From assembly GCA_003116975.1 (NCBI GenBank), contig BGKB01000104.1, forward strand, positions 62,001 through 126,000: a stretch of 64,000 nucleotides of DNA, read 5' to 3'. The position numbers were made by a program, and so were the translations under genes. The stretch's first letter is position 1; the number at the start of each line of letters is the position of its first letter. Positions 1 to 64,000 of the stretch are shown here, one piece after another. Below the pieces are notes generated by a model. The model had not been told where the DNA came from. It saw only the letters and a program-made list of their open reading frames with translations, and ran no database searches. The DNA is from Aurantiochytrium sp. KH105. Its lineage: Eukaryota > Sar > Bigyra > Thraustochytrida > Thraustochytriidae.

Positions 1-43
1 CGCTCGTGTCGTTGGGAGACCCGGATCCGAATCAATCAATCGA

Positions 44-60
44 GCGCGCGCGCGCGCGCG
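44..60. repeat. (CG)n alternating purine-pyrimidine run
   Basis: A 17-base uninterrupted alternation of G and C, a sequence type able to form Z-DNA. A similar but mixed CA/CG run lies at about 7350-7380. Confidence 0.9.
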
Positions 61-275
61 TGGAGCTTCTCCGTCACGCCGCCCCGCTGCCGCTAACGTA
101 ACGCGTAGATATAGATAGCCCCGGCGCGCGACAAACATGAGGCGTCGATCCTTGCCTCTCTATCTCTCTCTCTCTCTCGCAGCCACACAACTGCTCTTAT
201 TCCATCCCATCTTTCGTGTTGCCTCGCCTCCTTACCATTCCATCGCATGGTCGCCGATCATGCAAAAGATTCCGT

Positions 276-315
276 CTTTCCTTTCCTTTCCTTTCCTTTC
301 CTTTCCTTTCCTTTC
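276..315. repeat. (CTTTC)8 microsatellite
   Basis: Eight perfect pentamer units, continuing into imperfect CTCTC/GTTTCC sequence. It is a pyrimidine-only tract on the + strand. Confidence 0.95.
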
Positions 316-470
316 CTCTCGTTTCCTTCTTCCTCCCTGTGCTGCGCTTCCTGTTCTTCGAGCCACACCACTGCCACTAGGCCTACTAGCAGTGCAAAGG
401 CATCGTGATCGTCTCGCCATTGGAAAGGAAGCACCCCGCAGCAGGCCAGGGCTTCCTCGTGAGCAATGCA

Positions 471-490
471 GATCAGATCAGATCAGATCA
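471..490. repeat. (GATCA)4 microsatellite
   Basis: Four perfect pentamers, followed by a partly matching GTCAG unit. Confidence 0.9.
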
Positions 491-1065
491 GTCAGAGCGA
501 GGCATGATTCACCTGCAGCTGCAGCACCTGCAGCTGCAGCTAGCGCTCGCTACGCCGTCCAGCGTAGGCGCCGTCATGCCAGCCAACCACTCATCGCTCG
601 CTGCTGGCTGCGCTGCTGCAGCTGCAAGCAACAATGCAACAGATTAATGGATGGCTCATGATGAATGGCCATTGCCAACGCGCCAATAGCGTCCGTCCCG
701 GGGGTCACCATGACAACAAGGCGCGGCATGACATGACTTATAGCACGGCATGGCAAACCTCCGCATGCGTGAAGCGGAGATCTAGCATCACGTGGCTGCG
801 GCATCTGCGGCGATCCTGCCCCGCTTGGCACGGATCCGGCGACGGATCCGGCGGCTCCTCCGCCTCCGTCGCCCTGCCGCGTCGCACCGGCAGTCGCTCC
901 GCCGGTGGGGCTTGCTCAATGGTGTTGCGAGCGCCGCGCCGGGCCGCCCTCCTGATCCGCACTGCCTCCGCCGCCGCCCGCGCGCACCGCAGCTCCTGCG
1001 GCCACAGCCGCCGCGCGAACGCACGCGCCTCGCCGCGAGGCTCGGCCTCGAGGGCGGCAGTTCGA

Positions 1066-1115
1066 GGCGAGGCGAGGCGAGGCGAGGCGATGGGATCGGA
1101 TGGGATGGGATGGGA
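1066..1115. repeat. (GGCGA)5 followed by GGGAT repeats
   Basis: Five perfect GGCGA units (1066-1090) run directly into imperfect GGGAT-type repeats to about 1115. Purine-rich on the + strand. Confidence 0.9.
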
Positions 1116-4026
1116 CGCGCGTCCCACGTGCTCATCATCATCCTGCGCGCAGCGGCAGCGGCGACAGCAACAGCAAGAACATGCGACCCGCGAAGTGCTG
1201 CAGCGGCGGCGGCGTTGGCGGCGAGACCCCCGTTGAGGGTCTCCGCACGAGCCTTTCTTGCGTCGTGGACCGCAGCGGCTGCGGCGACCGCCGGTGATGG
1301 CAGTGCAGTGCAATGCTGCACAGCTCGGACTCGGACTCGGAGCCTGTAACGAATACCCTGACTAACAAATGCAGCAGCTGCAGCTGCAGCGACGCTGCTA
1401 TCGAGCTGCCGGCTGCAGCACGCACGAGGAAAACTCATGACGGCGCGCCTCCGGCGGACCGGCCGGTGGCCTGCGATGCCTCGCATTGCCTTGCCTTGCC
1501 TCGCCTCGCGTTCTCTCGCGTCGAGGTGCTGGTGACAGCAGACAACAGGTCTGCAGGCTTTTTGCAGATGCGTGCTGCTGCTGCACGGGCGTGCGAGGCA
1601 GCGCGTCGCGCTTGCTGCAGCGTGCGCCGGGGCTGCTGGTCTTATTCCGCGCGGTGTCGTGAGACTTGACCTCCGGGAGTGGTGGGGAGTGAAAGGAATG
1701 AAAGGGGGGGGAGACGAGGCGAGCCGCTGCGCTCCCGAGATCGAGATCGATCTGAGATCAATCTGAGATCGATCCCGCCTCCGGAAGAACTGGTGTGGTT
1801 GCGAAGGCCAAACGCAACGCCCACATCCTGCAGCCGCAGCACGCCGCGCCGCAGACCAGCACAGCCGCGCCGCGTTCGTCCGGGCCGCGATCGCAGGAAC
1901 GCAGTACAGCTAGCGCATGGCTTGATCCGAGTTTTTTCTCGAGTGGCGACCGCGACAGCGAGTAGCAACAGCGACAGGCGGGCGGGCGGGCGAGATCACG
2001 AACGGCGGTCCCGAAGCCGCACTGCACCTGCCTGGCTGTCGCAAAGATGCGCTCCTGGGCCGTCTAACTGGCTAGCTGGCTGGAGGCTGATTGGAAACGC
2101 GTGGAAGAAGGGAGGTGAGTCTCTTGCGAGGCGTGGCAGCACGCTTTGCTTGATTCTTCCGCGGCGAGTCGCGTCGCAGTCAGTCGCTCGGTCGCATCGT
2201 CATCAGCAGGGATGAGGCCACGCAAGGCAGGAGACAATCATAGCACAGCTGCAGCAGTAGAGAATAGCAGCGGCAGCAGCAGAGTTTCTTAGGTGGTGGG
2301 CTTCTCCTTCCTGCCACTGCCAGCAGTGCAGCAGTCAGCAGCAGTGGTAAAGACGGCGCGGCAGTCAGCAGTGCAGCTGCAGAATGCAGCAAGAACCTAC
2401 CCACGTTCGTTGTATTGACTCGTCGGCCGACTTTGATACTATAGCCTTCTTCCGCCGCAATCGAGTATTGTATTTGCATCAAACCACGGCGAGAAATCTC
2501 GGGCACCGCTATTCGGCGCGCCGCTTCAGTGTGGGGTGTGGGGGCGCAACTGCTCGCACCGCACCCCCGTGTCCCCCGCACCTAGCCATGCTCCAAGCAG
2601 AACGCTTATCTCCATGAGGGGGCAGCACGCAAGAAATGAAGGTGTGTACCGCTGGACCGTGCGCGCGCGTACCTTGCTCAGGCGCTGTGACCACCACGAA
2701 CGCGCCGTCACTGAGCGCGGCAACGCAGCGTTGTGCCGCTCGTCGGAGGCTGTCGCGCCGCAACGCATGCACGCGCACGCAACGCACAGACTGTCAGTAC
2801 AGCATAGCTGAGGCGGTGCAGCGGCAACGCCCCGTCTCCTTCTCTCCCTCCCTCGACCCCTCGTTCCCAGGCCTGGAGCTGCGCTGCAGCACACGGCCTC
2901 GTCGTGGACCCCCGCCACGTCGTCCTGCGCCCGCTCGCTCGCGCGCCACTGCGCGCTCGTCGCGTCCTTTCCAAACTAACTCAGAAATCCTGATTCTATC
3001 TTTAGATGCTACGTCTAATTCTTTCCTTGTGCCAGTGGTGCTGCAGCAACTGCTGACCGCTGCCAGGCGCTGCTGCTGCTGCTGGCTGCTGCAGGCTTTC
3101 TCTGTTTCTTTCTTACTTTCTTCGCGCTTTCGCGTCCCCGCGCGGGGCCGGCTGGCAGCTGCGCGTTGAGCCGACCGGCGTGTGTCGCAAAGCGTCGCTG
3201 CGGCAGCTTGAGCCGCGCTTTGGCACGGGCGCGCCGCGGCGACCCGCTCCCGCCGCGCCGGTTCGCCGCCTGTTCTCCGGGTCTTCCTGCGGGGTCCCCG
3301 CGCACACCCTCTGCGGGGACTTTTCAACGTAGAGTTGCGGCACGCCCCCTTTCCGCGCGCGTTCCGCGGCTGAGGTCTCAGGGCCGATAGGGCGCCCGGG
3401 GCGGAGCGGCGGGCAGGAGGGGGGTGCACGGGGAGAGGCCGCGGGCGGGAGGGGGACTCGCGCCGCGGCGACGGGCATGCATGGCCGAAAGCGGCCGCCC
3501 GCACGTTACCGATGCGCGAGGAGCGGATAGAAGCGGGCTCGCGCGCGCGGCCACTGCCGCACGGGGAAATGTTGCTGCGGCCGGCAGTGGCCACCCGACC
3601 GGGCGAGCAAGCGGCGGCCTGCGTAGCTGGCCGGCGGGCCAGGATAGGCAGCGGCGGCCGCGCGCTCTTGCAAGGGGCCGCAGCCGCGGCCAGGCATCGT
3701 CCTGGACGGCGGCCTGGAGTGCTGGTCCCCGTTCCTGGCCACTTCGGCGCACCCACTGTGGGCGCCACGGCCCTCCACACCTCTACTGGCTTCTATCGCC
3801 GCGAGCGCAGTGCTCAGCAGGCATGCCAGGCCCCGCAGCTCGCCCAGACTCGCGCGCAGCACCTTTCGCGCAAGTCGGCGGCCGCCCCCCATTTCCTGGA
3901 GAATTTCCCGAGGTGCGCGAGAGTACGGTCAGCTTGCGCACCCGCGCGCGCGCCCTTCAAGTTTTCCCGTTCTGCCGGCACCGGGGAGCAGCGTGCGAGT
4001 CTATGCGGGCACGCGCCTTGCGCAAG

Positions 4027-4040
4027 CGAGGATATCCTCG
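4027..4040. promoter_or_regulatory. Perfect 14-bp palindrome with a GGATATCC core
   Basis: CGAGGATATCCTCG is a perfect inverted repeat about 715 bases upstream of the armadillo-like gene. The same GGATATCCT core occurs three times, evenly spaced, upstream of ATAD3 (62244-62313). The regulatory role is an inference from that recurrence. Confidence 0.3.
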
Positions 4041-4753
4041 ACCCTCAAGAATGAGACGGCGTTCGCCGCGGCTTCCGCGGAACGGCACCGGCGCAGAACG
4101 GTCCCCGCCGCTTCGCCCCGCAGGAGGGGCCCCTTCCGCGGCGCTTCCAGCGCGGCGCGGCAGTGCGGCGCCGGCGGATAGGCGACTTGCGGCCCGCGCT
4201 TAGCGCACTTGCCGCCGCGGTTTGCCGCACTTGCGCTGGCTGGCTCCCGGTCAGCCACATCACCGGGAGGGAACGGGGCAGGAAAGCGCAGGGCGGAGGG
4301 CGAGGAGGACGTCAACAACCAGGCAAATTCAAATCACTCAAGTCAAATCCACAAGCCGCACCAGCCAGGAGCAGCAAGCCCACGTCCAGCAGACGCAGAG
4401 CGCGAGGGAGAGCAAGAACGCAGCGGCCAGCCGCCTGCAGCGTGCGGGAGCGAGGTCCAGCAGTGCTGTGCTCGCGCCGTGCTGTGCCGAGGCCAGGACT
4501 TCAGGAACGCCTGCGTGCGCGCGGCCTCCGACTCCGACACGCGCGACGGCGGGTGGAAGCCCGGCGCGAAGGAAGGAAAGGAGGAAGCAAGGCCAGCGCA
4601 AGGCACGGCAGAGCCGGCCGTGGTTGGCCGGGAGCGAGCGCGAGAAGCAAAACCGCAACTCGAACCGCGCCCTACGTGACGACGCACAGCAGCGAACTGA
4701 GCTAGCTAAGCAAGACAAAGACACACTCTCTCTCACACACACAAACTTATACA

Positions 4754-6112
4754 ATGGCTGAAGAGGAGTTCAACAAGGACTTTGCCGCACTCGGCCTCGA
4801 CCGCGAAGATGCATCGAGTGACGATGGCGCCAAGGCAGCCTCCGAGGTGGACCGCGCGCCCGTGTACAGGAGCGTCTCGTCCATGCTCACAGATGATCAA
4901 TATGTGGACCCTGTCGTGTACAGGTCCCTCAAGGTGACGGAGTCGTGCCCGTCCGTGTTCGACCTCGCCGACTTTAAGAAGACCGCCGCTGTCTCCAAGG
5001 AGCAGGGCGCCTATTACACCTTCGACCTCGCGCAGAAGACTCAGCACCAGCAGACCGCCGGTGTCAAGCGCCAGCGCCAGGTTCACCACGTGCAGTCGCT
5101 CCGCAGACCCTTTGCCAAGTACGTGCCCGCACCCGTCCACGCCCTCGCCGAGGTCGCCTCTGGCGATGCTCTCATTGAGGCAACTTTTGCCGCTCTTCAC
5201 AAGGCTCAAGTTGATGCCAGCGCATGGGACGAGTCCCTCTCGAGCATTTCCTGCAAGGTGGTCGTTGACTCGACCGCCTACCGCTTCGATGTATACATTC
5301 TCGAGCTCGATGAGGCAGGCAAGGTCGAGACCAGCGCCGCATACATGATTGAAATCCAGCGTATCTCTTCGTGCGCATGCCCCGCCGCTTGGAGCGCCGT
5401 GGTGGACTCGATCATGTCCCCTCTTGCGGACATCTGCTTTGGAGGCTACTTTACCGCACCTGTGCGGCGCCCGGCCTTTGGCCTCACCCGCCAGAGTTCT
5501 TCGGGTCACATCACCTCCCGCGAGGACATCTTCGCCGACCTTGGCTCTGCTGAGGACGACGAGATCGACCTCGAGTCCGTGGACGAGGAGTCGCTTGTCC
5601 GCGAGTACACCAGTCTCGTCGGCATTGCCTGCAACGCCGAGACGCCTTCGTGGTGCGCGCGCGTTGAGGTGGCCCAACTTCTCGCCCGTGTTTCGGCCGA
5701 GGAGCGTGCCGCCAAGGCCCTCATTAAGGCGGACGCGGTGCCCAAGGTCATTCAGAGCCTTCAGGCTCAGGTCCTCTCGCGCACGCTTGGGGAGCTCGCG
5801 TGCGCTTTCTGCACGCTGCTCAGCAACCTCGCCGTGCACTTTGATGCCCTCGAGACGCCCGTGAGCGTCGACCTCGCTGCACACACGACCATGCATGTGC
5901 TCCTCGCGGGCGACCTTACGAGTCATCTCGATATTGAGCTCCTTCGTGAGGCTGCTCGGGCCCTTTCCTTGTTCTCGCGCAACATCAAGAACAAGCACCC
6001 TCTTCTCGACCAGGTTCGGGAGGTCGCCAACACCTGTGCAATGCAGACGAACGATACTCGTCTTTCGTCGCATGTTACATCTATCCTCCGCAATACCACA
6101 ATCGCGAACTAG
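4754..6112 (+). CDS. Armadillo-like alpha-helical protein, function unknown
   Basis: This single-exon gene encodes 452 residues. I do not recognise the family. Residues 1-90 are acidic and probably disordered (a run of E, D, S and A after MAEEEF). About 110-230 form a mixed alpha/beta domain. About 270-450 are leucine- and alanine-rich amphipathic helices resembling armadillo/HEAT repeats (EVAQLLARVSAEERA, ELACAFCTLLSNLAV, LREAARALSLFSRN), which usually serve protein-protein binding. There is no signal peptide or membrane segment, so it is probably cytosolic. Codons end strongly in C or G, much as in ATAD3, which in this kind of genome usually goes with high expression. The start is the first ATG after stops, right after a CT/CA-rich tract. 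The gene call is firm; the fold is an inference from the helix pattern. Confidence 0.85.
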   Translation: MAEEEFNKDFAALGLDREDASSDDGAKAASEVDRAPVYRSVSSMLTDDQYVDPVVYRSLKVTESCPSVFDLADFKKTAAVSKEQGAYYTFDLAQKTQHQQTAGVKRQRQVHHVQSLRRPFAKYVPAPVHALAEVASGDALIEATFAALHKAQVDASAWDESLSSISCKVVVDSTAYRFDVYILELDEAGKVETSAAYMIEIQRISSCACPAAWSAVVDSIMSPLADICFGGYFTAPVRRPAFGLTRQSSSGHITSREDIFADLGSAEDDEIDLESVDEESLVREYTSLVGIACNAETPSWCARVEVAQLLARVSAEERAAKALIKADAVPKVIQSLQAQVLSRTLGELACAFCTLLSNLAVHFDALETPVSVDLAAHTTMHVLLAGDLTSHLDIELLREAARALSLFSRNIKNKHPLLDQVREVANTCAMQTNDTRLSSHVTSILRNTTIAN

Positions 6113-6830
6113 TTGCGAATGTTCATTATTGTCTGTCTACAATCAACTCCTTTGTAATTATTTGTCACACACTCACAACTCATTTATCCCTCAATTATTT
6201 GCATGACCTTCTTTAGTTGAACGCTGGTACCGTCTTGAGAGGAACAGAGAGAAGGAATCGTGTGTTTTCATTTCATGTGGTGCGAAGGATAGATAGCCGA
6301 GGTCTCCCTCCTTTTCTTTTCGTGGCTAGATGTGCCCGTTTTACTGATAGGCACAGCTACTGCTAGCTGGCTTTTTTGAGAACAAAGGATGGGCTTCGTT
6401 TCGCAGCCAAGTTCTTTTTTTTTTCAAAGCTGAATGAATGGTATATGGGGTTGGCAACTGGGCAAACACTTGTCGTGTCGCTTCCACTCTTGCTTAAAAT
6501 GAATCTCTTCCAGCTCGATTCAATGAGATTAGAGGCAACCGCTTTCACAGACGATTCATCTTTTCCAGCTCGATCTACTGGCGGTGCAAACAGAAAAAAA
6601 GCTGCAAATGAGAGTCAAGTACGTTTCTTTCTCTTTGCACGAAGGAATCAAACAAACCCACTTCAAGGGTGCTTCTTTGATCATTTTGGTGGTGTACGGG
6701 ATCTACAGATTTGGACGGACAGTGTGTGTTATTTTAGCCATTTTTGTATTTTCTTCTACTATAGTTCTGGACCTTTGTCACGGCCGGTCCGAGCGCCAGC
6801 GCGTGGAGAGGCCAATCTGCAAGCCGGTGC
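6113..6830. other. Intergenic, 3' ends of two convergent genes
   Basis: About 720 bases of clearly lower G+C than the flanks, with T- and A-runs (for example around 6414-6424) typical of 3' untranslated sequence of the + gene ending at 6112 and the - gene ending at 6831. No coding signal is seen. Confidence 0.6.
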
Positions 6831-7172
6831 TCATGCCCGGGCGTCAATGGCATCCTGTGCGGCGTCCTGCTTGGCGCGCTCCTGCCGGTCGTACAAGTCG
6901 AGCATGGACTGAAGCGAGTTGGCGCGCGAAGTGGGCGTCGCCATGTACTTGGTTCCCTTGCCGTCCTGGCCCTCGCATGCGAGCTTCTCGGACGTGAGGA
7001 CGAACGTGCGGTCCGGCTGCTGCCACCAGTTGGCCATGCGCAGTGGCCTCGAGGTGTGCTCGCGGAACGCATGGGCGCCAGCGTCAAGGTCCTTGAGCTC
7101 CTTGCGGGCGTGCGAGCGGACGGACACTGGGTCCTCCATCATGTTGTGGATCATGTCCGTAATGAAGCTCAT
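6831..7172 (-). CDS. Small conserved-looking 113-residue protein, function unknown
   Basis: The frame encodes 113 residues with ordinary composition, unlike the low-complexity frames nearby, which supports a real gene. It begins MSFITDMIHNMMEDPVSVRS, is charged throughout, has an aromatic patch (MANWWQQPDRTF near residue 48) and a predicted helix at the end (QSMLDLYDRQERAKQDAA). I do not recognise it; size and composition would suit an accessory subunit of a mitochondrial complex, but nothing proves that. Upstream on the same strand, a pyrimidine-rich stretch ending CCACAG (at 7192) looks like a splice acceptor 19 bases before the ATG, so a 5'-UTR intron is possible (candidate donor GTACGT at 7559). 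The gene is divergent from the EF-hand gene at 7955. Confidence 0.65.
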   Translation of the reverse strand: MSFITDMIHNMMEDPVSVRSHARKELKDLDAGAHAFREHTSRPLRMANWWQQPDRTFVLTSEKLACEGQDGKGTKYMATPTSRANSLQSMLDLYDRQERAKQDAAQDAIDARA

Positions 7173-7220
7173 TTTGTAGCTCTTCCTGGGTCTGTGGAGG
7201 CAGCAAGCATGATAATAGAT

Positions 7221-7244
7221 CAGTCAGTCAGTCAGTCAGTCAGT
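7221..7244. repeat. (CAGT)6 microsatellite
   Basis: Six perfect tetramers. Related CAGT/CTGA-rich clusters appear at about 22230-22260, 38860-38890 and 51440, all intergenic. Confidence 0.95.
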
Positions 7245-7791
7245 TCATCGAGCAGTTCAACCAAATCAGGTCTTCGCCACCGCCAACATCGCCGTCGCCT
7301 CGACCACCTCCCCTTCCCCGCACGACCCCACGCAGCCGCAGCACTGCGCGCACGCACGCACGCGCGCGCGCGCGCGCACAAAGAGTGCAGCTCTAGCTCG
7401 CTCCCCTCGGGCGCCGCTGCCATTCCCTGCGCATCATCATCGCCTCTTCCCGGACCGCGCCGCCGCGGCAACCGCCGCGAGGCCTGCGCGCCGGGCCGAG
7501 CCCGCGCCGCCGCCGCCGCCACCGCCCGCGCGCCCGCGCGCCCGCGCCGCCGCACGTACTCGTCTCCGCGCGCGCCACTCGATCGAAGAATACAAGCGCC
7601 GCAAGAAGAAGACGAAGACGAAGAAGAAGAAAAAAAACATAAAACAAGGCAGCCGCAGGAAAGAGCTGCTGGGTGCGGACAGCACGGGCGCGCGGTATTG
7701 TAGAGTATTTTCCCTCCCTCCTGGGCGGGGGAGTGGGTTGGGACGAAGAGGGACTTGACCGTTCACGGCGTAGCAGACTCGGAGCTTGCTT

Positions 7792-7811
7792 GCTCGCTCG
7801 CTCGCTCGCTC
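7792..7811. repeat. (GCTC)5 microsatellite upstream of the EF-hand gene
   Basis: Five perfect tetramers about 145 bases before the ATG at 7955. The complementary GAGC repeat is found at about 62544-62561, close to the ATAD3 start. Confidence 0.9.
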
Positions 7812-7954
7812 GCAGGGCTTGCTTTCCGAGAGACGTGCGCAGCGATGAGCAGGTGAGCTGTGCCTCGATCAGGGAAAGCTTCGCTAGACTACGCTAGGCT
7901 CGGCTAACGCACGCTGCCGCACGCTAGCGCACGAGCGGTTGCGAGAAAAAGGCC

Positions 7955-10900
7955 ATGGGCAAGGTCTACTCGCAGGAACTACGAGACCAACATGCAGAAC
8001 TCAAGACGCACGGGGCCGTGAGCGCCGCGACGAGATTGAGGGCGACCAGCGCCTGGGTTCCAGACTTTTCAAGCTACGATTTTGGAGAGGAGTTTGTGCG
8101 ATGGGAAGGCATCGAGTTCAAGGACGTGCAGCGCGCGCACAGCCTTTGGCGCAAACTTGGTGCTAACCTCACCTTCTCGCGCAACGGGTACCTCTTTTTC
8201 GTCAACCAAACAGGGCTCAGCAAAAGACAAAGCAAGGACATCGTCGCCCTTGCCGCAACCCATGGCGGAGACGGCGATAGTACCACCGGTCCTCCGGTAC
8301 TCTCATCCTCTGACGTCAACAAGCTCGAGGTTCTCCGCCAATTCGACAGCTTTCTCGCCAAGGCCAAAGACTACGGCTTGGCCCAGCAGCGAAGAAACAT
8401 TGAACGACCGACCAACACGCCCGTCACCCCACCTCGCATCTCTGCCCTTGACCTGCTTAGCGGACTCGCCCTTGTCAGCAAAGCGACGCCAACGCAAAAG
8501 GCGGGCTTCATCTTTGGTCTTTTCGATTTTCATCGACGCAAAAAGCTCGATCGCGACGAGATTCTCGCGCTCCTTGCAGCTTCCATGCGAGGCTACTGCT
8601 CCATCAAAAACGCGCCTCTTCCACCGCCCGAGGGCCTAACCTGGCTCGTCGATGAAACATTGTTTCAAGCCCAGCGACTCGACAAGACGCACGACACCAT
8701 TGCCCTCAACTCCTTTGTCACCTTTTGTAAGCGTAGCCCCAGCGTAGATATCATTCTCAATACAGCAGATGCAGTCGCAACCGGTTCTGGCTCCGCTTTT
8801 GCGGAGCGTCGTCTCGCGCTTCAGAAAAAGCTTCTCACACGCCTCGCACGCATCGAAGCGTCTCTCGAGGCTCTCGGCGAGGCCCCCTTCCCACCCGATG
8901 AAATACGTGATCTCATCACCAACACTGCGCAAACCCGCAGTCTCAAAGAACATCAGGCTTTTCTTCAGCAGGGCGTCAGTGAAAGCAAGCCCGAGACAGA
9001 TGACCTGGTCGCCGCCAGTGACAACCAAGCTGGCACGCTTCTCTCGCGCCGCGGTGCACAAGTCCATGCTTGCCTCGTCCACTCTTGGTTTCCCGAGCTC
9101 AAGCCTCAAACGCAGATTCGCGCGGCGCTTGACCCTGCCTTTGCCGGACTCTCCATCGAGCAATACTCAAACATGTCCGAGGCAGACCGCCTCGAATGGA
9201 GCGATTCCACGTCAACGCTCGCCTTTCTTATCGACAAGCTTGAAGCTTCATGGCCGCTCGATCGCTTATACTTGCCAAAGTGCACCTCGCAATGGCTTTT
9301 CTCGCTCGCTGCCTTCTCAGGGGCTTTGCTCGACGTCGCCAATGAACCCCAAGCGCCGAACTCTGAAGAACCTCAGCGACCTCCTAATGATCAAGTCGAA
9401 AGTGCGATCAGCCAGATTGAAGAATCTTTTGACGGGCCAGCTGAGGCAAATCTCGACATTCAACTTGCAGCAAGGCCTGATGAAAGTTCTGCGGCAAAAG
9501 TCGACTTTGCCGCAGATACAACCAACGAGACTGGAGCAGAATCCGCGAACGCTTCGTCCGACAACCCAAACGCAAAGCCTGCAACGGGCGACCAAAACTT
9601 TGACCCCGACGAGGCCTCGAGCGCCCCGGACAAAAAGCACGCGCATAGCAAGGAAGGCGCAAGCTCCGTTGAGAACGCTGACGAGCAGGCCGAAACATCT
9701 CAACCTATTCGAGACGTCCCTCTCTCGGCTCTTGCGCAGTGGATTCGCACGTGGCCACTCGCAGAAGAAGTACTTGCTCGTACCTCTTCCGGCAAGTATT
9801 GGGCGTGGTCTCGGGTTTTGTCTCCACTTGCCCGAGCTCTCGGTCGTGCCGTCATGTTCGGTCTCTCAAGTCCATTCGACAGAGTTATGACGCAACTTGC
9901 ATCACATCTTTGGATCGGAGATCGATACGATCAAAAGGCAGACACCACGCTCGCCATGGCTGTCAATCTAGATCCGGACGACACCTTTGCAGTGGAAGCT
10001 ACCCTAGAGTATCGCGAACGTGGAGAATCTGCCCGCCGCATGGAAGAGAGCGCAGAAGCACCTGAACTGGACGACGAGGACGCCACGGAAACTGCACTCG
10101 ATCAACTCGACTATGAGCTTTCCCTCGTGGAAAATAGCCCGGTCCTCGAGCGAGGCAAAACTTTCTACGAGCGAGCTTTCCATGACACCCCAATGGACTC
10201 ACGAGGAAGCCTTGTCAAAACCAATCTTCCAGCGACGGATGGGGTGACTGGCTACCTCATGATTGATTTGGCCGTACATGTGTCTGCCACTCCAGAAGAG
10301 CTTACCATGGCAGCCTTCAAGCTTCGCGTGTTCTTGACACATGAGTATTTTGTGCACTCGACGGCGGTGATCGGCGCCCATGTGATCGAGGTTGCAGAGT
10401 TCAAGGGCAGTGCGAAGAAGCTCCGTCTTGTCCTATTCTTCAAAACGCCGCTCATGACACGGATTGTCAGCAAGCTTACTGGATGGTTTGGAAAAGCGGA
10501 GTCACTCGCTCTGCATCTCTCCATGGGAGCCGATGTCGAGCAAGCTCTTGGAAGTTCCTGGAATGGTGAGCTCGAGGCTCTTTGGGAGATGCCCCAAGAA
10601 GACGGCACATTTACAAGTGCCAATCAAGCAGATGACGCACGTGCAGACAGCATGCGTTCGCAGCGCAAACGAGCTTTTGATCCGGCCTGGGCGCTTCACC
10701 TTGGTCTCCAGATGCCTTCACTGGCCCAGTCTGCCCCTGCAAAGCTGCCAGCTGATTCCCGAGCAGCACAGAGCTCGACTTCAAACCAAGAGGATCGAGA
10801 CCTCGAGCTCAAACTTGCCCAGGCGATGAGCGAACGCGAAGTGCATCGACGTGCTCGGCTTCGAGTCGCAGAAAAAAAGTTAACCACCTTTGGTCACGAA

Positions 10901-11974
10901 TGCGTCGCCATTCTTTTCGCGACATTTGATACTGATCGTGACGGCGCTCTTAGCCTCGACGAGATGAATGCAATGCAACGTGCGCTCGACAGTGCGCAGT
11001 TTTCTTCAACGCAAGAATACGTTTCGGCATTGCAAGAGGACGGGGCTGTAGTGGATCACCAGGGATTTCTCACGCTCGATGGGCTCGAGCAGCTCTATAT
11101 TCGGACCGCGCCCGAGTGCCTCGCCAAAGACCTCGGGATGCTCGGCATCAAGAGCTGCTCTCTTGCTCGAGTTCCCGTGCAGGCAAGTCTACGTGTGGTT
11201 GGTCCTATGCTTGGTCGTATCTGTGCGCAAACGAGCTCGCAAAACAACGATGCTGCCTTACCAGCAAGCGAGTCCTCCTGCGATCGCCTTGGTCATCTGC
11301 AAAGTCTCTTTGCACACGGATTTAGACTTTTTCAGGAGGGAAAGGAGCTTTGGCGGCAGCACAACGAGGCTGCGCGCCTTGAGGTGGCCTATCCTGACTG
11401 GGTCGGAGCGCTCCGTTATCTGACCGAGTCGGCACAAGTCTGTCTGCCACAATCCGCATTTTCCTACCTGCGTGATTTGGTATTCCGTGCCGGATTCGCT
11501 CGAAATCTGGCGTTTGACACCTTGGCCTTTACGCGCGGTCTCCTCTTTGCGCTTTCGAGGGCCCAAATCGGCTGTTTGGACGATGAGGTTGAGGACGCGA
11601 CTGAGCAAGAGGGAAAGACCGACGTGGACGCGGCACTCGAAGGCCAGGTCGACAGCTTTGACGAAAGCGAGGGCTTCGATGCGGACGGAGACAAATCTTC
11701 GGAGAACGATCGTGTGCCAGCTGATGTCTTGGAACGTCAATTCTTGAAAAGCTGTTATCACCTTTGCAGCGCATTCCAGTTTGTGATTGCTGGCGTTGCA
11801 AGGAGCGAACTTCGTTTCCAGGACGATCGTGCTATTGTTCTCTCTGGAACCGGAATGGACATTGTTGACTGGTTTGTTGGGCCTACCAAGCTCGATTCTC
11901 TGGCAAGGGCCATTCATGTCGACAAAAAAGCAAACGATGACAGAAGTGACACCAATGTACCCCTCGAAGCGTGA
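7955..11974 (+). CDS. Large EF-hand protein, probably N-myristoylated
   Basis: This uninterrupted frame encodes 1339 residues. The start MGKVYSQEL has Gly2 and Ser6, fitting the N-myristoylation consensus, so membrane tethering is likely. Residues about 160-205 contain an EF-hand-like helix-loop-helix with a degenerate loop (D191 to E202, mostly basic). Residues 992-1003 form one canonical calcium loop, DTDRDGALSLDE, with acidic residues at loop positions 1, 3, 5 and 12 and Gly at 6. Between them, about 465-590 is an acidic, Ser/Asn/Ala-rich disordered linker. The N-terminal TLDc-like or calcineurin-B-like character cannot be fixed by eye. The module order (LLSGLALVSKATPTQKAGFIF before an EF loop) echoes the repeats of the gene at 46321, suggesting related calcium-responsive scaffolds. 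Function beyond calcium binding is unknown. The start is the first ATG of the frame. Confidence 0.85.
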   Translation: MGKVYSQELRDQHAELKTHGAVSAATRLRATSAWVPDFSSYDFGEEFVRWEGIEFKDVQRAHSLWRKLGANLTFSRNGYLFFVNQTGLSKRQSKDIVALAATHGGDGDSTTGPPVLSSSDVNKLEVLRQFDSFLAKAKDYGLAQQRRNIERPTNTPVTPPRISALDLLSGLALVSKATPTQKAGFIFGLFDFHRRKKLDRDEILALLAASMRGYCSIKNAPLPPPEGLTWLVDETLFQAQRLDKTHDTIALNSFVTFCKRSPSVDIILNTADAVATGSGSAFAERRLALQKKLLTRLARIEASLEALGEAPFPPDEIRDLITNTAQTRSLKEHQAFLQQGVSESKPETDDLVAASDNQAGTLLSRRGAQVHACLVHSWFPELKPQTQIRAALDPAFAGLSIEQYSNMSEADRLEWSDSTSTLAFLIDKLEASWPLDRLYLPKCTSQWLFSLAAFSGALLDVANEPQAPNSEEPQRPPNDQVESAISQIEESFDGPAEANLDIQLAARPDESSAAKVDFAADTTNETGAESANASSDNPNAKPATGDQNFDPDEASSAPDKKHAHSKEGASSVENADEQAETSQPIRDVPLSALAQWIRTWPLAEEVLARTSSGKYWAWSRVLSPLARALGRAVMFGLSSPFDRVMTQLASHLWIGDRYDQKADTTLAMAVNLDPDDTFAVEATLEYRERGESARRMEESAEAPELDDEDATETALDQLDYELSLVENSPVLERGKTFYERAFHDTPMDSRGSLVKTNLPATDGVTGYLMIDLAVHVSATPEELTMAAFKLRVFLTHEYFVHSTAVIGAHVIEVAEFKGSAKKLRLVLFFKTPLMTRIVSKLTGWFGKAESLALHLSMGADVEQALGSSWNGELEALWEMPQEDGTFTSANQADDARADSMRSQRKRAFDPAWALHLGLQMPSLAQSAPAKLPADSRAAQSSTSNQEDRDLELKLAQAMSEREVHRRARLRVAEKKLTTFGHECVAILFATFDTDRDGALSLDEMNAMQRALDSAQFSSTQEYVSALQEDGAVVDHQGFLTLDGLEQLYIRTAPECLAKDLGMLGIKSCSLARVPVQASLRVVGPMLGRICAQTSSQNNDAALPASESSCDRLGHLQSLFAHGFRLFQEGKELWRQHNEAARLEVAYPDWVGALRYLTESAQVCLPQSAFSYLRDLVFRAGFARNLAFDTLAFTRGLLFALSRAQIGCLDDEVEDATEQEGKTDVDAALEGQVDSFDESEGFDADGDKSSENDRVPADVLERQFLKSCYHLCSAFQFVIAGVARSELRFQDDRAIVLSGTGMDIVDWFVGPTKLDSLARAIHVDKKANDDRSDTNVPLEA

Positions 11975-12227
11975 GAGTGCCAGAAAGAATTGAAATTTGC
12001 CCGGTTAGGGACAGCAGTATAAAAAGGAAAAATGTGTTGAAAAAAGTTCGTCATTAAGAAGGAGTTGCTCGTTTCGCAAAGAGGCTTGCGAGCAGGGAGA
12101 AAGTTAAGAAAGTGTCATCCTGTTCTGATGTGATGTCGTCAAAAATGTGCATTTTATAATCACGCTCAGTCCATGATTGTTACAGAACAATAACCGATCG
12201 CCAGCACAGACGCGATGCGCAGGCAAG

Positions 12228-13858
12228 CTACACCGAATCATGATTCGGATGAACGCCTGCATTCGACTGTGATGAGGACGAAGTCCCGGCAGTGCTTGAG
12301 GAGACATCACCCTTGTTTTTGTTGGCGGGCCTGCCTGCTCTCGAAACAGAGGAACCAATGCCACCAGGAGGAGGAACTGGACTCACGCGGTCGTCATTCG
12401 TGTGATGCGTCGAGCCCAAGGCTGCTGCCGAAGGAGGAGGCGGTGGCGTCGTTGACGTGGCCTCGGAGGCGCCAGGGCCACCAGCACCGGAAGACGCATT
12501 TCCGGGAAAGGCGATATCGTCGTTGAACTGACCAAAAGTACCGAGAAACTGTTCAGCGTCAAAGTCAATGAGGTGATCGGGCCAGAAACGACCGTCATCG
12601 TGCGCGTCTTGCGCATGAGGGTCCGTGTGCATCGAGGTGCCATCACCGACATGATGGAGAGGGTCTCTGCGAGGGCGAGCGGCCTGCGGATGATGCTCGT
12701 ACTCGTGTTCATGAATGGACGGCGGCAAAGGAGGCTGTGTGTGACCGCGAGCTCCAATCTGGTGACGCACGTGCGAGTGAGCGTGCGGGTCGACTGCAGG
12801 AGGTTCGAGCCCGCGATGCACCGGCTCAGATTTCAATAATCGAAAGTTGCGGAATTGTACATTGTGCAAATAGCGGAGCGGAGCAACAATGCCCACGTCG
12901 TGCTGCACAGCGTCGACGAGCCAGCGACGCCCAAATCGATCGCGAATGAGAACGTCTCCAAGGTTAAACTGAGCGTGCCACATTTCTTCACGGCCTTGTG
13001 CGTCAATAACCATTTGCGTGACCATGGTGGAGCGCATGCAGCTGGTTGTGAAACGGATTCGATCGTGGACGCGCTCGACGAGGTCTGGGTAAAGCTTGTA
13101 GTTCCCCTCGTTGGACAGCGGCGTGGCAGCCTCGAGTTCGGACATAAAAAATTTGCTAAAGGCGGCGCCGAGCGCTGGCAAGCGCCGGCCCTCACGCACC
13201 TCAACGCGGTAGCAAACGGGACCAAAGTCTCCCGGGTGATCACCGGCGCGCACGTCGACGGAAGAGAGCCCCGTTGCAGACTGAAAGACCGCCCTTGCGT
13301 TGGGAGAGAACTCGCGGTGTGGGTCTCTTTTGGGTGATTCAAAGTTCATTTTACGAAAGCCTTGCATAATGGCCAGCGTGGTGGCGGCATGCAACACGCT
13401 GACCGAGTGGTCGGCGCGCGCCATGGCGATTTGCGTGCGAATGAACCAGTAGAGAGGTCGTGGGTGGCCCTTGTCGTAGCCGAGCTCGCGGCTAATGGCG
13501 AGAAGCGCTGCGGCGGCCTGATACTGTTCGGCGCTGTTCGCCCTCGGCTGGAAGGCATGGCAGCATGTCCATGCCTCGAGGTTGCGAAGCTCGGCGATGC
13601 TGTGTTTGCTCGCGCCGAGCTGTAATTCGAGATCTCTGCTGTTTCCAGGACCTCCGCCATCTGACCTGCGCATTTTAAGGCGCTCCGAGTGCTCGGCAAG
13701 CGGCCTGCCGCGCTTGCCCGGTACGCGTGGCACGCAGAGGAGGCCGAGGCGTACGCAGCGTGCGCAGGCCTCGCCTCCTGGTGGTGCGCGGCATTTCACG
13801 TGTGACCTGAAGCAAGCTGCGCAAGCTGCGCCTGGCGCGGGGCCAGACCCAGATCCTG

Positions 13859-13891
<33 letters not shown>

Positions 13892-13973
13892 CTGCACCTG
13901 CGTTGCCGGCTGAGCCTCTGGTCCCTGGCGGGCTGGTCCTCGCGCCGGGGCTCGAGGTGGCGGTCTGCGTCAT
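12228..13973 (-). CDS. Zn(II)2Cys6 (GAL4-type) transcription factor
   Basis: The protein of about 581 residues has a six-cysteine cluster at C51, C54, C61, C70, C73 and C80, spacing C-x2-C-x6-C-x8-C-x2-C-x6-C, with Lys60 before the third Cys and a basic KRGRP tail. This matches the fungal GAL4-type binuclear zinc cluster that binds CGG half-sites. A ten-serine run (encoded by a CTG/CAG tract) precedes the cluster. Residues about 110-370 form a well-ordered domain that I do not recognise and that is not obviously the fungal middle homology region. The C-terminus (370-581) is His-, Pro-, Gly- and Ser-rich and includes an acidic-aromatic patch (DHLIDFDAEQFLGTFGQF) that could be an activation segment. 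I chose the ATG at 13973 because the 296 open codons upstream are low-complexity repeats. The gene is convergent with the EF-hand gene, 253 bases between stops. Confidence 0.85.
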
Positions 13974-16892
13974 CTCTCTCGCTCGCTCCGTCGCGCGGTC
14001 CAGCGAGCTTCTGCCTGCGCTGCCTGGCCGTGCTCTGCTCTGCTCTGCTCTGCTTCTGTTCTGCCCTGCGCTGCACGCTGCGCTGCGCTGCGTTGGCGTA
14101 GTTCTCGCGCGCCTCGCGCGAGGGGCTGGGTTGGCTGGCGCTGCCGACCTCGACCTCGACCTCGACCTCGACCTCGACCTCGACCTCGCTGCGCGGCGCC
14201 CTCGCTGCGCGGCGCTGGGGCTCTGCCCCGCCCCCTCGGCGGCGGCGCAGGCAGCCTCGCTGGCTGGCGGGCAGGCGGGCGGGCGGCGAACGGGCGGCCT
14301 GCGGATTTGGGGGCCGCGATTTGTGATTGATCGAGCACGGCTCGGCGCAGGTGTGGTGCTCGCGACCAAGTGGGAGCAGGATGCTGCGCAACGCAATTTG
14401 GGCTGCGCGGAGAGAACGGCCTCCGTGCCGTGCCTGCCGTGCCCGCCGTGCCTGCCGTGCCTGCCGCGCCGTGCCTGCCGCCCGGCCCGCGCCGTGCCGC
14501 GCCGCCGAAGCCGCGCCGCCGGAGCCGCCGCGACGGCGAGGCGGGAGAGGCGGGTCGTGCGGCGCGGAGCGGAGCGTGCAGGTGCGTGCAGGAAAGGCGC
14601 CCCGGGGGACGACGAGCGACGTCCCAAAAGGGCGCGCTTGCGCCGTCTGTGAAGTGTATGGGCAGCCAGGCCGAGATCGCGTGGATGGATGTAGTCTGTC
14701 ATTGGATGCGGCGTGGATGTGTGTCTCACGCGGAGTCTCGGGGCGCTGACACTGACAGTGAGACTCGGAGGCTGGCAAGATGGCAGCAAGGCAGCAGCCA
14801 GCGGCTGCCACACTGCACGAGGTGCCCGCGAACGGGAGAACGAAGGAAGGAAGGAATGCATGAGAGATCAGGAACCGACCCAGACCTTGAAGAAAGTCCG
14901 TCTGGTCGTCATTCGTAGAGTCGATTCTGGCGGTCCTTTTATTTATATATATACCAAGATGCGGACAGCTTGTACTGGCGACCACTCCGAATGAATGAAC
15001 TAACAAACGAACGCATGAACGGCTGTCCACGATGACGATGATCTCGATGCCCCAGCGCCGCTGACCACGAAGGGGAAAAGGAGCGGAGGAACACGCGATC
15101 GATCTGTGCTGGGCTCACTCACGGTCAGCAGGGCTCAGTTGCTTGGCATTCACTTTCACCGTCAGTTCCTTTTCTGTGGGGGCTAGCGGGACGGCTTCTA
15201 CATCCGAGTCCTGCCTGCACCACTACTTCCCGTGGCATTGTCGTGCATTCCCGATGCTTCCTGCGGCTGCCGCTGCCGATCCTGGCCTCGTCGTCGCTCG
15301 CTCAGCGTCTCATCAGCAACGCCGGCAGCGGCCTCTGCGATCTTGGCCAGCCGGCCACATGCACTCCGTGGACGCGGAGCGGCGCCCGACAAAGGCCCCG
15401 CGCGGAGACCACGACGATCCGAACGGGGCGGATGCGCTTCAGGCCCTCTGCCGCCACTGCCGTCTGCACTGGTCGACGGCGAGCTCGCCGCACCGGCCGC
15501 GACGCGCGGTCTGTTCGACGCCGAGGTTTCTTTGTTTGCTTGCTTGCATTTGCTTGCTTGCTGTTGCTTGCATTTGCTTGCTGTTGCTTGCTGATGCTTG
15601 CTTGCGCCGTGCATTCAAATCGGAATTTCAAATCGCTGCCGATCGCTGCGCTGCGCGTCGATCGATGCGAGGCTCCGTTCTCATCAAAACGCCAACCTCG
15701 AATCCATCAATCAACCACGCGCACTCGAGGCTTCGCCGGCAGCGGAGGAAGAGAAGAAGGAAAAGATCGCGTGGCGTGGCGTGCGTGCGTGCGTGCAGTG
15801 CGTGCCGCGCGACAGGACCTGGAGCAGCGGTATCTTAGCAGCTAACACATGAGCGTCATCACCCTTGCACCCACCCCGGTCCAAGATGCAGAGATGATTG
15901 CAGCAGCAGATGCTTGCACATCCACGCGTGCGTGCCATCGACAGCATGCAGCCAGCAGAGAATCCCGAGCAGAGTCGAGACGAGAGAAAGCTGCGTAACA
16001 ATGACGTGGCACGCAAGCTCGAGCGAGGCGAGCCGCAAGGAGCTGCTTGAAGAGCAGCGCGAGGGGAGATTTATGGCTGATAAGTCAAAATAAAATTGAC
16101 AATCAACGAACGCGGTGCGGCGTACGCGCAGACGCACGTCTACTCATCGTGTGTGCGTGCCTGCCAATGACGCAGCGATGCGTGCACTCGCACACACATC
16201 CATCACACCGGCAGCAGCAGCAGCAGCAGCAGCAGCTGCAGCTACACAGAAGGAAAGGATGAGAAGATGTTAGCTCTCACCATCGGGAATGCAAGCGACT
16301 GCGACTGAAAGGTAACTTTGCGAAGCAAAAGAGGGCGCGCTACTTCGCACTCGCTCTCCCCCGCCGCCGACTGACAGTGAAGTTACGCACGGCCAGCAGC
16401 AGCCGCACGGAGCTTCATCTGATTCGTTCATCGTCTTCATTTCATCAAGATCAGCCAGTTCGGAGACATCGTCATTCATTCTACTACTACACCTACGTAC
16501 TGCAACTAATCGTTCAGGAGTTCGCCGCCGTCCGGATTGCGATCAACGTCATCCGCCTGCTCTTGCTGCTATTAATGTTGCTGCAGCTGCTTGCTAGCAG
16601 CAGCACCAGCTGCTGGCTGCTCGCACTATGTCTCCTCCCTCCGCATTGTGATGGTCGCGATCATCCCAGCGGCTGGAGGTCGGCCGACAAACGGCCGAGC
16701 AGGCCGGGCGTTTATCGGAACGGGCATTTCTCGGGCGGCCATCGCCGCCGCCGACGTTCTTTTCGAGGCGTTCTCGTTCTTAGAGTTCTCCCGTTCCCAT
16801 TCGCGTTCCCATGCAACTGGAAGCTGAGCTCTGAGATAATTCTTTCATCCCTGCGTCCACGATAGCCGAGTAGAAGAGGCGCGATTTCTGCA
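13974..16892. other. Repeat-rich spacer upstream of the zinc-cluster gene
   Basis: About 2.9 kb without a credible gene. It holds (GACCTC)7 at 14146-14187, TGCCGTGCC-type repeats at about 14420-14490, TTGCTTGC/ATTTGC repeats at 15530-15605, and a CAG run near 16211-16235. Long open frames (up to about 450 codons on both strands) exist over 13675-15030, but they read as serine-arginine, glutamate-valine or alanine repeats depending on frame, so I treat them as by-products of the repeats. It should contain the 5' leader of the zinc-cluster gene and the 3' region of the TmcB-like gene ending at 16893. Confidence 0.6.
14146..14187. repeat. (GACCTC)7 hexamer repeat
   Basis: Seven perfect hexamers in the presumed 5' leader of the zinc-cluster transcription factor, about 170 bases from its chosen start. 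In different frames it would read as Arg-Ser or Glu-Val repeats, which explains the long spurious frames here. Confidence 0.95.
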
Positions 16893-19800
16893 TCAGCGCT
16901 GCGGCGCAACCTGGTTGGTGCGGGGCCGTCGGTGAACGGTGTCCTTGCCCTGCTGTTGCTGCGGCTGCTGCTGCTGCTGGTGTTGCCGTCGACGTTTCTT
17001 TTCCTTCTCCTTGGCCTTTTTCCTTTTGATGTCAGCTTTGCGCTGGGACCCACTCGCGTTGAGCTGCTTGAGCTCATCGGCGAGGAACCTTTGCACGTGC
17101 GGGAGCTCCGGGATCACATCCTCGGGAATAAAAAGAACGAGCTGCTTGGCACGCGAAAGCTCGAGCCGAAGTTTGCGAATGGTCGGGCTCACCACAACGA
17201 TATAGCACAGGAAATTCACCACCAAAAACACAACGCACAGAATGAGCATATATCGCTCGAAGTCCACAATCTTCGCCAGATGTTCCGCATGCTGGACTTC
17301 CGTTGCCACCGACAGCTGGATCTGCAAAAAGCTGCGCTCGAACTCGAGCAGTTCTGTGACATCCGCACGCTCGAGCAGGGACCTGGTCGCCGTAACGTTC
17401 CGCCTTTCCGATTGTTCGCCAAGACTTTCATCATTGCCCAGCATCAAGCCATCTTCAACAAAGGTCTCAAGCGCATTGTGCAGCCCAGTGCTGAATATAC
17501 CATTGTGAAACGAAGCACACTCCGACGCCGTGCTTTCTGCAGTTTCTGCAGGCCACAGCGAGCACCCGTTTTGTGTATAGAGCTCCAAGAGCGACCCATT
17601 CGCGCTTGTTCCATCCATACTCCCCTTAATATCGTATTCGAGGACTTCCTGCAGCTCCTGAAGTTCGATGCACGAAGCGACAAATTGGCTTTTGGGCGTC
17701 CGAAACTCATACGAAGAGAAGTTGGCGGGTAAGTCTGCAAGAGCTCCCGCCAAAAACATGCGCAAATCAACAATGGCCTGACGAGACTTGACTTGCCGAT
17801 AAACGCTCAAAAAGGCTTCCGACGTGTACCCAGCAAATTGCAGCTGCGTATGATAGACAATTTCTGCCATTCCAAACGAGAACCCGGTGCTGAAGAAAAG
17901 AAGCACGCCCATACGAAGAATGTGCACCAACCGCCTCCAGCTATGCCGACGCTGGACGCTCAGTTCCCCGCGAAGCTGCTCGATGTTGGTCGTCACCGAA
18001 CGTTTCAGGGCGGGGGTTTCAGTAGGCAATTTTGTCACGCGGCCCTCCCCCAAGGCCGGCATGTCGTCCATGGCTTTTCCGGAGCCAAGATTTGGGGGTC
18101 CTGTCTCTGCATTCTCCGTTTGTGAACCACCTGTATCTTTTTTACTGCCGACGCTTCCACCATCGTCAGAATCGTCGTACTCATCATTGCACGCCACGGG
18201 CTGCACTCCGCCAGATATTTCTGACATTCGCAGAGAATACCGATCCGACAGCTCACGAGCTGCTGCCCTTGGCATTTGAAAAAACACCTTCAGCACGCCC
18301 AACTTTGTCCTTTCCACGCGAGCATCGTTTCCGAGCAGTGGGTAGAGGCTAATCAACAAGAAAACAAAGCCCACCGCCCCGAGTGTAATCGCCTCGATGA
18401 TGAGCTGATGCTCCACCTCTACCAACGTAGTCTCGACATACGTTGTGAACAAGTCCGTCGAGACTTCGAGGTTGTGGAATACCGACCGAGGAGCAAAACC
18501 CAAATTGGCCAAAAGAGGGAATACGGAGCTACCCGTAAGGTTCATGTCGACCAAGGGAAGCTCGGATGCCGTGCTCGCTAAGCTGGAGAGCTCCAAGGTG
18601 CCCTCGAATAACGTCATGTTCTTCATTTGGAGTCTCTCGTTGCTCATATCCAAAAACAAGGTGATGTCGTCCTGATACAGCTCTGCCAGCGTTCCCCCCA
18701 CTGCAGGGCTTCTATCAAAGAGACTCGCGTCAAGCTCCTTAAGACCCAAGGCAGCATTTGCCAGGTCAGCGCGTAGTGTTTCCTCTGCCTCGGCACTCAA
18801 AACGCCTCGGCGAATAAGGTCGAGCGAGAGCGCGGAGTCTGCGATTGTGGTCACGTGCATCTTGCGAAAGCCAAGATCATGAATGAAGTCGAGATCCGAT
18901 TTGAAGTCCTCAAGCACACGCGTTGTGTGCAGCAGCTGGTATACTGCAATGATGGCAAGGAAAAAGGATGTAAGGATATACAGCTTCCGCACTCGTTCAA
19001 GAGCAGGATCCTTTTCTGATTTTGCAGAGAGCGCAAGCTCGCGCCTCACTCGGTGCGCCCGCATGCGCAAAGTATCCGAGGTGGAGGAGAACACGCTGCT
19101 GGCCCCATCGTTCGTGTTCGCTTGGCCTTGGATGGACGCAAACGCTCGCTGCTGCAATTCCTGTGTCCGTCTCACGAGATGGAACACGTTCGACTCGCCT
19201 TCTGGCCCGAGAAAGTCACGGTTTGATACATTACCTTGCACGCCGTCCTCCTCGTCAAACTCAGCTTCGAGCTGCTCGCGCCGCATTCGAAGGAGACGCT
19301 CTGGCTGCGAAATATGCACCTTCACAAAACCAACTTCAAGTCGAGATACCTTCTCCACCGTCACAGTGACCTGAGAATCGATTATCCGCTCAGCGTCGTC
19401 GTCATTCAGTTCTGCCTCGGGAGCAAGTTCGTCAGATACGATAATCAAACAGCCCATTGTGCCATCGGGTGTTTCGTCCAGGATCCCATCGAGCTCGAGT
19501 GGGAGCTCATCGTTATTAAAATTGCCCTGTTTCGGTTGTTCCCGAGCCATCTCATCCGTCTTTGCATTCCCATGCTTCTTGCCCACCCCATCAGCGCCGG
19601 CTTTGCCGCGGTCTTGCTGCTGGGTTTCGTTGCCATTCTGCAGGTCCTGTTCTTCGACGCATAAGTCTTCGAGCTTGGGTTTCCGCGAGCGCTCCAATTC
19701 CACTTGCGGCACGCGTGCCGTTGTGATTGCTTCCTCTAGATCTGGCGAGTTGACGACGAGATCCGTCAGCCGGCACTTCTCATACGCATCGTTTCCGTGG

Positions 19801-22073
19801 TGGATCCCTTGCCGTAAACTGGCGCAAGCTGGGTGGCCATTGAACCATTGGTGCACCTGTCCCGAGAGCCCGATCACCTCAAAGTTGGCAGGATTGAGCA
19901 ACATGTACGCGGACCCGAGATCATTTATAGCGGCCTGCTGATGGTGGATGGGGGTAAATAAGGCGTATATTTCAAAGTGAAGCCCATCCGAGGCAAAGGG
20001 TTTAAGTTTCATGTCAACTTCGACAATCTCGCCCAGGGGAGTCCGCAAAAACGTCCGGATTTTGGTGTCAAACCAAGCATCATCGCCAAGCTCGATAAAG
20101 CGATGCACAATGTCTTCGAGCTCACTGCGTAAAGGCTCCACGCAAAAGTCCTGGAAGCGCTCGCCAAGCATTGACTGGCCAGGTGTGTTGAGAAGCTGGC
20201 AAGCCATCGTGTTCGCAGAGATGACCGCCCCTGTGCCCCCTCCCAGAATGTCGGTGACGCTCATGACCACGATACCGATGGCCTCTGATGTAATATCGTC
20301 GAGGTCTTCGTCCTTTTTATTACCTGGCCGCATTCTGGAGACACGGATTGCTCTGTTTAAGACAGCCAGACCGTTTTGATAGTCACTGCATACCTCGGTG
20401 AGGAAGCTCCCAAATTTTTCGAGAAACTCTGGATTCTGCGGCGCCAGCTGCAGCAAATTCAGATACGCTTCACGCGCACCAGAAGAGTATTTTGCAATTG
20501 AAAGTGCCAGATTTCTAACCTTGGACACATCTGGATGAGCCTGCTGCAATTCGTCCCAAAACTTGGCCAGCTCGGAAGTGCAGCGCTCGTCAAGCTCCAC
20601 GGCCTCCTTCATGTACATAGCGCTCTTTACGTACCCAAGCAGATCAGATGTCGCAGAGAGGTTCTCTTCGAGAAGCCGCTTCGTCTTGTAAATCGCAAAA
20701 TGTAGGTCGACGTCGAGGCCCCGGCGCTCCGCAATGAGAATTGCGCGACGCACGAGCGGGCTGCGAGAGCTCAGAAAGTCGAGCAGGACGTGCGCGTGAA
20801 AAACACACAGCGCGCTCGATGAAGGAAAGACTGCCGCGGCGTCAATGTACCAGCTGTGCGCACGAACGGCGCGCCGGTGCAACTCCGAGGAGTCCGCTTT
20901 GGCCAGAACCGCAATGTGGCGCTCGCGACCGACACCTTGGATCTCGAGCCGACATTTGAGTTCCAACTCAAAGACGTTACTGCATTGTCGCGGCAACTTG
21001 CTCACCAAGGATTGGCGACGATAGTGCACCACTGTATGTGCAAGAGGGATCACCAGGAGGAGCCCGCCAAAGAGAGTTGTGGCCGAGGTTGTCTCGAATC
21101 GCGTGTCCTGTGCTGCACACTCGCCCTCCAAGGACGAGCTGTCGCCGTAGAATAGACGAACGTGGAGAAAGGTGCACATTGCCGTCCATGCCAAAATGCT
21201 TGAGAGAATCGCACGTACCATGCCTACGCCCTGATCAAAGTATGGCTGGTACCAGCAAAACAAGTACGCCAGACCGACGGACAGCGTCATAGTGAGAAAT
21301 GCCCATCCAGTCTTGAGCCCCGTCCCCGGGTTTTTGGTTTGCACAATTGCGAAGACGACGGCAAAGACGGTCTTTGCACACAGATGCAAGGTTGTAATGC
21401 GCGCATGTGGCCGCGCAGATGGTGCGCTCGACTTTGGCCTTGGGTCGAAGAGTGTCAGCGACACCAGGAGCGAAATGCCTATGAAAATCGCGAGGGCAAT
21501 AAGCGTAATTGGCAAGAGTGCCGCGCACGTTTCCGCATCCTCGATGCCTCGACACGAAATAACATTGGCCATAACACCCACGAAGGGAATGAAAAGGATA
21601 CCTACGCAGCTCGTCATGGTGTGCCGCAACACCTGAATCGTCCAAATGTACTTGAAGTTCTTGTTTGTCCAAGAATACCCGACATAGAAAAGGTTCATTA
21701 GCTCGAGGACAACCACAACGAGACAAAAGCACAATACGGGAACGACAGAGAGCAAACTCGTCGCTTGATATCCGATTTGCATGTAGACGATGGCACGTGC
21801 AAGCGAAGTGACCGGAGCCGGGTACGAAAAGTCCATGATTTCAGGTGGCGGCAGCACGAACGAGAGCATTTGCACAAAGTCGACAAACATAAAAAAAAGA
21901 AACATGGTACGCGAATGTGAGCCTTTCTTGGACATGGCGAAGAGAACGCCATTGAGGCCTTCCTGTGCGGCTTTAAGACCATGGTCGACGGCCTCGAGGA
22001 AGCTCTCCTCGTTCAAGTTCTGATCGCCCAGGTCTTGCAGCTCGTCCATTTCCTGTCGCCTTGGTTTCTTCAT
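16893..22073 (-). CDS. TmcB-like (tiny macrocysts B) multi-pass PAS-domain protein, copy 1
   Basis: This 1726-residue protein belongs, by order of parts, to the tiny-macrocysts TmcB/TmcC family of protists: about eight N-terminal membrane helices (residues 55-385), a cytosolic helical TPR-like region (about 390-600, with the typical VFELELKCRLEIQG and a repeat around HAHVLLDFLSS), a PAS domain (about 610-740, IGIVVMSVTD... VISANTMACQLLN), an acidic linker, then two ectodomain units each bounded by membrane helices (about 1030-1290 and 1420-1660; the second with LLELYTQNGCSLWP). The C-terminus has the shared FIPEDV motif followed by a Lys/Gln-rich tail. Family roles are poorly known; receptor-like sensing is an inference. 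It is the head-to-head paralogue of the gene at 24526 and shares motifs along its length. Start: MKKPRRQEMDEL, first ATG after stops. Confidence 0.85.
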   Translation of the reverse strand: MKKPRRQEMDELQDLGDQNLNEESFLEAVDHGLKAAQEGLNGVLFAMSKKGSHSRTMFLFFMFVDFVQMLSFVLPPPEIMDFSYPAPVTSLARAIVYMQIGYQATSLLSVVPVLCFCLVVVVLELMNLFYVGYSWTNKNFKYIWTIQVLRHTMTSCVGILFIPFVGVMANVISCRGIEDAETCAALLPITLIALAIFIGISLLVSLTLFDPRPKSSAPSARPHARITTLHLCAKTVFAVVFAIVQTKNPGTGLKTGWAFLTMTLSVGLAYLFCWYQPYFDQGVGMVRAILSSILAWTAMCTFLHVRLFYGDSSSLEGECAAQDTRFETTSATTLFGGLLLVIPLAHTVVHYRRQSLVSKLPRQCSNVFELELKCRLEIQGVGRERHIAVLAKADSSELHRRAVRAHSWYIDAAAVFPSSSALCVFHAHVLLDFLSSRSPLVRRAILIAERRGLDVDLHFAIYKTKRLLEENLSATSDLLGYVKSAMYMKEAVELDERCTSELAKFWDELQQAHPDVSKVRNLALSIAKYSSGAREAYLNLLQLAPQNPEFLEKFGSFLTEVCSDYQNGLAVLNRAIRVSRMRPGNKKDEDLDDITSEAIGIVVMSVTDILGGGTGAVISANTMACQLLNTPGQSMLGERFQDFCVEPLRSELEDIVHRFIELGDDAWFDTKIRTFLRTPLGEIVEVDMKLKPFASDGLHFEIYALFTPIHHQQAAINDLGSAYMLLNPANFEVIGLSGQVHQWFNGHPACASLRQGIHHGNDAYEKCRLTDLVVNSPDLEEAITTARVPQVELERSRKPKLEDLCVEEQDLQNGNETQQQDRGKAGADGVGKKHGNAKTDEMAREQPKQGNFNNDELPLELDGILDETPDGTMGCLIIVSDELAPEAELNDDDAERIIDSQVTVTVEKVSRLEVGFVKVHISQPERLLRMRREQLEAEFDEEDGVQGNVSNRDFLGPEGESNVFHLVRRTQELQQRAFASIQGQANTNDGASSVFSSTSDTLRMRAHRVRRELALSAKSEKDPALERVRKLYILTSFFLAIIAVYQLLHTTRVLEDFKSDLDFIHDLGFRKMHVTTIADSALSLDLIRRGVLSAEAEETLRADLANAALGLKELDASLFDRSPAVGGTLAELYQDDITLFLDMSNERLQMKNMTLFEGTLELSSLASTASELPLVDMNLTGSSVFPLLANLGFAPRSVFHNLEVSTDLFTTYVETTLVEVEHQLIIEAITLGAVGFVFLLISLYPLLGNDARVERTKLGVLKVFFQMPRAAARELSDRYSLRMSEISGGVQPVACNDEYDDSDDGGSVGSKKDTGGSQTENAETGPPNLGSGKAMDDMPALGEGRVTKLPTETPALKRSVTTNIEQLRGELSVQRRHSWRRLVHILRMGVLLFFSTGFSFGMAEIVYHTQLQFAGYTSEAFLSVYRQVKSRQAIVDLRMFLAGALADLPANFSSYEFRTPKSQFVASCIELQELQEVLEYDIKGSMDGTSANGSLLELYTQNGCSLWPAETAESTASECASFHNGIFSTGLHNALETFVEDGLMLGNDESLGEQSERRNVTATRSLLERADVTELLEFERSFLQIQLSVATEVQHAEHLAKIVDFERYMLILCVVFLVVNFLCYIVVVSPTIRKLRLELSRAKQLVLFIPEDVIPELPHVQRFLADELKQLNASGSQRKADIKRKKAKEKEKKRRRQHQQQQQPQQQQGKDTVHRRPRTNQVAPQR

Positions 22074-23850
22074 TGTGGATTACCGAGCGCGTGCGGTCCC
22101 TGCGTTGCTTCACTCAGCTTGGCTGCGTCCACCTGCAGCGGCAGCGGCAGCTGCTGCCGTAGGCGCGCCTGCTTCGCACTCAGTTCGTGGTGTCCTTTTG
22201 CTGTCTGCAGCGTGACGAACGGTATACACAGTCAGACTGACAGACTGACTGACAGACAGGCCTTGGCAACGCAAGGCGACGCAAGGCAACGCACTGGCAG
22301 GCCAGACAAGAGAAATCAGGTCAGGCTCTCGGTCCGTGGCACTGGACAGGCAGCCTGTCTGTCAGCCAGCGAGCGCCAACGAGCTCCTGCGAGGTCTGCG
22401 ACCCTGACTCGATGCGAGCGTCGCGTCACGTTACGAAAAGGGCACCCTCACTGCTGCCGCTCGCCCAGGAGGGGGGGCGTAGATGGACTTGATTGACGAC
22501 GAACAAAATGGCAACGATCAGCCACGTCAAGGTTAGACCGGTAGCAAGGCGGCGTGAGCAAAACACAGCCCTTTGCGAACGATCGAACGAGCGAGCGAGC
22601 CGTCGGATGACCGAGCGCTCTCGCTTTTTTCTTTCTTCTCAGCTTTTTGTTCTTTTTTATACCAGTTTTTTTTTCAAAGTCAAGTCCCGTTACTGCATCG
22701 TCTCCGGTCCATACCGCTTCGAGTCCGAGTGCGGCATCGAGCTGATTGATGTCCAACGCAACGTTGAGCCGTGCAAACGCAACGCAACTTTTGCGAGTCA
22801 GTCTCGCCGCCTTTCCTTAACTAAAACATTCTTCGAGGCGAAGGGGAACAGAAGTTCAAGGTGAGCAAGAAATGATAACCAATGATTCGCGCTCTCGCTC
22901 GACGCGAGGCAGCAGAGCGGGAGCTATAACAAGGAGGAAGCGTGACTTGACGCGTCGTCCGGTGGGGCAGCAAGCTTGGTGGCGGGGCATTCGCAGCTGG
23001 AAGAAAGTGAAAAGTCTACCGAGCCTCCTGAGCTTACCATTAGCCAACGGCACGTGAGCTGGCCGGAAGCGGAGCAGAGACCACGGATTCGGTGGCGTAA
23101 CCGAGGTCCGAGCCTGGGTCCACTGCTGCGCATGGAATGAAAGGAATGAAGGGCTGACCGGTCGACTGGCTGACCAACGGGCTGGCCTATCCAAGTGAGT
23201 CGCTATCCTCACTCGTCGCTGTCATCGTGCTGATGCTGACGCGGCGATTGCTCTTAGCGATCGATCATTTCCGCCCCACAGTGGTGATCCACGACACTTG
23301 GAGCAGCTTGCTTACGGACAGGCTTGAAAATGTCCCGATATGGCCGTCGTTTTAACCACGTGAAAGGCCTCTCCAAAGAGTCTGATCAGCAACACCTGTC
23401 CTACCGGAACCAGGGTCTGGCCTGCATTGTAAAAGCTGGTGGACGAGCGTGAGGTCAAGAGGAAGCGCCAGGACGAGAACATTTTTTTCTTCTTCACTTT
23501 CTTTTTTCTCAAGCTGTTGGATGATAAGGCGCGTTTCCAACGATCGAATGGAAGAACGAGTTATCATGCCATGGACCTGATCCGATCCGGCTATACTTTA
23601 CCGTGTCTGTCGTTCAAATATTTTTTGGCGATGTTGCCTGAACTGCATAGCTCTGTCAGTAAGTCACAGAAAATTTCTTTTGAGCCTTTTTCAGCAGTAA
23701 GAAGTTACCGTTGGCAACGGTTTCAACTTAGTTCAAGCTCGCCCCGTGGTTTGAGTCGCGATTCGAGCATCTTGTGCGCCCTGCACTCACAGTCGAATGG
23801 TAAGCGCCCAGGGAATACATACCTAGGTCTTCGGCTGAGAATGTTTTTTT

Positions 23851-23874
23851 GGGGGGGGGAAGTAGGGGGGGGGG
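23851..23874. repeat. G9 and G10 runs five bases apart
   Basis: T7 is followed by G9 (23851-23859), AAGTA, then G10 (23865-23874). Such runs can form a G-quadruplex or be slippage-prone; length may also be unreliable in the assembly. Confidence 0.85.
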
Positions 23875-23898
23875 TTCAGACACAGCTTGGAACTGGCC

Positions 23899-23996
23899 GT
23901 CTCCGTGTCCGTCTCGGTCTCTCCGTCTCCATCTCCATCTCCGTCCCCGTCTTCAGATCCGTGTTCGACTCCGTGTTTGACTCCGCGTTTCCATCC
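23899..23996. repeat. Degenerate TCCGTC hexamer tract
   Basis: About 100 bases of imperfect hexamers based on TCCGTC with TCCATC, TCCGTG and TTCGAC variants, directly after the paired G-runs. Its divergence suggests an older microsatellite. Confidence 0.8.
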
Positions 23997-24525
23997 GCGG
24001 CGCCGCGATAAGGCCTGGGCGATCGGCACTGGTCTGGGCCCAAAGCGTAAAGCCTATACCACAATAATTGGCCAGTCATTTATTTGGCTGTGTGCGGCTC
24101 CGATCTCGCTCGCCGTGCCTGGCCTGCCGAGTTCTCAACGGCTCCGAGACAACAGGTCGGCCTTGGCCTGCTAGACAACCTCACGCGTACAAAAGCTAAG
24201 CAGGTGGTTGGAAAAAGTTCTATAGATTGTAGGGGGCGTGCAAGTCTGTGAAAAGGGAGAAGGGTAGCAATACCAAACGCGAGGCAGGAGGATCTGCTCT
24301 CGTGCACAAGGTCCGAGGGTCTGCTCTCTTGCACGAGGTCTTATCGCTGGCTTGGTCGCTGGCTCGATTGCCCGTTCGGCTACCTGCAGGCGACGACGCA
24401 GCAGGGAGGCCGCTCAAATAACGACGCGAAGAAAATCGGGTTGAGTTGTAACAGGGAAGAGCTCGACTTGACAACCAACACCGTGAAATCAGAACTCATC
24501 GTTCTCCCAGAGCGTATAAAAAACA

Positions 24526-27500
24526 ATGCCTCCAACGGTGGTGTCCAGGGCGCAGAGCCATGTCAGCGGTATGACTGGCATGTCAACGGGTGGCGACGCT
24601 GACATGGACAGTGCTTTTCGCCAGCTACGCTCGCAAGGCGGCAATGCATCAAGCATCTTTATTGAACTCGAGGCATTCTTTGAGAAAGCCAAGACCGGGC
24701 TGAATAATCTGCTTCATAGCCTCACGCGTACCTCGAAAGAGACACATCTCATCTTCATGGTAGGCTCACTGATTGAAGCAGGCCAGCTTGCTTCTTTGGC
24801 ACTGCCCGCATCATCGACCATGGACATGAACTACCCAACACCTGTTGCAAAGCTTGCTGAAATCATTGGCTACACTCGATTCGGAGATCTCATGTGGGAG
24901 CACTTTGATCACTTCACCGTAGCCATCGTTATCCAAAGTGTCCTCTTGGTACTTCTCCTTGCTCTCCCCTACATTGCCTACACGTGGGCAAACAAGGAGG
25001 GTAGATCAATTGGAACCAAGCTTTTGCAGTACCAAATGTCAGTTTATGGCGGCATCTTCTTCATCCCGATCATCACCTGCCTTGCAGAAGGGGCATTTTG
25101 CAGCAAATTCGAAGGCAACCAATGCAAGTTTTTCATGCCAATCGCCATCATCGAACTCATCGTGTACATCGTGCTTGTTCTGCTCGTCTCCATTATGTAT
25201 TTTGACTCGAGGCCAGTCTCAAAATCAATGACTTCGCGGCCTCACGCTCGCGTTCATGTACTCAGCGTTTTCATTCGGGCCGTTCTCACCTTGATTTTCG
25301 TCGGGGCCCACAACGTGGAGTCTGGATCGGGCTTAGTCAAGTTCTGGGTTGTAGTTGTGGCGGTTTCATTAACCCTGCTTGGCCTCGGATATACATGGTA
25401 CCAACCGTACTACCACCAGCGCGCCAATGCCATCCGAGCTTTACTCACCATGGCTGCTGCATGGCTTGCCATTTGCTCCATGGTTCATGTCCTCGCTTCT
25501 TCAGTGACGACAACGACGTCGACCTCGGCCACCGGGGAAGAATGTGTCTACACTTCAGACAGTACAGTTACGGTGACCGTATTTGGCGGACTCATTCTCA
25601 TTCTCCCGCTCACATGGGTGGCACTGCACTATCGTCGATACACGCTTCACATGAAGCGGCCAAACCAGTGCGCCAACGTGTTTGAGCTTGAGCTCAAGGG
25701 AAGACTCGAGCTTCAAGGTCTTGGCATCCACCACGTGAGCGACCTCTCCAAAGCGGACAAGGATGTCATGCACGCGCGAGCAATGCGCGTGCACAAGTGG
25801 TACATGGAAGCAGCCTCTCTGTTTCCCCTTTCCGGCACTCTGTTCATGTTCCACGCTCAAATGCTCCTTGCCTTCCTTCCGAAGAAGACGCCCATGGTCC
25901 GTCGCGCTATAGTCATTGCAGCGAAGAGAGGCCTTGCGCCGGACTTTCATGTCATCGTCTACAAGGTTCGAAGGACCTTGGAAGAGACGATCAAGGGCTC
26001 TTCGGACGTCTTGAGCATTGTTCGTTCCGAGGAATATACAACGGAAGCGCTCAAGTATGACAAACGCTGCTCGACACAACTCGTCGACTTCTGGAGCGAA
26101 CTGTCCGAGAAGCGCCCCGACATCAACAAGGTGAGGCGCTTGGCCCTGAACATTGCTGTTTCCTCGGCAGCCGCGCATAAAGCTTATTTGAAGCTCCTGC
26201 GTATCTCACCCAAGTCTTCGCGTGTTTATGACATGGTTTCTTCCTTTCTGCTGGAGATCATGCACGATTCGCGACTGGCGGCGATGATGCGAATGAAGGG
26301 GGGCCGTCTCGCGCGAGAGGCGAGCGTGCGTGCGTCAACCAACTTAAACGAGGCGGAGTCTGACTCCCTTGGTGTCATCGTCGTGCGTGCGTCACTCGAG
26401 AATAGGCATGAGTTGGGCGACATTATCTTTGCAAATGCAAACGCCAGCCAGATCCTCAATCAGGTGAATCAGATGATTGTCGGGCAAAAGATCGACTCAT
26501 TCTTCGTGAGCCCGCTCGCCGAACGTTTCGAGGAGATTGTCGAGAGCTTCATGGAGGACGGAAACGATGAAGCGTTTGAGGACACCATCAACACTTTTCT
26601 GCGTACACCTACCGGAAATGTGGTGGCGGTGAATCTCAAGTTACAGCCCTACGCTCCGGACGATGTGAACTTCAATATCTACATTGTCTTCCAAGCTGAC
26701 ACCTCGCACTCTGGAGAGAATTTCATTGTCGTAAACGAGACGGATGGCATGGTGGAAGGTATGGGAAGCGCTTGCTTTGCGGCATTTCAAAGTCATATTC
26801 TCGCTGCATCGCAGCAGCGACAGTTCCAAAGGATGGGCGGTATGGCCTTTGGAGGCGTCGCAGGCCAAGGCGGCCCGGAGCGCCTTCACGTGTCGACGCT
26901 CATCCCTAACTACTCGATTATCAATCCTCAGCGTCTTGCCTCTGGAATGCCAATTCCTGTAACCTTGCAGGAGGAAGACTCTGGAGTGCACTTGCTCAAG
27001 CGTTTCCGAATCACCTTCGCCAGCGATGAGCCAAATGCTCAGCGACGCGACTCCTGCGAGGGAGGAGCACCCGACGCATCCTCGTCGCGCCCACGACTCG
27101 GCCATCGACCGAGCATCGTGTCCCTGCTCGGCGGCGACGATGTCGAGAGCACGGGACGCGGTTCGTTCTGCATGCCGGGGGCCGCGCCCGAGGCGGCTGT
27201 CCGCCGCGCCAGTACCGCGCCCGGCGCTTCTGATAACGGTGAAAGTGGAGACGCGACCAAGAAGAGATCCTCGGTGATGTTTTCGCCCATGCGAAGAATG
27301 TCATCCATGTACTCGCCACCGGAGCATGTGAAAGGCAAGATTTGGATCCACCATAAGCAAGTTCTTGGCAAACGATACCTTCAAGTCTTCATGCACGACC
27401 CAGAAGTTCCAGAGTTTAACACCGTCGATGAACGTTTTGAAGACCGTGGCGCTATGATGGACGTCGGAGGTCAAAGCGAGTTCGACGATGCGTCGATGGG

Positions 27501-29811
27501 CAACGCCGAGTCAGACTTCGGTACCGATAGCGATGCCAAAGGAAGGAGCGGAGGACCCGGAGGCCCGGTCGGCGGTCTCATTCGCCGCACATTCACGGAC
27601 AAGTCTGAGCACATGCGGCGCTTCATGGAAGAAATGGGCTCCGAAGCAAAGATTGCAACAACTCCACGCGCACGTACGGGAGGTTCCCGTGCAGGATCCA
27701 AAGCAGGTTCAGTGTCTTCTGGGGAGGTTCTCCGGCACAAAGCCCAGGCCGTGCGAAAGACCCTGCAAGAGAGCCAGAATGCAGCCATGGACTCTACCCT
27801 GGCCAAGCTTCGTCGCATGTACCTCCGGGCCTCCATCCTTGTCTGCGTTTGTGCACTTGCACAATACGTCAACAGCACAAACCTTTTGGGGGAATACAGC
27901 AATGATATTCAGCTCGTGGGCTCCCTCGGATTCCGCCGATTCTGCCTCGTCGCCATCGCGTACGCGGCGCACGGCCTGAACCTAATCAATCGCGGGATTC
28001 TCGATGCCTCAGAGGAAAATCATTTACGTTCGGAGCTCGGCATTTTCGGAAATACTTTGAAGAACTCTGATTTTGAGCTTTTCCAGCGAAGGGCGACTGT
28101 CGGAGGCAGCTTGCAGACGACGTACGAGGAGCCATCGTTCGAATACTACTTTCTACGTAATGGTTATGTCATGTCCTCACGAATGAGTCTCTTCGAAGCT
28201 ACGATGAAACTCTCGAGTTCGGCTTTACAGGCTGAACAGGCGGACCTCTCTGAGTTCACGCCAGGATCTGCAACGACCCTTCCGCTCATGGAGAATCTCG
28301 ATTTTTTCAGCAACTCCACATTAACTGGCTTGGAGCAGACCACTGAGCAATTTGCTGATTACGCATTGCAACACTCGACAGTCATTCTTCATCAACTTTT
28401 GGTGATGGCAAGTATCATGCTCTTTGTCACAATCATTCTCGTCGGCGTGGCAATCTACCCGCTTGTGGGTAATGGCGGCAAGATCGAAAAGGTCAAAGGT
28501 GAGATTTTGCAAGTCTTTGCGGATATTCCCAAGAAAACCACGCAAGAAGTTGGACTTCGTTTCGTCGAGCGGCTGAGCGTCATCCATGAAGAAGATGTCG
28601 ACGCCTCGCGACTCAATGGCGAGCACCCTGCTACACGCGGTCACGATGAGCTCCGGGAAGCAGGCATGGACCCACGAACTGCGTCTGGGGCAGCGGGTGG
28701 CATGTTAAGCCACATCACCGACGCGTCGACCCCCCATTCCGATGCGCAGACGCGCGAGCCCAAAAAGGTTGCCAAAGTTGCACCAGAAATTCCGAGCGCA
28801 GATCGCTCGAAACCCAGCTCTCGAGCCAAGAAACAAGGCGGAAGTAGCTCGAAAAGTAAGGACGAGCACAAGACGCGTGCCCCGTGCTGCACGGTGCGCA
28901 AGGCTGTTATCAGTGCAAAAATGAGCTCTTTGCTCTTCCTCGCAATCATCTACTTCGCTTCGGTCGTGCTGCTCACTGCTAAACTTGAATGGGACACCGA
29001 GAGTGCACCAGCAGTGGCAAACTATGCCGGCTATCGACGCATGAAGATGCGATACGTGATGCACGAGTTCCGTCTTTGGCTGACTGGTGCTTTTGAAGGC
29101 GTCGACATGGTCACCATCGACGGCGAACATATTGACTTCCGCAGCGACACCGATCATGTTCGCCATCGTCTTGCGACCTTGCAAGAAATTCACGAGAAAC
29201 TGCTTTACGGCAAGGAAGCCGACCACATTGTGGGCACATTTCGAGACCCCTCGGCGAGCGACGATCTCATGGAACTTTACACCACGAACGGGTGCTTGAA
29301 CCTGCCGTCAACCTCAAATCGGACCGAGGCCGAATGTCTGGCCTTCGACAATGGCCTCATGGCCACTGGTTTGCAAAGCGCTTTCACGAACTTCATCGAC
29401 GCCATGCAAGAGCTTACTTATGACACGGAGATCGAAGCCGCTGCTCATTCAAGAGACGACGCGCTCATTCGCACTATCTTTGAGCGAGATGACGTACAGC
29501 GCCTGATCGAGCTTGAGAAACACTATCTCCAACCGCAATTTTCTACGGTGATTCAAATCGGTGACACCGATCTCGCGGATCGCGTCGCGCATGTCGAGGT
29601 GATGATGCTCATTCTGCTCATTGGGCTCATAGTGTGCGCCTTTTGCATCTACGCTTTTGTTGTACGAGCCATCCTCACGCGCCTTGACACGGAGGTCAAA
29701 CGCACACGAAGTCTTTTGCTCGTGATCCCCGAGGACGTCTTGGATTCACTTCGGCACATTCAGGTCTTCCTCGTCGACTCCTTTGGGACCGGGGGCACAG
29801 GCAAGAAGTAA
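24526..29811 (+). CDS. TmcB-like (tiny macrocysts B) multi-pass PAS-domain protein, copy 2
   Basis: This 1761-residue protein has the same plan as the gene at 16893. N-terminal helices include about 75-95, 130-155, 170-190, 203-225, 243-263, 270-292, 300-325 and 350-372. The VFELELKGRLELQG motif opens the TPR-like region (about 385-600). A PAS domain covers about 620-740 (SLGVIVVRAS... IIFANANASQILN). A Ser/Arg-rich linker follows (about 850-1090). Two ectodomains bounded by membrane helices lie at about 1110-1320 and 1470-1710, the second with MELYTTNGCLNLP, and the C-terminal VIPEDV motif is kept. N-x-S/T sites in the ectodomains fit extracellular exposure. It probably arose by an inverted duplication with copy 1, long ago given the divergence. 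PAS domains usually sense small molecules, redox state or light; the ligand here is unknown. Confidence 0.87.
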   Translation: MPPTVVSRAQSHVSGMTGMSTGGDADMDSAFRQLRSQGGNASSIFIELEAFFEKAKTGLNNLLHSLTRTSKETHLIFMVGSLIEAGQLASLALPASSTMDMNYPTPVAKLAEIIGYTRFGDLMWEHFDHFTVAIVIQSVLLVLLLALPYIAYTWANKEGRSIGTKLLQYQMSVYGGIFFIPIITCLAEGAFCSKFEGNQCKFFMPIAIIELIVYIVLVLLVSIMYFDSRPVSKSMTSRPHARVHVLSVFIRAVLTLIFVGAHNVESGSGLVKFWVVVVAVSLTLLGLGYTWYQPYYHQRANAIRALLTMAAAWLAICSMVHVLASSVTTTTSTSATGEECVYTSDSTVTVTVFGGLILILPLTWVALHYRRYTLHMKRPNQCANVFELELKGRLELQGLGIHHVSDLSKADKDVMHARAMRVHKWYMEAASLFPLSGTLFMFHAQMLLAFLPKKTPMVRRAIVIAAKRGLAPDFHVIVYKVRRTLEETIKGSSDVLSIVRSEEYTTEALKYDKRCSTQLVDFWSELSEKRPDINKVRRLALNIAVSSAAAHKAYLKLLRISPKSSRVYDMVSSFLLEIMHDSRLAAMMRMKGGRLAREASVRASTNLNEAESDSLGVIVVRASLENRHELGDIIFANANASQILNQVNQMIVGQKIDSFFVSPLAERFEEIVESFMEDGNDEAFEDTINTFLRTPTGNVVAVNLKLQPYAPDDVNFNIYIVFQADTSHSGENFIVVNETDGMVEGMGSACFAAFQSHILAASQQRQFQRMGGMAFGGVAGQGGPERLHVSTLIPNYSIINPQRLASGMPIPVTLQEEDSGVHLLKRFRITFASDEPNAQRRDSCEGGAPDASSSRPRLGHRPSIVSLLGGDDVESTGRGSFCMPGAAPEAAVRRASTAPGASDNGESGDATKKRSSVMFSPMRRMSSMYSPPEHVKGKIWIHHKQVLGKRYLQVFMHDPEVPEFNTVDERFEDRGAMMDVGGQSEFDDASMGNAESDFGTDSDAKGRSGGPGGPVGGLIRRTFTDKSEHMRRFMEEMGSEAKIATTPRARTGGSRAGSKAGSVSSGEVLRHKAQAVRKTLQESQNAAMDSTLAKLRRMYLRASILVCVCALAQYVNSTNLLGEYSNDIQLVGSLGFRRFCLVAIAYAAHGLNLINRGILDASEENHLRSELGIFGNTLKNSDFELFQRRATVGGSLQTTYEEPSFEYYFLRNGYVMSSRMSLFEATMKLSSSALQAEQADLSEFTPGSATTLPLMENLDFFSNSTLTGLEQTTEQFADYALQHSTVILHQLLVMASIMLFVTIILVGVAIYPLVGNGGKIEKVKGEILQVFADIPKKTTQEVGLRFVERLSVIHEEDVDASRLNGEHPATRGHDELREAGMDPRTASGAAGGMLSHITDASTPHSDAQTREPKKVAKVAPEIPSADRSKPSSRAKKQGGSSSKSKDEHKTRAPCCTVRKAVISAKMSSLLFLAIIYFASVVLLTAKLEWDTESAPAVANYAGYRRMKMRYVMHEFRLWLTGAFEGVDMVTIDGEHIDFRSDTDHVRHRLATLQEIHEKLLYGKEADHIVGTFRDPSASDDLMELYTTNGCLNLPSTSNRTEAECLAFDNGLMATGLQSAFTNFIDAMQELTYDTEIEAAAHSRDDALIRTIFERDDVQRLIELEKHYLQPQFSTVIQIGDTDLADRVAHVEVMMLILLIGLIVCAFCIYAFVVRAILTRLDTEVKRTRSLLLVIPEDVLDSLRHIQVFLVDSFGTGGTGKK

Positions 29812-29965
29812 AGAAACAAAATCAACTTTTTAAACCCGTTTCCCTGAGATGAGCTTTCGCTCTAGCATGTACACAAATGCGCAGCTTGCATGAATGACTG
29901 TAGAAGTTGGCGACGAGTGGACAGGAATGGTGCCAGTCAACAAAACGAAGCTTGCAGTTTGATAT

Positions 29966-32900
29966 TTATTTTAGAAGAAATTCAGTCTGTCGACGCTCCA
30001 GGTGCTGCGGAGAAAGCACTGGCAGGGCGTCAAGATCAAACAAGGAATTGCCAGTTTGGCGCGTGTACGCGAGGAAGTCCTGGGCATCTTCATATGTAAA
30101 GCTACCGCGCTGAATTGTTGCGACCATGTTGCCCTTTCGCGTGCCGCGGAAGACTGTTGCTCGTCGCTCCGTCACGTTGTTGTCCTTGAGATATTTCGCG
30201 AGATGCTCTGAACTCTTGGAGAGTTGTCGAGTCGCCAAGAATTGTTGATCCCGCTCTTCAATGGTCCTCCTGCGACCCTCGCGCGGTTCGACCCAGTCAA
30301 GTCCTTTCTTGGAGCCCGATTTCTGACTGGAGACTGACTTTTCATGGAAGCTGCGCGACGAGGTCGCACCGGAAGTCCCATCCGTGTCCACGTTCTTGAG
30401 GATATTGGTTCCGAGGGGCTTGGCCACCGTCGCAAAGGACTTGCGCGACTTGGGGTTGTGCAGTATGGTGTCGTCTTGAAGCTGCGACTGAATGAGCGTG
30501 TGCTGGATAGAAGTAAGCCTCGGATGCTCCCTCAGCATCTTTGTATTGGGGTTACCGAGAATATTGGCAATGTGACGGGCCGAGAAGCGGCCAAGAGGGG
30601 TCTGCACGCTCCCGGCGATTTCGGCAACCTGACGATGCAGCTCCTTGGATTGTTTCATCGTTCTTCGCTCGGGATGCACAAGCTCAGCAAAGATGCCGAT
30701 GCTTCGGTGCTCAGGAAATTCTACCATGATGCGCTCGAACTCATCTTTGGGGATGAAGGCGAGCTCGCAGGCTTCTGTACATTGGACGGTCATCGTTCGC
30801 TCCCCGCTCAAGGAATATAGGCACTCACCGCCGAAGTGATGTCCCGCACGGAGCGTGTAGGATCCTTTCTTTCGAACGCTCATGTGTGAGGGCATGGTGC
30901 TGAGATTCCTCTGGCTCTGAGAGAGTGCCTTCTCGGTCGAAGTGACCTCAAGTTCCCCAGATCGGATAAAGTAGATGTCGTGACCGATTTCTCCCTCGCG
31001 AAAGACGTATTCTCCCTTGCTACAGATTTGCATTCGCAGCTTGCGCGCGATGTGACGCTGCACGTGAATATGGCATTTGCGTAAGCCGCGAACTTTGTCC
31101 ATAATGTCGTGGTGAATGCACATGGCCAGCTCCAGCTGCAGAGGGAGCGGGAGACCGACAATAACATCGTGCATATCTACTCCTTCAAAGCGCTCCCAGT
31201 GATTCGTAAAATGATCGATGATCTCACGCTGGAGCCCGCCTGGAAGCTCTCGGAATGCCATAAAATCTAAAAGCTTGCGAAGTCGGTTCTTGAAAGAGAT
31301 CTCGCCCCGAGAGTCCCAGTGCAAGAAGACGACTGCGACTGATCCAATTAGCGCTGCGAAAGTGCAGGCCCCGAGAACGACGACAACCAGCTCGTGAATG
31401 GTCTCGACCAAGGTGTATGGGCGAATATCGCCATATCCAACACTCGACATGGTTGTCACAGTGAAGTAAAGGGCACGCAGATAGACGAAGCTTGGATTCA
31501 GATCCTCGTTGAAAATATTGTGAGAGCCAGCAGCCTCTGGATCGTCTGACTCTGTGATGAATTGAGCCAATCCATCGGCGATTGCCCAGGTCTTGTGCAA
31601 ATCCGATTCCACATAGCGATGCAAGATGAACCAGGTGCAAGCTGCCCAGTGATTAAGAAGAAGCATGCCGGTGAAAAGGAAAATGACGGAAATCACGCTG
31701 GAGTTAATTCGCGGGAAGAGTTCGTGAATGTACTTGTCGAGCAGCTTAGAGTAGCCGTGCACACGAAGCAAGCGCAAAAGGTGCAGGAAACGCACTGCTG
31801 AGAGAAGCGTGATGTGCGAATCGTTGTTTCCAGAGAGAAAGGCAGCCCATGCAAAGATGTCGGCAGGAAATGAGGCCGCGAGGTCGTAGAACAGCCACGT
31901 GTTCCAGTAGTGTTCTGCAATGAGCGTCTCATTCGTAATGACTTTTCCGTACCTGTTGATGGCGAATCGCTTGTACCGCATGAAAATGTCAACCATGAAG
32001 AATATGTCGATGCAGTACTCGAAGCCAAACCAAATGATCACACCCCACGTCATCTTGTGATCCATCAATGGCGGACGGCCGTCTGCAAAGAATGCGAAGC
32101 GGAATGGAATGGAGAACGCAAAGTACATAGTGAAGAACAGGGAGGCCATGTTCCAGACGCGGCAAAATGTCTCATTTGGCCTGTAAATCCTGGCTTTTTT
32201 GGCAGCCGCTTTCTGGCGCTTCTTGCGCATTCGCGATTCGCTTACAAGGTGGTGTGAGAGCTTTGGGACGGGTTTGCCATCCACACCGTACTTTTTATTC
32301 GCCATCGCCGGAGTCGGCCCGGCTGAGCGGAGGCTCGAATGCATGAGAGACTTGTAAAGCGTGCTGCCAAAGCCATTTGTGCGGTTTGACGGGCTCATAG
32401 GCGGTGACTTTGGAGATTTGGGGGACTTTGGGGTTGTCGGTGCAGACCCTGCGCCAGCTGCGTATACTCTGGAGCCTGATGTTATACCGAGGGGCCCTGT
32501 CTTGAGAAAGGACGCCCGCTTGGTCAGCATTCGTCGCCCGTAATCGAGAATGGAGCCTGCAGAGAATGAAGGTCGCTTCTCGGACATAAAGTCGAGCATC
32601 TTGGATCCGGCAATAATGGCCTCCATATTCGTGCGAAGATTGTCATTGCGAAGCTGATTGTTCTCGCGCAGCTCGGAGACGACGCTAAACATACGATCAG
32701 CCTGGTGCGGATAGCGGAGCAGAACCTCATCCAGATCCTCTCGGTGCAAGGCAAAAAGCTCGGTGAAGTCCACTGCTCGCGCGGAGCAGCTGCGACGCTC
32801 GTTGAAGAACACTGCAGTCTCGCCAAAGTAGGCACCGGCGTCGAGGCTTGCGAGAACAATGATCTCTTCCTCGCCGATCTGACCCTCCATGGCAATTAGA

Positions 32901-35900
32901 CTGGCGCGCTTCGTGCTGTTCGCCCCACTCCGCAAAGAAGATAGGGACGGCTGCTTGACGACGCCGATGCCTGGACCTCCGACTGGCGACTGGGACCCGT
33001 TCGACTTGATCCGTTCGGATAGAATTCTGCTGTTAAGCGAACGGTTGCTCTGGTTAACGCCGCCCGGGCTACCAGGGTCAACGGCGACACTGCTGGCACG
33101 ATGACCACTTCGCCAATTGCCTCGAAAGGATACCATCTCAACAGTGCCTTGCTCGATAAAGTACATTTCAGTACCGACGTCACCCTCGTAGATGATAAAG
33201 TCATGCGGCGAATACACTTCGGACTTGAGTTTTGCGGCAATTCCTTTGGAAAGGGCGGTGTCGCAAAATTCAAAAAAGGGTGTGTGAATCACGAACTTCA
33301 ACTTGAGGTAGTTGGAGACCTCGGCTCGCAAGGTGGTGGGCATTTGGTCGACCAAGTTTGCCTGGACAGCATCTTTTTCGGTCTCCCACAGATACTCGAG
33401 ATAATTGCGCGTGCGCTGCTGCAGGGATTGCGGGACCTGGTACATGTAGAGGAAACGTTCGAATGTGTCCATCTTCTCACGATATTTGGCGGCACTGCCC
33501 TCAAGGTTGGCCACCAGGTTGGCAATACTGCCGATAATTGCAGCATTGATAGTCACTCCAATGATGATCATGATGGTCACATACAAGGTGCCAGGGATAT
33601 CGACTGGAATCGTGTCCCCAATAACAACGACAACGAGCGTGGGGAGGGCCCAGTTCATCGCACGAAGGTACCGATGGTCCAGCGATCCACCGTCGAGCGG
33701 CAGCAAGCCCATTTCCATTTGATTTTGGATCCAGGTCTGATTCCAGCGACAGTGGGCCTCGAACGTGGCACCGCAGGTCAAGTCAGAATTGGTCAGCTGT
33801 GGCCAATTGTCCTTCATTGTAAAGAAAGTTTCCTCAGGGCAGCTATCCGCTGAGTATTTGATGATGTCATCGTTGCCAAGGTCGGCTGTTAGGCGATCCA
33901 CACATTCCGCAATGGCGTCATCATCGGACTGTTCGTAGTAAGCAATGGCGTAAAAGAAGCAGCCAGTCCAGTGCGAGATGGCAATCACTGCGACGACGAG
34001 TAGAAAGAGCCGATACATGGCTCCGTAGTCACGGAAGCGAGACATGCTGAAAAGTGTGTCGAGGTTTGCCTTCAATTTCGGAACGCGCAGCACGAGCAAG
34101 AGCTTAGGGATTCGACAGCATGCCATTGCGAGCGCGAGATTCCGCGTAAAGTCTTCCGACTCAGGATTGATGAAAAGTGAAATCAGAGCCAATACATCAA
34201 ACGGAAGTGTTGTGAGCACGTCTCGTCGCAGAACCCCGCTCCGAAAGTAGCTGGAGCGAATATCATCCCTGTCAGTGAAAACCTGGCCGCCGTCGAGGAA
34301 GCCAAAGTACTTGTACCGGCAATAGACATCAATGGCGAGGAAAACATCGAGCGTGTAATCGACCGCGAAGAGGGTGAGGCCAGCATTCAGCGCGAGACGA
34401 ACAGGGACGGTCGCAAAGTTGTACAGGATGGCCAGGAGGATGGCCACGTCCCATGCGCGGCGCAACCCGGACTCTGGATGTCTCCACGATGTCTCTGGCA
34501 CAGTCTTGCGCTCCTCGTACTCGTAACTTGTAATGACAGCCAGTTTGGAGTAGCGATCCATGTTCTCAATAATTGCGGCGTTCTTGAGCCGCTTTTCTTG
34601 CAGAGTTGCGCGCAGACGCATGAGCACAAGTTCTCGCTGCTGGGGAAATTCACGCGTGACGCGGTCAAAGTCCTCCTTGTTAAGCACGAAACAGTCGCAG
34701 TAGCCAATTGCGATGACATTGGCGGTGCGCTTCTCGAGGCCAAGAAGCGATCCTTCTCCAAAGTAGTCGCCCGGTGTGAGCACAGCGTAGGTCAGCTTGC
34801 CATTTGCCGAAGTGACGCGCGTGGCCCCCTTTTCAAGCAGGAACATGTCCTGACCGAGCTCTCCAGCCGTGATGATAAAGTCCCCCGGGAGAAAGACGGC
34901 AGGTTGAAGCACACTGAGCAAGTGGCGGAGAAGCTCCTGGTCGATGTCCTGCAGAAAGGTGATGTTTCGCATGATGGAGCCGTTGATATACTCTTGGACC
35001 TCCATCCGCAAGGAGTTGGGCAAGTCGTGAAGAATAGAGTCTTCGTCGACGCCACGCTGGCGTGACCAAAGGTAGTCGTAGTAGCGCATGATTCTAACTC
35101 GCAGGGGGCGCGGAAACTTTTTCACGGCCATGTACTGCGTTAGCACGGCGAGCTTGTTCTGGAACTCCGTACGTGCCGTGTCGAGACTCGAAATCAGTGC
35201 GGCCATGGCACCTACTACTGCAGGATATCCGAGGCCTCCAATGAAGGTAATGAAGGCCACGTATGCAGTCTCACGCGTGTTGTAGGGTACCAAGTCGCCG
35301 TACCCCACGGTGGTCATATCTACGAGGACAAAGTAGATGGCGCGCAGGTAGGTAACGCCCGGCTGCGTGTGGTCAATATTTGCCCAATTTGCATGATCTT
35401 TGCAAACCCAGTCATCATCAGTTTGTGCGCAGTTGGAACGGTCGAGATATGCATGTCTCTCGTCCTTTCTGAGACCTCCATGGTGCCAAGATATGAGAGA
35501 CATGACCATCCATCCGCAGCCCACCACGTGCACACACCAGATGACCCAGAAAAAGATTTTGACAATCCGATGCAGGCCGTTGGAGAGCGTAATACGCCGC
35601 GCGGCCATGTAGGTTTGCGCGGTGTCATAATGGCTCATCAGGTACTCGATGCGCAAAATCTTGTTGAGCCGCAAGATAGGAAGCCATGTCACTTCGTAGA
35701 CGGCAATTAGGTCAAGCGGCATGATAACAATGAGATCGGTGATCCATGGTTCGATGCGCTTGTACCTCTGGAAGATGCGCTCGCCGTCGCGAACGACAAC
35801 GCCCTCTTGCACAAAGCCAAAGAAGCGGGCGCGAAAGATGACGTCGATGATAAAGAAACAGTCGAGGAACCAGTCGACAACAAAGTGCCCCGGTCGCACG

Positions 35901-37660
35901 TCACCAGAGAAAAGATACGTCTGCGTTGCCAGGCGATACGGCCCGATCATGGACATGTATGCAACACTAAAGAAGTTGAGAGCATTCCAGATCTCGCGGA
36001 AGCGGGATCTTGGCTCGAGAATGTCGCGCCAGGACTTCGACTTTGCGGTATTTGTGTCGAGACCAAAAAACTTCTTCACCTTGGCGCTCCGTTTGGCGGC
36101 CTTTTCTGCTGCCATTCGGATCTCTTCAAATTCTTCCTCCTCGAGCGACTCGGCCATGATGTCCTCGAAAAGCTCTTTCTTCAAGAAAAAGAATTCGCAG
36201 TAACTCTTGGCGCGGATGGAGTTCTCAAAATTTCCCGGAAAGAAGAGTGCCATCTCTCCCATAAAGCTGCCTAGCTTGCCGCTCAACTGCGCGAGCACTG
36301 CGCCCCCGGGTGAGATAATCTCGGCCTCGCCGCGGCGTAGCCAGTAGCACCCGGGCATGTTCTGACCTGCTCGCGCCACGTAGTCTCCTGGTGACACGAT
36401 GACCTGTTCAAGTGCCACGCAAATGGAGTTGATGACGGGATCTCGTAACTTGCGCAAAAAGTGAACTTGTGTGACCAGGTCCTTGGACCGCAATCCAGCG
36501 ACCTGGAGCTGCAGCGTAATGGGAAGGTCGCGCAAGAACTTTGCCTCGTTGACACCTTTAAGACTCGTCCACATGTATGTGTAGTAGGCACGAATACGGT
36601 CACGTAGGTCTGTCGACAGGTGCCGATATGCCATGTACTTGTTCATGTTGTCCATTTTGGTATGGAATTCATCCTCGTCGGCATCGAGGTTAGCGACCAT
36701 GTTTGTCAAGTTGCCAATCACCAAGCAGGTAAGCGTCATGCCTGTATACATGGTAATGAGTGTAAACGAAGTTTCCACCCCGGAGTTCGAGTCGGGAACA
36801 ACGTCGCCAAGGCCCACAGTGACCATGGTGATGATTGCCCAGTAGATGCTTCGAATATAAGCATGGATTGTGGGTCTATCGAGATCAACGCTTGATGTTG
36901 TATCGTTGTAGTGCAAGAGCCCGTCGGCTTGAGCCCAGCTCTGATGGGGTTCCTGGCGCACCGCTGAGAACGCCACTGCAAAAAAACCGCATGCAAACCA
37001 GTGCGCAAAGAAGAAAAAGACTGCCCACAGCAGGATCATGCGACGCATACCTGCATTGACAATGAGTCGTCTTCTCTCGAGCATGAGAAAGATGACGTTC
37101 GATTGTTCCTCGACGTGCAAAAGGCGCAGGAACTTGATTAGACGAAGCGCAAGAGCAATGTCCTTGTTGGCATCAGGATTCGCGGCGTACACAATGTAGT
37201 CAAGAGGCATCGCACAGATGATGTTCGTGACCAGAAAGATCAAGTTTGAGACCTTCCTTCGATACTGTTCGTGACTGGTCATGCGCTCTTCGCGCTGTCG
37301 CTCGTGCGTGGAGCTTAGGACAAGCTCAGCTTCGGGCATGACGATGGAGCTCAGTCTTGGGTCGAATTTCGAGCGAAAAATAAATCGCTGCATCAATAGG
37401 TCAAGGATCAGAAGCAAATCTGCTGCGATGTCGCCAACCAGAAAGAGATAGAGAAGGAAGTCGTACTCGGCTTGCTTCTCTGCACTCGCATTGCGAAAGG
37501 CTTCATCGTCTTGTGAGACGCTCCCGTATCCCGGAAAAAATGATAGTCGAAAGGGCACCATAAAGCAGTTCCATGAGAGGGCGAGAATTTGTAGACCTTC
37601 CCACGTTGGCCTTGAGGGTGCATAGCGATGCAGCAGCGCAAGTAGTTTGCGTTTCGCCAT
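29966..37660 (-). CDS. Four-repeat (pseudotetrameric) cyclic-nucleotide-type channel
   Basis: One 2564-residue chain holds four complete channel units, each with six membrane helices, an S4 with spaced Arg/Lys, a pore loop, a C-linker and a cyclic-nucleotide-binding domain (CNBD). The pore filters read V-G-L-G-D (282-286), V-G-Y-G-D (785-789), V-V-I-G-D (1345-1349) and V-G-Y-G-D (2074-2078). The CNBD ligand cassettes lie at E469, E969, E1614 and E2279. Units 2 to 4 keep the phosphate-binding arginine (R978-T-A, R1623-S-C, R2288-T-M); unit 1 has lost it (F478-E-N). The plan matches the sea-urchin sperm CNGK channel, where one chain forms the whole pore. A Ser/Pro-rich linker with TPKSPKSPKSPP lies between units 3 and 4, and a Ser/Lys-rich tail follows about 2330. 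It should sit in a plasma or ciliary membrane and pass K+ or mixed cations when cyclic nucleotides bind; selectivity is uncertain because unit 3's filter is altered. Confidence 0.92.
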   Translation of the reverse strand: MAKRKLLALLHRYAPSRPTWEGLQILALSWNCFMVPFRLSFFPGYGSVSQDDEAFRNASAEKQAEYDFLLYLFLVGDIAADLLLILDLLMQRFIFRSKFDPRLSSIVMPEAELVLSSTHERQREERMTSHEQYRRKVSNLIFLVTNIICAMPLDYIVYAANPDANKDIALALRLIKFLRLLHVEEQSNVIFLMLERRRLIVNAGMRRMILLWAVFFFFAHWFACGFFAVAFSAVRQEPHQSWAQADGLLHYNDTTSSVDLDRPTIHAYIRSIYWAIITMVTVGLGDVVPDSNSGVETSFTLITMYTGMTLTCLVIGNLTNMVANLDADEDEFHTKMDNMNKYMAYRHLSTDLRDRIRAYYTYMWTSLKGVNEAKFLRDLPITLQLQVAGLRSKDLVTQVHFLRKLRDPVINSICVALEQVIVSPGDYVARAGQNMPGCYWLRRGEAEIISPGGAVLAQLSGKLGSFMGEMALFFPGNFENSIRAKSYCEFFFLKKELFEDIMAESLEEEEFEEIRMAAEKAAKRSAKVKKFFGLDTNTAKSKSWRDILEPRSRFREIWNALNFFSVAYMSMIGPYRLATQTYLFSGDVRPGHFVVDWFLDCFFIIDVIFRARFFGFVQEGVVVRDGERIFQRYKRIEPWITDLIVIMPLDLIAVYEVTWLPILRLNKILRIEYLMSHYDTAQTYMAARRITLSNGLHRIVKIFFWVIWCVHVVGCGWMVMSLISWHHGGLRKDERHAYLDRSNCAQTDDDWVCKDHANWANIDHTQPGVTYLRAIYFVLVDMTTVGYGDLVPYNTRETAYVAFITFIGGLGYPAVVGAMAALISSLDTARTEFQNKLAVLTQYMAVKKFPRPLRVRIMRYYDYLWSRQRGVDEDSILHDLPNSLRMEVQEYINGSIMRNITFLQDIDQELLRHLLSVLQPAVFLPGDFIITAGELGQDMFLLEKGATRVTSANGKLTYAVLTPGDYFGEGSLLGLEKRTANVIAIGYCDCFVLNKEDFDRVTREFPQQRELVLMRLRATLQEKRLKNAAIIENMDRYSKLAVITSYEYEERKTVPETSWRHPESGLRRAWDVAILLAILYNFATVPVRLALNAGLTLFAVDYTLDVFLAIDVYCRYKYFGFLDGGQVFTDRDDIRSSYFRSGVLRRDVLTTLPFDVLALISLFINPESEDFTRNLALAMACCRIPKLLLVLRVPKLKANLDTLFSMSRFRDYGAMYRLFLLVVAVIAISHWTGCFFYAIAYYEQSDDDAIAECVDRLTADLGNDDIIKYSADSCPEETFFTMKDNWPQLTNSDLTCGATFEAHCRWNQTWIQNQMEMGLLPLDGGSLDHRYLRAMNWALPTLVVVVIGDTIPVDIPGTLYVTIMIIIGVTINAAIIGSIANLVANLEGSAAKYREKMDTFERFLYMYQVPQSLQQRTRNYLEYLWETEKDAVQANLVDQMPTTLRAEVSNYLKLKFVIHTPFFEFCDTALSKGIAAKLKSEVYSPHDFIIYEGDVGTEMYFIEQGTVEMVSFRGNWRSGHRASSVAVDPGSPGGVNQSNRSLNSRILSERIKSNGSQSPVGGPGIGVVKQPSLSSLRSGANSTKRASLIAMEGQIGEEEIIVLASLDAGAYFGETAVFFNERRSCSARAVDFTELFALHREDLDEVLLRYPHQADRMFSVVSELRENNQLRNDNLRTNMEAIIAGSKMLDFMSEKRPSFSAGSILDYGRRMLTKRASFLKTGPLGITSGSRVYAAGAGSAPTTPKSPKSPKSPPMSPSNRTNGFGSTLYKSLMHSSLRSAGPTPAMANKKYGVDGKPVPKLSHHLVSESRMRKKRQKAAAKKARIYRPNETFCRVWNMASLFFTMYFAFSIPFRFAFFADGRPPLMDHKMTWGVIIWFGFEYCIDIFFMVDIFMRYKRFAINRYGKVITNETLIAEHYWNTWLFYDLAASFPADIFAWAAFLSGNNDSHITLLSAVRFLHLLRLLRVHGYSKLLDKYIHELFPRINSSVISVIFLFTGMLLLNHWAACTWFILHRYVESDLHKTWAIADGLAQFITESDDPEAAGSHNIFNEDLNPSFVYLRALYFTVTTMSSVGYGDIRPYTLVETIHELVVVVLGACTFAALIGSVAVVFLHWDSRGEISFKNRLRKLLDFMAFRELPGGLQREIIDHFTNHWERFEGVDMHDVIVGLPLPLQLELAMCIHHDIMDKVRGLRKCHIHVQRHIARKLRMQICSKGEYVFREGEIGHDIYFIRSGELEVTSTEKALSQSQRNLSTMPSHMSVRKKGSYTLRAGHHFGGECLYSLSGERTMTVQCTEACELAFIPKDEFERIMVEFPEHRSIGIFAELVHPERRTMKQSKELHRQVAEIAGSVQTPLGRFSARHIANILGNPNTKMLREHPRLTSIQHTLIQSQLQDDTILHNPKSRKSFATVAKPLGTNILKNVDTDGTSGATSSRSFHEKSVSSQKSGSKKGLDWVEPREGRRRTIEERDQQFLATRQLSKSSEHLAKYLKDNNVTERRATVFRGTRKGNMVATIQRGSFTYEDAQDFLAYTRQTGNSLFDLDALPVLSPQHLERRQTEFLLK

Positions 37661-39712
37661 ATTTTAGTGTTTGTGAAAGCGAAAATGCAAATGTGTATTG
37701 GTCTGCAATGCGCAGGCCTGGCAAGGCCACTATACTTTGTAGAGCGGCGGCTGCCGCTTCGACTGCACCAAGGCCAGAGCCAACGAGCAAAGTAAGGCCG
37801 GTTGTGCACGCTGCCTTTTCTGTACTCAACGTTTTTACGTAGCAGCACGAGCTCTAGCACGAGCTCTCGCACCAGCACCAGCACCAGCGCCAGCGCCAGG
37901 ACGAGCAGTCAGCTGGTCAGTTGGTTGGCTGGTCGGTCGCAGACTGAGCGACAAGCTTGCACACAAAGCTTTGCGCACAAAGCTTGCGGGTAAGAGGTGG
38001 GTAGGGTCGGCCCCGCGTCCTCCCTCGAGAGGCGAGCACGACTCGTCTTTTGCTGCAGCCTCGAGCTCCGCTACCTCGGGCCAGCGTGCCGCCACGCCCC
38101 GCCTCAAGGGCGCCGCGCTCTTGCTTATTGACTTGCCTGCTCGCTCGCGCTCTTCGTAGTTGCAAAGTCCTCGTGGCAGCTCCAGCAACCGCCGCCAAAG
38201 TACCGTTGAGAGGAGCACAGACTCTGTGACCCGGCGCGCACACATACACACCTTGCTTGTGGTGGCGGTGGTGGTGACCGGTGACGTGACATGGCGTGGC
38301 TCGGCATGCACGGCTCGGCACATCGCACGGTACGGCACCGCGCGCACGTTTTATGTACGTAGGTATGCGTATACGTACAGCACGGTATCGGCACGGCATC
38401 GTGGCAAAAGTGGGGGCCAAGCTCAGCACGTCATCCGCTCGCACGTTGTGCGGTCGGGGCTCCGTGGGAACGACGCCTACTGTGCTGGGGCCATCGACAT
38501 GCGATGGCTGAGAACGACGTCGTGTTAAGCGACGAGGCGCGAGGGAGGGGCTTGGAACAGAGCACCCCGTCCTCTTGCTTCGCCATCCCATGGCACTTCC
38601 GAAACGGGGGTTGGGCGCGGCGGCCAATAACCCTGGACTTCTGAAATGAAAGACCGTTTCTACGGGGCATACTACCAGTCATGACAAGCTGCTTCCAAAG
38701 CAGAGCTGGGCCAGGCAGGCTCACCTGCTAGCAGTAGTATAAGTAACCTGTAGCTACCATCGCAACCAAGTCAAGGAAACGGGGAAAGGAGGAAGGAAAG
38801 GACGCGTCGCTAGGCTTTCGACTTGTAAGTAAGGAGCAGCCACAGCCAAGACCTGATCATGGCTGACTGAATGACTGACTGATCGACTGATTTTAAGGTA
38901 TATACCCCCGACCGGAGTCTCGCAGCCCCGTTGTTGAAAAAAGGGAAAACAACCTGGGTGTCAACGTTCCATTTCGAGGGTTGCGCGACATCATTCCGTG
39001 GTACGTAGCCAGCCGCCGGTGTTGTGCCTGTTGACAACTTAGTTTGGAGGTGAGCAGTAAGGCTAGATAGAGGCCTTCGATTGCCCACCCCGTCGAAGCA
39101 TTTCTTTTCTTTGGGAACACAAGCACTGGGGGCCCCCAAAATTGGCCATGGGTGCTCCTGAGCAAGAAGTGCCGATAAATGCGCCGATGTCCGTCTGCCT
39201 GCCTGTCTCCATGCCTTGCCTACCTTTTAAACTCCGCACACGAGTCATGAGAGTGGCTGCTGAACAAGTGGCACTGCAGCAGGTTGCCGTAACGGCCTCG
39301 AGTAATGTAGACAATTTTGTTGACTCTTGGCTAAAGGACTTTAACGTAGACTCGAGCGTAGACACACGCTTCGCCGGATCCTCGCTCGCTCAAAGCGCCA
39401 AGCCCAAGTCAGGTCGAGCGCGGCGACAGCGCGACGCGCAACGTACGTCGGCACGGGGCCCCGGGGCCGGCTAGTCTAAGGACACTTGAGAAAGGCACGA
39501 CTGCGACTGCCCTGGTCGCGCATAGGCGAACGAGCGGGCCAGCGAGTGAATCGACCCGAGGCGCACGACGCTGCGAACACAACTTCACTTGCTGACCAAC
39601 TTTCGGGCGCACGACGCAGCACGACGCGACGCGACGAAGATTCGACGCGACGCGTGCAGGTAGGCCGGTTTAGCTCGTAGCAGAGCACGCATTGTCTCAG
39701 GATAACAAGAAG
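37661..39712. other. Divergent spacer between the channel and TSG101 genes
   Basis: About 2 kb with no supportable gene. It should hold both promoters. GC-rich CAG/GCAC repeats occur at 37850-37905, and CTGA-rich sequence at 38860-38890. Frames of up to 236 codons are low-complexity. A non-repetitive patch at about 38900-39170 has no clear identity. Confidence 0.55.
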
Positions 39713-41152
39713 ATGTACCCGCAAATGCAGCAGATGAGGCGGCAGCAGCAGCAGCAGTCGTCGCCACTCGCGCATCAAGTGGGCGGCAGTTCCGTGGAAA
39801 AGGCCGTGAGGTCGTGCGATGCGTACAAGCCGGAGTACGTTCAGCGTATCGTCAGGGATATCAACGACATTCAGGGCGCAGCCTCTCTCGAGGCGAAGGC
39901 TGCGGAGCACTTTAGCGACTTTGGCGAGCGGAACCTTCTCGTGGAACTCGAAGGTACCGTGCCAATCAACTATCAAAGCAACCGGTACAACATCCCCATG
40001 CGGATATGGATCTCAAAGTCCTATCCGGAATCGGCCCCGCTTGTTTACGTGACGCCGAAGCCCGGAATGCACATTGTGGACGGCCACAAGCACGTGAACC
40101 GCGACGACGGGCTTGTGTCGCATCACTACCTTCAGGAATGGCAGGCTTCGAGATCGAACCTCGCGGGTCTTTTGAATGCGTGCAAGACTATGTTCAGTAT
40201 TGCACCTCCTGTGATCTCTTCTGGAGGCGCGAGCCAAGTGCATTCTGCCTCGGCAAGCATGTATCCTACGCACGCACGCCCCCCGGCGACATCGCGATCA
40301 ATGCCTCCACCTCCACCGGCTTATTCGTCATATGCGGGACCAGGATATCCGCGCCCTGCCGCTACTGCTTCTTCGCACGGTTGGCCTGACCAGGCCCCAC
40401 CGACGCCGCCTTATCCTCGCACCTCCACGCCGCCGCCTCCACCTTACCCAGCGAGCGGCGGATCGTCTCGTCCACGGACGCCGACTATGCCCTCGTCTCA
40501 GTCTTCGAGGGCATCTGCCTTGCACGCCACAAGCGAGCAGGAACACTCGCGACTCGACGCGCAACGCCAGTCGGAGCAAAACAGAACTCGGCAGGCCCTT
40601 GAGATCAAGCTTCAGGAAAAGTTCAAAAAGTTTCGTGAGCAAATGAAGACGGAGCTGAGCGACGAGATGAAAATCCAAACCAAGCTGGAAGAAGGTCAGC
40701 GGGTGCTCGAGGAGGGCTTGGGCAAGCTCGAGAAACAAAAGGATGACCTCGAAGCCACGATTCACGAACTGGACCTCAAAGAGACGCAGCTCAAGACATG
40801 GCTCGAACAGTACGGGAACGCAGATGAAGAAGGCAATCCGAACAGTTGCGCTATTGCGCAAATCAACCTCGACGAGGCCATCGTGCCCGCTGACGGTCTT
40901 TCAAGGCAGCTCTTTGATTGCGTCGCAGAGACGAGCGCGATCGACGACACATTATATCACTTGGACCGCGCGCTCTCGAATGACATCATTAAACTCCCAG
41001 ACTTTCTCAAGGAGGTTCGCAAGCTTGCACGCAAACAATTCATGGCCAAGGCCCTTGCTCTTAAGATTCAAGAGCACCAGCAGAAAATGCACATGCAGAC
41101 GCGCCAGGTTCCCTCATTGAACTCTCGTCCGCCGCCGTACCGGCCATCCTGA
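39713..41152 (+). CDS. TSG101: TSG101/Vps23-like ESCRT-I subunit
   Basis: The 479-residue protein has the three-part plan of ESCRT-I subunit TSG101 (yeast Vps23). A ubiquitin E2 variant (UEV) domain covers about 30-165 (RYNIPMRIWISKSYPESAP, MHIVDGHKHVNRDDGLVSHH); like other UEVs it lacks a catalytic cysteine at the E2 position and would bind ubiquitin and PTAP-type motifs. A Pro/Ser/Tyr-rich linker spans about 170-262, a coiled coil about 270-375, and the C-terminal steadiness box about 395-470 (TLYHLDRALSNDIIKLPDFL, ARKQFMAKALALKIQ). It acts on endosomes, sorting ubiquitinated cargo into multivesicular bodies. The N-terminus has a short glutamine run from CAG repeats. I start at the ATG at 39713; upstream codons in frame have no ATG. 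Confidence 0.93.
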   Translation: MYPQMQQMRRQQQQQSSPLAHQVGGSSVEKAVRSCDAYKPEYVQRIVRDINDIQGAASLEAKAAEHFSDFGERNLLVELEGTVPINYQSNRYNIPMRIWISKSYPESAPLVYVTPKPGMHIVDGHKHVNRDDGLVSHHYLQEWQASRSNLAGLLNACKTMFSIAPPVISSGGASQVHSASASMYPTHARPPATSRSMPPPPPAYSSYAGPGYPRPAATASSHGWPDQAPPTPPYPRTSTPPPPPYPASGGSSRPRTPTMPSSQSSRASALHATSEQEHSRLDAQRQSEQNRTRQALEIKLQEKFKKFREQMKTELSDEMKIQTKLEEGQRVLEEGLGKLEKQKDDLEATIHELDLKETQLKTWLEQYGNADEEGNPNSCAIAQINLDEAIVPADGLSRQLFDCVAETSAIDDTLYHLDRALSNDIIKLPDFLKEVRKLARKQFMAKALALKIQEHQQKMHMQTRQVPSLNSRPPPYRPS

Positions 41153-41538
41153 GGCCTTGCCACGGTCTTTCTTACTTCCTTCTTCCTCCCTTTATTTCTT
41201 TGCGCTGGGGGGACGCGGGGCGGAGCTGATCCTCTTGCGCAAAGCTGGCAATGGCAGATGAGGTGTTTAAAGGTTTTGTACCCCCTTCTGGCAAAGAGAA
41301 TTGTGAACAAGGCGGGGGGAGAGGGGGGGAGCCACGGAGTGAGTAGGCGGCATGCTCTCTGCTGAGATCTTATACGCTTGTAAATTGAGATAAGATTTTG
41401 TGGGGACTGACTAGGCTAAAAAGTAAAGAAAAGGAATGAAAAGACAAGACGACCAAAAGGTTTTCATTGACCTCCTGCTCAAAACTCATTTCGCCTCCCT
41501 CTCTCTCTTTCTCTCTCTCTCTTTTTTTAATGTTTCTC
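41153..41538. other. Short convergent 3' spacer
   Basis: About 390 bases between the stop of TSG101 and the stop of the MIOS-like gene. It has pyrimidine tracts, G-runs (around 41315-41330) and a CT-rich stretch at 41493-41525; these look like 3' untranslated sequence. Nothing else is seen. Confidence 0.6.
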
Positions 41539-44500
41539 TCACCGCAAAGATGTACAGGTGCAGGTGCAGTCCGAAACAGGGCAGCAAACGTGCTCCAGAA
41601 ACCATTCGGTCATGCATGAGGCATGGCCACCATGACGACATCTGAGACACCACGAGAACCAGCGACCAAAGGGCTGCGCGGTGCCTGCAGGAACAAAATC
41701 ATTCGACACCGAAGCTCCTCCCTTGCCTTCGCCTCTCTTCGAGGCGCTCTTGTGCCTGCCTCCTCCACGAGAAGCAACATCGCGCGGTTGCTTTTCCACC
41801 ATTCGCGCAAAGCGCTCACGCTCACGGGTCGTTTTGCCCATCATTTGCGCGTACGGATTAATGCAACTCATGGGCAATACACAAACCGCGCATGACGAGA
41901 GCCGCTTTTTACAATGCGGACAGCAAGGGATGGTCAGCTTGCGATCGTTGAGGCGGGACGACCCGCTGAGCATGCTGGCATCCGGAATAACCTCGTGAAG
42001 AAGAAGAGACTTTTTGCAATGCGTGCATACTGCGTAAACTTGCGGATCCTGCGCCGCGCGCGAGCGCATTGACGCCAAAACATCGCCCGCCATATCCTCG
42101 GGAACCCGACTTGAACCGTTGCTTGAAACATGATCAACATGGCGCGCATCATCGAGAGCGCGCGTCGAGGGCGGAGGTGATGAGGGGGTGGCGGGCGCCT
42201 CATCCTTTTCGCGATGCGCCTTGAGTTTGCGCTCTCGAGCTGCGAAACGCACATCGAAGCGCGCGCGCTCTTGCCAAAGCTGCCAAACATTGAGCAGGTC
42301 GCGATACGAAGAGATCCACCATGCGATGCGCGTCGCATCGCGAACAGACAGTTCATCTGGAATCGTGTGACAGGATACGAGAGCAGCAGTCTGAACGTCG
42401 CCAGAGTGATCAACGTATGCCTGCAGCAATTGCATGCCGCGATCTCCCAAGCCCGTGAGAACAATTCCATCAAGATGTCCATGCTCGATCGCGTGGTCGC
42501 AATTTTCGCGTAAAAAAGTGTAGAGCTTTTGATCGGGAAGAAATCGGCAGGCAAACGCAATGCGATCCGTGAGCGCAATGCGCGATTCCTTGAGAACGCA
42601 ACTGAACTCGATCTCCGTCGAGGGCAACAAGACATCCTGCATACCCGAAGCATCGACGTCGTCGCTGCCATTCGCATGAGACTTGTTTGAGGCCGCGGGA
42701 TTTAAGTCGCTGATAGAAGCGTTGTTGCTCGCCCCACTGCCAATGCTGAGCTTTCCCGAGGACTTGGTCGGTGACGCGAGGGCGTGCTCCACTGATGCGC
42801 CAGCTTCGGCCTCCGTTTCGTCCTCGGGGATGCCCGCAAGGCCAGAACTTGATGTCGTCGAAATCTGGCCCGATGGCATGATGCTTGTGACGGCACTTGA
42901 CAAAGAAAATCCATCGTCCAGCCGTGTTCCTGACGAGTCGTTTGCCGACAACGACGGACTATCCAGCGCTTCGATCCCCGAAAGGTCCCGGCGATGCTGC
43001 ACGCGTTGCTCGTAATTCTCAACGAGAAATGCAAGAGCGGCTCGCAAGACAGGAAAGCTATCGAGACGCGTGAGCAGACCACTGCAGCGGTCCACCCATA
43101 AAGATGAGTTTCCGCTTTCAGCCCCGGGGTAACCCGCCAGTGCCATGGCAACCAGCTCGAGAAGATCCGCAATGAGTTCCTCGTCAGTGCTGCGAAAGGG
43201 ATCGCGGTGTACTTCGAAGCGAGGGTTTCCGGCGCCAAGAGAGATGGGGGCATTTGAGGACGCACGATGGGCGCGACGGCGATGGCGAAGGTCAGTCGCA
43301 GCCTTTTGCAGGATTTGCACCGCTGAGGTCAGATTGCAATCAAAGATTGCGAGTGCGGCCAAACGCTGATAGTCGCGGTCATTGCCAACAACGCCAAAGC
43401 GCGTGTCCGTGGAAACACTCATGGAGCCACTGTGCCCCTCCTTTTCTTTAAGATCTCGCCAACCACAAAGCCGCAGCGCCGTGTTGCGCGAATTGCTGAG
43501 ATACAGAGAAAAGCGGGGCTTAGAGGTGGTGTCAACGCGCGTTCCATCCTGCGCACCCGCGCGGTTTGCGAGGATAGAAATCAGGCCGGCGTCGACGAGG
43601 CCTTTGGCTCGCGTAGGGTCCATTCGACGCGAGGCACGCTCGACCCAGCGCCACATGTCGCGCAGGCGAACGAGGTCGGCAAGACAGGAGGTTGGGTCGC
43701 TTGGGTCCACCATAGTATAAAATTCTTCATCAAACCCCTTGGGCGACTGCGGGGCCCCATTGGAGAGGCGTTTGGCAGCGGCGATCGTTCGCTCTAGCAG
43801 CTTGGTGTTCGCATCTGCGTCAATGGCGTAACCGAGCCTTGCGCGTGTGCGAAGGATAAGCGACGGGTCTCGTTGCGGAAAGGGAAGCTGAGAAGGTACG
43901 AATGCCCCACCAAAGCTGAGCTTTGACTGCGGAGACACGGAGATGGGCAACGGATTCTGCAGCGAAAGATCGTCAGGAGTTCCATTTTTGCTCGAGACAA
44001 AGAGAATGCGATTGGCACTCAAGGCAAAACGACGCTTATCCAAGGCATTCGAAGGATCCGCCGACCCGTTGGCGACGCCAAGGCCTGCCCTTGAAGCTAC
44101 AGATGTCGCCAAGGGGCCATTGGCATTGCCGAGAGGCACATTCGGACCGACAGCTGCTGAAGCGCCGGGGACACCAGCCACAGGATTGCGCGGACCCCCC
44201 GTAGAATTGGGATGGGCGCCTTTGACAGGAATCCAGCAAAAGCTGGCAATGCGATCGCTTGTGTAACGACGCACATCTGACCTGGTGATCTTCATTGTTG
44301 TAAGCTTCCCGTCCGTGTCCGTGTCGCGCTTCTTTGCAGAAAGTATAGACTCTTTGTCTTCAAGCGCAGCGGCAGCTGACAAGTCGTCGCTGCCACGCGC
44401 GGCTGCTGGCGGGGGCGGCGGCGGGGGCGGCAAGTCATCGTCGTGGTTACCAAAGGAGCTGTCAGACTCAGAACCGGAGCTGTCAACGGCTTTGTCGACA

Positions 44501-45765
44501 TCGTAGAGGCTAATAAAACGCTCATCTGCAGTGGCACAGGCCAAGAGACCTGAACGAATTGGAGACCACGCAATTTGCATTATGTCCCTGGACACTGCGT
44601 GGATGATGGCGATCGGTTCGTTCAGTCGACGCACATCCCAGGCCTTGACGAGGGGATCGCTTTCTGAAAAAGTAGCCAGACGTTCAGGACGGCATGGATC
44701 GAAGGCAATTCCGCTTACGCTCTTGGTGTGTGCTACGACAGCTGGAGGGCTTTGCTTTTCTGCGTCGCGCACATCGTAGAGACGCAGCCATCGGAGACCA
44801 GTCCCGACGGCAAGGCACGACTCTTTGTCTGGCGCCCATGCAAGCGAGGTCGTTGCCTCGTTATAGCAGTTTTGAAAAATGGGGCGTAGGTTTGGCGGGG
44901 GCCGCGATCGGCCTTTTAGATGCGAATACACAAGCTTGTTCTCCTCGGGCGCGCTGGCGAGCTCGCGCGCCACCTGCAAGGTGTCGTACAAGGCAAGACT
45001 CTTTTCCTCGCGCGATCTTTCGACAGCAACGGCGAGGTTGCTGGGCTTTGATGGCTGCCAGCTCACAGCATTACAGTGTCTATTCTGCACGGCACCTGGC
45101 GAGATTTCGTAGATCACGCCGCTGCCTTCGGTGTTGACGCTGTCTTGGAGACTCACGAGCCGCACAGTACCAGAGCTATCGCCTGTGGCGATGAGCAGAG
45201 GGTCAAAGGGCCCGGGGTACCAGCTCAAACAGCGGATAGGGCGCGCCATCGTTCTCATGGCCACGAACGAGTGCTTAAGTTTCCACCGTACAGCGGATCC
45301 TGCGCCAGAAGTGTTGACGTTGGCCTGTGACTGCGCAGAAGCATTCGCGCTGCTGCCTGGAGCGTTCCATGATGCGATCTGTCCGGAGGCTGCGCTGCCT
45401 GCGCTGACGCGTCTTGCATGGCCCCTGGGCTGTTGTTGTGGTTGCTGAGATTGTTGTTGCTGTTGCTGTTGTTGCATGTGCTGCTGAATGAGAAACTGCT
45501 GGTGTTGGTGTTTTTGCACGACAGCGCTCTCTGGTTGCGCGCTCGAGTCCGACGGCACACTCTCGTACAGCTTGAGGTCCAGCGACTGGGTCACCACGAA
45601 GTGGCTCGAGTCGTGCGGCGACCACTCCATGACCGGGGTCGACGGCTTGATCTTGCCGCCGCCGCCACCGCCGCCGCCGCCGATCCCTGCGCCGGACCCC
45701 CGGCCGCTCCCGCGGGGCACGCCGCCGCCGCGCGCCTCCATGTACCCCGTCTGCCTGCCCGCCAT
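41539..45765 (-). CDS. MIOS: MIOS-like subunit of GATOR2 (WD40 plus C-terminal zinc domain)
   Basis: The roughly 1408-residue protein matches the MIOS/Mio family (about 875 residues in human), enlarged by disordered inserts. A Gly-rich start and a glutamine run precede MEWSPHDSSHFVV, the usual MIOS opening. WD40 blades follow to about residue 620 (IRCLSWYPGPFDPLLIATG, NAVSWQPSKPSNLAVAV, SGIAFDPCRPERLATFSESD, IMQIAWSPIRSGLLACATAD), interrupted by a Pro/Ser-rich insert. An alpha-solenoid spans the middle. The C-terminus is a zinc-binding RING-like domain with CxxC pairs (CTHCKK, CCPHCKKRLSSCAVC, WCLRCRHGGHASCMTEWF, HVCCPVSDCTC), close to animal MIOS. GATOR2 acts at the lysosome, relieving inhibition of TORC1 when amino acids are present. 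I start at the ATG at 45765; 45741 is an alternative. Confidence 0.92.
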   Translation of the reverse strand: MAGRQTGYMEARGGGVPRGSGRGSGAGIGGGGGGGGGKIKPSTPVMEWSPHDSSHFVVTQSLDLKLYESVPSDSSAQPESAVVQKHQHQQFLIQQHMQQQQQQQQSQQPQQQPRGHARRVSAGSAASGQIASWNAPGSSANASAQSQANVNTSGAGSAVRWKLKHSFVAMRTMARPIRCLSWYPGPFDPLLIATGDSSGTVRLVSLQDSVNTEGSGVIYEISPGAVQNRHCNAVSWQPSKPSNLAVAVERSREEKSLALYDTLQVARELASAPEENKLVYSHLKGRSRPPPNLRPIFQNCYNEATTSLAWAPDKESCLAVGTGLRWLRLYDVRDAEKQSPPAVVAHTKSVSGIAFDPCRPERLATFSESDPLVKAWDVRRLNEPIAIIHAVSRDIMQIAWSPIRSGLLACATADERFISLYDVDKAVDSSGSESDSSFGNHDDDLPPPPPPPPAAARGSDDLSAAAALEDKESILSAKKRDTDTDGKLTTMKITRSDVRRYTSDRIASFCWIPVKGAHPNSTGGPRNPVAGVPGASAAVGPNVPLGNANGPLATSVASRAGLGVANGSADPSNALDKRRFALSANRILFVSSKNGTPDDLSLQNPLPISVSPQSKLSFGGAFVPSQLPFPQRDPSLILRTRARLGYAIDADANTKLLERTIAAAKRLSNGAPQSPKGFDEEFYTMVDPSDPTSCLADLVRLRDMWRWVERASRRMDPTRAKGLVDAGLISILANRAGAQDGTRVDTTSKPRFSLYLSNSRNTALRLCGWRDLKEKEGHSGSMSVSTDTRFGVVGNDRDYQRLAALAIFDCNLTSAVQILQKAATDLRHRRRAHRASSNAPISLGAGNPRFEVHRDPFRSTDEELIADLLELVAMALAGYPGAESGNSSLWVDRCSGLLTRLDSFPVLRAALAFLVENYEQRVQHRRDLSGIEALDSPSLSANDSSGTRLDDGFSLSSAVTSIMPSGQISTTSSSGLAGIPEDETEAEAGASVEHALASPTKSSGKLSIGSGASNNASISDLNPAASNKSHANGSDDVDASGMQDVLLPSTEIEFSCVLKESRIALTDRIAFACRFLPDQKLYTFLRENCDHAIEHGHLDGIVLTGLGDRGMQLLQAYVDHSGDVQTAALVSCHTIPDELSVRDATRIAWWISSYRDLLNVWQLWQERARFDVRFAARERKLKAHREKDEAPATPSSPPPSTRALDDARHVDHVSSNGSSRVPEDMAGDVLASMRSRAAQDPQVYAVCTHCKKSLLLHEVIPDASMLSGSSRLNDRKLTIPCCPHCKKRLSSCAVCVLPMSCINPYAQMMGKTTRERERFARMVEKQPRDVASRGGGRHKSASKRGEGKGGASVSNDFVPAGTAQPFGRWFSWCLRCRHGGHASCMTEWFLEHVCCPVSDCTCTCTSLR

Positions 45766-46320
45766 CGCGGCCCCGCGCGCGCGAACCCGGCTTCTACGTC
45801 TGTCTGCACGCACTCGCTCTCCGGGCGTATCTTCGCGCCTGCCTGCCTGCCCGCCCGCCCCCCCCCGCCAGGAGAAAACGGGTTCCGCAGGGCGCAGGCG
45901 CGGGCAAAGAGACCTAAGGGGCGGCCCCGGGATAGGCCGCTTGGGCCTCTGGCGCGCCGCGCAAGATCGCCGCGTTGTCGCGAGGATCGCATCGCCCGAG
46001 GGAAGAGAGACTGTACAAGAAGTCGAGCAAAGCTATAACAGCAAAGCGAAAAGCGACTAACTGTAAGGTAAAAGCAAAGCAACTTGCTGGTTGAAAAAGC
46101 AAAGCAAAAAGCAAAGCAAAAAGCAAAAAGCAAAGCGAAAAGCAAAGCGGCCACGCAGAGCGGAGCAGGGCAGGGCAGAGCGGGGCGGAGCAGCGGAGAC
46201 GCGAGGCGAGGGCCGCGACCGAGCCCGGGGCGCAGACCGGCTGGCCGCGGTCGAGCCTGCGGTCGGCCCGCGGCCGCCCTGTCTGCTCTGCGCGGAGGAA
46301 GCGGCCTCGCGGCGCCGAGG
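45766..46320. promoter_or_regulatory. Bidirectional promoter region between MIOS and the EF-hand repeat gene
   Basis: Only 555 bases separate the two divergent start codons. The + side carries a long GCAAA-based tract (46025-46149); the - side is CpG- and C-rich (a C9 run near 45861). No TATA box is clear. Confidence 0.45.
46025..46149. repeat. AAAGC/GCAAAA tract in the 5' leader of the EF-hand repeat gene
   Basis: An irregular array of AAAGC, AAAAGC and AAAAAGC units on the sense strand, 170-300 bases before the ATG. A similar tract in the same sense orientation precedes the LTA4H-like gene (59430-59467). Confidence 0.85.
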
Positions 46321-49300
46321 ATGGCGAGCGGATACCTGGTCTGCGCCTGGCGCGGGCGCGAAGCCACGCTGCCCCTGTACGGCGACCCGGAGCGACTCGT
46401 GCAGCACTGCGCGGCGGCCTTTGGCGTGCGCGCAGAGGACGTCATCGGCTTCGCCATGGACAACACGCTGTACCCGGCGAGCCTCGTCGGCCGCAAGGGC
46501 GCGGCGGGCTTTGGCGGGAGGCGCATGAACCTTGTCGTGAAACTGACCCACGACGAAGAGGGCGACGCTGGACGAGCGCAGCGAGAGCCCGAGGCGGTGG
46601 CCCGCCATGCGCACCGCAACGGCAGGCGAGCCGCGGGCCTGACAGTCGCGCCGCGAGGCTCTCAGCCGTCGCCTTTGTCGTCTCAAAGCCAGTTCCTGCG
46701 CAAAGTCTCGACAACGAAAAAGGCGCCTCTCACGAGTACGCCCCGGGAGCGTCGCTCGCTTCGCTACTCGCTCGTGGGGAATCAGTCTGTGCTGGTCACG
46801 AAGAAGGACCTGATCGCGGTGCGACTTATGCGACAGGCGCTGGAAGGTCTCTCGCTGAGCGCGTCGGCACTCATGGATCTCTTCTCCTTTGAGAGTCAGG
46901 ACCTGCTGAGCAAAACGTATTATACAGAAATTGTCGAAGAGCATCTCTGCCCTGCAGGGGTGGGAAGCCCGACGCAGTGCGCGCAGATTCGTGGACTCCT
47001 GTTGCGCGCGTTTTACGCGCTCGACGTCTTTGGTGAAGAGCGCGTTCCCGTGCGCGAGGTACTTTGTGGACTCATTATGCTCACGAGCGGGGAGCTCGAA
47101 CTCAAGTTCGCCTACATGTTTCAGCTTTTCGATACAGACCAAGATGGCTCATTGCACTTTGGGCAGCTTGCGCGGATTTTGCGTGCGCTGCTTACCTTTG
47201 CGCTCGCGTTTAGTGACGGTATGTCACGCCTGCCGTCGCGATACGTGTACAGCCTCGTTGACGAGACGTGCGAAGCCGCGCTTCAGACGCTCCCAGCAGA
47301 AACAGATGCGAACGTGTCATTGCGACCTTTTTGGGAATGGTACTCGACGATCGGGCACAACCTCATGCCATGGGTGGAGTTGTACGAGTCGGATATCAAC
47401 GTTGCGAATGCGCTTCGCTGGCTCGCCAAGCTCGATCCGTTTGCGGAAAACTCAACGGTAGCCCCACCGGCTATCGTTGCGCTGATGAGCGAAGGCGTGG
47501 CTACCTCGCCGTTGCGCCGCCAGCGCGGCGCTCGTCGTGCGAGGACACCAACCTCGCGTGCCGCAGCAGTAGCTGTGGCTTCGCCGCCTCCCGCATCGCC
47601 CTCGCGACTTCGTTCACTGGGACCGAACAATAGCTTTCTACTGTCTTCAGATGGCGACGACAGCGATGCTATTCGCTTCGATAGACGAACCTGGAAGGGT
47701 AAGATTGCTCGAGATGAATCGGACTCTGATGATGGTGGTACGGGTGCGGGCGAAAACGATGACGATGAGGTCAATGGTGACTACGACGATTCCTCCGAAG
47801 AGGACGGCGCGGTGGACTCGGCAGATCCGCTCTTGGATGGGTCCCCGGAGGCGCAACTTGAAGGCGATGCGCAGACGCTACCCTTGTTTCGCTTTGCGTT
47901 GTGCGAAGACAAAGAACTTGTCCTCATGCCAATTGATGCCGAGTTGGTCGATTTGATCGTATCGACAACGCGCATTTCCGACACAGGAGCAGAGCAGATG
48001 TATAGTCTTTTCTTGAATGCAGTGGCGTCACAACCCGGACCGGATCTCTCCAAAGAGTGTTTTGATGAGTGCATCCGGGAACTCGTGCCTGGCGAGCTTT
48101 TGGGCAAACAGGAGCAACGCTACCTCTCGTACACGTTTTCTACATTTTTCTATGCCTTTGATCGTGCCAGCGAGGATCGCGTTCCCACGGATGAGTTCTT
48201 GAGCGGGTTCATGCTCCTGGCCAGCGGAAGCAAATCACAAAAACTATCGCTCGCCTTTTCCCTTTTTGACACGGACGGAGACGGCGCAATCGACTCGATT
48301 GGCCTCGTACGATACCTGCGTTCGTTTCTCACCTTTCTCTTTGCGCTGCAAAAGGATGCGCCCAAACTCGATGCCGAGGAGATTTACACGACGATCGATC
48401 GCACGGGCGTGGAAGTGGCCCGTGCTGTGTACGAGCACTTGGGCAAAACGGACACAGACACAGTCTCCTTTGAGGAATTTGGAGAGTGGTACAATCACGA
48501 GGGCCATGAGGCTGTCCCGTGGCTTGAGCTTGTTGATTTGGGCAAGTGGCCCATTCAACGAAACAAGTCTGCTTCCGCTGCTGCTTCTTCCTCGGCGATG
48601 CCGTCGTCGAGCGGAAAGACTGCGCAAGACGTGAATGGCGAGAGCGTTGGCCCAGCGGGTGAGCGGCTGGTCTTTCTCGTCCCGCTGCGCGCCTCGGCGA
48701 CGCGAGATACCGCGAACCGAGCCTCTCTGTCCATCATGACGAGCGATGTGGACTGCATTGAGAACTTGCTACGATGTACACGACTGGACGAAGCAGATGC
48801 TGACGAGATATATGCGGCGCTGCTTCGCGCGTCCCGCGGATCGGACATTACCATTCACCGTGATGCCTTTATTCGCGCCGTTCGCGAAATGGTGCGCTCC
48901 ATTGCAGTTGCTGGCGCCGAGAGCAGCAACGAAGGAAAGCAAGGCGAGCGCCCCGGCCGAAGGCGGAACAAACCTGAGGATGCAGCGGGTCGACAGCGCA
49001 ATGACGCGGCAAAGGAAGAAGCCGAAATGGTCGCCCTCTTTTCGAGTGTAGAAGATAGACTTCGTCGTTTCTTCAAGCTGTTCGAGACGAATTCGCCCGC
49101 GCGTGCGGCCACGGACCAGTTGGCATGCGCTTTGAGTCTGCTTGCGCAGGGCAACAAAAGCGACAAGCTGGCCGTTGGATTTGCGCTCTTTGACCGGGAC
49201 CGCGACGGGGCGCTAACACAGCGTGAGTTGGTGCAATTTCTCACTGCGCTGTTGCTGGGTCTTCACGGCCTCACGTCGGTGCTGGAACGTGAGGGTCTCA

Positions 49301-51162
49301 ATAAGGTGCAAGCCATTTCGGCAGCGGCCGCAACAGAAGCCGTGTCTGCCATCAGCGAGTACCTAGGCGGTCCCAAGCGGCCTGGGGCCGCGCAGACCAA
49401 CGTTTCCTTTGGAGAGTTTGCTCAGTGGTATGCCGAGGGAGGTGGGTGCGAGCGCATCCCATGGGTGGAGCTCTACGACCTGGCCAAGTGGCCGCTGGGA
49501 GGATCAGGCATGACGGCAGTGAGTGGACAAGGGAGCGGACTTGCAGCATCTGGAGGTCAGTCGGGGGAAAACGAAGAATGGCAGCGATTGTCTGACGAGG
49601 TGATTTTACATTTCAATATCGGCGGCGATGCAGACGTCGCGCTCGGCATCTCGAGACGCGACGCGTACTTTGTTCGCGAGGTGGCAGATCTCTCGGGTCT
49701 GCGGCTCATGACGGCTGAGAGCTTGTACGGCCACCTGTTGCAGTACTCGGTGCGCAGAGGCGGGCTGCCGGTCCTCCGCATGGAGAGCTTCATGGCGATG
49801 GTGAACGATCTCTTGGACCGTGCCCCTGAGCAGCCTGCTGCGGTACGCCAACGTTTGATGCGGGCGTTCATCACGTTGTTTGGTCTCTTCGAAACGCAGG
49901 CGTCCGTGGGGCGTGGCGCCGTTCGTGCCAACGCTCTATTTGCTGGTTTGCTCTTTTTTGCGGCGGGACGCAAGAGCGACAAATTCAGTCTAGCGTTTTC
50001 AAGTTTTGATGAAGACGAGGACGGGGCGCTCACGCGGGCGCAGCTGCATAGCTTCCTGCTTGCCTTCCTCATGGGTTTGCGCGTGCTTCCAGTATGCAGC
50101 GGCAAGCGAGCAGGGCCCGTGGCGCACGACGACGCGGCGGACCTTGAGCAGCTTTCTGAAGCCACTGTGCTTCTTGCCGGTGCGATTTTAACCCAGACCG
50201 CGGCGCGACGCGCGCACTCTGGCGCAATCAGCTTTGAGGAGTTTTGTGCTTGGTATTCTGCGGGGGGCAGTCATCACATGGCGTGGCTGGAGCTCTTGGA
50301 TTTGCGAAAATGGCAGCATGCTCTGGACTTTGGCACGACCTTGAATAGTAGCGGAGAGAGCCCACGGCGCAAGTCGAATGGTACGGACGAGGGCGCAGCT
50401 CAACTTGGGGAGGTGTCCATTGATGATGGAGACGCCGATGTAATTTTCCGCTTTGTTTTGACATCACGGGGTGACATCATGGAGTTTCGGCGGCAAGACG
50501 TTGCACAGCTGCACAAGCTGCTCGCAATTTCGGAGCTGCATAGGCAGGAGGCATCTAGCGTTTACAAAGTTCTTGCGTTTGCAGGCGAGCGCGTCGCGGG
50601 CGAGCGCGTCAAAGATTCTGATGTTGCACCGCTTGTACTGAGCAGAGCCGCTTTCCAGCAGGTGATTCGGCAGCTCATTCCGGGGAATCGACTGTCCGAG
50701 GAAGACAAGCGGGGGTTTTCGGTGCTGTTTGCGAGCATCTTTGCAGCCTTTGACCGTTCGTCAAGTACCCAGATTCCACTGGTCGAATTTGCCTGTGGAT
50801 TTACGGTTCTCGCCAAGGGGTCCAAGAGCGATAAGCTCGCCCACGCCTTTGACCGCTTTGATCGACTCCGGACGGGATATCTCTCGGGGTCCATGTTTCG
50901 TCAGTTCCTCAGCAGTTTCTTGACCTTTTTGCTTGCTCTCAATGAAGAGGCGTGTCGGCAACCTGCGGGCAAAGTCTGGGCAATGGTGGACCGGTCCGTG
51001 GATGAGATCGCTGCGCGTGTGTTCGCGGATCTTGGTTTGGACGAGAAGCGGGGCCCTGGCATAACGTTTCGCCAGATTGCTGACTGGTATACTCAGGAAG
51101 GCGGCCACGAGGTGATGCCCTGGCTCGAACTTCTCTCCGTGTCCAAGTGGCCGCTTCTGTGA
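46321..51162 (+). CDS. Five-repeat EF-hand scaffold protein
   Basis: The 1613-residue protein starts with a beta-grasp-like domain (about 1-77, PB1- or ubiquitin-like by eye) and then five copies of a module of about 270-380 residues. Each copy has a small N-terminal helical part, a pair of EF-hand-like motifs around a conserved LxxGxxxLAxGxKSDKLxxAFxxFD stretch, and a closing ExxxWYxxxGHxxxPWLELxDLxKWP block. Calcium loops: 271-282 DTDQDGSLHFGQ, 650-661 DTDGDGAIDSIG, 958-969 DRDRDGALTQRE, 1230-1241 DEDEDGALTRAQ and 1514-1525 DRLRTGYLSGSM. Only the third has the full set including Glu at position 12; the fifth is degenerate. The closest familiar folds are calcineurin-B/neuronal-calcium-sensor modules. 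An Asp/Glu-rich spacer lies at about 455-515. Function is unknown; a multivalent calcium-responsive scaffold is an inference. I begin at the ATG at 46321 because the frame upstream is the AAAGC repeat. Confidence 0.85.
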   Translation: MASGYLVCAWRGREATLPLYGDPERLVQHCAAAFGVRAEDVIGFAMDNTLYPASLVGRKGAAGFGGRRMNLVVKLTHDEEGDAGRAQREPEAVARHAHRNGRRAAGLTVAPRGSQPSPLSSQSQFLRKVSTTKKAPLTSTPRERRSLRYSLVGNQSVLVTKKDLIAVRLMRQALEGLSLSASALMDLFSFESQDLLSKTYYTEIVEEHLCPAGVGSPTQCAQIRGLLLRAFYALDVFGEERVPVREVLCGLIMLTSGELELKFAYMFQLFDTDQDGSLHFGQLARILRALLTFALAFSDGMSRLPSRYVYSLVDETCEAALQTLPAETDANVSLRPFWEWYSTIGHNLMPWVELYESDINVANALRWLAKLDPFAENSTVAPPAIVALMSEGVATSPLRRQRGARRARTPTSRAAAVAVASPPPASPSRLRSLGPNNSFLLSSDGDDSDAIRFDRRTWKGKIARDESDSDDGGTGAGENDDDEVNGDYDDSSEEDGAVDSADPLLDGSPEAQLEGDAQTLPLFRFALCEDKELVLMPIDAELVDLIVSTTRISDTGAEQMYSLFLNAVASQPGPDLSKECFDECIRELVPGELLGKQEQRYLSYTFSTFFYAFDRASEDRVPTDEFLSGFMLLASGSKSQKLSLAFSLFDTDGDGAIDSIGLVRYLRSFLTFLFALQKDAPKLDAEEIYTTIDRTGVEVARAVYEHLGKTDTDTVSFEEFGEWYNHEGHEAVPWLELVDLGKWPIQRNKSASAAASSSAMPSSSGKTAQDVNGESVGPAGERLVFLVPLRASATRDTANRASLSIMTSDVDCIENLLRCTRLDEADADEIYAALLRASRGSDITIHRDAFIRAVREMVRSIAVAGAESSNEGKQGERPGRRRNKPEDAAGRQRNDAAKEEAEMVALFSSVEDRLRRFFKLFETNSPARAATDQLACALSLLAQGNKSDKLAVGFALFDRDRDGALTQRELVQFLTALLLGLHGLTSVLEREGLNKVQAISAAAATEAVSAISEYLGGPKRPGAAQTNVSFGEFAQWYAEGGGCERIPWVELYDLAKWPLGGSGMTAVSGQGSGLAASGGQSGENEEWQRLSDEVILHFNIGGDADVALGISRRDAYFVREVADLSGLRLMTAESLYGHLLQYSVRRGGLPVLRMESFMAMVNDLLDRAPEQPAAVRQRLMRAFITLFGLFETQASVGRGAVRANALFAGLLFFAAGRKSDKFSLAFSSFDEDEDGALTRAQLHSFLLAFLMGLRVLPVCSGKRAGPVAHDDAADLEQLSEATVLLAGAILTQTAARRAHSGAISFEEFCAWYSAGGSHHMAWLELLDLRKWQHALDFGTTLNSSGESPRRKSNGTDEGAAQLGEVSIDDGDADVIFRFVLTSRGDIMEFRRQDVAQLHKLLAISELHRQEASSVYKVLAFAGERVAGERVKDSDVAPLVLSRAAFQQVIRQLIPGNRLSEEDKRGFSVLFASIFAAFDRSSSTQIPLVEFACGFTVLAKGSKSDKLAHAFDRFDRLRTGYLSGSMFRQFLSSFLTFLLALNEEACRQPAGKVWAMVDRSVDEIAARVFADLGLDEKRGPGITFRQIADWYTQEGGHEVMPWLELLSVSKWPLL

Positions 51163-51576
51163 TGTTCGCATCATTGTGTTCGCAGGGGAAAGATTACTTT
51201 TGGTGAAAGAAATGGGATGGAAAATGGAATCGCTCCTCTTTGATTGGCAACTGCGTAAAAGAAAAAAGATAGAATATAATTCATATTTTATTGGCCCCCT
51301 TCCCCCCCCCCCCCCACCATGGCGGAACGACTTTTCTTACAAAGGAAAAACAGGAAGTTGAGAGAATGAGAGGGAGATGCCGTCGTACGTCGTGCCTGGG
51401 AGGACTCTTTCACTCTCTTGAATACTAGCGCCTCCTATACACTGACTGACAGATCTATTCTTGTTTTAGTATGCCACTTTCGAAACCTGCTCTGGTAGTG
51501 GACTCAGTATCGTGTGTAGATACAAGAATTTTTCCCACTGGTGGTTGCGCGCAAACAGCACGAGTAGCAATCTTGC
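51163..51576. other. Spacer before the transposase-protease gene, with a C14 run
   Basis: About 410 bases of lower G+C than the flanks. It has C14 at 51302-51315, CTGA repeats near 51440 and a short palindromic CGTCGTACGTCGT region near 51380. I could not find a sequence here that is inverted at the 3' side of the transposase gene, so no terminal inverted repeat is called. Confidence 0.5.
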
Positions 51577-54500
51577 ATGATGGACGACTTCGTGACGCCT
51601 GACGTCTTTGCGGAGGCCTTTGGGGAGCCTGAACAAGACGGCGATGCGGAGATTGCCGGAAACGATGATGCACCTGCTCGTTGGAAGCGCGTCCGTCCCT
51701 CCGAACGCGACTTCATGGAGACTTGCATCAAGGAGGTGGAGGCGATGAGTGATGAGAAGGCTCTTCAACGTTTCTGCACAAACAACGACCGCTCCTGGGT
51801 TTTTTGGCCATCAAGACGCGGGAGTCAACCAGAGAAAGACCAATTCATGACCCGGGCAGTCGGCCTATGGTGGCCGTGGAAGATGTTCGAGGAAATGCAA
51901 GGGCGAAGCATCGTTTGCCCCAAGTGCGGGCGAAGCGTCAGTCGCGCCAAGGGCACATGGGTTCCCCTTGATGAAGTTCGGGAGGTAATCTCCTTCTCCT
52001 CCACATGGCTTCTTCTTGGGCGTGAGTACCGCTGTCCTGCCGCCAATTGCAATGCCTCTTTCCGGAACACCGGCGAGAGGTTCTTGAAGCAGTGCCCGGA
52101 GTTGACCCGTCGTCGCTTCTCCATCATTTTGCGACGAAGATTGGCAATCGAACGTGCCGTGGCGCAGTTCATCCACCCATTATGGGTGACAAACGCGCAA
52201 GCCGCCTTTGATTTGCTTCTCGGGGCACACGTGCGCGAGTACGAACGCGTTCGGGAAGCATATCTTTTGCACTGGGTCGCAACCGCGTTACCTCGCGCCT
52301 CCAACAGCAATTCCAACCGAGCCATAGGTCCAGGCCTTATTGCCTCGTCAACGAGCAAGGAAAAGAGGATGGAACTTGAGTCTGCATCACACGGGCCACA
52401 GTTTACAAAACAACAAGCCGAGACGATGATCAACCTAGAGGCATGGGAAACGATTCGCTCCAAAAGAAAAGAGGAAAGGAAGAAGGTGAAGGCGGTTGTT
52501 GTGTCTTGCGGAACTGATGAGAATGGCGAAAATGTCATCCGCCCAATACGCGCAGTCGAGATTCTCGAGCAGTGGACGGATGACTTCATTGGCACAGCCA
52601 GCCTTGACTGGATGAAGAACAATGTCGCTTCCTTGGTCAAGAGGCATCAAGCGAAAAAATCGAATGCTTCAACGAAGAAAGCAAAGGGGCAACAGCCTAT
52701 CAAGAGTCAACACTACAGACTTCGCATGAGATCGATTCGAAAGGCAGTGGAAACATTTTGGAAGAAGAACATGCAAGGAATGACAGTACATCAAGTTCGA
52801 AATTTGCTTCTAGAAGGAACGTTGCGCGAGCAACAGAACGAAGCGACGATAGCTCTTGGAGAGCAAAGTAGGCAGAACAAGGAGGTGAACGAAGCGTCTG
52901 ACTCACGAGTACGTACGGGGAAGGCGGAGCTCCCTCCGCACTTTGGGCCCTACACAGATCCCGACGGGTACAACGGTTTACGCTTCAGCAGGTCATTCAT
53001 GAACGCCATTCAGTTTGAGTTGTACGAGGACGAAGCACGTCCCATGCTTCGTGAGATTGCCAGTGTGCCAGCGAGGGTTTTGCGTATTGATTGTACAATC
53101 GACGTTGCGAGAAAGGTGTCCGTGGAGCTCAAGAATGAAAACAATCTCTCTGAACGCATCCAGCCATTTCGCGCTCTCCTGACCGTTGTCAATGAGCACA
53201 ACCAAGCATGCTTTTATCGAGGTCTTCGTGGTGGAGAAAATTTGGGAAGAGAGACCTATCGCGCACTTCGTTCGTTCAAAAGCATGCGCGAAACGTTTGA
53301 TCCAGCGTATCGTCCATCGGTCATCTACTCGGACAAGTGTTGCTCAGAGCGGAACTCTCTCCAGAGTATCTGGAAAGGAACGCCTGTCAAGCTCGATGCG
53401 TTCCACTGGCTGGCAAGGTGGGAACCAATTATGCAGGTGGGAAAGTCGCACATTTTACGCAAGCTCTTCATACGCGCGATGAGCAATGCTCTGTTCGTTC
53501 CTGATGTAAGTCTACTACGCGAGAAGACGCCAAATGGCGACTTTTGCCAGATGACGTGTAAGCTGCAAAGCGAGACACCGCGTAAAGTCCCTCGACCCTC
53601 AATTCTAAAGGAGCGCGTGCGTGCCGTGCTCATCATGTTTGTCGACTCCGACTCGCTCGCAGAGAGGCAGAACAGAATCCACTTCCTCTATCGCGTCTGC
53701 CCTTCGGATACCTCCCCAGTGCAGGAAGACTCAAGCGAAGATACTCTGCGCGCTCTGCGAGCGCAGCATCCGTCGCTTGAAAACGATGGCACGAATCTGC
53801 TGCGGACGCTCGAGGAGGTCTCTTCGCAACAAGCACGGAAGCTCTTTGCTTCAAAGATTTCTGTCAGAGGCAAGAGACAAACCTGGGAAAGCTTTGTGCA
53901 AACAATGATGTCTCACGTCACACAAGGCTGTTTGAGTGACCCTGAAGGCGTCTCTCTCCATACCGCGTGGCCCTGCGGTCGCGGGTTTTTCACGGCGCGA
54001 GGAACGAACGACAATGGACGTCTAAATATGGCCTACAACACCGCGTTTGGTAACCGCCCGCTTGGCCTTGTGAGAGCAGACATGGTTCTCCTCCACACGA
54101 CGGCAAGGCACAACCGTTCGAGCACAGCCAGACTTCGCGGCGAGCCAATTGGCGTGTACCTGCAAGGGTCTCCTGCGCATCGATTACGTTGCAATGCTCT
54201 GGTCCAGGAGGCATTTCCAGACCATCCGCTCCCTTACCCCAAGGCAGTGCTCCCTGTTGCCCTCGATGTCGGCCTCGAGCTTGGATTGAGCCTTCTTCCC
54301 GCTCTCGGGTCGCGCGCGCAAGCGGAATCGACTTCAGAGTCAACGCGGGATCTTGGCTTCTTCCAACTGCCTCGAGTTGCAGTCTCAGCACGTGCCGCAT
54401 CAAGCAGCGCGCTCGAGATGATCTGGGCGTCTCTCGTGTCGCTTTGTCTACAAGACAGTACCTTGGCGAGTGCCGCGGCAAATTTGATCCTCAAGCCGAC

Positions 54501-56970
54501 AGCCAGCGAATCCATGGCCTCTGACATACGAGGAATCTTTGGCGCCAAGGTCGCAGCGAGGTTTGTGCAAGAGCAGAAGCGAGCGCACGAGGAAAAGCAC
54601 GGCTCAAATCCGAGTGAATCAGAGATCATCACGAGCTTTGTGAAGTTTTTGGCGACTAAGTTGGTGCGCAAGGTGATGCTCGAAGTCGTCGAGGTGGACA
54701 ATGACAGTAACGCCGTCCAAGTGCGGAAAATCGAATCCGGGAAACCACCACAACAAGGTCGCGGTCGCCCAGCATCGAGGCTGCTTCAGGTATTCATCGC
54801 CAGGCTCGGCGTCTCAATCTCAACCATCTCAGCTACGGGGAATCGGAAAAATATCGAAGCACTTGATAGTGTGGCTGCATCGAATGCAACGCGACAACGG
54901 CAGGCAGGTGCGAGCGTGGCTGCGCGCGAGGGCGCAGACGCGACGGACGAAGGCCCCTTCGCCCACAGCGAAGCCCCTTTGGGTGTCGCGCACGGGGACT
55001 CGGACTGTCTTCCTAACATCCATGTGACGCTTCACGACGCCAACGATGCTGAAGGCCACGCTGGGTGGGTGGCCTTGGCTTCAAGCTTTCAAGACCTACT
55101 TCGGCCCAATCGCGGGCAGCAATCAGTACCTTTATCGACTTTGCCTCTGACAAGGAGCGCGCCTGCCTCATGGGACCCTCCGGCGCAAACGTCCAAGCGT
55201 CCGCGTGGGGTACCACCTCTTGGAAGAGATGCTCTGACAGGCTCATTGCCCCTTCGCAACACGCGCAAGGGCATCGACGAACGTGAACGTGCCGAACAAG
55301 ATCTTTTTCGGCTTCTCCAAGCAAGGTACGGCTTCGAGGTTGATGCCAACGCGAACTCGGAGAAGTCATTTACCAAGATGGCATTGATGTGGAATTCGAT
55401 TGTCAACTACCCTATCCTACTTGGCAGTGACATGTACAGATTCATTAACAAGGGGCTGCGATACAAGAACGTATCGGAGCTACGGGATTATGCACGGTTC
55501 AAGCGCCAGCACTCTCAGATACCTTTCGACAAGAGGCGCGACCCCAAGAATGCCAGCAGCGAGCTTCTGATGAAGGATGCCATGTCAGTTGAAGCGCAAG
55601 TCCCAGAGGAACCTGTCATTTCTGCAGCCCAGCAGAAACAGCTTCAGCGCTTGAATTTCCTTCTCGCAAATCTCAACCCAGATCTTCGAGACGTCTTGCT
55701 CCAGGACATCTTTGGTCGGCCTCGACACCTTGGGTCGTTGGACGACACTGACTTGGGAGCGACGGGACTGTCTCCACTCCGTTTGCTACATAAGATGCCG
55801 CAAGTCCCCATTGGAACGATTGCGAGTATTGTGGAGGCCTCGAATCAGATAGCAGCCCGAGCCGGACAGGAATGGCGAACCGCAGAGAAGTTGAGTTCGA
55901 GGTTGTTCTGTTCTTCTTGCAAGCGCCGGCGCCTGAATAAAGGCCACGAGGGTGTACCTTTCGGGATTAGTGGAGGTTGTACCCTTGATCAGGTGATCTA
56001 CACTCGGCATGCCCTTTGCAATTTCCCTCGCCGTTTCTTTGAGGACTTTCCAGTTTATACGGTCAATACGGATGGTGAGCTCTCTGCTGCCCAATTTCGC
56101 CAAATCGAGACTTTCAAGCAGGCTTTGGCCAAGATTTGCAACATCCTCGGAGATGCTACAGATCTAGTCTTTTCCTTAGCTCGAGCCCCATCTGCGGCTT
56201 ATTCTCGTTCATGCATTGACGACCCCGAGGCCCTGCGCGTTAGCCTTCTCCAAGACCTTGTTGGTGACGGGCCCACACAATGGGTGAGCAACACGATCGT
56301 CGACGTCTTCATGAAGGTTCTGGCTGCTCGGGAGCACTACAAGCCAGACTCGATTTCGAGAAGGGCCATTTTCGTGTATGAAGGAGGCTGTCACTTCGAC
56401 GAGCATGCCTGGCGAGTGACTTTGAAAAGGTGGTCCAAGACTGGTCAAGAATTCGAGAAAATGTTCGATGGAAGTCCGATCGATGTGACTGGCAAAGCTG
56501 AGATTGTCATCAAGCCGGTCCTACACGGAGCCCATTGGGGCCTCATTTATCTTGACCTGAAGTCGAAGGCTCTCTTCGTGTACGACCCGCGGAACGCTCT
56601 TGCGGCTCAGTCAAACTTCACCAAGAAACTGAGTGACTGCGCCATCAGCCTCGGGAAGGTTGTCCTAAAGTCAGAAGGTGAACCAGTGCTTCGTTATGGC
56701 TTTCAAGGTGTGGAAAACAATACAGACTGCGGCATTTTCGTCATGGGCGTCATCAATGCGCTTCTTACCCTTCCTGACGAAGTCAGCAAGGTTCATGAGA
56801 AGGTTCAGCCGAAATCTGGCCATTCTACGCTCGATAATGTCCGGAAAGGCATCGCTTTGACATTTGCGGACATATTAAATGATGCTGTCAATCTAGAAGA
56901 GGCTAAAGTTGCAGAATCACGCGATGCCCTTGTCCAATCCTTCATTCAAGTTCAGCGCAATGAATCCTAG
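51577..56970 (+). mobile_element. DNA-transposon-derived gene: zinc ribbon, DDE-type core and Ulp1-like protease
   Basis: A single open frame of 1797 residues joins three parts. Residues about 75-215 hold a zinc ribbon (C114, C117, C153, C158) with flanking WPWKMF and YRCPAANC features like DUF6729 of transposon-derived proteins. Residues about 470-870 look like an RNase-H-fold transposase core: D505 in VLRIDCTIDVAR, D586 in VIYSDKCC, a VKLDAFHWLARW block, and an ARGTNDNGRLN block at 807-817 where related proteins, as I recall them, have a catalytic Glu but this one has Gly814. Residues about 1560-1770 are a C48 (Ulp1/SENP-type) cysteine protease with His1653-Trp, Asp1670, Gln1710 and Cys1718 (NNTDCGIFV). 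Zisupton/KDZ-type DNA transposons are known to carry Ulp1 domains, so this class fits best. The frame is unbroken, so it is young or kept by selection. It sits between two unrelated host genes. Confidence 0.8.
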
Positions 56971-57286
56971 GATTTAAGACTCATTATAGGCCGAATGAGT
57001 CATACTCATTACGACCCGTTAATTTTAAGGTAAATACTCCTCAATGGTGACAAGACACCCCGTGCTGGAGTAGGTTTATAAAGAAAAGATGATTGACAGT
57101 GAATGAATGGATGAAGTGAATGACAAATTCAGTTTTGGCGGGCGTTGAAGTCCAAAAAAGAAGAAGCAATGAATGAATGAATGAATCAGTGTCTGTTGGA
57201 ATGACAAATTCGGTTATTGAAAGTGCTGAAGGGAAGAAGGCTTTTTGTAGCAATGAATGTTGATGTCTGTTGAAGATATAACCCAC
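56971..57286. other. 3' spacer with stem-loops and an 81-bp imperfect tandem repeat
   Basis: About 315 bases between the transposase stop and the stop of the LTA4H-like gene. It starts with nested hairpins (56978-57010) and continues with GAATGA-rich sequence in which a 17-base string recurs 81 bases apart with one mismatch (57118-57134 and 57199-57215). This could be the transposon's 3' end or just 3' untranslated sequence. Confidence 0.5.
56978..57010. other. Overlapping stem-loops just after the transposase stop
   Basis: GACTCATT (56978-56985) pairs with AATGAGTC (56994-57001), loop 8. The same AATGAGT (56994-57000) can instead pair with ACTCATT (57004-57010), loop 3. The two hairpins are mutually exclusive. 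They begin 8 bases after the stop codon and could be a 3'-end processing signal or part of a subterminal repeat. Confidence 0.6.
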
Positions 57287-59386
57287 TTACTCTTCGAGCC
57301 CGAGGTCGCGCGCGATCATTTTGGCCGCAATGGCATGGTAACCCGCGCGATTTTCTTGAAACGTCTCAATGGCCGTGGCCCTGCCCTTGGGCCCAGCCTG
57401 AAAGAGTTCTCTGTACAGGGGGCGAACGAACTTCATGCGACCCTGCTCGAGAAGGAAGCGTACGACCATCCCAAAGCGGCGCTCGTCTCGCGCTCGAAGG
57501 CAAAGGAGGCACCAGCGGAAGAGAATTTCGCTGTTGCGCGTGGATGAAAAGTTGTACCACTCGTCGACAGCGTCGATGAGCTCGCCCGTGATGAGATCAG
57601 CGTCCGCATTGAGGAGCTCTTCGACGAAAGCAATGAGCTGATCCGCACTCCAGTTCGAGAGGCGTTTCGAGGCCCATGAGGGCGCGGAGCGGTTCTCGAT
57701 CCAATGGGCGGCCGCTTGAGCAACGGCGTCGATGAGAGAACTGTCGAGAGGAGGCTCCCAGTCAGGCATGCCCGTTCCGTGAACCCACTTGTCCCAGTCG
57801 ATGCTGTCGAGTGTGGTGGCAGCGATCTTGTGCTCGCGAAAGTACTCTGTAAAGAAAGAGCGGAACTGTTCCCAGGAGACGGTACCATACTGGAAACGCA
57901 GGACGTAGGCCTTGAGAAACTGTTCGAAATACGTCGGCCCTCCGACGAGGGACTCCAAGTACAACAAGAAGGCAGCACCCTTCTCATAGGGAACCATGGA
58001 AAAGGCGTCATCGGGATCCGCGTCCTCGAGAGGAACGTGAAGCTTCGTAAAGTCATGCTCAGGTCCAAAGAGCGCAACGGAGTCCTTGAGGCGATTCCAT
58101 CCTGCCCGCTGCTTGAGAGATGCCATGCCTGACCCGTAGGTTCTTTCAATGATTCTTCGCTCGATAAAGACCGTGAAACCCTCATTGAGCCAAAAGTCTT
58201 GCCAGGTCGCATTGGTGACGAGATTTCCGGACCAGCTGTGAGCGATTTCGTGCGCAATAATATTGCCGAGGGAGCGGTCACCAGCGAGGAGCGTCGGAGT
58301 GACGAAAGTAAGTGTCGGGTTCTCCATGCCACCATACGGAAAGGACGGCGGGAGCATAAGGAGATCGTATCGGCCCCAAACATAAGGTCCGCAAATGCTT
58401 TCGGCGGTTTGCAGGAATTTTTCTGTGTCGACGAACTCGTATGCGCCGAGATCAACAACAGAAGGTTCCGCCCAGACTCGCGTGCGAGGGCCGATGTCCC
58501 GGGACTCGAGATCGCCCACGGCGAGCGCCACGAGGTACGCCGGAATGGGGACCTCTTGGCGAAAGCAAAAGGTTTTAAAATCTGCCGGCGCGGGGGCAGG
58601 CGGGGCGCCGGCAAAATCAGGGGTCGAGATAGCGCTCATAAGGGCGACGAGCTGCTCTGGGACAGTGATGCGGGCCTCATAGGAGCTTTTGACGGCTGGG
58701 GCGTCTTGGCAGGGAAGCATCGACCGGCAGTGGATTGCCTGGTTTTGGGTGAAAAGGTAAGGGTGAACACGACCGGCGGTTTGCTCGGGAGAAAGCCACT
58801 GGATCGCAGAGCAGGCTTCCCCAGGAGCTGTCTCGTAGGCGACCTCGACACGGACTTCCTGGCCGACCTTGCGCGAGGACGCCGGCAGGCTCACTCGAAG
58901 CGCGGATCCGAAGGCTTTGTGCTTTTCGCCAAAAGAGTAATCTGCAATTTGTCCACTTCGTGTATTCGAGTTGAGAATGCGTACGCCCGTCACCGTGAGC
59001 GAGGACGTGTCGAGGACGAGCTCTGAGGTTCCCTCGCGACGAATGGTGGCATGAAGCACCACGGTCCCGTGCAGGACGCGTCGCTGGAAATCGACCTCGA
59101 GATCGAGTGCCATGTGCGTTACGGCACAGGCATCAAAGTTCGCGAACGAGGTGGGCTCACGGATGCCTTTGGCGATGGGCACGCGCACTGGCCTCCGCAC
59201 GGCCACGGTTTCCGGGTCGGTCTCACGCGTTCCCTCGTTGGCTACGGACCCCGTGCTATATTCTTTGTCAGGCATCCTCTGGGCGCGAAGGTGGCGCTGT
59301 CGCCTGCGCAGCGCGTACAAGGTACCTGCGACGGCGACCACCGTCAGCGCCGCCGCGCCCGCGGCGACAGCCGTTGGTCCGCGCAT
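57287..59386 (-). CDS. LTA4H: Leukotriene A4 hydrolase-like M1 metallopeptidase with N-terminal anchor
   Basis: The 699-residue protein is an M1-family zinc aminopeptidase of the LTA4H/Ape2 group. It has the exopeptidase motif GGMEN (352-356) and the zinc site HEIAH (H379, E380, H383) plus E402 in WLNEGF. The VPYEKG motif keeps the proton-donor Tyr, and DPDDAF keeps the Asp375 equivalent of the human enzyme, but the Tyr378 equivalent is Phe. The C-terminal helical domain (about 560-699) is typical of LTA4H. Unlike the soluble human enzyme (611 residues) there is an extra N-terminus: a hydrophobic helix at about 5-26 followed by RRRQRHLRAQR, which looks like a signal anchor or organelle-targeting signal. 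It should cleave N-terminal residues from peptides; epoxide hydrolase activity on LTA4 is unproven. A start at residue 38 (MPDKEYS) would give a soluble form. Confidence 0.93.
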   Translation of the reverse strand: MRGPTAVAAGAAALTVVAVAGTLYALRRRQRHLRAQRMPDKEYSTGSVANEGTRETDPETVAVRRPVRVPIAKGIREPTSFANFDACAVTHMALDLEVDFQRRVLHGTVVLHATIRREGTSELVLDTSSLTVTGVRILNSNTRSGQIADYSFGEKHKAFGSALRVSLPASSRKVGQEVRVEVAYETAPGEACSAIQWLSPEQTAGRVHPYLFTQNQAIHCRSMLPCQDAPAVKSSYEARITVPEQLVALMSAISTPDFAGAPPAPAPADFKTFCFRQEVPIPAYLVALAVGDLESRDIGPRTRVWAEPSVVDLGAYEFVDTEKFLQTAESICGPYVWGRYDLLMLPPSFPYGGMENPTLTFVTPTLLAGDRSLGNIIAHEIAHSWSGNLVTNATWQDFWLNEGFTVFIERRIIERTYGSGMASLKQRAGWNRLKDSVALFGPEHDFTKLHVPLEDADPDDAFSMVPYEKGAAFLLYLESLVGGPTYFEQFLKAYVLRFQYGTVSWEQFRSFFTEYFREHKIAATTLDSIDWDKWVHGTGMPDWEPPLDSSLIDAVAQAAAHWIENRSAPSWASKRLSNWSADQLIAFVEELLNADADLITGELIDAVDEWYNFSSTRNSEILFRWCLLCLRARDERRFGMVVRFLLEQGRMKFVRPLYRELFQAGPKGRATAIETFQENRAGYHAIAAKMIARDLGLEE

Positions 59387-59429
59387 GGCACTGCAGGTTG
59401 AGCTTGCTTCGCTTTGTTATACCAAGTTG

Positions 59430-59467
59430 TTTTGCTTTTGCTTTTGCTTTCGCTTTTGTCTTGTTTT
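59430..59467. repeat. GCTTTT tract upstream of the LTA4H-like gene
   Basis: On the gene's sense strand this reads as GCAAAA/GCGAAA repeats, 45-80 bases before the ATG, in the same sense as the tract before the gene at 46321. Confidence 0.85.
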
Positions 59468-59782
59468 GTGCGTGCGATGTCGACGCACGTTGGCAGCGCG
59501 AACCCGATTCCGCCGACGCTCGGACTCCGCTTTGCGCGAGCGCGACAGTAACGAAGGTGCAGCGCTTCGCTTTTGAGCGGCCTCTGGTCCGAGGACAGAC
59601 AAACAGATGGACAGGACTGGCTGACAGATCGACCAGCGGGCTGACTGACCGGCCGACTCGGAGATTGAAGAATGGCGCGCCGACGCTTGAAAGGGCCTAG
59701 CAGGCCGTTTGGATTTTTCCAAGCAGTGCAAATAAAAAAATCAAGTCACTTGTTGATGTCGTCAACGTGGCAAGGATTTCGT

Positions 59783-59790
59783 TATAAAAA
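59783..59790 (+). promoter_or_regulatory. TATA-like box (TATAAAAA) in an intergenic region
   Basis: TATAAAAAGG, close to the classical TATA consensus, on the + strand, about 80 bases before an ATG (59862) that opens into the hexamer array. No neighbouring gene on the + strand is in reach, so it may be fortuitous or drive a non-coding RNA. Confidence 0.25.
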
Positions 59791-59902
59791 GGCCGATAGT
59801 ACTCGAATTGATCAGCAGCAGCGAACAATCTCCTGGATTTCTTGAGATCTTTCTCTGCAGAAATGAGTTATGTCATTCGCTCATTTCATTCACACTGGCA
59901 AA

Positions 59903-60002
59903 GCAAATGCAAATGCAAATGCAAACGCAAATGCAAATGCAAATGCAAATGCAAATGCAAATGCAAATGCAAATGCAAATGCAAATGCAAATGTAAATGC
60001 AA
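59903..60002. repeat. (GCAAAT)n hexamer array, about 16-17 units
   Basis: About 100 bases of GCAAAT/ATGCAA units with two single-base variants (GCAAAC near 59921, GTAAAT near 59993). It is near-uniform, so it is recently expanded. In the three + frames it reads Cys-Lys, Met-Gln or Ala-Asn repeats; there is no reason to think any is translated. Confidence 0.95.
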
Positions 60003-60574
60003 AGCGCAATCGCATGTAAAGTGGCCTTCTTCGCCTAGAACTTGAGCGTTTTTGCTGTTTCATTGGTTTGTCGTCGTACGGCGACGTAGATTTCCTCTTG
60101 ACGCGAGTGGATGAAGCACTTGACTTTAAAGATGGCTGCTGCATCAGCCTAGTTTCATTGAAAGCTTGTTTATGGATTTTTTTAAAATACACAGGGGATA
60201 CAATACGATCATTGACTCACTCGCTTGCATTCGTCTGCGAGATGGAGTTTATCCCAACGCAATGGCGCTGAACGGACGCGCTCCAAGAAAGTTTTCTTGC
60301 TCGAGCAAAAGGACGAGAGAGTTTGTTGGCCGTGCCGACCAAAAAAAAAGGAAAGAAGATCCAGTCTGCAGCCTTGGTCTCTGGCCTCCCAAGATGATGT
60401 GCAAACTTGCTCGTGGTGTGGCGTTCTTGTCTTGCAAGATAGATGGATACCTTCGTCACTGAGTGTTGGCCTATAGGAACATTTGCAGGTTTCCTTCAGG
60501 TGAGGAAGGAAATCCATCCTCGAACGCACCTAGTGCGTAAGCCGCACATGTCCAGATGAGAAAAGTAAGAGATC

Positions 60575-61504
60575 TCATGCGCGGCTGACGCGCTCAAACT
60601 TATCACCATCGTCAAGCTCGTAGGCCGGCCTCGATGAATTGCCATCGTGAAGCTTTGGATTTTTCTTCGTGGTGTGAATAGAGCCTAGCGAGGTGTATCC
60701 CTGGTCGTAAAGCTTGCAGTACTCGAGCTCGCAGCCCCGAAGAAACGCCCAAATGGTGCGATAGGTCCAGTTAAGAATCGGGTTGATGCGAACAATGTCG
60801 GGCCAACCGGGAGAGCAATGCGTAAAGTGGGAAAGGTCGGCGGCATACGGGTCCGTACGGCGCTGGCCCATGAGCACGGCCTTGAAGCCAGCGGCCTCCA
60901 TCATGGCCAGACCTTCCTTGTAGGAGCTGGGATAGATGTCGACGGTAATGCCGTACTTTTCTTTGATCTGGTCCACGAAGGCATGCATCTCCGGGAACTC
61001 GTCCTTCTTCTGAAAGTAGACGAACTTGAAATTGGCCAGCTGTCGCTCGGGCCCCGCGTCGGCATACCTCTCCTCGAGGACCGCGCGCAGCAGGTGCATG
61101 ACAACCGTGCAGTCTTTTCCTCCATTGAAGGAAAGCGCAAGCTCGCCAAAGGCATACTTGTCGAAGGCTTCTCGCAGCACGTCGAGGCTCTCCTTGATCT
61201 CGGCCTTGACCGTCTCGTCGACGCCGGCCAGCACGGCCTCCAGCTTGGGCACGAGGGGCTCCACGGCGTCGCCGCCCAGTCCGTCTGCGGGCGCCGTCAC
61301 GCCAGCGTCAGCAGGCGCGCCGCCGCCGCTGCCGCGGTCCACCTCTGGCGCCGCGGCGACCTCCATCGCGGCCTCGCTCGCTGGCAGCCTCCTCCGCGCG
61401 TCCGCGCCGGCACGCACGCCGCCCTCCCGCGTCCGTCCGCTGCCTCGCCGCCGGCGTCCAGGTCCGGGTCTGCGCGCCGTCGCGCCATCGCGCCTCGCCG
61501 ACAT
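60575..61504 (-). CDS. FAD1: FAD synthase (FMN adenylyltransferase), PAPS-reductase-like
   Basis: The roughly 309-residue protein matches the single-domain eukaryotic FAD synthase (yeast Fad1, 306 residues). It transfers AMP from ATP to FMN to make FAD. The PP-loop motif is SFNGGKD (125-131), and the flavin/adenylate-site signature is MGQRRTDPYA (212-221), followed by a conserved HFTHCSPGWPDIVRINPIL-type segment and WAFLRGCELEYCKLYDQGYTS. The C-terminus (DGDKFERVSRA) is complete. The first 46 residues are Arg/Ala/Ser-rich without acidic runs and could be a mitochondrial targeting peptide; a second ATG at 61366 would remove them and give a cytosolic form. Codons upstream of 61504 contain no ATG before the frame ends. 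It is divergent from ATAD3, about 1.1 kb between starts. Confidence 0.93.
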   Translation of the reverse strand: MSARRDGATARRPGPGRRRRGSGRTREGGVRAGADARRRLPASEAAMEVAAAPEVDRGSGGGAPADAGVTAPADGLGGDAVEPLVPKLEAVLAGVDETVKAEIKESLDVLREAFDKYAFGELALSFNGGKDCTVVMHLLRAVLEERYADAGPERQLANFKFVYFQKKDEFPEMHAFVDQIKEKYGITVDIYPSSYKEGLAMMEAAGFKAVLMGQRRTDPYAADLSHFTHCSPGWPDIVRINPILNWTYRTIWAFLRGCELEYCKLYDQGYTSLGSIHTTKKNPKLHDGNSSRPAYELDDGDKFERVSRA

Positions 61505-62596
61505 CGCGACGAGGAATCCCGCTCGGGCCAGGCGGAACAGAACGCCCTTGGAACACCCGCCTCTCCCGCGCCGCGGATTCTGCAATACGCGACCCCGCGT
61601 CTATAGTTACCGCAATATCGCACGCGATGCCCTGTGGTCCGGTGAGGAACAGGCGGCGCGAGGGGAAAATTCAACTACCCGCAGACGCCGCCGGGCGGGG
61701 GGCTGGGCCTGGCCGAGGATAGTACTGTATGTCGGTAGTATACTGGCTTGTGATGGCGGAACAAGGATATTCTCGCTCACAAGTGCCGCCGTAGGCCCTG
61801 GGAAGCCACTGGAGAATGCGGGCGGCGACACCTCGCACGCGTCCGGGCTCGGGACGCCGTGCCTCGCGGCGAGGCACGGGCCTGCGTTCCCTCGCGGCAA
61901 CTTCTCCGTGGCGACCCCGCCGCGACGTGGAGGCCGCGGCGCGACTGCGCGCTGCACGGCAGCCTCCGGCCGGGTGCCCTGCCGATGTCGAGAGCGTCTA
62001 TCTATCTATTCTCGCCCTGGCCAGGCCAGCCGCAGCATCAGGAACGCTCGCGATGACTCCGCGTCTCGCCGGGGCCGGGGCTCGCACGCACGCGCGCACG
62101 CACGTCGTGGCATGGAGTGAAGTCGCGTCGCGCGCAGCTGCAGCGGCGGCGCGGAGTCGGGGTCGGCGTCGGCGGCGTCGGGAGGGAGACGCAGCAAAGC
62201 ACAAGGCCGCCCCGCCAGCCGCGCGGAACTTCAAGCTGGGCGCGGATATCCTGGCTTAGAGTGGGCGCGGGCGAGGATATCCTGCGCGGGGTCCGGTCTG
62301 CGCGCGGATATCCTGCGTCTTCCGGCGCATCCTAGGTTTGGCGCGGCGCCATCCATTCATTGCGTGCGAAGTGATCTCCCTCTCTCTCTGTGTCTCTCTC
62401 TCTCTCTCCTCCATCCTTCGAGACTTCGAGAGACCTGGCTGCTGACTCACCCTGGCTGGAGGAGAGCAGCAGCAGCGAGCAGTCGATCTTCTCGCGGCAG
62501 CTCGCGCGGACCCGGGGCAGACTTGCAAGCGGAGAGGACAGGAGCGAGCGAGCGAGCGAGCGGTCGGTCGCACGCAGCGTGCGCAGAAAAGGAGAG
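61505..62596. promoter_or_regulatory. Divergent promoter region of FAD synthase and ATAD3
   Basis: About 1.1 kb, CpG-rich, with no gene. It contains three evenly spaced GGATATCC palindromes (62244-62313), a CT-rich tract (62370-62412) and a GAGC repeat at about 62544-62561, 35-50 bases before the ATAD3 ATG. Confidence 0.5.
62244..62313. promoter_or_regulatory. Three GGATATCC palindromes at exact 31-bp spacing
   Basis: GGATATCC occurs at 62244-62251, 62275-62282 and 62306-62313. Flanks are also partly kept: each is preceded by CGCG or GCGA and followed by TG. The 31-bp period is three helical turns, so all three faces would align. The site lies about 285-350 bases before the ATAD3 start. A fourth copy of the core is at 4030-4037. 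Confidence 0.45.
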
Positions 62597-64000
62597 ATGT
62601 GGCCCTTTGGCAAGAAGGCCGAGGACGAGACCCCCGGCACCGCGAACCCGGCGAGCGCCGGCGAAGATGCCGCCAAGAAGGCCGCCGCCGCCGTGATGGG
62701 CGCCGCGAACGACGCGGAGAGCGCCGCGGGAAGCATCTTCAAGGATGAGGCCAAGGACGAGGCCGCCAAGCCGGAACCCGGCGCCATGCGCGGGTTCGAC
62801 CCGACCGCGCTCGAGCGCGCCGCCAAGGCCGCCCGCGAGCTGCAGGACCTCAAGTTCGCCCCGGAGGCCATCAACATTGCCAAGCTCAAGGAGGAGCGCC
62901 GCGGCAAGCAGGCCGATGCCGAGGCCGAGTCCATGAAGGCCCGCCAGAAGGCCTTCGAGGTCGAGCAGTCCCGCGTCCAGGAGCAGGAGCGCCGCCAGAC
63001 CCTGCAGCAGGACCACAAGCTCAAGCAGGAGCAGGCATACTACCAGGACCAGCTCGCGCGCAAGCGCCACCAGGATGAGCTCAACGCGCAGCGCGCCATG
63101 AAGGAGCAGCAGCTCAAGCGCGAAGAGGAGTTCCAGCTCCGCGTCGAGGGCATGAAGCGCCAGACCGCCGAGTACGAGGCCAAGCTGCGCAAGGACACCG
63201 AGCGCGCCCGCGTCGAGGCCGAGATGGCCGGCAAGGCTGACCAGGAGCGCAAGAACTGGGACCTTCACATGCAGCGCAGCCAGATGCAGGCCAAGGAGAT
63301 GCGCACCACCGTGCTCGAGAGCGTGCGCGAGAGCGGCCGCATCATCGGCGACGGCGTCAACACCTTCTTGCACGACCGCGAGAAGCTCGGCACCACCGTC
63401 GGCCTCTTCACCATGCTCGCCGTCGGCATCTACGGTGCCCGCGTCGGAACCGGTGTGCTCGGCCGCTACGTCGAGGCCCGCATGGGCAAGCCCCCTCTCG
63501 TGCGCGAGACCTCGCGCCGCTCGCCCCTCGAGACCATCCGTAGCCCCATCTCCTCGATTCGCCGTCTCGCCGGCGGCAGCGGCAACGCCCTCGATGGTGT
63601 CGTCGTTGAGCCCAAGCTCCAGGACCGCCTGTCCACCCTTGCTGTGACCACGCGCAACACCAAGAACAACGGCGCCCCTTACCGCCATGCCATGCTCCAC
63701 GGCCCGCCCGGTACCGGTAAGACGCTCTTTGCCAAGAAGCTCGCCCAGGCCTCTGGTATGGACTACGCCATTCTCACCGGTGGTGACATCGCCCCCCTCG
63801 GCCGCGAGGCCGTCACGGAGATGCACAAGCTCTTTGACTGGGCCAACACCAGCCGCCGTGGCGTCGTTGTCTTCATCGATGAGGCCGATGCCTTCCTCCG
63901 CAAGCGTACCGAGTCCAACCTCAGTGAAGATGCCCGCAACGCCCTCAACGCCTTCCTCTACCGCACTGGTACCGAGAGCAAGAACTTTATGGTCGTCTAC
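62597..64000 (+). CDS. ATAD3: ATAD3-like mitochondrial AAA ATPase, 5' part (cut by window end)
   Basis: The frame is open from the ATG at 62597 to the window edge, giving the first 468 residues. It begins MWPFGKKAEDETPGT. About 85-240 is a long, Gln/Arg/Glu-rich coiled coil characteristic of ATAD3. A hydrophobic segment at about 265-285 (TTVGLFTMLAVGIYGARVG) is the inner-membrane anchor. The AAA domain begins near 340, with Walker A GPPGTGKT at about 370-377 and Walker B VVFIDEADAF at about 422-431. The family lies in the mitochondrial inner membrane and supports nucleoid organisation, cristae and lipid transfer. Codons end almost always in C or G, implying strong expression. A 459-codon frame on the opposite strand over the same DNA is a by-product of this bias. 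The remaining C-terminal AAA part lies beyond 64000. Confidence 0.95.
   Translation, partial: MWPFGKKAEDETPGTANPASAGEDAAKKAAAAVMGAANDAESAAGSIFKDEAKDEAAKPEPGAMRGFDPTALERAAKAARELQDLKFAPEAINIAKLKEERRGKQADAEAESMKARQKAFEVEQSRVQEQERRQTLQQDHKLKQEQAYYQDQLARKRHQDELNAQRAMKEQQLKREEEFQLRVEGMKRQTAEYEAKLRKDTERARVEAEMAGKADQERKNWDLHMQRSQMQAKEMRTTVLESVRESGRIIGDGVNTFLHDREKLGTTVGLFTMLAVGIYGARVGTGVLGRYVEARMGKPPLVRETSRRSPLETIRSPISSIRRLAGGSGNALDGVVVEPKLQDRLSTLAVTTRNTKNNGAPYRHAMLHGPPGTGKTLFAKKLAQASGMDYAILTGGDIAPLGREAVTEMHKLFDWANTSRRGVVVFIDEADAFLRKRTESNLSEDARNALNAFLYRTGTESKNFMVVY

Follow-up and report, generated by a model that had tools for sequence, protein, structure and literature searches.

A four-repeat CNBD channel with unequal units in one reading frame of a thraustochytrid genome

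Four channel units in one constrained frame

The locus analyzed here raises the question of whether a protist encodes a whole four-unit cyclic-nucleotide-type channel in one polypeptide, how such a chain could work, and whether it is the counterpart of the animal CNGK channels or the product of a separate fusion. The window, a stretch of 64,000 nucleotides from Aurantiochytrium sp. KH105, contains in the program-made list of open reading frames (ORFs) an uninterrupted frame of 2564 aa that starts with ATG. Pfam profiles match this frame in four Ion_trans stretches (E 4.4e-54) and five cNMP_binding stretches (E 5.4e-57), the CNBD of unit 3 being split by an insert. S4-S6, the C-linker, and the CNBD of each unit align to HCN1, hERG, CNGA3, and SthK; S1 is covered too in alignments to the full-length references, and the tree rows of hERG, CNGA3, and SthK consist of the aligned parts only. 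A hydropathy scan was less clear-cut: instead of a neat 24, it gave 22 segments above threshold, unevenly spaced, of which some fall in a pore or a CNBD. In every unit, Pfam and the alignments, joined for unit 3 by the model, place the six transmembrane segments (6TM), pore, C-linker, and CNBD of the CNBD-channel superfamily. The focal chain consists of four 6TM-pore-C-linker-CNBD units in one constrained frame, and the preliminary description, which had proposed four full channel-plus-CNBD units in a 2564-residue chain, agrees with the ORF, the Pfam matches, and the unit alignments. The parts of the gene are as follows:

29966..37660, minus strand: whole four-repeat CNBD channel ORF, 2564 aa (ORF, Pfam, copy comparison)
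36131..37660, minus strand: unit 1 (aa 1-510), with 6TM, pore, C-linker, and CNBD
36803..36820, minus strand: unit 1 selectivity filter TVGLGD
36242..36265, minus strand: unit 1 phosphate-binding cassette, Glu retained, Arg absent
36011..36130, minus strand: junction 1-2 (aa 511-550), 0 nonsynonymous and 3 synonymous differences between copies
34625..36010, minus strand: unit 2 (aa 551-1012)
35294..35311, minus strand: unit 2 selectivity filter TVGYGD
34742..34765, minus strand: unit 2 phosphate-binding cassette, Glu and Arg-Thr retained
32681..34477, minus strand: unit 3 (aa 1062-1660)
33632..33970, minus strand: unit 3 long, Cys-bearing S5-pore turret, 113 residues from the S5 His to the filter
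33614..33631, minus strand: unit 3 non-canonical filter VVVIGD, in both copies
32861..33070, minus strand: unit 3 CNBD insert, about 70 aa, lowest constraint (dN/dS 0.329)
32807..32830, minus strand: unit 3 phosphate-binding cassette, Glu and Arg-Ser retained
30671..32182, minus strand: unit 4 (aa 1827-2330)
31427..31444, minus strand: unit 4 selectivity filter SVGYGD
30815..30838, minus strand: unit 4 phosphate-binding cassette, Gly in place of Glu, Arg-Thr retained
29969..30670, minus strand: C-terminal tail without a Pfam domain (no RGS, unlike two paralogues)

The source assembly (G000; 76 Mb, 367 contigs) carries the window on contig C104, and the gene occurs once more on C113. The copies share 98.4% aa identity over 2563 aligned residues and 96.1% DNA identity across a 10-kb stretch including flanks, and the C113 copy has the same frame and all four filters unchanged. 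The dN/dS ratio between them is 0.063 (200.5 synonymous and 45.5 nonsynonymous differences), so the frame is one constrained coding sequence. Purifying selection is strongest in the TM part of unit 4 (29 synonymous, 0 nonsynonymous differences). By segment, dN/dS reaches 0.172 in junction 3-4, 0.209 in the C-terminal tail, and 0.329 in the unit 3 CNBD insert, and lies between 0 and 0.09 in the others; junctions 1-2 and 2-3, with few sites, show 3 and 2 synonymous differences, respectively, and no nonsynonymous one. The four units are 23-28% identical to each other, so they are not a recent tandem copy.

Several other large frames lie in the window. Two large proteins at 24526-29811 (+) and 16893-22073 (-) match TmcB TPR repeats and, weakly, a PAS-like sensor domain; they are likely mutual paralogues. 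The remaining neighbors are a Vps23/TSG101-type UEV protein (39692-41152, +), a MIOS-like WD40 protein (41539-45813, -), an EF-hand repeat protein (46084-51162, +), a DUF6729 protein (51577-56970, +), and a leukotriene A4 hydrolase-type M1 peptidase (57287-59386, -).

Related channels of the genome and RGS tails

A frame was counted as a channel when the matches listed for it included Ion_trans as well as cNMP, and the genome contains at least four different four-repeat CNBD channels, the focal one included, each in two copies and each in one frame. The earlier picture of a single channel thus stands as far as the four-unit chain is concerned and is incomplete in that the genome has at least four such genes, and that the units are unequal. 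The three paralogues are as follows:

C90/C49: 2859 aa, copies 97.9% identical, dN/dS 0.093
C33/C110: 2562/2560 aa, copies 96.6% identical, dN/dS 0.164
C59/C214: 2360 aa, copies 97.7% identical, dN/dS 0.133

At least seven single-repeat CNBD channels were also found (C217, C106, C185, C54, C293, C264, and C90b), and no two-repeat CNBD channel is among the matches listed from the Ion_trans and cNMP profile searches of the genome. Four and seven are minima, because the match lists are lower bounds; large Ion_trans-only frames (such as C40/C64, C30/C140, and C7/C10) are outside these counts. The copy pairs of the four channel genes have dS of 0.08-0.12, more than alleles would usually show; the organism is possibly a hybrid or a diploid that has long been asexual.

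The genome is rich in channels of other kinds. Four pairs of frames of 1792-2280 aa (C85/C184, C280/C245, C155/C198, and C255/C78) have four listed Ion_trans stretches each and a Cav/Nav-like size, and 928-981-aa frames with two Ion_trans stretches occur at C77/C143 and C23/C45. Two candidates for further multi-repeat channels were set aside after a reading of their sequences: a protein of more than 1500 aa with several CNBDs, in which no channel part was seen (C65:171200-176500, L029), and a protein on C59 (181800-185500) that has CNBDs and looks like a SulP/STAS-type transporter. PfaA-type synthases and giant intron-free frames, of which this genome has examples, are thraustochytrid traits; a pattern search for 18S rRNA had no match. 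The PfaA-type synthase frames scored 930 bits over model positions 6-1035, below the cut-off of 1010; in the control, the model gave weak matches in 11 of 14 prokaryote genomes, none above cut-off.

Two of the paralogues carry, in frame and at the C-terminal end, an RGS domain above the Pfam cut-off (9.3e-15 and 2.7e-15 in C33/C110; 1.9e-7 and 5.6e-7 in C90/C49), whereas Pfam found none in the focal gene or in C59/C214. The presence of RGS on two paralogues suggests coupling to G-alpha signalling. The genome has 46 G-alpha matches, 27 of them over cut-off, 84 RGS matches, and 37 matches to class III nucleotide cyclases, most of all these in contig pairs. In one G-alpha match, at C314:13060-14091 and C245:49750-50781, a TGA stands within the frame in both copies and is perhaps a short intron. 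Four frames of 480-740 aa (C7/C119, C70/C181, C33:268344/C47:132600, and C10/C81) combine cNMP-binding and RGS matches with no listed Ion_trans, and the channels may have acquired their RGS tails from this recurrent CNBD-RGS pairing. We found no precedent in the open-access literature for an RGS domain combined with a cyclic-nucleotide-type channel.

Unequal units and a proposed gating mechanism

Comparison of the four-repeat channels revealed that the focal units differ in filters, turrets, linkers, and nucleotide contacts. The filters of focal units 1-4 are TVGLGD, TVGYGD, VVVIGD, and SVGYGD; as a correction to the earlier reading, VVVIGD in unit 3 is abnormal for a potassium channel, and unit 1 has GLG. 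The corresponding filters are TVGYGD in all four units of C90; TVGYGD, TVGYGD, TVGFGD, and TIGYGD in C59; and TVGYGG, TTGFGD, AVGFGD, and TIGFGN in C33. All are unchanged in the second copies. Thus, a G-Y/F-G filter is present in 14 of the 16 four-repeat units read, the exceptions being focal units 1 (GLG) and 3 (VIG). From S5 to the filter, focal units 1-4 have 60, 72, 113, and 68 residues, and the 113 residues of unit 3, in whose turret four Cys were read, are the longest such stretch among 23 measured units of the genome (34-83 in the others). In the focal chain, the linkers from a cassette to the next unit measure 92/125/222 aa; the values are 333/140/107 for C90, 364/135/107 for C33, and 194/137/98 for C59.

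Focal units 2 and 3 retain both contact residues of the phosphate-binding cassette, Glu and Arg; unit 2 of C33 does too, on a doubtful alignment. The total is 3 of 16 four-repeat units versus 5 of 7 single-repeat channels, with no more than 1 unit of 12 among the three paralogues. The controls behaved as expected, with both residues in HCN1, CNGA3, and SthK and no Arg in hERG. Judged by the Glu-plus-Arg pair, the CNBDs of units 2 and 3 are of the cyclic-nucleotide-binding kind and those of units 1 and 4 are not.

For unit 3, AlphaFold was given an alignment of 20 rows (the four window units and 16 bacterial channels), and the resulting model has a mean pLDDT of 72.6 and a pTM of 0.48; the initial model from the four window rows was poor (pLDDT 52.3). 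S1-S6, the pore helix, the C-linker helices, and the CNBD strands are present; pLDDT drops below 50 in two stretches, residues 202-245 (turret) and 456-536 (CNBD insert). The top Foldseek match is human CNGA1/B1 (E 5.2e-21, 621 columns), with TM-scores (0.31/0.41) so low that the relative placement of domains in the model is unreliable. The model and this match identify unit 3 as a CNBD-channel unit despite its filter.

We propose that the focal channel is probably a single-chain pseudotetramer of the CNBD (HCN/CNG/KCNH) superfamily, nucleotide-gated via units 2 and 3 and of altered selectivity, and one of at least four specialised four-repeat channels. As in CNGK, the four units of one polypeptide would line one central pore. 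The pore is predicted to pass K+ with altered, probably relaxed, selectivity because the unit filters are GLG, GYG, VIG, and GYG. Binding of a cyclic nucleotide to the CNBDs of units 2 and 3, proposed as the binding sites because they are the sole focal units with both Glu and Arg, would pull the C-linker ring and thereby open the gate, and the CNBDs of units 1 and 4 would be structural. Gating through few sites has a precedent, since in sea urchin CNGK one cGMP bound to the third CNBD is enough for gating, according to extracts of PMC4749565. The chain format may have let units specialise across the four or more four-repeat channels; the three paralogues, in which most nucleotide contacts are lost, would probably respond to voltage, pH, or G proteins.

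The alternative that the chain is a channel-like protein without cyclic-nucleotide gating or conduction, being controlled by voltage or G proteins or having a structural role, is unlikely in our estimation. It draws on VVVIGD in unit 3, since a VIG strand could make the channel non-conducting, and on the loss of one contact in two focal units and of most contacts in the paralogues. Moreover, contact residues are no proof of nucleotide gating, as KCNH channels have a CNBD without such gating. However, both contacts are intact in units 2 and 3, the filter is GYG in units 2 and 4 and GLG in unit 1, and the gene is under strong purifying selection that is maximal in the TM part of unit 4.

Origin of the four-repeat chains

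Extracts of PMC7576140 describe four-repeat CNGK channels in metazoans and choanoflagellates, with a repeat history that joins 1 with 3 and 2 with 4, and two-repeat tandem CNBD channels in oomycetes and dinoflagellates; the broad survey in these extracts did not identify tandem channels in labyrinthulomycetes, phaeophytes, or diatoms. In extracts of PMC4749565, CNGK pores are GYG/GFG and the choanoflagellate Salpingoeca has a CNGK. CNGK appears in extracts of PMC6259924 as four nearly identical, pseudo-symmetric domains with equally short linkers, and asymmetry is assigned to Nav, Cav, and NALCN. Three male-gamete K+ channels of Ectocarpus (a brown alga and stramenopile), called similar to sea-urchin TetraKCNG in the extracted text of PMC3879662, which leaves the repeat number unstated, are the main threat to novelty. 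The known literature also includes PMC8835908 and PMC6660944, again in extract. Among the papers listed in searches of the open-access literature, none was seen to describe a CNBD channel with four repeats from any organism other than animals and choanoflagellates.

Three trees were examined. The second left out C33_u1, C33_u2, C90_u1, C90_u2, and C59_u2, retaining 11 four-repeat units; the third was also without C90_u4 and C33_u4, retaining nine, and included 13 of 61 bacterial loci. Single-unit alignments have little resolution and long branches, and the focal units take no firm position in any tree. Eight groupings were put to the AU test and none is rejected (p 0.0876 to 0.426): in the second tree, p-AU is 0.111 for monophyly of the four focal units and 0.426 for that of the eleven retained four-repeat units, and the focal pairings 1+3, 2+4, and 2+3 have p-AU of 0.204, 0.392, and 0.241, respectively. 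Within the focal chain, the pairing 14|23 is best; its lead over 13|24 is small and carries no significance value. In the third tree, with its bacterial rows, a weakly supported branch (71/85) has all nine retained four-repeat units on the same side.

Some groupings recur. Unit 3 of C90 pairs with unit 3 of C33 (96/70, 96/94, and 100/97 in the first, second, and third trees), as does unit 4 with unit 4 (97/89 and 93/85 in the first and second trees, with a program warning that long branches meet), and unit 4 of C59 joins the latter pair (91/83 and 92/91). The seven single-repeat channels cluster with HCN1 and hERG in the first two trees (82/74 and 81/66) and split in the third into one group with hERG and another with HCN1; none of the seven groups with any four-repeat unit. 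Among the 24 possible unit orders, the identity order comes first in a single gene pair, C90 with C33, and ranks 2, 17, 16, 15, and 3 in the other five; jointly it ranks 243 of 13824, or 4 of 576 excluding the focal gene. A shared unit order, as judged by sequence comparison, is supported for C90/C33, weakly for C59, and not for the focal gene. We infer that C90 and C33 share a four-repeat ancestor, because their units 3 and 4 pair, their order is the best of 24, and both carry RGS.

A motif K-V/L-x-K-L/M-F after the CNBD is seemingly shared, but the pattern was composed after viewing the sequences. Junction scores, for which an anchor was available in 13 of 16 four-repeat units, are mixed, with a mean z of 2.24 between units 3 (6 pairs), 0.36 among all four-repeat units (78 pairs), 0.11 between four-repeat and single-repeat units (91 pairs), and 0.65 among single-repeat channels (21 pairs); the top pair consists of two single-repeat channels. 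No CNGK chain is among the best 60 of 140 Protein Data Bank matches to the focal chain. The best solved structures for unit 2 are CNGA3 (4e-59) and SthK (9e-59), unit 4 is hERG-like in the full-chain structure search, and SthK shares 30-33% identity with units 1, 2, and 4 (314-322 aligned columns). No relative was found on viral contigs.

Most likely, fusion and duplication events independent of the fusion behind animal CNGK would have given rise to the set. That the focal gene is instead a true CNGK orthologue, the fusion either predating the split of animals from this lineage and being lost in most others or having been transferred, seems to us rather improbable. The four-repeat plan is the same, CNGK reaches a choanoflagellate (PMC4749565, extracts), Ectocarpus has its three TetraKCNG-like channels (PMC3879662, extracts), and the CNGK-like pairings 1+3 and 2+4 are unrejected. 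Orthology is at odds with the unequal focal filters, turrets, and linkers, set against the GYG/GFG pores and pseudo-symmetry of CNGK in the extracts of PMC4749565 and PMC6259924, with the survey that lists no tandem channels in labyrinthulomycetes, diatoms, and phaeophytes (PMC7576140, extracts), and with the slight, untested lead of 14|23 over 13|24.

A lower probability still attaches to a fusion of four units from different kinds of single-repeat channels, without unit duplication. The units do differ in their animal relatives, unit 2 being CNG/SthK-like and unit 4 hERG-like, and the trees give no clear clade of all four-repeat units; however, the seven single-repeat channels side with HCN1 and hERG and none with a four-repeat unit, and the nine retained four-repeat units share one side of a branch. 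Finally, a set of separate genes, or tandem channels wrongly joined in the assembly, the condition that the preliminary description had named as fatal to its reading, can be dismissed as very unlikely because C113 carries the same chain on a different contig under the same constraint, three further genes have the same plan, the units are far from identical, and junctions 1-2 and 2-3 are, over their few sites, free of nonsynonymous differences.

Comparison with known systems

A wider reading, to which we lean only tentatively and with slightly less than even confidence, is that the focal channel belongs to an independently fused, non-animal family of single-chain CNBD channels, a counterpart of Nav/Cav within the potassium-channel superfamily. 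Its domains would have become unequal, with a degenerate third filter beside a Cys-bearing turret and nucleotide sites preserved in two of the four, and some members would be tied directly to G proteins by a C-terminal RGS domain. If true, such a four-domain family of potassium type, unequal in filters, turrets, and linkers, would break the symmetry contrast between CNGK and Nav/Cav/NALCN and provide a second natural experiment on the reasons for single-chain channel fusion. With at least four members in this genome, in two copies each, the question is open to trees, recording, and structure. The RGS-tailed members would bear their own G-alpha brake, a possible direct link between receptor and membrane potential in a protist.

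CNGK, or tetraKCNG (sperm of sea urchin, fish, and ascidian; Salpingoeca), is the nearest described plan, as had been proposed at the outset: one polypeptide with four 6TM+CNBD repeats and potassium-type pore motifs, and, in sea urchin, fewer than four functional CNBDs, the third one gating (PMC4749565, extracts). CNGK channels carry a K+ current that cGMP opens or, in zebrafish, pH. The focal chain differs by its GLG and VIG filters, the long Cys-bearing turret of unit 3, and unequal linkers, and its paralogues by RGS. CNGK is set apart in the extracts of PMC4749565 and PMC6259924 by GYG/GFG pores and by near-equal repeats, linkers, and turrets; the focal chain departs from both, and because its units are unequal, we do not file it as CNGK. 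The two-repeat tandem CNBD channels of SAR protists, as the extracted texts describe them, similarly have diverged repeats (30% identity or less) in one chain and, in some dinoflagellates, a partly reduced CNBD, and have two units versus four in the focal chain. Single-repeat CNG/HCN/KCNH channels and bacterial SthK have the same unit anatomy, whereas the four focal units are covalently joined. Nav, Cav, and NALCN have no CNBD and other filters. Like the focal channel, they are one chain of four domains that diverged in filter, turrets, and linkers; unlike them, each focal unit carries a C-linker and a CNBD.
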